IMG/VR virus record: IMGVR_UViG_3300036761_000594
Location: 1 to 34,157 of that record
DNA from: a virus
Direction: 5' to 3' (one strand)
Length of the DNA stretch: 34,157 nt
The number at the start of each line of letters is the position of its first letter. The stretch's first letter is position 1. Below are positions 1-34,157 of this stretch, piece by piece. The notes beneath the pieces are model-generated. The model worked only from the letters and a program-made list of their open reading frames with translations, did not search any database and was not told the DNA's origin. Position numbers and translations under genes: made by a program.

Positions 1-1037
1 GGATGAGACCTATAATTAATTAATTCAAAGTCATCAACAGTTAATTGTAATATATCATCAAGTGTGTCTATAATTTTATTAATACTTAAATGTGGTAATT
101 CATATGGTTCTCTTTCTATTTGTTCTTTCGCGAGAAGAATGTGATCGAGATATAAATGAACATCTCCGCCGATCCATGTGGCGATACCTGGCATCATATT
201 TGACACTTTGGCAATAATCAAAAGTAATAGTGACATAGATGCAAGATTAAATGGTACACCTAAGAAAGTATCACATGATCTCTGATACATATTAAGATCG
301 AGATAGAATTTAGGAACATTATATTGTTCATTAATTTTTTCGTATCCTCCATTTTCTTCTATTAATGATGACGTCCATGGTATTTGGTCATACATCAGAT
401 AATATTTGTTCAAGTAATGGATAATATCATCATTCTTAAATGGACGGACAATAAATTGATATAAAAGATGACAAGGTGGAAGCGCCATGTCGTGAAAATC
501 AGAGGCATTCCATCCGTTAATAATGTGATATCGGCTATATGGATTAGATTTTAATCCATCAATAATATTTTTAATCTGATCAACGCCATTTTGATTTCTC
601 CATTGATGTCCATAAATTTTTCCGAGATCACCAATTGTATATTTTTTATCAAAATTCCAATCATATTCACAATTTGAATCTTGTTTAACCTGTTCGACGA
701 ATTTTTCAATTGTTTTAATCTCACGAAGCCCGCCCATATATTGACCAGCTTCGTTCCACCATTTCTGATACCAACGATACGCGTCGCTCGACCAGATCTT
801 AACATCATTATCAACTAAATATTTAATATTTGTGTCTCCTCTTAAAAACCAAAGTAGTTCATGAATAATCAATTTATATGCCATTTTTTTTGTTGTTAAT
901 AATGGAAAGCCTTCGTTAATGTCCATTCTTATGATTCCATTAGAAATCCCCATAGTATTTGGCATATTAGGTCTTCCTGATTCTTTCACCACGCCCTCCG
1001 TTAAAATTTTATTCAATAAGTCAAGATATTGTTTCAT
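1..1037 (-). CDS. thyA: Thymidylate synthase ThyA, C-terminus cut by window edge
   Basis: Folate-dependent enzyme that methylates dUMP to dTMP in the cytoplasm, a common phage nucleotide-supply gene. Reading from the ATG at 1037 gives 345 codons before the window ends. Visible motifs are FPLLTTKK (residues 44-51), the active-site PPCH with the nucleophile at C189, the phosphate/dUMP-binding YQRSCDTFLGVPFN (251-264), the N-containing HIINGWNASD (171-180) and GGDVHLY (290-296). The protein is longer than the about 264 residues of the bacterial enzyme: a segment of about 40 residues sits between PPCH and YQRSC (roughly residues 200-245). Only the last strand and C-terminus are missing. A homing endonuclease gene ends 5 nt upstream of the start. 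Identification is certain; the exact length is not known. Confidence 0.96.
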   Translation of the reverse strand, partial: MKQYLDLLNKILTEGVVKESGRPNMPNTMGISNGIIRMDINEGFPLLTTKKMAYKLIIHELLWFLRGDTNIKYLVDNDVKIWSSDAYRWYQKWWNEAGQYMGGLREIKTIEKFVEQVKQDSNCEYDWNFDKKYTIGDLGKIYGHQWRNQNGVDQIKNIIDGLKSNPYSRYHIINGWNASDFHDMALPPCHLLYQFIVRPFKNDDIIHYLNKYYLMYDQIPWTSSLIEENGGYEKINEQYNVPKFYLDLNMYQRSCDTFLGVPFNLASMSLLLLIIAKVSNMMPGIATWIGGDVHLYLDHILLAKEQIEREPYELPHLSINKIIDTLDDILQLTVDDFELINYRSH

Positions 1038-1042
1038 CGTGT

Positions 1043-1741
1043 TTAGTTTTTATATTTCCATTTATATCCGAATGATGTTTCATTTCTTTTATTCAAGCAC
1101 TGTGATATACCACTACGATTACAATTAAGTTTTTTAGAGGCTTCGGTAATTGAATTGTATTCCGCAATAATATTATCATTTAAATCTATTTGTTGAATTG
1201 ATCTTTTATTTACAACATTTCTACGCATATTAACATAATCTAATTTTCTTTTTTTAATGGATTCATACCAAGATTTCCAATCGGTGTTATCTTTTATTTT
1301 TTTAAGTCTATCTGGGTTCTTATAATCAATTTTTTTATTTTTCTCTAAGTAAAATATTTTTCTTTCTTCTGGCGTTTTTTCAATTCCGTGCCAATGATCT
1401 GCTCGATGCTTATCGTGGAACACTGGTTTAGAATAATCTATAAATTTGGATGTGTCGCCACCATCACCATTCTCAATGCGCAAATTTGCCCAATCACTTG
1501 ATTTAACCACATTATATTTAACACTTAATTCATTACCCATTTTAATTAATTCTTCTTTATTATCGGTTTCAAATACGATTTCAGTTTTAATATTGATATG
1601 TGTTAAATTGTGTTTTTTAATGTGTCTTTTCCATATTTTTCCACTACCATTATATGTAAACGGATTTTTTGTTGTTTTACCTAAATATTTTAATCCAAAT
1701 GGACTTGTTTTTATGTATAGATAATATTTTTTATCAATCAT
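1043..1741 (-). CDS. GIY-YIG homing endonuclease with NUMOD1-type C-terminus
   Basis: Selfish DNA endonuclease of 232 residues. The N-terminus has a degenerate GIY-YIG core (YLYIKTSPFGLKYLGKTT, residues 7-24, so YLY and YLG replace GIY and YIG). The linker GDGGD near residue 92-96 is shared with the endonuclease at 28713-29369. The last 50 residues (IQQIDL, then ITEASKKLNCNRSGISQCL and GYKWKY) match the NUMOD1/helix-turn-helix DNA-binding module of intron endonucleases. It lies free-standing just upstream of thyA (5-nt gap), with no sign that it interrupts thyA. It has its own upstream TATTTATAT motif 12 nt before the ATG. Cleavage specificity cannot be read from the sequence. Confidence 0.88.
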   Translation of the reverse strand: MIDKKYYLYIKTSPFGLKYLGKTTKNPFTYNGSGKIWKRHIKKHNLTHINIKTEIVFETDNKEELIKMGNELSVKYNVVKSSDWANLRIENGDGGDTSKFIDYSKPVFHDKHRADHWHGIEKTPEERKIFYLEKNKKIDYKNPDRLKKIKDNTDWKSWYESIKKRKLDYVNMRRNVVNKRSIQQIDLNDNIIAEYNSITEASKKLNCNRSGISQCLNKRNETSFGYKWKYKN

Positions 1742-1753
1742 GTTACTGTTTTA

Positions 1754-1762
1754 ATATAAATA
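1754..1762 (-). promoter_or_regulatory. TATTTATAT upstream motif, instance 1
   Basis: On the minus strand TATTTATATTAAAAC ends a few nt before the ATG of the homing endonuclease; the nonamer is 12 nt from the start codon. The same nonamer occurs 12-13 nt ahead of the genes starting at 28636 (-), 29369 (-) and 29875 (+). It is read as a phage promoter -10-like element or a start-region signal; the role is inferred from recurrence and spacing only. Confidence 0.5.
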
Positions 1763-1791
1763 GTATGGTGATGGGTATTGGTGTTATCTCA

Positions 1792-1992
1792 TTATGCCGA
1801 TTTTATTTTTTCAGGATCTTTTGATAGACCCTCATTTATTCCCTTTAAGAAATCAGATTTACTAAATCCTTCGCTTTCGTCATCAACATATTGTTTGATG
1901 ACCATACCGATGATAGTTCCTATTCCGTGAAGATCACGTTCATACTTGTCTCTTTCAAAGACAGAAGTTAATTTTTTCTCTATTGCGTTCAT
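1792..1992 (-). CDS. Small acidic phage protein, unknown function
   Basis: A 66-residue soluble protein, mixed charge, with a helical N-terminal half (KKLTSVFERDKYERD) and a C-terminal helix around FSKSDFLKGINEGL. No known domain recognised. It overlaps the upstream gene (1989-2180) by 4 nt as ATGA, which supports translation as part of the same operon. No signal peptide or membrane segment is present. The coding call rests on the overlap, the single strand shared with the neighbours and normal amino-acid composition. Confidence 0.7.
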   Translation of the reverse strand: MNAIEKKLTSVFERDKYERDLHGIGTIIGMVIKQYVDDESEGFSKSDFLKGINEGLSKDPEKIKSA

Positions 1993-2180
1993 TTCTTTCT
2001 TGGATTGCCTAATACCTCAATCTCTTTGGTGATACGTTCAATATCAGCCTTAGTAAGAGGTACTTTTTTATTTGTTGTTTTCTTATTGATCTTTTCGGGC
2101 TTTTCACCTGATTTGAGTTGTTCTTCCCTCATTTGCATTGCGTTATGACGCCTCATGTTAATTCCTGTTGTACCTTTCAT
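1989..2180 (-). CDS. Small basic phage protein, unknown function
   Basis: A 63-residue lysine/arginine-rich protein with a disordered-looking middle (KPEKINKKTTNKKVPL) and a short predicted helix at LTKADIERITKEIEVL. No family recognised; the charge would fit nucleic-acid or scaffold binding, but that is a guess. It is followed by an ATGA overlap with 1792-1992 and preceded by 2192-2509 with an 11-nt gap that is AT-rich and lacks a Shine-Dalgarno sequence. Confidence 0.68.
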   Translation of the reverse strand: MKGTTGINMRRHNAMQMREEQLKSGEKPEKINKKTTNKKVPLTKADIERITKEIEVLGNPRKK

Positions 2181-2191
2181 ACTTAGTTTAT

Positions 2192-2509
2192 TTATTTATA
2201 ATTATTTATATAGTTTTCGGCATATCGTTTACAATACTCAATATGTGGTTCTTTTATTCCTTTTTCTTTTGTCTTTTTAAACTCTTCATCAAAAGTATGA
2301 ATTATTTCTTTACATATTGACATTATTTCTTCTTCGGTTAAATTTATAATTCTAAGAATTCTAATAATTATTGGCGGTATCATTATAGTGTATTCGCCAA
2401 ATGGAAGATTTGCGATATAGAAATAAGTAAAACTTAATTTATCTTCCACTTCTTTTTTTCTTTTTTTAGGGATGTCTTGTAAAAACCCCATTTTTTCCCA
2501 GTAGCTCAT
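2192..2509 (-). CDS. Hypothetical protein of 105 residues
   Basis: Not recognised. The N-terminus is charged (KKRKKEVEDK, residues 15-24), followed by a more hydrophobic stretch with IMIPPIIIRILRIINL near residues 42-57 that is short and interrupted by arginines, so unlikely to be a membrane anchor, and then a helical C-terminal half rich in E and K ending in YCKRYAENYINNYK. It lies in the same minus-strand run as its neighbours, 9 nt after the stop of 2519-2983. Confidence 0.7.
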   Translation of the reverse strand: MSYWEKMGFLQDIPKKRKKEVEDKLSFTYFYIANLPFGEYTIMIPPIIIRILRIINLTEEEIMSICKEIIHTFDEEFKKTKEKGIKEPHIEYCKRYAENYINNYK

Positions 2510-2518
2510 ATTTATAAT

Positions 2519-2983
2519 TTATAATTTATTAAACTCAGGTATCCATCTTTTAGGTAATCTCTTAAATTTAAATGTTTTTCTTTCTATATCCTCCTTACTA
2601 ACTGCTTTTCTATTAATAAAACCTCCACCTCCATATGGCCTTATTTCCCATTTCCAAGTTTTACGATGTTTAGACGGTTCGAAAATACCGATGTTATCTT
2701 TCCAGAAATTCCAGTGTCCTCTTGATTTACCATTTGACCACATAGAGATATAACAGAAATAATGAGTATAATTTTTCTTGAGGTATTCATCTACTTCGCC
2801 ACGATATCCTTCAAGGATGAAATTTCCGTGGTCTCTTGAATAAACAAAACACATTGTCCTCGCCCCTTCAAACCAATCAGGGTTACCACTTGCGGGAACT
2901 TTAATAACGGGGTATGTTTTCTTCTTTGATAATTTGAATGTTATCGATTTTTCAAATTTCACATTTTCTCCTATATTATCCAT
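2519..2983 (-). CDS. Hypothetical protein of 154 residues, aromatic-rich
   Basis: Not recognised. It is rich in Trp, Tyr, Phe, Gly, Lys and Arg (for example WSNGKSRGHWNFWKDN near residues 82-97 and a GGGG stretch near 119-122), suggesting a compact beta-rich cytoplasmic protein. No signal peptide, transmembrane segment or cysteine cluster. It is the first gene downstream of the structured non-coding segment 3000-3388, so that RNA could instead be its 5' leader. Confidence 0.75.
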   Translation of the reverse strand: MDNIGENVKFEKSITFKLSKKKTYPVIKVPASGNPDWFEGARTMCFVYSRDHGNFILEGYRGEVDEYLKKNYTHYFCYISMWSNGKSRGHWNFWKDNIGIFEPSKHRKTWKWEIRPYGGGGFINRKAVSKEDIERKTFKFKRLPKRWIPEFNKL

Positions 2984-2989
2984 AATTTT

Positions 2990-3070
2990 AAAATTTAAAA
3001 AGTTTAGGAAGGTGTTGAAGCGTATCGGTTAGTTAAGCTTTTGTGAGTTAAACCAGACTTCAACACCTTC
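2990..3070 (-). terminator. 13-bp hairpin followed by U-rich tract, possible terminator
   Basis: The arms GAAGGTGTTGAAG (3058-3070 and 3008-3020 in the minus-strand order of the transcript) are perfectly complementary over 13 bp and enclose 37 nt. On the minus strand the stem is followed by CTAAACTTTTTAAATTTT. This is what an intrinsic terminator would look like apart from the large loop, and it closes the 3' end of the structured segment. It sits directly before the ATG at 2983, so it could also act as an attenuator for that gene. Confidence 0.5.
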
Positions 3071-3388
3071 GGGTTAATTAAGCGATCTATGTTTGAACCA
3101 CTTGTCTGACTGGACTATCTGCCAGTTTTATACAGACCCTAAACAACGTACTTTGAAAGATCTTTCCGTTTCATTTCCAAGTGAAAATGGCTTACCGCTC
3201 CCCTAACTGGGGATTCAGGCTGTTTGTTTCAACACTCGCCGATCCTACATGTGGACAACCGCCCGTCTTGGTCTGGGCTGTAAGTGAATCATCCCTTTTC
3301 ATATGTGAAGCTCATTAGATACTCATCAGCATTATAACGGGGAACTTACTGTCACCTTCGGCGAAAAGACTCTCAAAGAACGATTTCA
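3000..3388 (-). ncRNA. Candidate structured non-coding RNA, about 390 nt
   Basis: The roughly 500 nt between two minus-strand genes has no usable ORF and is clearly richer in G and C than its surroundings. A TTTG-N20-TATATTTG host-type promoter sits just upstream on the minus strand. Foldable elements include the 13-bp closing stem (3008-3020/3058-3070), GUCUG-UAUAAA-ACUGG pairing with CCAGU-CAGAC (3104-3113 with 3122-3126 and 3133-3137), UCCCC/GGGGA with a 5-nt loop (3199-3213), GCCC/GGGC near 3262-3280, and a long-range GUAAGU/ACUUAC stem (about 3280-3350). No tRNA T-loop, tmRNA tag, RNase P signature or group I core could be matched. It may be a free RNA or a long regulatory leader of the gene at 2983. 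Confidence 0.6.
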
Positions 3389-3392
3389 AATG

Positions 3393-3424
3393 CAAATATA
3401 CGAAGAGTTTTTTGAATTACCAAA
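3393..3424 (-). promoter_or_regulatory. Bacteroidetes-type promoter, TTTG-N20-TATATTTG
   Basis: On the minus strand TTTG (3424-3421) is followed after exactly 20 nt by TATATTTG (3400-3393), which matches the Bacteroidetes primary-sigma consensus TTTG / TAnnTTTG. Transcription would start around 3387-3388, at the edge of the structured segment. The same boxes with the same spacing occur at 29821-29852. Confidence 0.7.
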
Positions 3425-3479
3425 AATTAATCAATCTTTTTTTGAAAATTCTTGATATTATAAATATATTTCAAATAAA

Positions 3480-3743
3480 TCACCCCAAATTATTATAACA
3501 TCCTTCACAAAGTTGGCCTGCTCCTTCGACATATGCTTTTCTAAGATTTATTGTCATATTTACGGGGTAATCTGTTATTTTTCCACAAAGAACGCAAATA
3601 TCCATTTTAATTTTTTCTTCTAAATTTTGGCCTTCTGAAAATAAATCAGCAACGGTTTTTCTGCATTTAATACATTGACCGCCATCAGAATCGAAGGAAT
3701 GCTTACATTCTCTTTTAATATTTTTCTTTGTTTGCTTTTTCAT
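3480..3743 (-). CDS. Small zinc-finger-like protein
   Basis: An 87-residue protein with two apparent metal sites: C13-x-H15 with C24-x-x-C27, and C50-x-x-C53 with C79-x-x-C82. The very basic N-terminus (MKKQTKKNIKREC) would suit nucleic-acid contact. No named family recognised; small phage zinc proteins of this type are often regulators of transcription or host factors, which is inference only. It is downstream of the sugar island by 4 nt and so probably shares its transcript. Confidence 0.75.
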   Translation of the reverse strand: MKKQTKKNIKRECKHSFDSDGGQCIKCRKTVADLFSEGQNLEEKIKMDICVLCGKITDYPVNMTINLRKAYVEGAGQLCEGCYNNLG

Positions 3744-3747
3744 AATT

Positions 3748-4749
3748 TTATTTTATAAAATTTCCGTTTATTAATAATGTTCGTAAAACATTTTTATCTT
3801 TAATGTTATTTGCCGATGAGAATTCTCTAAAATTAACTTTATTATCTTTTTTAATGTGTGAATAGTTTCTATTTATTTTAAGCCTAGGTAAGATCACATA
3901 ATAGTTTTCATTAAACACATAAGAATTTATAGACTCATCTTCGGAAATTAATACCTCATGAATTTTTTCACCTTCTCTTGCTCCTATTTCTTCAATAGTA
4001 GTAGATTCATTACCATAATAATCAATTAATGCTCCTGCCAGATCTTTAATATAAAAAGATGGCATATTCATCACATATGTTTCACCGCCAACACTATTTT
4101 CCGCCGCTTGGAATATTAAATCCATTGCTTCTTTAAATGACAAGAAAAATCTCGTCATTTTACTATCTGTAATAGTGAGTTTATTCGTTGTTTTAATTTG
4201 ATCAATAAAATATGGCACGACGCTTCCATTTGACCCCAAAACATTGCCAGCCCTGATACAAACGAAATCAGTATGATTTGTTATCATATTTGCTTGTATT
4301 GTGAGTTTTTCTCCGACGGATTTGGTCATTCCATACATATTACTAGGGGCAACAGCCTTATCTGAGGAAACATCAATGAATTTTTTTACATTATGTTTGA
4401 CTGCAGAATTGATCAAATTGATAGTACCGTTGATGTTTGTTTTAATAGCTTCCTGTGGCTGGTTCTCACATATTGGTACATGTTTGAGGGCGGCCAAATG
4501 AAAGACATAATCGATGTTATTGTAATTAAATAATCTATCAACAGCGTCGGCATCACGGATATCACCAATGACATATTCAATAATATCATTATTAAATTTT
4601 CTCTGCATAGCCACCTGCGCAATTTCTCCTCTAGAATAGATTATAATCTTTTTAGCGTTTCTTTTTAACAATTGTTTAGTCAATTCGTTCCCCCATGAGC
4701 CCGAACCGCCTGTGCAGAGTATGGTCTCCCCTTTAAAAGAATTGTCCAT
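3748..4749 (-). CDS. UDP-GlcNAc 4,6-dehydratase family (CapE/FnlA/PseB-like SDR)
   Basis: Extended short-chain dehydrogenase of 333 residues. The NAD(P)-binding loop is GGSGSWG (14-20), followed by IGDIRD (61-66), HLAALKHVP (84-92) and the active-site block SSDKAVAPSNMYGMTK (128-143), with Y139 and K143 as the YxxxK pair and D130-K131 as in inverting UDP-GlcNAc 4,6-dehydratases. The product would be a UDP-4-keto-6-deoxy-hexosamine. The start codon overlaps the stop of the upstream 2-epimerase gene by one nt (TAATG). The pair CapE-like plus CapG-like points to UDP-FucNAc or a related sugar. PseB and CapE/FnlA cannot be separated by eye. Confidence 0.88.
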   Translation of the reverse strand: MDNSFKGETILCTGGSGSWGNELTKQLLKRNAKKIIIYSRGEIAQVAMQRKFNNDIIEYVIGDIRDADAVDRLFNYNNIDYVFHLAALKHVPICENQPQEAIKTNINGTINLINSAVKHNVKKFIDVSSDKAVAPSNMYGMTKSVGEKLTIQANMITNHTDFVCIRAGNVLGSNGSVVPYFIDQIKTTNKLTITDSKMTRFFLSFKEAMDLIFQAAENSVGGETYVMNMPSFYIKDLAGALIDYYGNESTTIEEIGAREGEKIHEVLISEDESINSYVFNENYYVILPRLKINRNYSHIKKDNKVNFREFSSANNIKDKNVLRTLLINGNFIK

Positions 4750-5882
4750 TATTGATCTTTTCCTAAAATATAATTAACTACTCGATCTGAAACATTTAAA
4801 TCATTATATCCCTGCGGTGGCTCCCAATTTCTTTTTTTTATATACATTAATTTAAAACAATCGAGTATAGATTCAGCATTTATTCCTGAAATAATAGCTC
4901 CACCAGCTTCGACAACCTCTGGCCTTTCTGTTTCGTTCCTAACAATTACACATGGAACTTTTAAAAGGCAATATTCTTCACAACAGAGCCCAGAATCGGT
5001 CAATCCCACTCTTGCGTTTTGTTCTAACTTAACGAAATCGAAAAATCCAAAAGCGTCAAGAAATTTAATATTCTTATGAGGTGGAACATTACAGGATTTC
5101 ATTTTATCTTTTGTCTTCGGATGTACGCTACATATGATAGGCATAGGATAGAGCTCAGCAATGAGATTCAGACCTTTTAAGATTTCTTCGAGTCTATCAA
5201 TATGATTTACATTTTCTGATCGATGAATATCAACGAGAACATATGGCGCTGGTGGATCAACAACGCCAGGCCAATCGTGGGGCATTAATCCCAGATCGTG
5301 GAGTATTCGACTTTCATTAATTTTTTGTTTATAGTATTCAAGTACTTCTAATGTTGGATTTCCACATTGGAATATCCTTTTTGGGTTTGCGCCTTCACGT
5401 AATAGAGTGTGACGGTTGGTATCTGTATAGAATAGGTTATAAGTACAAATACTGTCCAGTAATTTCCTATTAACCTCTTCAGGGATCTCATGGTTGAATG
5501 ACCTGTTGGCGGCTTCCATATGATATACGGGAATACCCATCCTCTCGGCAATAATCGCACATAACGCACTATTGGTATCCCCCAATATAAAAACCTTATC
5601 TGGTTTGATATCTTTAAAAATCTTTTCGATCTGAGGAAACATATCAGCTAATTGAACACCTAATCCAAATTCTGTATGAGTATTACCATCGTTCATACTT
5701 GTATGTAAAACAATATCTGGCGAGCGTAATCCGAGCTGATCAAAAAATATGTCTTTAAGATTAGATGTAAAATTTTGATTGGTGTGGACAACGGTATTTT
5801 GGCAAGCCGCGTCTAGTTTAGGTAAAATTCGTGAAAGCCTTATAATTTCAGGCCGCGTGCCGATAATAGTAATTAATTTCAT
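4749..5882 (-). CDS. UDP-sugar 2-epimerase, FnlC/CapG type (WecB fold)
   Basis: A 377-residue non-hydrolysing UDP-sugar 2-epimerase. Motifs: GTRPE (8-12), HTNQNF (33-38, HTGQN in most relatives), GDTNSAL (101-107), HMEAANRSF (121-129), PEEVNRK (134-140) and DIHRSENVN near 218-226. The HMEA-NR-F and PEE-NRK pattern resembles FnlC/CapG, which epimerises C2 of the 6-deoxy-talosamine intermediate, more than WecB (HVEAGLR). It is coupled by TAATG to the 4,6-dehydratase. No dedicated CapF/FnlB reductase with a cupin tail was seen, so the C4 reduction would have to come from another SDR in the island. Confidence 0.87.
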   Translation of the reverse strand: MKLITIIGTRPEIIRLSRILPKLDAACQNTVVHTNQNFTSNLKDIFFDQLGLRSPDIVLHTSMNDGNTHTEFGLGVQLADMFPQIEKIFKDIKPDKVFILGDTNSALCAIIAERMGIPVYHMEAANRSFNHEIPEEVNRKLLDSICTYNLFYTDTNRHTLLREGANPKRIFQCGNPTLEVLEYYKQKINESRILHDLGLMPHDWPGVVDPPAPYVLVDIHRSENVNHIDRLEEILKGLNLIAELYPMPIICSVHPKTKDKMKSCNVPPHKNIKFLDAFGFFDFVKLEQNARVGLTDSGLCCEEYCLLKVPCVIVRNETERPEVVEAGGAIISGINAESILDCFKLMYIKKRNWEPPQGYNDLNVSDRVVNYILGKDQ

Positions 5883-5894
5883 AATACATATTTT

Positions 5895-6524
5895 TTAGTT
5901 TCTAATTATTTTTCCTCTTCTTTGTTTTGCTTTTATGGACATCAACACTTTTGTTTCTTCTGAATGGTTCTTCCCTAACATTGGTGGAATTTGTCTTTTT
6001 CTTGATTCGATCATCTTTAATCTGGTTTCTATTGATCTTTTTTTCCCTCGGTGTGATGCCCCGTTTTTCTCACATGTTTCCTTTGATGGGTTTGGACGTT
6101 TATGCCGAGACTCTGTCATTCTTGTTATTGTTTCAGGAGATGGGGAAATCCCCTTATTCCAAGCTTGCTTTCCTTTATTAGACTCACTTACTCTTTTTTT
6201 GGTATACTCAGGGCAAATATGTCCTTGATTACTATCTGCTCGATGGTTAATATTAAACCACGGATGTAATGTATCAATATAATATTGCTCTCTTTGTATA
6301 AGAGATTCTTTGTTATATGAAGTTAACTCTAAAATTTCAAAAATCAAATCGCCGATTCCATATTTATTATAATGACATTGAAGTTTTGGCGAATGGTGTT
6401 TATTTCTTTTTAATTTATTTCGATGCCCCGTAAATCGAAATGGAATATGGACAGAGCTTCCAATATAAATTCTTTCAGGATGAATTTTGCTTTGTATTTT
6501 ATAAATACCTGATTGTTTTTCCAT
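5895..6524 (-). CDS. GIY-YIG homing endonuclease with NUMOD3 repeats
   Basis: A 209-residue endonuclease. N-terminal GIY (6-8) and YIG (20-22) are intact, with the catalytic-type R in the following helix, an E in LIQREQYYIDTLHP and N in FNINHRAD. The C-terminal half repeats the basic NUMOD3 motif: ESNKGKQAWNKGISP, GKKRSIETRLKMIES and GKNHSEETKVLMS. It interrupts the sugar operon between the 2-epimerase (12-nt gap) and the GT25 gene (29-nt gap) without disrupting either. Confidence 0.9.
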   Translation of the reverse strand: MEKQSGIYKIQSKIHPERIYIGSSVHIPFRFTGHRNKLKRNKHHSPKLQCHYNKYGIGDLIFEILELTSYNKESLIQREQYYIDTLHPWFNINHRADSNQGHICPEYTKKRVSESNKGKQAWNKGISPSPETITRMTESRHKRPNPSKETCEKNGASHRGKKRSIETRLKMIESRKRQIPPMLGKNHSEETKVLMSIKAKQRRGKIIRN

Positions 6525-6553
6525 AACTTTTCAATGATTATTAAAATTATTAT

Positions 6554-7249
6554 TTAAAAATTAACTTGTGGCATAGCGTTATAATCAAGATACATATTTT
6601 CGACATCACTAAAACTTGCTCTTTGTGTTGCGAGACTTGGTAGAAATGTATATGTGTTACATCCTTCCATTTGTAATTGATAATAAAGATTATCAGTTCC
6701 TGGACTCGTTGGGAATTCCATCATTTTATTTACAGTTCTATTATAGAATCTTGAATTGATTGCCATTGCGTGAGTGGTATATGTACATGGAGATTTAGTT
6801 AATTCATAATTAAGAGTTTTATAATTTTCTTTAGTTACTTTGAAATTTTTATCCCCTGTAACCAACTTAAATCCATTGACATGAAGTATATGATTACCAC
6901 CAATATAAAGGAGATCCCAATCTTCTGGTAAAAATTCCATTCTTTTGCTAAATATTTGGTTGAATTTACCAACAAATACTACATCATCTTCAAAAATGAG
7001 AATGTTATCATATTTGTTTAAGATGGCCTCTTCAATTAATCTAGTGTGCATTGTGGTCACCGCATAACATGCTTTATCTCTTGGACTTAGACCCGTACTA
7101 TCAGGTATCTTAGCTCCATCTATTGCGGAAATACGTTCCACGTTGACTCTAATTTTATCGAATTCTATCTGACATTGTTGCATTCTGTCAGGTCTTCTGT
7201 CTAAATTTATGACATAAATTTTTGTGAAATAATCGTTTAGTGTTTTCAT
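6554..7249 (-). CDS. Glycosyltransferase family 25 (LPS-type)
   Basis: A 231-residue GT25-like enzyme. The start KIYVINLDRRPDR (10-22) is the classic nucleotide-sugar binding opening of the family, followed by RISAIDGAKIP and ILIFEDDV, with EDD as the probable metal-binding acid cluster. C-terminal half with LLYIGGNH and TTHAMAI matches GT25 architecture. Soluble, no signal peptide. Its start overlaps the HAD gene by 4 nt (ATGA). The sugar transferred is not predictable; family members commonly use UDP-galactose or UDP-glucose. Confidence 0.85.
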   Translation of the reverse strand: MKTLNDYFTKIYVINLDRRPDRMQQCQIEFDKIRVNVERISAIDGAKIPDSTGLSPRDKACYAVTTMHTRLIEEAILNKYDNILIFEDDVVFVGKFNQIFSKRMEFLPEDWDLLYIGGNHILHVNGFKLVTGDKNFKVTKENYKTLNYELTKSPCTYTTHAMAINSRFYNRTVNKMMEFPTSPGTDNLYYQLQMEGCNTYTFLPSLATQRASFSDVENMYLDYNAMPQVNF

Positions 7250-7608
7250 AATTCTATATCTTGTATTCCTTCATTTCTTTTAATGCTAAATCCTCTTGCG
7301 GTTGGTTCATTTGAATCTGTTTTCAAATCGTTTATAACGATTCTATCTCCACGGCCAATGCCCGTAATTAACATATCATATACAACGCCAAGATTTTCTA
7401 GTTGTGTTATTGTTGCCGCTCTTTCACTTTCTCTGCGCCCTGTTACTAATATTATTTGATAACCTTTCATATTCCATTCACCAAATTTTTCTAATACTCC
7501 TCGCAAAAGAATAGGTTGATGTTTGGTTTGTGCGTTTGGTTCACCCCAATGAAACAAGATTGTTCCATCAATATCAATAAATAATGTTTTTTGTCCTTCA
7601 ACTTTCAT
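7246..7608 (-). CDS. HAD-superfamily phosphatase, short
   Basis: A 120-residue protein with the HAD motifs: DIDGT (12-16, nucleophile D12 and acid D14), LVTGRRE (54-60, motif II T56) and VIND (91-94, motif IV, a single D). It lacks a sizeable cap domain. Such small HAD proteins are frequent in capsule and LPS clusters, where they may dephosphorylate a sugar phosphate; nucleotide phosphatase or polynucleotide phosphatase activity is an alternative. It is translationally coupled to the GT25 gene. Confidence 0.82.
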   Translation of the reverse strand: MKVEGQKTLFIDIDGTILFHWGEPNAQTKHQPILLRGVLEKFGEWNMKGYQIILVTGRRESERAATITQLENLGVVYDMLITGIGRGDRIVINDLKTDSNEPTARGFSIKRNEGIQDIEL

Positions 7609-7613
7609 ATTAA

Positions 7614-8555
7614 TTATATGTTACGATAGTTTGATGTTATTTTTAAGAGCGGAATTGTTTTTATTAATTCTTTCAAACCATCTTCAATTGATATTGTTGT
7701 GGAATATCCGAGTTGATTTATCTTATCATAACAAACAACATAGTTTCTCCTGTCAGCGTCTTCACCAATATCCGCATAACTAATGTATGTTTTAGGAACA
7801 TATTCTTTAATTAATTCACAGACATCTTTTTTGGAGAAATTCATTTTATCTGAGCCAACATTGAATATGTTGTTCTTAAATTTATCCTGATTATTAATTG
7901 CGGTTATAAATGATTTTCCCATATCTCTAACATGTATAAATGTTCTCATAAAATGGGATTCATAAACAACAGCATATCCGTCCAATATACATTTATATGT
8001 TAAGTCATTTATTAATAAATCTAATCTCATACGAGGAGAAATTCCAAACGCCGTGGCGAATCTGAAAGCAGTTGTGTTATCTCTATTCATAACAAGATGT
8101 TCTGCAAGTGTTTTTGTTCTACCATATGTTGATAGGGGATTTAATGGGGTTTCTTCTGTACAAATTTCTTCTACATTCCCATAATTAGACCCCGTTGAAC
8201 TATATATTAGATATTGTTCGGGTGCCATATACCTCATTAATATCTCAGTACCTTCAACATTTACGGAATATGATTCTGATTCACCCATTTTCACACAAAG
8301 TGGATATCCCACATATGCTGCTAAATGAATTACAATATCTTTTCCCTTAAGCGATTCTGATATCTTTTTTTCATCACGAATATCACCATAGATAAAATTA
8401 AAATTGGGATTGGTGACATATGGTATTAATGTATCACCATTATTGAAAAATAAGGAGTCGTATACTGTTACATTAAATCCCTCATTTAATAGTTGAGGAA
8501 TTAAACTCGTACCAACATAACCTGCGCCGCCAGTAATAAAAATGGATTTATTCAT
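7614..8555 (-). CDS. NAD-dependent sugar epimerase/reductase (extended SDR)
   Basis: A 313-residue extended SDR. Rossmann loop GGAGYVG (9-15), IYGDIRD (55-61), HLAAYVGYP (77-85), SSTGSNYG (119-126) and YGRTK (144-148, catalytic Y and K). Closest in style to UDP-sugar 4-epimerases and dTDP/GDP-4-keto reductases. Because the island has a 4,6-dehydratase and a 2-epimerase but no CapF/FnlB, this enzyme is one candidate for the missing C4 reduction; that is inference. It lacks the cupin tail of CapF. Confidence 0.82.
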   Translation of the reverse strand: MNKSIFITGGAGYVGTSLIPQLLNEGFNVTVYDSLFFNNGDTLIPYVTNPNFNFIYGDIRDEKKISESLKGKDIVIHLAAYVGYPLCVKMGESESYSVNVEGTEILMRYMAPEQYLIYSSTGSNYGNVEEICTEETPLNPLSTYGRTKTLAEHLVMNRDNTTAFRFATAFGISPRMRLDLLINDLTYKCILDGYAVVYESHFMRTFIHVRDMGKSFITAINNQDKFKNNIFNVGSDKMNFSKKDVCELIKEYVPKTYISYADIGEDADRRNYVVCYDKINQLGYSTTISIEDGLKELIKTIPLLKITSNYRNI

Positions 8556-8565
8556 ATTTTTTATT

Positions 8566-8874
8566 TTACCTTTTCACTATTATTATACTTTGTAATCCAT
8601 TTGAAAGGTTTAATAATTCTGTATTAATTTGATATTGATATTTTGTTTCATTAATCCAATCAAAAAAGGCGGCTTTTTCGTGGGCGTCAACATCAGCCGC
8701 AACTTGAAATGAATAACATCCCCAATCATCAAATCTTAATATTATTTCTTTCCATTCACATTTATCAATAAATCTTAATCCGTCTAATGTTCCTTCATAT
8801 AAATCTAAATCAAAATTAACACCAACTATTTTATTTATGTTATATTCATTTGGATGCTTCAATTCATATGTCAT
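8566..8874 (-). CDS. C-terminal part of TylF-like methyltransferase
   Basis: A 102-residue reading from the ATG at 8874, containing GVNFDLDLYEGTLDGLRFI and ILRFDDWGCYS, which match the second half of macrocin O-methyltransferase (TylF)-like enzymes (DxDLYxxT then the DDxG metal/substrate motif). The same frame stays open upstream to the AAAAAAC site at 8901-8907, so the natural product may be a 196-residue fusion with the preceding ORF by -1 frameshifting. Alternatively it starts at its own ATG, coupled as TAATG to the upstream stop. See the slippery-site entry. Confidence 0.72.
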   Translation of the reverse strand: MTYELKHPNEYNINKIVGVNFDLDLYEGTLDGLRFIDKCEWKEIILRFDDWGCYSFQVAADVDAHEKAAFFDWINETKYQYQINTELLNLSNGLQSIIIVKR

Positions 8875-9155
8875 TACTTTTTCAACGAAAACATTATTAT
8901 GTTTTTTAATAATTCTCTCGTTTTATTTTCATCAAATTTTAAATTTCCTTCATACCAATCAGTTTTATCGGGGATAGGTTTATTGGTTTTTGGAAGCCCT
9001 ACGAATCCATCAAATGTAAAAATTTTTCTATCTTTACTAATCTTTGAGGCAATTGTATCTGTCGATATACCACCACCTGTTCCAAATTCTACCACATCTC
9101 CAGGTTCATTAACTTGGTTGATTAAATCACAAAATTGAAATGTTAAACTCGTCAT
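8874..9155 (-). CDS. N-terminal part of TylF-like SAM methyltransferase
   Basis: A 93-residue reading with the S-adenosylmethionine site VVEFGTGGGISTDTIA (21-36) and FTFDGFVGLP (46-55), as in TylF/Methyltransf_24 sugar O-methyltransferases. It stops just after a run of six A (8902-8907), and the missing half of the domain follows in the -1 frame. Either a programmed frameshift, two translationally coupled halves, or a one-base indel in a homopolymer explains this. Role: probably O-methylation of a sugar in the surrounding pathway. Confidence 0.75.
   Translation of the reverse strand: MTSLTFQFCDLINQVNEPGDVVEFGTGGGISTDTIASKISKDRKIFTFDGFVGLPKTNKPIPDKTDWYEGNLKFDENKTRELLKNIIMFSLKK
8901..8907 (-). 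other. A AAA AAC slippery heptamer, candidate -1 frameshift site
   Basis: The heptamer is in exact zero-frame phase (ttA AAA AAC, the last codon being codon 85 of the N-terminal ORF). Slipping back one base continues at CAT AAT AAT GTT and reads straight into the C-terminal methyltransferase half, giving 85 + 111 residues. A AAA AAC is an established -1 slippery sequence. No strong downstream hairpin was seen, which weakens the programmed explanation; a homopolymer indel remains possible. Confidence 0.5.
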
Positions 9156-9680
9156 TTATTTTTGTTTTAATTTTATTGCATTTTCCATTATTTTTTTACC
9201 GTTAATTTTTTTAACTAGAACGGCTGGATTACCTTTGTACACTCCCCATTCTTCAGTATCACCCATTAATAAACTCCCAGCGGCCAATAAAACACCTTTT
9301 CTTAGTATTGAATTTGGTAACACAATCGAATTCGTTCCTATATTAGAAAATTCTTCCATAATTACATTGCCCACAATTACTTTACCTCTAAATTCATCTG
9401 GTATTAGTGCCCCTCCAATTCCGCTATCATCAAATCTATCAGATCCACAAATTATTCTAGCCCCCGCCATTATATTATTAAATCCTTTAACAATCAATTT
9501 ACCATCTTTTCCGCCGATACAACTAACATGTGGTCCTATATGAACATAATCTCCAATTTCCAAAGCGGTTGTACAAAAAAATCCCCAATCGATTGCTACA
9601 TGATTACCGATATTTGTAAGCTTAGGTCTTTTAAATTTAGTCCATTCATCGATAAAAACATCATTTCCTGTGGTGTTCAT
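9156..9680 (-). CDS. Hexapeptide-repeat (left-handed beta-helix) acyltransferase
   Basis: A 174-residue acyltransferase of the WbbJ/LacA group. It has stepwise hexapeptide coils such as IGNHVAIDWG, IGDYVHIGPHVSCIGG, IMAGARIICGS and IGTNSIVLPNSILRKGVLLAAGSLL, ending with GVYKGNPAVLVK, the conserved end cap of sugar O- or N-acetyltransferases. Likely acetylates (or formylates) a sugar in the glycan. It abuts the methyltransferase (stop and start adjacent) and overlaps the GT10 gene by one nt. Confidence 0.87.
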   Translation of the reverse strand: MNTTGNDVFIDEWTKFKRPKLTNIGNHVAIDWGFFCTTALEIGDYVHIGPHVSCIGGKDGKLIVKGFNNIMAGARIICGSDRFDDSGIGGALIPDEFRGKVIVGNVIMEEFSNIGTNSIVLPNSILRKGVLLAAGSLLMGDTEEWGVYKGNPAVLVKKINGKKIMENAIKLKQK

Positions 9681-10492
9681 TATTTTATATAATTTAAATA
9701 AAAGAAATCTTCAGCGGTTAACATATTAATTGCTCGTTCATAATTTTCTTTAATATATTCCATTTTAGAATTATATAAATCTATAGATATGTCTTCTATT
9801 TTAAAATCATCTGTTAACATTATAATTCCATTTGGATTAAAAAATTTTCCAATTGTTGGCGTTCCCCAAAAAATAGGTATCGTACCTGTTGCAAAACAAT
9901 CGGTAATTTTTTCACAAAATATATTTGGATAGTTATCATTTTCCATTGCAATTGAAAAATAATAGTCATTAAGACCTTGTTCTTTAGTTTCGATAAAAGT
10001 ACTGCGTCCTGATCCAAAAAGATCAAGTTTATTTTGAAATTTTCCCGCTATCGATTGCCTATAATTATGACCTGGACACATTGTTTTAATGGAAGCTATC
10101 ATTGATATTAATTTTGTTTTTTTATGTATCCCTCTATCTTTAACCCAAGGAACAGCATTAGGTATTACTAATCTCATTTTATTTGACATATTAAGTAATC
10201 GTTCATCATGCGTGAAAATTAACTCATATTTTTTTTCTATCTCTGATATGTTTTGGGATATATGCTGAATTAAATGTGGAATAATCGCTGACGATTCCAG
10301 AATCAACGCATAATTCTTTTTTAAATTATTTACTTGCCAGAATATACCATCATCAACATGAATTGAGATGTCTCCAGAATGTGTGGTTTTATCCCATTCC
10401 ACATATTTGGGAATACTACCGTGCGATGAACATATGTCATGCTGAAATCCGCCACCTATCATATTTAGTTTAATTTTTTCCATAATTACCAT
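9680..10492 (-). CDS. GT10 fucosyltransferase-like protein
   Basis: A 270-residue protein with the alpha-1,3-fucosyltransferase signature: FSIAMENDNYPN (E184, N185), FCEKITDCFATGTIPIFWG (E194, K195, PIFWG 206-210) and FFNPNGIIML. Those residues bind GDP-fucose in GT10 enzymes. The acceptor is unknown. A second ATG three codons in (10483) would leave a 2-nt gap from the DegT stop and is an equally good start. The nearby Gmd and Fcl-like genes would supply the GDP-fucose donor. Confidence 0.85.
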   Translation of the reverse strand: MVIMEKIKLNMIGGGFQHDICSSHGSIPKYVEWDKTTHSGDISIHVDDGIFWQVNNLKKNYALILESSAIIPHLIQHISQNISEIEKKYELIFTHDERLLNMSNKMRLVIPNAVPWVKDRGIHKKTKLISMIASIKTMCPGHNYRQSIAGKFQNKLDLFGSGRSTFIETKEQGLNDYYFSIAMENDNYPNIFCEKITDCFATGTIPIFWGTPTIGKFFNPNGIIMLTDDFKIEDISIDLYNSKMEYIKENYERAINMLTAEDFFYLNYIK

Positions 10493-11583
10493 CCGTTTTT
10501 TATTGTTTCTATGACATAATTAACATCCTCATTAGTTAAGTCATAATTAATTGGTATGTTTATTTGTGTTGAATCAAATTTTCTTTGATTAACTAATTTA
10601 TTATTAATTCCACCAAAAATATCGTTTTTATCTATACCCATATGTACTACACTACATTCAATTCCCGAATTTCGTAATTTTTTGACGAAGTTTCTTCTAT
10701 CTTTAACATGAAAACCATATAGCCAGTATGCTGATGTTCTATCATTCTTATAATTAAATAATTGTATCCCATCTATATTAGAAAGATTTTTATTATATAC
10801 CTCAGCAATATTTCTTATTCTTTTCATCTTCTCATCAAATATTTTCAGATTAAAAATTCCAAAAGTTGCCGCGATATCATTCATATGGTATTTATATCCA
10901 TAGTTTTGTAAATTATATTCTCTTTCACCTAACTCCCCAGCCATATCTAAGTCCCTATCAATACCAAACCATCTTAATTTTTTTAATTTACGCTCATTTT
11001 CTTTAGTTAATGAACAAACAGCCCCACCATCTCCCGTCGTAAGATGTTTTATTGATTGAAATGAGAAACATGTGTAATCTGAAATACTTCCGATAGGTCT
11101 ATCTTTATAATTAGATCCAATCGCATGGGCGGCATCTTCAATTACGATGAGATTATGTTTTTTGGCTATTGATGTTATTTCATCCATATCACATGGATAA
11201 CCGCCCCAATGAATAATCAATATTACCCTTGTTTTATTTGTTATTTTTTCTTCTATTTTTGTCACATCAATATTACCTGTTTCATATGAAATATCAACAA
11301 AAATTGGTTTTGCTTTCTGATATAAAATAGATAATCCTGTTGCTATGAAAGTTTGTGCTGTTGTAATTATTTCATCACCCTCTTTTACTCCAGCATTTAC
11401 CAATGCTAAATGTAATGCTGATGTTCCACTATTTACAGTCACTGGATTTATCAATCCTAATTGTTTATTTAATAATGATTCAAACAAATCTACTCTTTTG
11501 CCCGCGGAAATTAATCCACTATCTATTAATTCAGATAAACCACTTTTTATATCATTATTTAATGTTGTACTAAACAATTTCAT
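10486..11583 (-). CDS. DegT/DnrJ/EryC1 PLP-dependent sugar aminotransferase
   Basis: A 365-residue aminotransferase. Visible motifs: NSGTSALHLA (51-60, phosphate binding), VIEDAAHAIGS (147-157, D150 to the pyridine N) and CFSFQSIKHLTTGDGG (172-187) with the Schiff-base lysine K179. Substrates would be a nucleotide keto-sugar and an amino donor such as glutamate. With Gmd nearby, GDP-perosamine-type amination at C4 is the first guess, but a 3-amino product or a UDP-linked substrate is possible. It overlaps the Fcl-like gene by 4 nt (ATGA). Confidence 0.9.
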   Translation of the reverse strand: MKLFSTTLNNDIKSGLSELIDSGLISAGKRVDLFESLLNKQLGLINPVTVNSGTSALHLALVNAGVKEGDEIITTAQTFIATGLSILYQKAKPIFVDISYETGNIDVTKIEEKITNKTRVILIIHWGGYPCDMDEITSIAKKHNLIVIEDAAHAIGSNYKDRPIGSISDYTCFSFQSIKHLTTGDGGAVCSLTKENERKLKKLRWFGIDRDLDMAGELGEREYNLQNYGYKYHMNDIAATFGIFNLKIFDEKMKRIRNIAEVYNKNLSNIDGIQLFNYKNDRTSAYWLYGFHVKDRRNFVKKLRNSGIECSVVHMGIDKNDIFGGINNKLVNQRKFDSTQINIPINYDLTNEDVNYVIETIKNGW

Positions 11584-12509
11584 AATAATTTTTTATAATA
11601 TTCTATTGTATTACTAATTCCATCTTCATAACTTGTGAAGTCAAAATTAGGAAAATATTTATTGAACAATTTAGATCCAAGTATTTTTGTGGGTGCTCCA
11701 TCCATCTTAGTTGTATCGAAAATAATTTTCACATTATAATTTAACATTTTTTTTATTAATAGTACAGAGTCTTTTATTGAAATACCACTTTCTTGTCCGA
11801 GATTTATTGGGTTAGGGATATCGTAATACTCATTATCGATTATATGTTTGATGATTCTACAAGTATCTGGCATATATATCCATTCCCTTATGGGCGATCC
11901 TGTTCCCCATACTACAAATTCTTCATCATTGTTTTTCATAGATTGTATCATTCTCATAATAATACCACTCATAGCATGTGTTTTTGACGCATCAATATGA
12001 TCATTTTCTCCATAAGAGTTCGGGAGTATTAAATTTATGGTTCTAATTCCATATTGTTTCTTATAACATTCTGATATGTTAAATGAAAATTTCTTTGGAG
12101 CTCCATATGATTCGATTGAAGTGTGTACCGCTCCATTCCACCATTGATCTTCATCTTGTATATCGATGTCGCCTGGATATGAACAATTAGATATTGGATT
12201 TATTATTAATATCTTTTTATTAACTTCACGTACGGCATTATAAAGGTTTAAATACATTTGAGTATTATCAAATATAATGTCAGCCGAATATTCATTTACA
12301 TAATTTATAGAACCAACATGTGCCGCGGCATAAATAATAATATCGGGATCTGTTTTACTTATCACCGATTTCAATTGAGTAGGATTCATAAGATCACATC
12401 CTGTTCTGCGACTTTCATTAAATATTATATAGTTATCATCATTCGCAAATGCAACATTTAGGTTTTGTCCCATAAACCCAAAACCACCTATTATTAAAAT
12501 TCTTTTCAT
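11580..12509 (-). CDS. GDP-L-fucose synthase-like epimerase/reductase (Fcl/WcaG)
   Basis: A 309-residue SDR from the ATG at 12509 (an upstream ATG at 12530 would overlap gmd by 17 nt). Motifs: GGFGFMG (8-14), AAAHVGS (61-67), NCSYPG (108-113), YGAPK (135-139), GTGSPIREWIYMPD and DTTKMDGAPTK, which parallels the DTTKPDGTPRK end signature of GDP-4-keto-6-deoxymannose 3,5-epimerase-4-reductase. It lies 4 nt after gmd, the normal order of a GDP-fucose pair. ColC, which makes GDP-colitose, belongs to the same family, so product identity depends on the ColD neighbour. Confidence 0.85.
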   Translation of the reverse strand: MKRILIIGGFGFMGQNLNVAFANDDNYIIFNESRRTGCDLMNPTQLKSVISKTDPDIIIYAAAHVGSINYVNEYSADIIFDNTQMYLNLYNAVREVNKKILIINPISNCSYPGDIDIQDEDQWWNGAVHTSIESYGAPKKFSFNISECYKKQYGIRTINLILPNSYGENDHIDASKTHAMSGIIMRMIQSMKNNDEEFVVWGTGSPIREWIYMPDTCRIIKHIIDNEYYDIPNPINLGQESGISIKDSVLLIKKMLNYNVKIIFDTTKMDGAPTKILGSKLFNKYFPNFDFTSYEDGISNTIEYYKKLL

Positions 12510-12513
12510 ATTT

Positions 12514-13569
12514 TTATTTTTTAAATTCATTCTTCATCATTATTTTAACCAATTCTTTGAACTTTGTTTTTGCTTCCCACCCTAATTTTTCTTTAGCTTT
12601 AGATGGATCACCTAAAAGTAAATCAACTTCAGCGGGTCTATAATATATTTCATCAATACCGATTATTAATTTATCTTCATGCATATCCCATAATATGGAT
12701 CTTTCATTTTCATCCCATTTCCATTGAAATCTTGGATTATTTTTTCTTGGAGAACCAATATGAGTTTTAAAATCCCAATTATGCTCAGGTAAATGTAAAA
12801 TACATTCATCAATAAATTCTTTAATTGTGTGCGTTTCTCCAGTTGCTAAAATAAAATCTTCAGGTTTATTCTGTTGTAACATTAGCCACATACCTTCTAC
12901 GAAATCAGGAGAATAACCCCAATCTCTTTTTGACATTAAATTTCCAAGATAAAATGGTTTTCCAGTTTTAATATATTTTACAAAACCTTCAGTTATCTTT
13001 TTAGTGACAAAAGTTGATCCTCTTCTTTCACTTTCATGATTAAATAGAATTCCATTGACGGTAAACATCCCATATGCTTCTCTGTAATTTTTTACAATCC
13101 AGTACGCATAAAGTTTAGCTATCCCATATGGGGATCTAGGATAAAACGGAGTTGTTTCCTTTTGAGGAGTTTCTTGAACCTTACCGAATAATTCTGATGT
13201 TGATGCATTATAAAATCTAGCATTGGGTGCGTGTTTTCTCATAGCTTCCAACATATTAAGAGTCCCAATAGCGTCAGTTTGGGCGGTATATCCTGGAACC
13301 TCAAATGAAATTTTAACATGGGATTGCGCTCCCAGATGATAAATTTCGTCTGGTTTGACAGTAAACATAATGTGATCAATCGAAAGAGCATCGGTGACAT
13401 CTCCATAGAGTATTGTTATCTTATCAATAATATGGTCGATTCTTTTAGTGTTAAATGATGATGATCGCCTTTTAATTCCATATACATCATAACCTTTATT
13501 TAATAATAATTCAGCCAGGTAACTACCGTCCTGCCCCGTAATTCCTGATATTAGCGCTTTCATTTTCAT
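12514..13569 (-). CDS. gmd: GDP-mannose 4,6-dehydratase
   Basis: A 351-residue Gmd. The whole family signature is present: [13 protein letters not shown] (8-20), [13 protein letters not shown] (78-90), [10 protein letters not shown] (121-130), YGIAK (148-152), FNHESERRG (176-184) and [14 protein letters not shown]. It converts GDP-D-mannose to GDP-4-keto-6-deoxy-D-mannose, the common precursor of fucose, colitose, perosamine and rhamnose. Overlaps the next gene by 4 nt. No gene for making GDP-mannose itself was seen, so the donor would come from the host or elsewhere in the genome. Confidence 0.96.
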
Positions 13570-14309
13570 AATCTATGTATTTTTGTGAATGTCTTTGAAA
13601 AAATAATTGATGTATCCGCAAGACTAGATATTCTACATAAAAACTGATTACATTTGGAGAGGAGAAGAACCTCTTTAATGGCTTCTTCCCAAAAAATTTT
13701 ATTTTGTAAATTTGTGTGCATTGGAGATTCATCAAAATTACTTTTTTTCCCTCTAATCATATTAGGCGAAAAAATCATTTGATGTCCAAAATGGGAGCGT
13801 AAAATGTTCAATGATTCATCATTATCTGAGGCAACAAAGATTTTATTAATATTTTCTGTGTTAATTATTTTGTTTATTTTATTTATATAGTCATTGTTAT
13901 AAAATACTCCGTGTTGCGGATGACGGTGATTCATATCCCCAAGGCGAATATGTACTCCAAGACAATTTTCATTAATTTCTTGAGAATTATTTTCAACCCA
14001 ATCTAATATGTTTTTTTGAATTTTTATTTTTGAGCATATTAATTTTAATTTTCCAAAATCATCAGATCTTTCTATTACCCCCAATTCACTTGGATTATAT
14101 AACCCATTATAAATTTCATCACCTTGTATAAAAGAGTCATCATAATATTGATCAAATATCCAATCGAAAGGGTTTTCTTTCATAACATTATTTTTTGAAT
14201 CAATGTAAATATTATCAATATCATAAGGAAGCCCACAACGAATAATTCTCAAGAATCTGGCAAATATTCCGGGGCATATAGGATGATAGAAATGAAGTTT
14301 AAGGTTCAT
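13566..14309 (-). CDS. Fucosyltransferase-like protein (GT23/O-FucT fold)
   Basis: A 247-residue soluble protein. The key block is [19 protein letters not shown] followed by [21 protein letters not shown], which parallels the VHxRxxDK and FVASDD elements of alpha-1,6- and protein-O-fucosyltransferases, and a C-terminal SSLADTSII resembling the end of the donor-binding domain. Not close enough to name the linkage. It overlaps gmd by 4 nt and the ColD-like gene by 11 nt, placing it in the GDP-deoxysugar branch. Confidence 0.65.
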
Positions 14310-15480
14310 ATTTAATTGAGTTATTAACTATTTTCGAAATTCTTATGATATCTTTTTCAGTTAGATCAGGATTATTTGGAATATATAACCCATAATCATG
14401 AACAACATCAGCAAAGTCCAATCCTGTTTGTTTTCCATAAAGATCGGTGAAGAATGGCTGACGGCCAATAGAACCACATACTAATGGCCTACAATCAATA
14501 TTGTTTTCTTGTAAATTTTTAACGATTATATTTATGTTTTTATGTATAATTGGATACGCAAAATTTGATATTTCTATATTACGATCCATTTTTATTTTCC
14601 ATTCATCGTTTATTATCAACTTATCATAAAATAAAAAATTATTTTTTCTTTTTTCTATAACGGAATCTAATTTTTCTAATTGTAATAACCCTATTTTGGC
14701 TTGTAAATCTGTGGATCTTAAATTAAATCCAGGATAATAAAAAGTATATAAAGCTTTAAATTCATCGACATTATATTTTTCTCTTAGATCTTTTCTTGTT
14801 TTATGATCTAAATCTCTGTCCCATCCATGACTTCTTATAGAAAGTAGAATATTATAAATTTCATCATCATCTGTAGATATCAATCCACCTTCAATAGTTG
14901 AAAAATGATGTCCATAATACATGCTAAAAGCACTCATCAATCCGAAATTTCCTGTCTTAACTCCTTTATAAGTGGATCCTACGCTTTCACAAGAATCTTC
15001 CAATAAAATCACATCATTTTCACCACATAGTTTTATTATTTCGTCCATTTTACCTGGGAATCCAAGAATATGAACTATCATTAATGCTGACGGCTTATGC
15101 TCGTGGATTAATTTTCTTAGATGATCAATATCAACGCCTAATGTATCAGTATCCGCATCGCAGAGAATCGGTTCTAATCCTAGTTGAATTATCGGTGCAA
15201 CTGTTGTTACCCAAGATACCGAAGGAACAATAATTTTTTTGTTCTTTAATCTCTGAGATAACATTAACGCATAAATCATAAGTAAATTTGCGGATGACCC
15301 TGAATTAACAAATAAAGAATGTTTTCTACCTAGCCAGTTTGACCATTTATTTTCAAATTCTATAGTTAATTTACCTTTAGTTAATTGTTCATTTTTCTTT
15401 AACCATTTTACAAGTTCGGCGATGTCTTTTTTACTTATGGCGTCTTTAACTAGTGATATTTTTTTCGTGTTTGTTATCAT
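14299..15480 (-). CDS. colD: GDP-4-keto-6-deoxymannose 3-dehydratase, ColD-like
   Basis: A 393-residue DegT-fold PLP enzyme in which the usual Schiff-base lysine is replaced: the motif is GHHFSTIEGG (190-199), so H191 stands where Kxx-TTGEGG is expected. This histidine is the known hallmark of ColD and of the related CDP-sugar dehydrase RfbH. EDSCESVGS (161-169) supplies the PLP-binding aspartate, NSGSSANL (59-66) the phosphate site and RSHGWDRD the conserved C-terminal loop. ColD removes the C3 hydroxyl of GDP-4-keto-6-deoxymannose, giving the 3,6-dideoxy-4-keto sugar. RfbH-like activity is less likely because the substrate-making gene here is Gmd and no iron-sulfur cysteines were seen. Confidence 0.8.
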   Translation of the reverse strand: MITNTKKISLVKDAISKKDIAELVKWLKKNEQLTKGKLTIEFENKWSNWLGRKHSLFVNSGSSANLLMIYALMLSQRLKNKKIIVPSVSWVTTVAPIIQLGLEPILCDADTDTLGVDIDHLRKLIHEHKPSALMIVHILGFPGKMDEIIKLCGENDVILLEDSCESVGSTYKGVKTGNFGLMSAFSMYYGHHFSTIEGGLISTDDDEIYNILLSIRSHGWDRDLDHKTRKDLREKYNVDEFKALYTFYYPGFNLRSTDLQAKIGLLQLEKLDSVIEKRKNNFLFYDKLIINDEWKIKMDRNIEISNFAYPIIHKNINIIVKNLQENNIDCRPLVCGSIGRQPFFTDLYGKQTGLDFADVVHDYGLYIPNNPDLTEKDIIRISKIVNNSIKYEP

Positions 15481-16478
15481 GATTCATATAGTTTTTTTTG
15501 CCAATTAATTGTGGATATCAGACCTTCATTTATAACCACAAAATTGGTTTTATTAAATTCCTCTAAATATCTATCAATACATATGTTAACTATTTGAGGA
15601 CTTCCATTTATTTCTTTACTAATTAATGGGATTTCTATATTTTTATCAAATATCTTTCCAATGTCTCGTGCTAATTCTCGAATTGTAAATGATTCCGTAC
15701 CTCCAACATTATAGGTTGTCTTTTTACCATATAATCCTATATTCATTATCATTTCAATAACATCTGTTACATATGCATATGTTCTTATTGATTCTCCACT
15801 ATCTAATAATTTAATGGTTGGATTTTTTATCGCTTTTTCTATTAATGAGTTGACTACTCTAGTATCTCCTTTTTTTGTTCCGGGGCCGTAAGTCAAACTA
15901 ACTCTTACTATTTTTGCGTTTATACCTTGTTCTATATATGTGTGACATATTGCTTCTCCACATTTCTTTCCTTCAATATAACATGCTCTTGGGTGATCGG
16001 GGGTTGTGTTTCCAATTTCTTCTTCAGGAATGTCATATTCGTCCAGACCATCATATATTTCACTACTACTTACAAATAGAAAAGTACCGTCTTTCTTTAA
16101 TTTCTCAAATAACCATATTGTTGATACTGTGTTTATCTCTATTGTTTTTATTTTATCTATTAAAAATTTGGCTGGCTGTCCATATCCTGATGAGTGGATG
16201 ATATAATCGAGTTGTGGGATATCTTTATACATAGATTTATCGGTTATATCTCCTGTTATCAATACGCAATTTTCAAATAATGGAGCAAATATCGGATCTA
16301 TAGAATTTTTAGTCCACACATAGATCGTTATATTATATTTTTCTTGTTGAGATTTGATATATGATAACAAATATACTCCAAGTAACCCAGATGCCCCAGT
16401 AATAAGTATGGATTTATTCTTTAGTTTTGATAGATCAATATCTATTTTTTTAAGGTCTTCATTTATAATGTTCAACAT
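15477..16478 (-). CDS. Extended SDR, sugar reductase/epimerase or decarboxylase-like
   Basis: A 333-residue SDR from the ATG at 16478, which is 2 nt after the stop of the E1-beta-like gene (an upstream ATG at 16508 would overlap it by 28 nt). GASGLLG (28-34), GDITD (76-80), SSSEIYDG (137-144) and YIEGKK (167-172, YxxxK) are visible, with RTYAYVTDV and YNVGG later. It resembles UDP-glucuronate decarboxylase/epimerase-type SDRs. It sits between the ThDP enzyme and ColD, so it could reduce the keto group of the branched or dideoxy sugar; this is inference. Overlaps ColD by 4 nt. Confidence 0.83.
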   Translation of the reverse strand: MLNIINEDLKKIDIDLSKLKNKSILITGASGLLGVYLLSYIKSQQEKYNITIYVWTKNSIDPIFAPLFENCVLITGDITDKSMYKDIPQLDYIIHSSGYGQPAKFLIDKIKTIEINTVSTIWLFEKLKKDGTFLFVSSSEIYDGLDEYDIPEEEIGNTTPDHPRACYIEGKKCGEAICHTYIEQGINAKIVRVSLTYGPGTKKGDTRVVNSLIEKAIKNPTIKLLDSGESIRTYAYVTDVIEMIMNIGLYGKKTTYNVGGTESFTIRELARDIGKIFDKNIEIPLISKEINGSPQIVNICIDRYLEEFNKTNFVVINEGLISTINWQKKLYES

Positions 16479-16480
16479 AT

Positions 16481-17011
16481 CTATTTTTCGTTGTAATAAT
16501 CTCCCCACTCTACTAAAATGGTTGATTTATTATCTGTTCTTTCATATGCATATCTATAATAATCAAAGATTTGGTTAGGTTCATCTAATCTCATTATATC
16601 AACATTCTTACATAAGAGTCTAAACCCTTCGGTAAAATCATCTATATGTTGATAGCTTGGATGAAGGGGTCTTTGAGATCCGATAGCGGTTCTTATTATT
16701 ATTTTGGATTTATAATCGGACATTTGGTTAACCTTATCAATATGATTAACTAATTGATTCGTTGCCAGTATCAAAAAATTCCATCTTGGGAAAATAGAAA
16801 TTGGAACTCTACCATTTAATGACATTCCGAATGATATACCCATCTGCATATCCTCATTGACAGGCATTTCTAATAATTTATTTTTATCGATATCCGTAAG
16901 AGTATTTGTCATAGCGGTTCCAGCATATGTAACCGCTTGTCCCAAAAAAAATGTATCAGGTTGTTCACCTAACCAAGTCATAGCTCGTTTTAATTCATCA
17001 AAATATTTCAT
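16481..17011 (-). CDS. ThDP enzyme, E1-beta/transketolase pyrimidine-domain subunit
   Basis: A 176-residue protein matching the pyrimidine-binding domain of E1-beta/transketolase enzymes: MPVNEDMQMGISFGMSL (49-65) with E53 as the likely ThDP-activating glutamate, then FPRWNFLILATNQLVNHIDKV and RTAIGSQRPLHPSYQH. It lacks the C-terminal transketolase domain of full E1-beta proteins (about 325 residues). It is 2 nt downstream of the E1-alpha-like partner, so the two almost surely form one heteromeric enzyme. In sugar clusters such pairs (AviB1/AviB2 type) attach a two-carbon unit to a keto sugar. Confidence 0.82.
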   Translation of the reverse strand: MKYFDELKRAMTWLGEQPDTFFLGQAVTYAGTAMTNTLTDIDKNKLLEMPVNEDMQMGISFGMSLNGRVPISIFPRWNFLILATNQLVNHIDKVNQMSDYKSKIIIRTAIGSQRPLHPSYQHIDDFTEGFRLLCKNVDIMRLDEPNQIFDYYRYAYERTDNKSTILVEWGDYYNEK

Positions 17012-17013
17012 AA

Positions 17014-17610
17014 TTAAAATTGTATTCTAATTCCACTACCCGCGTGTGGATATTTGTTATTATATTGATAATAAATGATTTTTTCTGTCCATTCATAATA
17101 AGAATGATATTTTTTATTCCACACAACTTGTGTATCTGTGCAAACAGATTTATTATTATCTTCTATTATAAATGTGATTGGTAAATCGTGGTAAACAGCA
17201 TATTTGTGATTTTCATTAAATGTTCCTGTTTCTGCCGTCATATCTCCAACAAAACACCAAACATGATTTCCACTTTTCTTTAGTTTTTCATCGAGAGCCA
17301 CACCAACTGCGATTGGAATGTTACCCGTTACAATTGCTGAGGAATATATTTTATGAAAAGGATAGCATAATGAAATTGATTTACCATCTAGAATATCTTT
17401 TTTCAATGTTTCTCGATCAACTCCTTTCAATAGGCATTGATAATGAGATCTCCAATTACAAAATACCCAATCATTTTCTTGAATATTCTTAAATATTTCA
17501 AGCATTTCTTCTTCGTTGTTACTATACAAATGAATAGGGGCTTTTATTTTACCTGTGTTAAATAATTCACATATTTCATCTTCAAATGATATTAGATCTT
17601 CTTTTGTCAT
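17014..17610 (-). CDS. ThDP enzyme, E1-alpha/diphosphate-binding subunit
   Basis: A 198-residue protein with the ThDP/Mg signature: VGDMTAETG (121-129, GD 122-123) then, 28 residues on, DNN (151-153), the classic GD-(N)-NN spacing. Upstream, NWRSHYQ (52-58) recalls the substrate-channel HxxHx loop of 2-oxoacid dehydrogenase E1-alpha. It is shorter than full E1-alpha (about 360 residues), and no lipoyl or E2 partner is encoded nearby, so oxidative decarboxylation with E2 is unlikely. Forms a pair with 16481-17011. Stop and start are separated by 2 nt. Confidence 0.85.
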   Translation of the reverse strand: MTKEDLISFEDEICELFNTGKIKAPIHLYSNNEEEMLEIFKNIQENDWVFCNWRSHYQCLLKGVDRETLKKDILDGKSISLCYPFHKIYSSAIVTGNIPIAVGVALDEKLKKSGNHVWCFVGDMTAETGTFNENHKYAVYHDLPITFIIEDNNKSVCTDTQVVWNKKYHSYYEWTEKIIYYQYNNKYPHAGSGIRIQF

Positions 17611-17616
17611 TTGTCA

Positions 17617-18390
17617 TTATATTTTAATCCAATTATTGGGAATTAAATCTTTTATGTCCTCAATTCCTTCTCCCAACCATTTTTGAGGGGCTATAACTAT
17701 TCTATCATCGTATTGAGATAACCACGCACTCCACCAGCTAAATGAACTATTAGCTATTATGTGATGTTTCATTTTGCTCATCAAATATAACGAAATATAA
17801 TCAATTTCATCAATAAAAACAAATCTATCTCCAATAAAATTTTCTCTACACCATTGCATATCATCAGAAAAAACCAGGATTTTTAAATCGGTTGGTAACA
17901 GAGAGATAGCTTGATTATAATATATCATTGTTTGTGGTGGATGTATATCTGAATAATACTTAACATAATTCCCTCTCCGGACATGTAAACTTATGTTACC
18001 AAATAGATCTGAATATTGATTAATTTTATTGTTAAATTCGATTGGCGGACTAAATAATTTTATGATATCATTTCTTCTATGTTTAAAATATTTTTCACTT
18101 TGAAAATATCCAAAATATTCGTGTTCATTTTGGTATCGCATCGGAACATAAATAAATGGATATGATAGACCCGGTACTACAATGTTATTTTTATTGGGGA
18201 ATCTATTAAAAAGATACATATAATCTGCAGCATGTGGGGCATTCCATATTTCACCAGTCTGCATAGTCCTTATTTTTCCACCTATATCTAATAAACATAA
18301 TTCGTCATTATGATCTTTAGCTAATGACCAAACTGCTGCGATATGAAATAATGAGTTTCCTAAACCTCCGATAGGGTGAATGTAAATCAT
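17617..18390 (-). CDS. GT11 alpha-1,2-fucosyltransferase
   Basis: A 257-residue GT11 enzyme: HPIGGLGNSLFH (5-16), LHVRRGNYVKYY (135-146, the family's HIRRGDY with N for D), VFSDDMQWCRENF and ANSSFSWWSAWLS are the four conserved blocks that bind GDP-fucose. Ser and Trp content and spacing match WbsJ/FutC-type enzymes. Donor GDP-fucose would be made by Gmd and the Fcl-like protein. It is the second clear fucosyltransferase in the island. Confidence 0.93.
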   Translation of the reverse strand: MIYIHPIGGLGNSLFHIAAVWSLAKDHNDELCLLDIGGKIRTMQTGEIWNAPHAADYMYLFNRFPNKNNIVVPGLSYPFIYVPMRYQNEHEYFGYFQSEKYFKHRRNDIIKLFSPPIEFNNKINQYSDLFGNISLHVRRGNYVKYYSDIHPPQTMIYYNQAISLLPTDLKILVFSDDMQWCRENFIGDRFVFIDEIDYISLYLMSKMKHHIIANSSFSWWSAWLSQYDDRIVIAPQKWLGEGIEDIKDLIPNNWIKI

Positions 18391-18391
18391 A

Positions 18392-19642
18392 TTATATCCA
18401 AGTTTTTAAACCTTCTTTATTGTAGTTATCAATATCTTTTGTTACTAAATTTCGTAATTCAAAATATCTTTCTTTTGGTATTTTAGGACAGAAATAATTA
18501 TGGGGGCTCTGATGCGAAAATAAAGACATATTATAAGAGTCGTTAATTAATCCCATTGATTTAACTTCGTCATATAAATCTGTGCCAGGATATGGTGTAA
18601 AAAAACTTAAAGTAATTCTAAATGGTTTAAGGCTTTTTACAAATTCAACGGACTTAATAATTGATTCTTCTGTATCTCTGGGAAACCCTATTATCATATA
18701 TGCTTTCCATTCTATTGAATTACTATTCAATATTTCTGCGGCCCTTAAAAAATCATCTGTTGTTTCACCCTTCTTAACATATGCAAGAGTATTGTTATCT
18801 CCACTTTCCAGCCCTAAACTCATTTGTCCACATCCAGCCGCTTTCATCATTTTAACCATTTCGTCTGATATCGAATCTGCACGGGTATCACATCTCCAAT
18901 GAGCAGGAACATCGTATTTTGAACAAAATTCAGCGAGCCGTCTCTTATTGACTGTAAATGTTTCATCCCAAAATGTAAAATAATTAGATTTAAATCTTTC
19001 GTTCACATATTTCATTTCAGATATAATCCTATCAACGGATTTAAATGTAACTTTATGTTTCCACATTATTTTAGACGCGCAGAAAGTACACATAAATGGA
19101 CATCCTCTAGTTGATAATACATGACCATAACCATTTGGTGAGTATTTGTCCAATAGAATGTCATAATTCGGGAAAGGAATTTCATCTAAATTTTTAATTC
19201 TATTTCCATGTGATTCATATTCTCCACAAAAAACTTCTACTCCCTCTGGATATGCTGTTGGATCGGTTGAAGGGTGATTACCGCCAACAATAACAGGTAT
19301 TTTATATTCATTTGTGATCTCAATGATCTTCAATGCTGATAGATATTTAACATTAAGAACATTAATACCTATTTTATTAGGTTTAATTTCTTCTATTGTT
19401 TTACGTAATTCCGTCCATACTGGGTGATTTGGATCGTTAAGTGAGTTAATGTATATGTCATAGTGATCAGTTCTTTCGGAATATCCCGCATAGTGAGCAT
19501 TTTTACCAATTTCCATATTTTTAATAAAAACCTCGTCACCTTCGGCCACCATTTGTGTTCCAACAGCTAACAGGGAAAGCGGAACATAATCTTGTTCTAA
19601 CCCGATAAATCGATAAAATGGTGGATTAAATAATAGCGTCAT
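18392..19642 (-). CDS. Radical SAM protein with B12-binding-like N-terminus
   Basis: A 416-residue enzyme. The N-terminal 140 residues match a cobalamin-type Rossmann domain (VPLSLLAVGTQMV, IGINVLN, VIVGGNHPS), with the usual DxHxxG histidine not evident. The radical SAM cluster is STRGCPFMCTFCAS with C181, C185 and C188, and GLESGDNNTL and IIGFPRDT follow. Class B-like enzymes of this design perform C-methylations or other radical changes. In a sugar cluster it may C-methylate or deoxygenate a nucleotide sugar; the substrate is unknown. The start overlaps the GT2 gene by 4 nt. Confidence 0.88.
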   Translation of the reverse strand: MTLLFNPPFYRFIGLEQDYVPLSLLAVGTQMVAEGDEVFIKNMEIGKNAHYAGYSERTDHYDIYINSLNDPNHPVWTELRKTIEEIKPNKIGINVLNVKYLSALKIIEITNEYKIPVIVGGNHPSTDPTAYPEGVEVFCGEYESHGNRIKNLDEIPFPNYDILLDKYSPNGYGHVLSTRGCPFMCTFCASKIMWKHKVTFKSVDRIISEMKYVNERFKSNYFTFWDETFTVNKRRLAEFCSKYDVPAHWRCDTRADSISDEMVKMMKAAGCGQMSLGLESGDNNTLAYVKKGETTDDFLRAAEILNSNSIEWKAYMIIGFPRDTEESIIKSVEFVKSLKPFRITLSFFTPYPGTDLYDEVKSMGLINDSYNMSLFSHQSPHNYFCPKIPKERYFELRNLVTKDIDNYNKEGLKTWI

Positions 19643-20361
19643 TCAGATATTTCGTCATATAAAGGCTTATTTTGTAAATATTTGGCGGTCGCAATCGAAA
19701 CGTCAGGAAATTTCTTCATATCGTTGAATGGATTAAGATCGTTATATATGTATAATACCCGATCAATAAATTTAATGTGCTTTATTCCTGCCATCTCAAT
19801 CATTGGATACATAAACGCGAGATCTCCGCATGTCGGTAGCATATTACCATTATCATCATTAAAATCTTTCTTATCAATTAAGTCCCATAATTTTTTCTTA
19901 AATGTCCTTAAATGACTTGTCAGCCAAACACAGCTCCTTCTATATGTTCTGGTATTGTAAATAGGCCTACAATAATTACTATAGGATTTAGTTAATGGCT
20001 CAAATTGTCCATAAGTTAACCATACATCTCCTTGATATATTTCATTTAAATATGATAAAACATAAATATCAGACAACCAATCATCTCCATCTAATGTTAT
20101 AATTATATCTTCCTTATCAAATGAAAAGGTTTTTATCCCTGTATCCATATTTGGTAATGAATGACCTAGTCGAACATCGTTTCTAATTGTGTATGCATCG
20201 TCGTATTTTTGAATTATATTCCAAGTGCCATCTGTTGAATGGTCATCAACAATTACTAATTTATAATTTTTGTAACTTTGATTGATAACAGAATCTAAGC
20301 ATTTTTTTATCCATTCAACAGAATTATGAACAGTAACTAAAATGATAAAATGATTATTCAT
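19639..20361 (-). CDS. Glycosyltransferase family 2 (GT-A)
   Basis: A 240-residue GT2 enzyme: ILVTVHNSVEWIKKCLDSV (7-25), LVIVDDHSTDGTW (35-47), IITLDGDDWLSD with the DxD-type metal site, and a C-terminal segment TCGDLAFMYPMIEMAG acting as acceptor/base region. Soluble and without transmembrane helices, so not a processive polysaccharide synthase. Overlaps the radical SAM gene and the GT32 gene by a few nt. Confidence 0.9.
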   Translation of the reverse strand: MNNHFIILVTVHNSVEWIKKCLDSVINQSYKNYKLVIVDDHSTDGTWNIIQKYDDAYTIRNDVRLGHSLPNMDTGIKTFSFDKEDIIITLDGDDWLSDIYVLSYLNEIYQGDVWLTYGQFEPLTKSYSNYCRPIYNTRTYRRSCVWLTSHLRTFKKKLWDLIDKKDFNDDNGNMLPTCGDLAFMYPMIEMAGIKHIKFIDRVLYIYNDLNPFNDMKKFPDVSIATAKYLQNKPLYDEISE

Positions 20362-21190
20362 TATTTATTTTTCTTATTATATTTCCTATTAAATTATTTG
20401 GAAGATTAGTTAATCCGCCATTTGTCCTTGCAAAAAATTCGCTCCATTGAGAATGGCCAGCATACCAATGAGCCCCTATTGATCCTTCTGTAAATCTTGG
20501 CGGCACATTATTTAAAAAATCAGGAATTGATCCCGCATTATGTGAATAAACCACATCCATATCTAAATTTATTGCTGGCGATAATTGATTAATTGTTTCA
20601 ATATTACGAAAATATTCATTATATAACGTGGGGCCAATCGCTTGATATTGCGATGGCAACGGTCTACTTTTAATTATGTCCAATAAATATTGAAAAAATT
20701 TACTTTTTGGTTGCGACATTAAAAATCCAATAGAATGCCCATATGCGGAACTACAGACAAATGTTTCTTTATTTCGATTTTCAATTGTGTTGACCAATAA
20801 ATTAGTTATGGGTTTAAAATATATTATATCCATATCTGACCAAACGCCGCCAAAGGTGGTTAAAAGATGTAATCGTATAAAATCTGACTTATGGACTTCA
20901 GTTGCAGTATTTTTGAATCCGATCTCATCGAAATCTACCGCCATTGACTTTATTGGAAGCTTTAGCATTTCAGATGAGTAATCGTCGCAATTAACGGGAT
21001 AACATAATTCACCTGTTGGCCATGTTATGTGGGTAGTTGGATATTTAGGATACCAAAACATTATTTTCCAATCTGGATTATATTTCATAAATGATTTTAC
21101 AGTTAAAAATCGGATATAGGGCATCACGCCACCGCCCCAATAGATGTGAAAAATTTTAGGAACTTGCAATTGCCATTTCATTTGCCCCAT
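20354..21190 (-). CDS. Glycosyltransferase family 32-like (DxD sugar-binding)
   Basis: A 278-residue GT-A enzyme with the Gly_transf_sug pattern: VPKIFHIYWGG (10-20), PDWKIMFWYP, KSDFIRLHLLTTFGGVWSDMDII with the DxD metal motif (D-M-D), as in OCH1/alpha-1,4-GlcNAc- and mannosyltransferase-like proteins. Later AYGHSIGFLMSQP and a C-terminal AHWYAGHSQW are typical of the family. Overlaps the next upstream gene by 13 nt. Donor and acceptor not predictable. Confidence 0.88.
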   Translation of the reverse strand: MGQMKWQLQVPKIFHIYWGGGVMPYIRFLTVKSFMKYNPDWKIMFWYPKYPTTHITWPTGELCYPVNCDDYSSEMLKLPIKSMAVDFDEIGFKNTATEVHKSDFIRLHLLTTFGGVWSDMDIIYFKPITNLLVNTIENRNKETFVCSSAYGHSIGFLMSQPKSKFFQYLLDIIKSRPLPSQYQAIGPTLYNEYFRNIETINQLSPAINLDMDVVYSHNAGSIPDFLNNVPPRFTEGSIGAHWYAGHSQWSEFFARTNGGLTNLPNNLIGNIIRKINNE

Positions 21191-21978
21191 ATTAATAATT
21201 TTGTTGGATTTGCTTTATATATGTTTTCGCGCAAAGTTACATTATGAAGCAATGAACGATTTTTTTCCGTTAATACCTCCGCGTCGGGTCTATTCCAAAA
21301 AACAGTATCATGGTACTGATGAATAACCGAAATATTATCTTCAATCATTAGTTTTAATCCTAATCTTGATATTCTTACAATAAGTTCGTCATCATCATAT
21401 CCAATACCAGGAGCGTATCTTTCATCAAATCCGTTTAATTTTTTCATATTGCTCCTCGTTATTGCCGAACAAAAATGATAATATACTCTTCTATATATTG
21501 AATGATTATACCATCCTGGCGCAGATCCGCCAGTATATGGGCGTTGTGGTAATGACTTTAATAGTTCATCCATACGTTCATTACGATATTGCGAAATCGT
21601 TTCAGTTGTTTCAGGATCTAATCCATATGCTGATATGGCGATATAATTTGAATCATTAACATTTTCATTAATATATGTGAGCACATCATGTACATGTAAA
21701 CATTCTGGATTCTGTAAAACAATAATATCGCCTTTAGATTCACTCATTCCAATATTAAGTGGCATACATGAATTGACATACCATTTGTCTTCTTTTTCCA
21801 ATCTGATTATCTTTAAGAATGGAAATTCATCGAGAAGATCCTCTAATCGATGTTCTGGCGAACTACCATCATCAACGACAATAAATTCAAAATCCTTATA
21901 TTTTGATCTTGTTATTGATAATAAAGTTTCATAGAATAAATCTTTGCGGTTGTAATAACCTGTCACTATGCTTATCAT
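21178..21978 (-). CDS. Glycosyltransferase 2 with galactosyltransferase-type C-terminus
   Basis: A 266-residue GT-A enzyme: MISIVTGYYNRKDLF (1-15), FIVVDDGSS (32-40), IIVLQNPECLHVHDVL (in place of a DxD, a PECLHxxD variant) and the C-terminal substrate-recognition block MKKLNGFDERYAPGIGYDDDEL, seen in the galactosyltransferase/N-acetylgalactosaminyltransferase C-domain. It is the first glycosyltransferase of the island in transcription order. The gap to the preceding small gene is 3 nt. Confidence 0.88.
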   Translation of the reverse strand: MISIVTGYYNRKDLFYETLLSITRSKYKDFEFIVVDDGSSPEHRLEDLLDEFPFLKIIRLEKEDKWYVNSCMPLNIGMSESKGDIIVLQNPECLHVHDVLTYINENVNDSNYIAISAYGLDPETTETISQYRNERMDELLKSLPQRPYTGGSAPGWYNHSIYRRVYYHFCSAITRSNMKKLNGFDERYAPGIGYDDDELIVRISRLGLKLMIEDNISVIHQYHDTVFWNRPDAEVLTEKNRSLLHNVTLRENIYKANPTKLLIWGK

Positions 21979-21981
21979 AAT

Positions 21982-22188
21982 TTATCCCGAATAATAACAA
22001 TCCATTAAATCCTGTACTCCATTTTCTAATTCTTTTTTGGTTGGATTTAACTTTTTTATCAGATGAACTTTTTCTATTAATTCGCTTTCGATACACTCTA
22101 TTTCATAGAATAAATCTTGGGCCTCATCTATAAGCCTTTTTCTTAATTGGCTATCAGTTTCTTTTGATCTTGTGCCTGCTACTCCCAT
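21982..22188 (-). CDS. Small coiled-coil protein, unknown
   Basis: A 68-residue protein, mostly one predicted coiled coil (about residues 12-50; EAQDLFYEIECIESELIEKVHLIKKL) with heptad-like hydrophobics. It starts the sugar transcript and precedes the first glycosyltransferase by 3 nt. It has no recognised domain; a role in assembly or as a small adaptor is only a guess. Coding support comes from the operon-tight spacing. Confidence 0.65.
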   Translation of the reverse strand: MGVAGTRSKETDSQLRKRLIDEAQDLFYEIECIESELIEKVHLIKKLNPTKKELENGVQDLMDCYYSG

Positions 22189-22277
22189 ATTAAATGACTT
22201 TTTCCTAAATATAAGTTTTTATATTATAATAATCAAGTTGTATAGAATATTTATATACAAATCTATATTTATCTTAT
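22189..22277. promoter_or_regulatory. Divergent promoter region
   Basis: 89 nt of almost pure A/T between divergent starts at 22188 (-) and 22278 (+). Plus-strand TATTTATAT lies at 22248-22256, 21 nt before the 22278 ATG, and TATTTATCT at 22266-22274, immediately upstream. On the minus strand TAGATTTG (22265-22258) fits the Bacteroidetes TAnnTTTG -7 box for the sugar island, but no TTTG lies 20 nt further upstream. No Shine-Dalgarno sequence was seen on either side. Confidence 0.5.
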
Positions 22278-23432
22278 ATGAAAATCATTATATCCGAAAG
22301 ACAGGTTAAATACATATTGGGAAGTCCCGATATTATTAACGAACAAAATGACGTACCTACTGATAATAATACATTGATAGTACTACAAAATAGCATCAAT
22401 GATCTTATCGATAAAAAACAAAAAGAAATTCTTGATACAACCACCGTTAAAATCGTTGGCAATCCACAAGATTTGAAGATGGCGATCGGAGAAAAACCAT
22501 ATGATATGAAGCAAATGGTACGAGGAGTATACGCAATTGTAATACCTCCCAATTCCACATTTCCATTTGATGGGTCGCCAATGTCAACACTATTACCAGA
22601 AATTGAAAAAATTAACGAATATAAAATTTTGGCGGAAAAACATCCAGAAATTAAAACACAAATTGAAAAAGGAATGATTAAAGGCATGGTTTATACCGAT
22701 GAACAAAATCAAGGAACATTTAAATTCACGGTATCAAAAAGACTAGAAGATACCGCAGATATGAAATCTGCTGTTGCTTTTGGGACACCATATCCTTTTG
22801 GCGAGTTTTTAGAAAGAAATAAACTCATTTATAGGTTTAAAAGCGGATTATTTGGAATGCTAGAATCTGGTCAAATCTCTGTTAATTTATCTAGTATTCC
22901 TCTTAAATTAACCCCTGCTCAGACATCTCCAGGAATTGTACCATCAGCACCAATTCAAATTACACCAATGACTCTCGGTGATTTATTTAATTACGATAAT
23001 ATTGAATTTAAAGATGAAAATGCCGCTAATCAACAAATGGCTCGATTTATTCAACAAATAAAATCTTTAATTGAGAAATACGGGGAAACATTCATTAAAC
23101 ATATTTATAGTCAAAATCCAACTATTCAGGCATATGCAAGCATTGATGGAGATCCAGCACAACAAATTGTTGGGGAATATCAGCCATGCTCGGGTAATAA
23201 AACGAGACAAGAATATGATTTATGCTTATCACAAGAAAGGGCGAAGAAGATATCGGAAATATTAAATAAAGCGCTTCCAGAATTAGAAGGGGCGATCAAA
23301 TTTAAAGGAATGGGTGAAACAAATCAATTCGGCCCTGGATGGACAAAAGAAAATCCAACCATACCTGAACAAACCGCATCTAATAGAAGATATGTGTTAA
23401 CGCCAATTAATCCTTTTACGCCCACACAATAG
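22278..23432 (+). CDS. OmpA-like C-terminal domain protein with capsid-tag N-terminus
   Basis: A 384-residue protein. The N-terminal tag (MKIIISERQVK ... IINE|Q) has a predicted T4-type cleavage after E22. The C-terminal 100 residues match the OmpA/MotB peptidoglycan-binding domain: IQAYASIDGDPAQQIVG, LSQERAKKISEILNKALPE, FKGMGETN and ASNRRYVLTPIN (the NRRV end). There is a Cys pair (PCSG...YDLCLS) in the middle. It has no signal peptide, so it is more likely a virion component acting at the host envelope than a host outer-membrane protein. It is followed by the HExxH gene after 1 nt. Confidence 0.78.
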   Translation: MKIIISERQVKYILGSPDIINEQNDVPTDNNTLIVLQNSINDLIDKKQKEILDTTTVKIVGNPQDLKMAIGEKPYDMKQMVRGVYAIVIPPNSTFPFDGSPMSTLLPEIEKINEYKILAEKHPEIKTQIEKGMIKGMVYTDEQNQGTFKFTVSKRLEDTADMKSAVAFGTPYPFGEFLERNKLIYRFKSGLFGMLESGQISVNLSSIPLKLTPAQTSPGIVPSAPIQITPMTLGDLFNYDNIEFKDENAANQQMARFIQQIKSLIEKYGETFIKHIYSQNPTIQAYASIDGDPAQQIVGEYQPCSGNKTRQEYDLCLSQERAKKISEILNKALPELEGAIKFKGMGETNQFGPGWTKENPTIPEQTASNRRYVLTPINPFTPTQ

Positions 23433-23433
23433 T

Positions 23434-24225
23434 ATGAAATTATCGCCACTAGCAGAGGAAATTCTAAACGAATTATATGGCGTTAGTTTTGATGCCAGGG
23501 TATGGGCGCCAGTTATATTACAGCGTGTTGGATCAGAAAAAAAATTTAAAAATATAACAATTAAAGGATCGGATTATCCAAAAGAATTTAGGGTATTTCC
23601 TGTTGATCAGATTAATATCACAATTAATCCAAATTATCCAACTGCGGCATATGATGAAAATAAAAGTGGATATGATAATAACGGCGAATATCATATATAT
23701 TTTGTTTTTGGGATTGGCCATATACAGCCATCCGCCATACATCATGAATTAAGACACGCATATGAGGATTTTATGAGAATGTCAAAAGGGAAGCCCGGAT
23801 TATCTCAAAGTAAGGAAGGTAAATCATTATTTGGCGGGGATTTTGAAAATTTTGTACTAAGTGGGGATACATATGGTCCGTTTAACATTTTGATGTGGGG
23901 ATTATATTATACATCAAAAATAGAAAGATCATCATTTTCTGAGACAGTTTATGATGGTGGGAATGTAATTCATATTATTGAAGGATTAATTAAAAAAAAT
24001 ACGGTTTCAAATATTCAAACTAAATATAAACCAGAGGATATGGAAATATGGTGGAATAAATTAAAACAAGAATATAGAATTCCTATTTTTGATAAATTTA
24101 AAGATTATCTATCTTTTATAAAATGGGCTTCGGATGAAATAAAATATAAAGGGGAAAAATCATTAAAGAAATTAAGAAATGTACAATATCGTAGAGAAGA
24201 AAATAAAAAAGAAGGGGTCGTTTAA
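23434..24225 (+). CDS. HExxH metallopeptidase-like protein, tagged
   Basis: A 263-residue protein with HHELRHAYEDF near 103-113, giving the zinc-binding HExxH as H104-E105-L-R-H108. The third ligand cannot be assigned. The N-terminus MKLSPLAEEILNE|LY matches the short tag form with predicted cleavage after E13. Cytoplasmic-type sequence without signal peptide. It shares a transcript with the OmpA-like gene (1-nt gap). A cell-wall or capsid-maturation protease role is possible; the substrate is unknown. Confidence 0.72.
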   Translation: MKLSPLAEEILNELYGVSFDARVWAPVILQRVGSEKKFKNITIKGSDYPKEFRVFPVDQINITINPNYPTAAYDENKSGYDNNGEYHIYFVFGIGHIQPSAIHHELRHAYEDFMRMSKGKPGLSQSKEGKSLFGGDFENFVLSGDTYGPFNILMWGLYYTSKIERSSFSETVYDGGNVIHIIEGLIKKNTVSNIQTKYKPEDMEIWWNKLKQEYRIPIFDKFKDYLSFIKWASDEIKYKGEKSLKKLRNVQYRREENKKEGVV

Positions 24226-24231
24226 CCCCTT
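24212..24231. terminator. Bidirectional intrinsic terminator
   Basis: Stem AAGGGGT (24212-24218) pairs with ACCCCTT (24225-24231) around loop CGTTTA. A T7 run follows on the plus strand and an A-rich run precedes it, so a T-rich run follows on the minus strand too. It overlaps the stop codon of 23434-24225 and faces the end of 24264-25082, serving two convergent transcripts. Confidence 0.85.
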
Positions 24232-24263
24232 TTTTTAACCTTGTGATTTCTTATTATTTTTTG

Positions 24264-25082
24264 TTAGTATTTTGTTCCACACTTAGGACAAAAATTATGT
24301 GATGATTTTCTTCTCTTCATTTGACAATTTGGGCAGTAGACTGTTAAATCTTCCTGTACATATGGTTTTTGAGACAATGGAAGTATTTTCCATTCCGATG
24401 ACCAGCTCCACCAAGTATTAAATGTCGTGTTATCATACGTAAAAGATTGATTAGAGTTTGATCCTTTTTCAATTCTTCCTGTTTCAATAGGTTGAGCTGC
24501 GGGAGCGCTTTGGAATTCTACACCTGCAGGTTCAGTATTACCTTGACAGCTCGCAAAATTACCGAGTCCGGCAGTTTTTATCGATCCACTTATTGGAGAT
24601 GACATATTATAAAAAGATGTGGTATATGTCGGATTTCCCCATGTTGGCATATGTGGTACGCTTGGTGGTACATATGCCAGCCATGCAGAAGTGTAAGTAA
24701 TTCCATAGTTGTTATAATTGATGTATTCGTTATAGAATTTTACACTAACCTGACCATTATTGGCAATTGCTTTCTGAACTACAGGATTATTTCCATCAAC
24801 CTCGTAGGTTTCAAATAAGAACCTCTTAGCTTCATTCAAATATCTTTCCAAGAATACTCTCTCAGCTGGTCGTAAAACAATCCCAGAACCAAGAGAAACC
24901 CCATTCAGTTCGATTTTAGCTAAGACCTTATTTGTTGTTGGATTAAAAAGTTCGACTTGGAACTCGTCACCGTTGTTTAGGTAAACGGTGTTACCATACT
25001 GTTTTACTCGTTGTCTACCTACGGTGACAAATGCCGTGGGTACAGTTGACCCATCGTTAAATAATGTTGTTATTTTCTTCAT
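24264..25082 (-). CDS. Virion-type protein with C-terminal zinc ribbon, unknown
   Basis: A 272-residue protein. The N-terminal 90 residues look like a beta-rich domain (VTVGRQRVKQYGNTVYL, LFNPTTNKVLAKIELNG, GSGIVLRPAERVFLERYLN) with low-complexity Gly/Asn/Ser segments after residue 110. The C-terminus carries a zinc ribbon with C250-x-x-C253 and C265-x-x-C268. No family named with certainty; the sequence style fits a phage structural or host-surface protein. It has a 133-nt leader upstream (25083-25215) with alternative hairpins. Confidence 0.7.
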   Translation of the reverse strand: MKKITTLFNDGSTVPTAFVTVGRQRVKQYGNTVYLNNGDEFQVELFNPTTNKVLAKIELNGVSLGSGIVLRPAERVFLERYLNEAKRFLFETYEVDGNNPVVQKAIANNGQVSVKFYNEYINYNNYGITYTSAWLAYVPPSVPHMPTWGNPTYTTSFYNMSSPISGSIKTAGLGNFASCQGNTEPAGVEFQSAPAAQPIETGRIEKGSNSNQSFTYDNTTFNTWWSWSSEWKILPLSQKPYVQEDLTVYCPNCQMKRRKSSHNFCPKCGTKY

Positions 25083-25215
25083 TTCCTTATATTTTTTGTA
25101 TTTGAGTCTATATTTGTTGGTATCAATTCCAACTCGAATACCGTTTGACCGATACTATAGCCCCAATCACAAGGTTAAACATAAATATAAGTGAAAGTGA
25201 AAAAATGGTAAAGAG
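25083..25215 (-). promoter_or_regulatory. Leader with competing hairpins
   Basis: The 133-nt gap upstream of 24264-25082 contains GTTGG/CCAAC (25116-25120 with 25129-25133) and GGTAT/ATACC (25119-25123 with 25138-25142), which overlap and so exclude each other. TATATTTATG lies near the upstream end. The GC content is locally higher than its surroundings. Possible regulatory leader; evidence is short stems only. Confidence 0.3.
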
Positions 25216-25761
25216 TTATTCTTCTTCGGCTTCGAAATTTTTAATTGTTACTTCAATTTTATTGCCGATTAAACCACCATTTGTATCAGGATGCATTTCA
25301 ACATCTATTTTTTTACCTATTCCAATATAATTCATTTTGTATCCAGAATCATCTATTTGAAGTTTTCTCCAATTAAGAGGAATTACTACTGTCTCTTCAA
25401 TTCTTTTTTCCCACCAATCTTCATCCTCACTACTTGAACCTTCAGGATAATATCTTATTGTGGTTTTTATTGACTGTGGCCCTTTGATATCAGTAATATT
25501 CATCTCACTAATACCATATGTTTCATGTTGAATATCAATTAAAAACGAAACTTCAGCGATGGCGTTGCTAATATCATCTATTTCTCCGCCTTTATATGGA
25601 ATAAGATTATCATATCCGAAATCAAACCTAAACTCACATTTCATTCGATATCTACCATCGTCCATAGTATAATCGGCTTCACGCGTTGCTGGAACTTGTT
25701 CATTAACGACTTTACTCATTAACTTTTTAGCCTGTTGTTCTGTTAAGATAATCTTTTTCAT
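25216..25761 (-). CDS. Tagged putative internal virion protein
   Basis: A 181-residue protein with the long tag form: MKKIILTEQQAKKL...VVNE|Q, E21 at the predicted cleavage. The remainder is acidic and beta-rich (for example YTMDDGRYRMKCEFRFDFGYD and VIPLNWRKLQIDDSGY), with no domain recognised. It abuts the 612-residue tagged protein (next gene's stop is immediately upstream), so they are co-transcribed. Suggested role: packaged in the head and ejected or used during maturation. Confidence 0.72.
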   Translation of the reverse strand: MKKIILTEQQAKKLMSKVVNEQVPATREADYTMDDGRYRMKCEFRFDFGYDNLIPYKGGEIDDISNAIAEVSFLIDIQHETYGISEMNITDIKGPQSIKTTIRYYPEGSSSEDEDWWEKRIEETVVIPLNWRKLQIDDSGYKMNYIGIGKKIDVEMHPDTNGGLIGNKIEVTIKNFEAEEE

Positions 25762-27600
25762 TTAGATTTTTATAAATGTACCGTCGCCAAGTTTTTCTTT
25801 AACAAATGTGTCACCGTCGGCGCTCTCAAAGAATTTTCCTTTTAAATAAAATGGCGATGCTTTATCTGTTAACGCTTCTTTTAATGATAAGAAATAGAAA
25901 TAATCATTTGGATCTGGATTTCCAGCTATACTTCTATTATATCTTTGAAACATATATAATTTTCTTTTTCTAAGTCCGTTTTCATCTTGATATATATTCA
26001 TAAATGATTGTAACTTTCCAGCAATATAATCCATATCTTTTACAACATCTCCACTATCAAGATTTATTATTCCATATTTTTGGACTTTATTATATCTATG
26101 ATCCGCATTTCTTGTTGAACATAAAGTATATCCACTTTCCAAATCAGAAAGCCATCTTCTCCAATTAGTACCAAGAATTGATAATTTAATTGCCGCAATA
26201 CCTGATGGTATTCCTAATTTTTCTTTTAATATGTAATCCAGATATTTATAATCCTGGGGTTTAACATTTTTAATGGCGTTTAATATTCCATAGGGGTCAT
26301 TTGCGTCGACGCATAAATATCTACGTTTGTAATCATCATTAGTTTTAACTGTCTTATCAATATAAAGTTTTCTTTCAGTTGCTTCGAGAGTTAAAAATGA
26401 TCTTACTTCATTAATATGTCTTTTATCATCTATATATTCGCTTTGAATTTTTGGGGGAAGTGTCGCAAAATCATATGGATCTCCTGGTTTGAATGTTATT
26501 CTATCTAAAGTAAAATTAGCCTGTTCTTTACGTGTTGATCCAAAATATGTAAATAATCCTTCTTTTCCATTTAAAGCTGGATATTTTGTAACTAACTCAT
26601 TCCATGTAAAGTTAGTATCGTCGCCATTTTTTCTACTTATAAGTGTATATGGTCTAGTTGCACTACGATGCCCTGATGATTTAACATCAATTGCGGCAAT
26701 ATAATAGATATCATCCTCTTTTCTATTTTTATCTAATATGTAATAAAATGCCGCCCCATAGTCTGTACGATATGTGGAATACATATTAGATCCGTATCTA
26801 GAGTGTTCTGGACGAGCTGTACACCAAGCATTATACATATATCCTGCATTGTCACTATATTTCTCATGTATACAAATTTGAAGAGCCCCTAGCGCAATTG
26901 ATTCATTCTTACTTTCAATTCTATATACGATAGTATTGTTTTCGTTAACAATTTGACCACGAGGATTCGTCCATCTTTCATATGCTGCTTTAAATTTTTC
27001 CTCAAGAGTTTCATCTCCATGAACATAATTTTCGTCATCAATTACTCTATTTAAATTCAAAATTCGATCCATATAGAAAGATATTTCTTCCCAACTATAA
27101 TTCTGAATATCTTTTATTCTTTGAGGATCTTTAAGAATATCGGCCATATTTGGAAATCTTTCCATTTGTGATGCAACTTCTGGCAAATTTATATACAACC
27201 GATTTGTCGTTGGGTCAATAGTTCCATATGGTTTATATGGCCTTAATCTTTCTTTTCGTTCTTTAAAAAATTGAATGTGTTCATCCATTACTATATCCGT
27301 TAATCCTGGCTGTTCACGAATCCATCTCATTTTAATTTTTTGAGATTCGGTTAATTTTTTAGGTGGCGCAGGTTGTTGTTCTGGTCTTTGTTGGGGTGCT
27401 GCCGCCGGAACAATTGGATCTCTTTCATCGGGTAAGGCGGGGTCATCTTCATGCTCAACATCACCTCCAGCAAATTCCCCATCATCAAAACCATGAACCC
27501 CTTGATCATCATCACCTGGATCATCAAGAAAATCTAGTTCATGTTCATCATCACCCTCTTGTTCTCTAAGTAAGGATAAAAATATATCTTCGGTCTTCAT
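25762..27600 (-). CDS. Large tagged protein, putative internal head protein
   Basis: A 612-residue protein from the ATG at 27600. The upstream in-frame TTG at 27612 is a poor start. The N-terminus MKTEDIFLSLLRE|Q closely parallels the T4 internal-protein signal (MKTYQEFIAE|A) and is followed by a very acidic, Gly- and Pro-rich linker (about residues 14-85, D/E tracts, then PQQRPEQQPAPP). The folded body begins near residue 90 and includes AWCTARPEHSRYGSNMYSTY with GAAFYYILDK around 262-300. No family recognised; T4 Alt-type injected effectors have similar organisation, but no ADP-ribosyltransferase motif was confirmed. Confidence 0.75.
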   Translation of the reverse strand: MKTEDIFLSLLREQEGDDEHELDFLDDPGDDDQGVHGFDDGEFAGGDVEHEDDPALPDERDPIVPAAAPQQRPEQQPAPPKKLTESQKIKMRWIREQPGLTDIVMDEHIQFFKERKERLRPYKPYGTIDPTTNRLYINLPEVASQMERFPNMADILKDPQRIKDIQNYSWEEISFYMDRILNLNRVIDDENYVHGDETLEEKFKAAYERWTNPRGQIVNENNTIVYRIESKNESIALGALQICIHEKYSDNAGYMYNAWCTARPEHSRYGSNMYSTYRTDYGAAFYYILDKNRKEDDIYYIAAIDVKSSGHRSATRPYTLISRKNGDDTNFTWNELVTKYPALNGKEGLFTYFGSTRKEQANFTLDRITFKPGDPYDFATLPPKIQSEYIDDKRHINEVRSFLTLEATERKLYIDKTVKTNDDYKRRYLCVDANDPYGILNAIKNVKPQDYKYLDYILKEKLGIPSGIAAIKLSILGTNWRRWLSDLESGYTLCSTRNADHRYNKVQKYGIINLDSGDVVKDMDYIAGKLQSFMNIYQDENGLRKRKLYMFQRYNRSIAGNPDPNDYFYFLSLKEALTDKASPFYLKGKFFESADGDTFVKEKLGDGTFIKI

Positions 27601-27622
27601 AATCAATTTCAAATTAAAATAA

Positions 27623-27928
27623 TTACGGCTTTTCGTATCTACTTCTACAAACCGCCCATATTTTATTTTCTTGCGGAGTTAATGTTGCTTGTGTTTTATA
27701 CCCCCATATTCCATCAGGTTGAACGCCTTTTTGTTGTTGAAATTTTTTAAGAGCATTTTCGGTCTGACTTCCAGGACCACTTTTTCCGTCGATAACTAAG
27801 CTTGTTTTCATTGCTTGATTTAGAAAACATTGAACAACCGCAACGGTTGTTTGAATATCGGTTTGTTCGGATATGACATTATCTACCACTCTTTTAATTT
27901 GGCTTTCAGTAAATATGTATTTTTTCAT
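27623..27928 (-). CDS. Tagged peptidoglycan-binding (PG_binding_1) protein
   Basis: A 101-residue protein. Tag MKKYIFTESQIKRV...VISE|Q (cleavage predicted after E21), then a PG_binding_1 fold: VQCFLNQA, IDGKSGPGSQTENALKKFQQQKGVQPDGIWGYKTQATL (the family's G-xGp-T..A...Fq...gl..DGi.G..T pattern). The protein likely sits in the virion and contacts peptidoglycan, without a catalytic domain. The upstream TATTTATAA motif is 17 nt before the ATG. Confidence 0.82.
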   Translation of the reverse strand: MKKYIFTESQIKRVVDNVISEQTDIQTTVAVVQCFLNQAMKTSLVIDGKSGPGSQTENALKKFQQQKGVQPDGIWGYKTQATLTPQENKIWAVCRSRYEKP

Positions 27929-27945
27929 AGGATGTATAATATATG

Positions 27946-27954
27946 TTATAAATA
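27946..27954 (-). promoter_or_regulatory. TATTTATAA upstream motif
   Basis: Minus-strand TATTTATAA lies 17 nt before the ATG at 27928, a near-match to the TATTTATAT motif found 12-13 nt ahead of four other genes. Spacing is looser here, so this instance is weaker. Confidence 0.35.
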
Positions 27955-28011
27955 TAAAAAAACTTAAATAAAAGCATAATCTTCTAATTACAATATAGAT
28001 TATTTTGTATA

Positions 28012-28020
28012 TATTTAATA
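28012..28020 (+). promoter_or_regulatory. TATTTAATA upstream motif
   Basis: Plus-strand near-match to TATTTATAT, 12 nt before the ATG at 28033, the same spacing as the exact copies. Read as the start-proximal element of the short gene that follows. Confidence 0.4.
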
Positions 28021-28032
28021 AAAAATAAAGTA

Positions 28033-28284
28033 ATGATTAATGGAAAACCAGGCGAATTTGTTAATTACAATGATAAATTATACCGAATATATAGAAGAAT
28101 CAGTAAAGATAGGATTAAAGAAGGATTTATCAGTAACGTAAAAGAAGCGTGGCATTGTGATATTGTTCTTAAAAATAAGAATCAAGAAGAGGAAATATTA
28201 TTATTTTTAATTGAGATTCCTGATGCAATCATTGTTGATTCACCAACAGTGGCGCCAACTCCCGCGGCTATTATTTCGGAGTAG
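28033..28284 (+). CDS. Hypothetical protein of 83 residues
   Basis: Not recognised. The sequence (NYNDKLYRIYRRISKDRIKEG, WHCDIVLKNKNQEEEILLFLIEIPDAIIVD) suggests a small beta-alpha fold, followed by a Pro/Ala-rich tail PTVAPTPAAI. Its 3' end overlaps that of the convergent gene 28271-28636 by 14 nt. No signal peptide. The TATTTAATA motif with standard spacing supports it as a real gene. Confidence 0.68.
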   Translation: MINGKPGEFVNYNDKLYRIYRRISKDRIKEGFISNVKEAWHCDIVLKNKNQEEEILLFLIEIPDAIIVDSPTVAPTPAAIISE

Positions 28285-28636
28285 TATCCTTATTGGTTTT
28301 TTTACTTTGTCTAGCTGGTTTTTTTGTCGAATTCGCTAGGTCAGTTATTCTGTCAAAATTTTGAATTACATCGTTTAAAACTGCCGCGAATTCGTAATTT
28401 TCACTTTCTTCATTCTTTTTACAGAGAACCGTAATAAAGTTTTTTAAATCGGCGTCAGATAAATTAGCTTTTACTCTTGCACTGGTTTTTATAAGATTCA
28501 AAACAGTAAATGAAACATTTAGTTTTTTATCGGTAGTTAAAGCGAAGTAATCATCTATCTTTATGGCAATTAAAATATTTGTTGATACATCTTCTAAAAA
28601 ATGAATAAATGACGGATGTGTTGTGTTAACTCTCAT
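28271..28636 (-). CDS. Hypothetical protein of 121 residues, helical
   Basis: Not recognised. Predicted all-helical, with hydrophobic heptad-like stretches (FIHFLEDVSTNILIAIKIDDYFAL; LKNFITVLCKKNEESENYEFAAVLNDVIQNFDRITDLA) and a basic, Lys/Thr-rich tail. It has a TATTTATAT motif 13 nt upstream. It overlaps the convergent gene 28033-28284 at the 3' end by 14 nt. No signal peptide or membrane segment. Confidence 0.7.
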   Translation of the reverse strand: MRVNTTHPSFIHFLEDVSTNILIAIKIDDYFALTTDKKLNVSFTVLNLIKTSARVKANLSDADLKNFITVLCKKNEESENYEFAAVLNDVIQNFDRITDLANSTKKPARQSKKTNKDTTPK

Positions 28637-28649
28637 ATCTTTTCGTTTT

Positions 28650-28658
28650 ATATAAATA
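28650..28658 (-). promoter_or_regulatory. TATTTATAT upstream motif, instance 2
   Basis: Minus-strand TATTTATATAAAACG, 13 nt before the ATG at 28636. Together with 1754-1762 and 29382-29390 it shares the extension (T)AAAAC after the nonamer, which argues for one common signal rather than chance A/T richness. Confidence 0.5.
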
Positions 28659-28712
28659 GTTTTTAAGTTATATTATTTTAGGTAAAGATAATAAAAAAAG
28701 GAGAAATACAAA

Positions 28713-29369
28713 CTAATTTAAAAAAATAAATTGTTCGTTATTAATCGGCTTCGATTTGTAGATATATCTTCTGACAGTTGCTTTTCTAACTCCTATTTCC
28801 TGAGAACACTCTTTAATTGTTTCCCATATTTTTCCATCACTTACTCGTAATACCTTTTTACTCATTCCGTGATGTCTATTTTTCAATCCATTATAATATT
28901 TTGATGATCCTTTTATTTTTATTGAATGTTCCAATTTTTGTTCATCGGTAAATTTTGGCCGAGGTTTATTATTTTCAAATGTATATCCAAGATTTTTCAT
29001 ACTAATACCTTTATTCCATGGAATGTGTCCAATTTTTGCTCCTTGGTTCTTTTTTTCTTCTGCGGATTTCATACTTATTGTATCTCCACCGTCTCCGCCC
29101 ATTGTCATATTATATCCGTTTTTAATCGAATCATACTTTTTTATGAAAAAAATTTCTAATTCATTTAATTCATTAATGTCCGAACATTTAATTAATTCTT
29201 CCCATAAAAAAGCATCATTACCGTACTTTTTAAAAGCCGAATAAAGATGCGTTTTTTTACCATATCGGAATCTTTTTAAATGCGTTTTCTTTCTTTCATT
29301 TAAAGATTTAGTTGTTTTTCCAATATAAATCTTGCCATTTATTGTATTAGTAATTTTGTAAATTATCAT
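28713..29369 (-). CDS. GIY-YIG homing endonuclease
   Basis: A 218-residue endonuclease. IYKI (3-6) and YIGKTTKSLNERKK (15-28) give an intact GIY-YIG core with its arginine, ELEIFFIKKYDSI the catalytic glutamate helix, and NMTMGGDGGD (GGDGGD shared with 1043-1741) the linker. The C-terminal part has a NUMOD-like segment GAKIGHIPWNKG and a helix-turn-helix ETIKECSQEIGVRKATVRRYI. It lies between two small genes as a single-gene insertion with its own TATTTATAT motif. Confidence 0.92.
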   Translation of the reverse strand: MIIYKITNTINGKIYIGKTTKSLNERKKTHLKRFRYGKKTHLYSAFKKYGNDAFLWEELIKCSDINELNELEIFFIKKYDSIKNGYNMTMGGDGGDTISMKSAEEKKNQGAKIGHIPWNKGISMKNLGYTFENNKPRPKFTDEQKLEHSIKIKGSSKYYNGLKNRHHGMSKKVLRVSDGKIWETIKECSQEIGVRKATVRRYIYKSKPINNEQFIFLN

Positions 29370-29381
29370 ATATTCGTTTTA

Positions 29382-29390
29382 ATATAAATA
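29382..29390 (-). promoter_or_regulatory. TATTTATAT upstream motif, instance 3
   Basis: Minus-strand TATTTATATTAAAACG, 12 nt before the ATG at 29369. Nearly identical over 16 nt to the sequence before the other GIY-YIG gene at 1741, which suggests the motif either travels with the endonuclease genes or is a general phage promoter; its presence before non-endonuclease genes favours the latter. Confidence 0.5.
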
Positions 29391-29409
29391 TATGAATGAA
29401 TGATAAAAA

Positions 29410-29784
29410 TCATCTACCCCATTTCTTTCTTTTTACAATTTGAGCAATGATTCCATAAACACTTAAATCTTGAAAAGTATCGTCTACAGATTCACCAACA
29501 GTGTCACTCTTTCCTAAAACAACTAATTGCTTTATTCTTTGGATCTTGTCATTCATCCGGAAGAATAAACCGCTTAATGAAAATTTAATATCGTCTTCGG
29601 TTTCCAATAACGTCCCTCCAGATATGTTAGAACTCCCATAATTCAGCTGTTTGCGACAAAACAATTCGTATTGCTCATTTAGAATTTTTTTAAATTCTTT
29701 AGTCATTTCGGGATATCTTTCTTCGCACTCTTTAATTACTGATGACTTTTCTACTTTCGTCGGTGTACCTGTTTTTTCTTCCAT
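29410..29784 (-). CDS. Nmad1-like (DUF1599-type) protein
   Basis: A 124-residue protein. The pattern LFCRKQLNYGSSN (residues 42-54), then FRMNDKIQRIKQLV and SVDDTFQDLSVYGIIAQIV, matches nucleotide-modification-associated domain 1: a KxxDYG-like loop, a KxxRI helix and a DxxxDLxxY helix. Proteins of this family accompany base-modification genes in phages. It has a perfect Bacteroidetes promoter immediately upstream (29821-29852), consistent with early expression by host RNA polymerase. Family assignment is from motif memory only. Confidence 0.72.
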   Translation of the reverse strand: MEEKTGTPTKVEKSSVIKECEERYPEMTKEFKKILNEQYELFCRKQLNYGSSNISGGTLLETEDDIKFSLSGLFFRMNDKIQRIKQLVVLGKSDTVGESVDDTFQDLSVYGIIAQIVKRKKWGR

Positions 29785-29820
29785 AATTTTATTTTTTAAT
29801 TATTATTTATACAATTTATT

Positions 29821-29852
29821 CAAATATAAGTAAAAAAAGATAGAAAACCAAA
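29821..29852 (-). promoter_or_regulatory. Bacteroidetes-type promoter, TTTG-N20-TATATTTG
   Basis: Minus-strand TTTG (29852-29849), 20 nt, TATATTTG (29828-29821): same boxes and same spacing as at 3393-3424. It drives the Nmad1-like gene (start 29784) and abuts the plus-strand TATTTATAT motif at 29853-29861. Confidence 0.72.
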
Positions 29853-29861
29853 TATTTATAT
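29853..29861 (+). promoter_or_regulatory. TATTTATAT upstream motif, instance 4
   Basis: Plus-strand TATTTATAT, 13 nt before the ATG at 29875. It directly adjoins the TTTG -33 box of the minus-strand promoter, giving a compact divergent arrangement with a host-type promoter one way and the phage motif the other. Confidence 0.5.
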
Positions 29862-29874
29862 AGAAATTATTAAG

Positions 29875-30114
29875 ATGGCATCACAAAAATCAAAAGAGAA
29901 ATCAGAACACCCTGGAGAATCGGATCAACCAAAACACAGACAGCTTGTTCGTATGCTGTCTTTTAGAATTGTACCAACCTATTATAAAAAAATCGAAAAA
30001 GTCGCGGATGATCAAAATGTAACCGTTTCCGCTCTTATTAGAAAATACATTAAAGCTGGAATGGTAAAAGATCTTGAGATGAAAGGTACTGATACGGACT
30101 TCAGAATCGAATAA
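29875..30114 (+). CDS. Ribbon-helix-helix DNA-binding protein (CopG/Arc-like)
   Basis: A 79-residue protein. After a charged N-terminal tail (residues 1-22), VRMLSFRIVPTYYKKIEKVADDQNVTVSALIRKYIKAGM (25-63) has the beta-strand, helix, loop, helix pattern of ribbon-helix-helix regulators, with SFRI as the DNA-contacting strand and VTVSALIRKYI as the second helix. Likely a small transcriptional regulator. Its stop codon abuts the stop of the convergent gene at 30115. Confidence 0.75.
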   Translation: MASQKSKEKSEHPGESDQPKHRQLVRMLSFRIVPTYYKKIEKVADDQNVTVSALIRKYIKAGMVKDLEMKGTDTDFRIE

Positions 30115-31203
30115 TTATTTATCAAATCGTCTTCGGGCGGCCTCCGTAACAAACACATATTGGGCGACACCTATAAAGTCGTCCAATTTTTTTGCGTTGC
30201 AATAGCTCATGGCTGACTTGAGATAATCTCTAAAGTTTTCTGTCCATTGTTCTAAAGTATATTCAACATTCTGATATTTGGTAATACCTTCGGCAGTTAC
30301 TAATTCAGACTTACCCCAACTTCTCTGAACAGCTTTAGTACTCATACCACGATATTTCTTTTTGACTGGAAATCCCCATCTCCATAGAGTTTCTGCTGTC
30401 TTTAGGGGTATTTTTATACCATAAAGATAGTTAAACCCAGCGGATTCGATTGCTTTATTAAATGTAGAACCAATCATTACGAAATCGGCGCCGAGAGCGA
30501 GAGCTTTAATGATATCAGAATAGTTTCTCATTCCGCCATCCGCAACTATCTTAGTATTACAAAGTTTTCCATATTGTTGTCTAGCTTTACGACATTCTTC
30601 AATTAGTGACCCCATAGGATAATTAATTGAGACATTTGCAGCTGTTGTGCATCCTGCTCCTGTTCCAATTGATACTCTAACATAATCGGCCCCAGCTAGC
30701 CCAAGATTAACAAAAGTTTCGGGATTTGCTACGTTTCCAACCATTAAATTTATATCTGGCCATCTTTTTTTAATTTCTTTGACGATATCAACAAGTTTAT
30801 TCATATGTCCATTTGCGGTGTCAATAAGAACATTCGGGAAATTGAAAAAGGAACGCCAAGTAAATGAAACATCGTCATCTAATGACGATAATATCCGATC
30901 AATGTCATTTAATCGATTTTCAATTTCGCATAATCCAAAAGATTGAAAATATTGTTCTTTATTAAAAAGCGGATATGTTTCAGTATTAATATTTCTTCTT
31001 GGTAAACACGGAATAATTCCATATGTAATAAAATCTTTATGATTGTTATTTGATACAACAGTATCCATTGGCGCCGCCATCAATGGAAGAGTTCTCAATC
31101 CATTAAATTCTGAAGTCACATTACAGCAACTTCTACTTTCGACATCGCTTCCTTCAGCAGGAACAATTACAATGTCATCCAAATCAAATTTTAAATTATT
31201 CAT
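30115..31203 (-). CDS. GMP reductase / IMP dehydrogenase family enzyme
   Basis: A 362-residue TIM-barrel enzyme without CBS domains. LMAAPMDTVVS (41-51), LIDTANGH (126-133), MVGNVANPET, the flexible catalytic loop GTGAGCTT (180-187, nucleophile C185), ADGGMRNYSDI and IGSTFNKA are visible. RGMSTKAVQRSWG in place of the IMPDH YRGMGS flap, and the size, favour GMP reductase. It would convert GMP to IMP or IMP to XMP, altering the purine pool during infection. A -7-like TATATTTG precedes the gene. Confidence 0.85.
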   Translation of the reverse strand: MNNLKFDLDDIVIVPAEGSDVESRSCCNVTSEFNGLRTLPLMAAPMDTVVSNNNHKDFITYGIIPCLPRRNINTETYPLFNKEQYFQSFGLCEIENRLNDIDRILSSLDDDVSFTWRSFFNFPNVLIDTANGHMNKLVDIVKEIKKRWPDINLMVGNVANPETFVNLGLAGADYVRVSIGTGAGCTTAANVSINYPMGSLIEECRKARQQYGKLCNTKIVADGGMRNYSDIIKALALGADFVMIGSTFNKAIESAGFNYLYGIKIPLKTAETLWRWGFPVKKKYRGMSTKAVQRSWGKSELVTAEGITKYQNVEYTLEQWTENFRDYLKSAMSYCNAKKLDDFIGVAQYVFVTEAARRRFDK

Positions 31204-31223
31204 ATTATTTTAATCATATGGAA

Positions 31224-31231
31224 CAAATATA
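31224..31231 (-). promoter_or_regulatory. Partial Bacteroidetes promoter (TATATTTG)
   Basis: TATATTTG on the minus strand 20 nt upstream of the start at 31203, but the position of the -33 box reads TTTT rather than TTTG. Probable host-type promoter with a weakened upstream box. Confidence 0.4.
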
Positions 31232-31284
31232 ATTAAAATTTTTGATAAATAAAAAAATTAAACAATAAAAAAGTATTTATGGAT

Positions 31285-31617
31285 ATGGAAAAAATGATTA
31301 TCACAGAAGAAAAAGTTAAAAAAGTCCTAGATGACATTTTAAACGAAGAGGTGTCTAAAGTCTCCAGACAAGATTTTAGTCGTGTACAATTTAAAATTGA
31401 AGAATTAGAAAATTCATTGGGCGAGACAATTAAGGAATTTAAAAAACTCCAAGAATCGATGCCTAATGGGTTAAAAAATGTTACCAATAAAAGAATGATG
31501 TCAATATCATCATATCTCATTGGATCTCAAGGAAACATCGCTAAACTTAAAGACATAGTAAAACAGTATAAAAGAAAAATTTACACACAGCAAACTCAAG
31601 AAGTTCCACAAGTTTAA
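31285..31617 (+). CDS. Tagged putative internal virion protein, coiled-coil
   Basis: A 110-residue protein from the ATG at 31285. The upstream ATG at 31279 overlaps a TATTTATGG stretch, and starting at 31285 aligns the tag MEKMIITEEKVKKV...ILNE|E exactly with the other long-form tags. The remainder is a predicted coiled coil (VQFKIEELENSLGETIKEFKKLQ) with a basic tail. Its stop codon overlaps that of the convergent gene at 31614. Most likely packaged in the head with the other tagged proteins. Confidence 0.68.
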   Translation: MEKMIITEEKVKKVLDDILNEEVSKVSRQDFSRVQFKIEELENSLGETIKEFKKLQESMPNGLKNVTNKRMMSISSYLIGSQGNIAKLKDIVKQYKRKIYTQQTQEVPQV

Positions 31618-31955
31618 CCTTTCTTTAGTTCATCAACATATTTCTTTCCCTTTTCGGTCATAAAATAAATTACTAACCCCTCATTATCGTCAACGAAATA
31701 GTCAATTAATTCCAATTCAATTAAATGATCTAAATCCTTGTGAATTTCCATTTCATTTATGTAGGCTAATAATTCCTTTTCGTCAAAGATTCCTTGTATC
31801 GAATCATCAGAACTTAAATCGCCAGAAATAAATTTATATGTCAATAAATCACACATACGATCCATAGCAAAGTCAGTAATTGATACATCATCCTTTAATA
31901 CATCAAGTATTAACTCAGCCTTTTCAATTATAAATGGTTGATATATCTTTTTCAT
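31614..31955 (-). CDS. Hypothetical protein, possible winged-helix-like
   Basis: A 113-residue protein from the ATG at 31955; an upstream in-frame ATG at 32000 would add a hydrophobic 15-residue extension and seems less likely. Helical pattern with repeated acidic/hydrophobic helices (IEKAELILDVLKDD, SITDFAMDRMCDLLTYKFI, HLIELELIDYFVDD) ending in a beta-like FMTEKGKKYVDEL, in the style of a small winged-helix protein. No family recognised. The 3' end overlaps 31285-31617 by 4 nt. Confidence 0.68.
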   Translation of the reverse strand: MKKIYQPFIIEKAELILDVLKDDVSITDFAMDRMCDLLTYKFISGDLSSDDSIQGIFDEKELLAYINEMEIHKDLDHLIELELIDYFVDDNEGLVIYFMTEKGKKYVDELKKG

Positions 31956-32058
31956 AATAAAAGTTTTGTCAAAATTAATAATAAAAATCAACAAATCCAA
32001 ATATTTGACTTTAATTATTTAAATATATTCATTATTATTGTTCAATATAATATTGTAT

Positions 32059-33315
32059 ATGAAAAAAAACAGAATTTTTCTCCAAATTGCGGCCTATCGC
32101 GATCCTGAATTACTTCCCACAATAAAAGATTGTATCGAAAAAGCTAAATATCCAAAAAATTTGGTTTTTTCAATTGCATGGCAACATTCGCCAGATGATA
32201 AATGGGATGACTTATCTGAATATAAAGACGATAAACGATTTAGAATTATTGATATTCCTTATTTAAAATCTGAAGGCGTTTGCTGGGCTAGGCACCAATT
32301 ACAACAAAATTATCAGGATGAAGAATATACACTTCAATTGGATTCTCATCATAGATTTGCCGAGAATTGGGATGCAGAATTGATTACAATGTATAAAGAT
32401 TTACAATCAAAGGGGTATAAAAAACCATTGCTCACAGGGTATATTCCTTCTTATGATCCTGATAATGATCCTGGGGCCAGAATTCATGTGCCATGGAAGA
32501 TGAGTTTTGATAGATTCTCTCCAGAGGGCGTTATTCATACTACGCCAGAGTCGATTGACAATTTTAAAGAATTAGATACGCCAGTGAGAGCGAGATTTTA
32601 TTCTGCTCATTTTGCATTTACAACAGGAAAATTTGTATTAGAAGTGCCCCATGATCCAAATTATTATTTTCACGGGGAGGAACATTCCATAAGCGCTAGA
32701 GCATATACATGCGGATATGATTTATTTCATCCACATAAAGTCCTTATATGGCATGAATATACAAGAAGAGATAAGAAAAAACAATGGGATGATGTAACAA
32801 CATGGGTAGCTAAAAATGAGGGATCTTTTAAAAGAAACAGACAATTATTCCAGATGGACGGTGAAGTAAGAACTGAAGAGTTTGGAAAATATGATTTTGG
32901 AAAAGTAAGATCTCTTGAAGATTATGAAAAATTTTCAGGAATATCATTTAAACGAAGATCTGTTCAGCAATATACTTTAGATCATAAAGATCCGCCAAAT
33001 CCAATTTTAGAAGGTGAAGCATATGAAAAATCATTTGTAAGTATGTTTAGGCATTGTATTGATGTTGGTTATAATCTAGTGCCTGAAAAAGATTATGAAT
33101 TTTGGGTAGTTGCGTTCCATCGTGAAGGCGAGGGCGATACGACATTATATAGAAAAGACGCGGACAAAAATGAAATTGCAGGATTTTTTAATGATCCCGA
33201 TCATTATTGTAAAATTTGGCGGCAATTTGAAACATCTATTAAACCATCATATTGGGTTGTGTGGCCATTTAGTACATCTAAAGGTTGGTGTGAAAGATTA
33301 ACAGGAAACATATGA
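32059..33315 (+). CDS. GT60-type polypeptide GlcNAc-transferase-like enzyme
   Basis: A 418-residue soluble enzyme from the ATG at 32059; the in-frame TTG at 32038 is not needed. FLQIAAYRDPELLPTIKDCI, EGVCWARHQLQQNYQDEEY and LQLDSHHRFAENWDAELI are the hallmark of the Skp1 GnT1/GT60 group, which adds GlcNAc to (hydroxy)proline or serine/threonine in cytoplasmic proteins; D-S-H is the metal/donor motif. It suggests a protein acceptor. A second paralog begins at 34045. The start of the GIY-YIG gene overlaps its stop by 4 nt. Confidence 0.85.
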   Translation: MKKNRIFLQIAAYRDPELLPTIKDCIEKAKYPKNLVFSIAWQHSPDDKWDDLSEYKDDKRFRIIDIPYLKSEGVCWARHQLQQNYQDEEYTLQLDSHHRFAENWDAELITMYKDLQSKGYKKPLLTGYIPSYDPDNDPGARIHVPWKMSFDRFSPEGVIHTTPESIDNFKELDTPVRARFYSAHFAFTTGKFVLEVPHDPNYYFHGEEHSISARAYTCGYDLFHPHKVLIWHEYTRRDKKKQWDDVTTWVAKNEGSFKRNRQLFQMDGEVRTEEFGKYDFGKVRSLEDYEKFSGISFKRRSVQQYTLDHKDPPNPILEGEAYEKSFVSMFRHCIDVGYNLVPEKDYEFWVVAFHREGEGDTTLYRKDADKNEIAGFFNDPDHYCKIWRQFETSIKPSYWVVWPFSTSKGWCERLTGNI

Positions 33316-34067
33316 TAGGCATATATAAAATAGTAAGTCCAAGAGATAAAATTTATATCGGGCAAAGTTGGGATATACATCAAAGAGAAATTCAGCACAA
33401 ATGCACCGCTAGAAAAGGATATGTTTTTAGTAAATTATATAATTCTATAAGAAAATATGGATGGGAAAATCATAAATTTGAAATTATTTGTGAATTTTCA
33501 AATGACATTCCTCGGAATGTTCTAGATGAGAATGAAATCTTTTATTGGAAACAATATATTGATCAAGGATTTGAAATGTTAAATGTAAGGGAACCAGGTA
33601 TAGGGGGTAAACATTCTGAAGAATCAAAAGAGAAATTAAGAAGGCCTAGAAGCGAAGAGGATAAATTAAAAATGAGAGGTATACCTAAAACGTTAGAACA
33701 TAAACAAAAACTAAGCGAAGCATTAAAAGGAACTAAACTACCAGAAGAAGTTAAAGAAAAAATAAGTAAATCTTTAAAAGGTAGAATATTTTCTTCTGAA
33801 CACCGAAGAAAAATAAGCGAAAAAAGTAAAGGAAATAAAGGCTGTTTAGGAATGAAACTTTGGCCAAATGGAAGATCTGAAGAAACGCGAAGGAAGTTGA
33901 GCGAAAAAAGTAAAGGAAATAAGAATTGTGTCGGGAGAATTTTATCGGAAGAAACTAAAGAAAAAATAAGACAGTCGCGTTTAGGAAAATTTTTATCAGA
34001 AGAAACGAAGGAAAAAATAAAACGATCAAAATTAATCAGAAAAAATGAAAAAAACAATAACTCATAA
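33312..34067 (+). CDS. GIY-YIG homing endonuclease with NUMOD3 array
   Basis: A 251-residue endonuclease. GIY (3-5) and YIG (15-17) with the R/E/N residues (E in ENEIFYWKQYI, N in MLNVREPG), followed by at least six basic NUMOD3-type repeats, each with S-EE-K-K and G-xx-s/h (for example GGKHSEESKEKLRRP, GRIFSSEHRRKISEKSKG, GRILSEETKEKIRQSRLG). It lies between two paralogous GT60 genes, overlapping the first by 4 nt and the second by 23 nt. Confidence 0.92.
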   Translation: MIGIYKIVSPRDKIYIGQSWDIHQREIQHKCTARKGYVFSKLYNSIRKYGWENHKFEIICEFSNDIPRNVLDENEIFYWKQYIDQGFEMLNVREPGIGGKHSEESKEKLRRPRSEEDKLKMRGIPKTLEHKQKLSEALKGTKLPEEVKEKISKSLKGRIFSSEHRRKISEKSKGNKGCLGMKLWPNGRSEETRRKLSEKSKGNKNCVGRILSEETKEKIRQSRLGKFLSEETKEKIKRSKLIRKNEKNNNS

Positions 34068-34157
34068 TAAGGAAACAATACTTGTCCACACCCCCGCATA
34101 TAGGGAACCAGAATTAGTACCAACAATTAAGAGCGCATTAGAAAATGCGGAATTTCC
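34045..34157 (+). CDS. Second GT60-like glycosyltransferase, N-terminus only
   Basis: The reading starts at ATG 34045 and continues open past the window edge. LVHTPAYREPELVPTIKSAL aligns with FLQIAAYRDPELLPTIKDCI of the GT60 gene at 32059, so this is a paralog. Only 37 residues are visible. The start lies inside the end of the GIY-YIG gene (23-nt overlap). Confidence 0.75.
   Translation, partial: MKKTITHNKETILVHTPAYREPELVPTIKSALENAEF

Follow-up and report, generated by a model that had tools for sequence, protein, structure and literature searches.

Two-subunit E1-like enzymes have been proposed or shown to place acetyl branches on keto sugars (PMC4753412, PMC10338323, PMC12247030), and for the aldgamycin and kibdelomycin cases it is backed by feeding experiments, gene knockouts or assays in vitro (PMC12247030, PMC4753412, PMC10338323). 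Here we analyze IMG/VR virus record IMGVR_UViG_3300036761_000594 (G000 in our numbering), 34,157 bases in length and called the window in what follows, in which two short proteins, ThA and ThB, are predicted from their sequences to form a half-size two-subunit ThDP enzyme. Our main reading, to which we give a probability of about one half, is that ThA/ThB is a carboligase that branches a deoxy-keto sugar made by a ColD-like dehydratase and destined for a surface glycan. We found no paper linking phages with ThDP-branched sugars.

A preliminary description of this DNA had placed ORFs for ThA, ThB, an SDR and a ColD-like protein between positions 14299 and 17610, all of them on the minus strand, and our reading of the ORFs agrees with this and shows them to be nearly abutting. 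These ORFs and their neighbours are as follows:

7614..8555, minus strand: SDR3, a homologue of the commonest SDR near ThA/ThB elsewhere (100 loci)
9680..10492, minus strand: GT10 glycosyltransferase (PF00852)
10486..11583, minus strand: DegT aminotransferase of the K-type, that is, with the PLP lysine (PF01041, 307 bits; Lys at the position of H191 of the ColD-like protein)
11580..12530, minus strand: GDP-fucose-synthase-like (Fcl-like) SDR (NF047922, 153.9 bits against a cut-off of 500; YxxxK)
12514..13569, minus strand: Gmd, GDP-mannose 4,6-dehydratase (TIGR01472, 466.6 bits, cut-off 415)
13566..14309, minus strand: possible glycosyltransferase, 247 aa (PF01531 below cut-off, E 0.0098)
14299..15480, minus strand: ColD-like PMP-dependent sugar 3-dehydratase with His191 (2gms, 8e-70)
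15477..16478, minus strand: SDR, UXS/RmlB-like (2b69, 1.5e-32)
16481..17011, minus strand: ThB, E1-beta-like PYR subunit, 176 aa (PF02779, 30.6 bits)
17014..17610, minus strand: ThA, E1-alpha-like (PP) ThDP subunit, 198 aa (PF00676, 44 bits; AlphaFold, Foldseek and profile)
17617..18390, minus strand: GT11 glycosyltransferase, directly upstream of ThA (PF01531, 69.8 bits)

The SDR was listed as an ORF of 15477-16508 with a GTG start, and the ATG at 16478, directly after the ThB stop, is the likelier beginning of the protein. The product of 13566..14309 has a weak homologue upstream of ThA in loci L018 and L032 (phmmer 50-60 bits). Of the window ORFs scanned, none was identified as a structural gene; homing endonucleases and a phage-type glycosyltransferase were seen in the window.

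The domain content of the pair corresponds to the split of a two-subunit E1-type enzyme, with the PP domain and its GD...N residues in ThA and the PYR domain with the activating Glu in ThB. The full-length alpha chain and the C-domain-bearing beta chain of the two-subunit E1-type (alpha-KADH2) enzymes are not present, nor is the single-chain AHAS-type flavoprotein architecture (YerE-like), the pair consisting of two E1-type chains. ThA matches PF00676 over only 7-170 of the 300 profile positions and ThB gives no match to PF02780, in agreement with the earlier statement that ThB has no transketolase C-domain; each chain is about half the usual E1 length, and similar lengths are found in nearly all relatives, barring the fused cyanophage proteins and a handful of extended ORFs. 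The ThDP motif of ThA reads G122-D123-M...E-D-N152-N153. The earlier description of the motif was slightly off: N152-N153 is in place, with N152 invariant among relatives and in register with the ENN of E1-alpha, and the third Gly of the standard GDG is a Met; G122 is invariant and D123 is kept in at least 90% of relatives. In ThB the ThDP-activating Glu, which had also been reported, is E53, aligned to human PDH and invariant in 41 relatives, as is H122, which aligns with the His of the E1-beta 'QHS'. Q121 is likewise invariant among relatives, and R76 and H90 are invariant residues specific to the family. AlphaFold models of both subunits have a pLDDT of 95, and Foldseek aligned the ThA model with human PDH E1-alpha (TMq 0.83-0.85) and the ThB model with E1-beta (TMq 0.84-0.87), the matches including the E1-alpha and E1-beta chains of pyruvate and branched-chain dehydrogenases.

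That the nearest solved relatives are PDH and BCKDH E1 subunits could mean that ThA/ThB is what is left of an ordinary 2-oxoacid dehydrogenase, whether for pyruvate, acetoin or branched-chain substrates. We consider this extremely unlikely: the family occupies one side of a branch 1.55 long with 99% SH-aLRT in a quick maximum-likelihood tree, its catalytic residues are strictly conserved, and neither an E2 nor a lipoyl gene was identified by domain searches of the window ORFs, in accordance with the preliminary description. In the tree the family is separate from AcoA-type and actinobacterial E1-alpha chains, and ThA of the window groups with those of L018, L028 and L032, fine placement being unsure because of long branches meeting in the tree, of which the tool warned. 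The separation does not hang on the tree alone, since ThA profile scores leave a gap between the family (about 200 bits or more) and other E1-alpha chains (112 bits at most). The pair thus lies outside the ordinary 2-oxoacid dehydrogenases, clustering with which had been named beforehand as evidence against the proposed chemistry. We reject an ordinary 2-oxoacid dehydrogenase on the strength of the tree, the score gap and the failure to identify an E2 in the window.

Our scan found 164 relatives in viral contigs and 163 in genome contigs, numbers that make a chance origin of the ThA/ThB pairing untenable; the best 80 of each set were kept for the locus comparisons below, a non-random sample that includes near-duplicates. 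ThA matches the N half and ThB the C half of phrog_34187, which is annotated as of unknown function, and the complete genomes of the cyanophages P-TIM68 and S-SM2 carry a fused ThA-ThB homologue. T4-like capsid genes scored above the family cut-off in 5 of the 20 viral records tested, including that of L018, which supports at least those five being phages. Cultured bacteria that bear the cassette include Piscinibacter defluvii SH-1 and Spirulina sp. CCY15215. The earlier remark that such a pathway was not known in any phage is consequently right for the chemistry only, the genes themselves being common in phages. Searches elsewhere were less productive: among 300 genomes of the phylum of L164 (Actinomycetota), searched for AviB-like relatives, the only family-level match was in the genome of L164 itself, the rest reaching 65 bits at most; on plasmids ThB had no match and ThA only distant E1-alpha chains; and a DNA-level search of phages gave no match.

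The ColD-like protein shows the sequence features of its class. In the PDB it comes closest to E. coli ColD (2gms, E = 8e-70), and the alignment of the two places His191 on the first active-site His of ColD, in the position of the PLP lysine, as the preliminary description had read it; the Fe-S cysteines that the CDP-type dehydratase E1 carries in a C-x-C...C segment are absent from the window protein. The same class of enzyme recurs at the other loci. When we took, at each locus, the DegT closest to ThA on the same strand and no more than 8 kb away, all 55 viral and all 69 bacterial examples proved to be His-type and none K-type; 26 viral loci (including L001, the short locus of the window) and 11 bacterial ones had no DegT in range, some of them lying at contig ends. 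As a control we took 12 bacterial genomes, in which the ThA-linked DegT was His-type in all 12 (the linkage for L280 and L285 being taken from contigs of matching length), whereas the unlinked DegT copies of the same genomes comprised 41 K, 4 H, 1 S and one non-hit. In viral contigs the DegT of Gmd loci without ThA was likewise His-type (42/42); the association hence tells us less in viruses than in bacteria, and the argument relies on the bacterial control. A DegT is missing from 17 of 20 further ThA-bearing viral records of up to 183 kb, records that can be fragments, and the complete genomes of P-TIM68 and S-SM2 have no DegT at all; both findings tell against a strict dependence of the ThDP enzyme on a DegT partner.

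The ThA-ThB-SDR-ColD order of the window is repeated in L018, L019, L028 and L032, the remaining sugar genes being partly different. In the DegT tree the window ColD falls in a clade with a support of 99 together with L018, L028, L052 and L097, all of them ThA loci, and apart from the Gmd-linked viral ColDs and E. coli ColD. ThA-linked His-type DegTs are scattered over several separate lineages, a scatter that points to repeated origins of the link or to its reshuffling. These observations bear on another account, in which ordinary GDP-colitose is the product of Gmd, ColD and the Fcl-like SDR and ThA/ThB serves an unrelated step. Viral contigs commonly have Gmd-Fcl-ColD with no ThA, cyanophage ACG-2014f has it too, and fucosyltransferase-like GTs lie close by in the window; however, the window ColD is apart from the Gmd-linked viral clade and from E. 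coli ColD, its clade mates are ThA-linked only, and the four-gene order is seen again in records in which a Gmd was not detected, so that we regard the GDP-colitose account as quite unlikely. The partnership of the ThDP enzyme with a ColD-type 3-dehydratase, which had been suggested at the outset, is strengthened by the exclusive adjacency of His-type DegTs and by the ThA-linked ColD clade, and both support the transfer of a C2 unit onto a 4-keto-3-deoxy nucleotide sugar.

The nearest solved relatives of the protein downstream of ThB, an extended SDR, are UDP-glucuronate decarboxylases. Its active site, S-S-S-E-x-Y with YxxxK, is dehydratase-like; S-S-E is kept among homologues, with D in L164, and the corresponding sites are T-S-E in the Gmd of the window and S-N-C in the Fcl-like SDR. 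The Arg that aligns with ArnA R619 is a mark of decarboxylases (PMC10338323), and it is replaced in the window SDR and in all six homologues aligned. A role as glucuronate decarboxylase, producing a 4-keto-pentose as EvdS6 does, is weakened by the loss of this diagnostic residue, an argument tempered by the R279A mutant of EvdS6, which still formed keto product (PMC10338323). The fine function of extended SDRs is unreadable from sequence (PMC10338323). Because S-S-E and YxxxK are kept and the Arg is absent, we read the protein, with moderate confidence, as a putative 4-keto-forming dehydratase or epimerase rather than the reductase of the branch that it had been taken for, a role that its dehydratase-type site and its closest structures do not support.

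The acceptor sugar probably differs from locus to locus. The window Gmd is a true member of its NCBIfam family, and no Gmd was found in the records, all fragments, of L018, L019, L028 and L032. A host Gmd could supply these four loci. Among the 80 bacterial loci kept, 56 have an HddA-like GHMP kinase, 31 an HddC-like guanylyltransferase and 8 a SIS isomerase, whereas 48 viral loci have an RmlC-like epimerase and viral loci in general mostly lack the kinase and guanylyltransferase; the fusions of P-TIM68 and S-SM2 have as neighbours, by annotation, a sugar kinase, a nucleotidyltransferase and a phosphoheptose isomerase, and also lie near a Zn-alcohol dehydrogenase. Such differences between heptose-type bacterial and RmlC-like viral cassettes make a variable acceptor likely. 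Although a true Gmd lies in the window, the GDP-linked yersiniose-like sugar proposed in the preliminary description is not supported as the specific product, given the fragments in which no Gmd was found and the heptose-type cassettes; it is one candidate only.

The heptose-type genes of the bacterial loci, together with the kinase, nucleotidyltransferase and isomerase beside the DegT-less cyanophage fusions, also suit a different role, that of a split mini-transketolase which, at an early stage of a nucleotide-heptose pathway, would make the phosphate of a heptulose or octulose, with ColD and the SDRs acting later on the heptose. Sequence profiles speak against it, in that ThA matches E1-alpha (1ni4_A, 6e-17) far better than the N-chain of split transketolases (7.8e-4) or the best transketolase (E 0.033) and ThB matches E1-beta in preference to any transketolase; the lack of kinase and guanylyltransferase in most viral loci and the genomic link to 3-dehydratases do so as well. 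We therefore judge this role unlikely. Distinctly less probable, in our opinion, is keto-sugar branching by ThA/ThB with a donor other than pyruvate, for instance hydroxypyruvate or some longer 2-oxo acid. Other 2-oxo acids are used by YerE-like enzymes, ErwE among them, and split transketolases have been proposed to move hydroxyacetyl units onto keto sugars (PMC12247030), and the invariant R76 and H90 of ThB could signal a different substrate, but the reviewed two-subunit E1-type enzymes appear to be C2-branch specialists and KbDH is limited to pyruvate.

Under the carboligase reading, ThA, with the pyrophosphate domain, and ThB, with the pyrimidine domain, would make up a minimal E1-type ThDP carboligase working with no E2. 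Gmd, the dehydratase-like SDR or both would provide a 4-keto-6-deoxy nucleotide sugar, from which the ColD-like PMP enzyme would strip the C3 hydroxyl; ThA/ThB would then put an activated two-carbon unit, most likely drawn from pyruvate, on the ketone of the ring, and a deoxy sugar with a carbon branch would result. The branch may be finished by the Fcl-like SDR or the aminotransferase, and GT11, GT10 and other nearby transferases would attach the sugar to a surface glycan. The sequences themselves give the ThDP fold, the catalytic residues, the association with His-type dehydratases and the active site of the SDR; the donor, the acceptor, the site of attack, the nucleotide, the finished sugar and its place of attachment are deductions. 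More generally, the pairing of such a ThDP enzyme with a deoxygenating partner, seen in more than 100 phage and bacterial sugar clusters, probably makes unusual branched sugars for cell-surface decoration. A wider proposal, which we put forward tentatively and at less than even odds, is that half-size ThDP heteromers, widespread in phages and in bacteria such as Nitrospira, Pelagibacter and SAR116, form a family given over to the carbon-branching of deoxy-keto nucleotide sugars, some of them derived from heptoses and so yielding nine-carbon branched sugars, and that phages use it in remodelling surface glycans. If the main reading is true, a common and so far unannotated gene pair acquires a testable function, branched-sugar ThDP chemistry is no longer confined to antibiotic clusters and takes in surface glycans of viral and environmental origin, and ThA/ThB is a very small natural carboligase usable for tertiary alcohols.

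Placing the locus among known systems brings out both likeness and difference. E. coli ColD (2gms), of GDP-colitose synthesis, and the window ColD share the fold family, the His for Lys and the absence of the Fe-S cysteine cluster, while the window protein belongs to a phylogenetically separate ThA-linked clade. The window SDR has a YxxxK and Ser/Thr-Ser-Glu-type site like UXS, EvdS6 and ArnA and, unlike them, is missing the Arg at the position of ArnA R619. The phrog_34187 proteins of P-TIM68 and S-SM2 consist of the same two halves as ThA/ThB, but fused and in genomes without a DegT. YerE resembles ThA/ThB in the transfer, predicted for the latter, of two carbons to a nucleotide-linked 3,6-dideoxy-4-keto sugar; it consists of one chain, a flavoprotein of decarboxylase/acetolactate-synthase type (PMC4753412, PMC12247030), whereas ThA/ThB are two E1-type chains, and judged by architecture it is no relative of them. 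The two-subunit branched-sugar enzymes are, like ThA/ThB, separate PDH-E1-related chains encoded among deoxy-sugar genes and used, in the case of ThA/ThB by prediction, without oxidative decarboxylation. ThA/ThB differ from them, as far as descriptions allow the comparison, in their half-length chains and in a ThB without C-domain, and in their genomic link with His-type 3-dehydratases at polysaccharide loci of phages and bacteria. Because the full-length chain and the C-domain are lacking we call the pair a variant and not a member of that group, and the best reading, with AviB1/B2 and KbDH compared by description, is that ThA/ThB represent a minimal variant of the AviB1/B2-like branched-sugar enzymes.

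Among the Fcl-like (GDP-fucose-synthase-like) SDRs encoded near ThA, the half-size E1-alpha-like ThDP subunit, the active-site motif YxxxK is changed in loci L008 (7033-7989), L063 (11604-12575) and their relatives, for example to GWMKR, which suggests that these proteins have a different redox role or have lost it. In 76 ThA loci a radical SAM protein of the B12-binding type, about 514 aa long (for example, L014:6464-8005), is encoded near ThA/ThB; that of the window (18392-19642) is shorter and only distantly similar to it. In some Pelagibacter loci (L107, L121, L136, L153 and L154) a larger E1-alpha/E1-beta-like pair adjoins the half-size one, immediately upstream of ThA.

Other genes of the window are:

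5895-6524, 28713-29369, 33312-34067, 1043-1741: homing-endonuclease-like genes (GIY-YIG/NUMOD3, NUMOD1), dispersed across the glycan region
3748-5882: genes for Polysacc_synt_2 SDR and UDP-GlcNAc 2-epimerase-like proteins, perhaps for a route of the UDP-FucNAc type
30115-31203: gene similar to IMP dehydrogenase/GMP reductase

GDP-colitose-like cassettes in which Gmd is linked to a His-type DegT protein (ColD-like 3-dehydratase), often together with an Fcl-like gene, are frequent among viral contigs that lack the ThDP pair (L166-L222).
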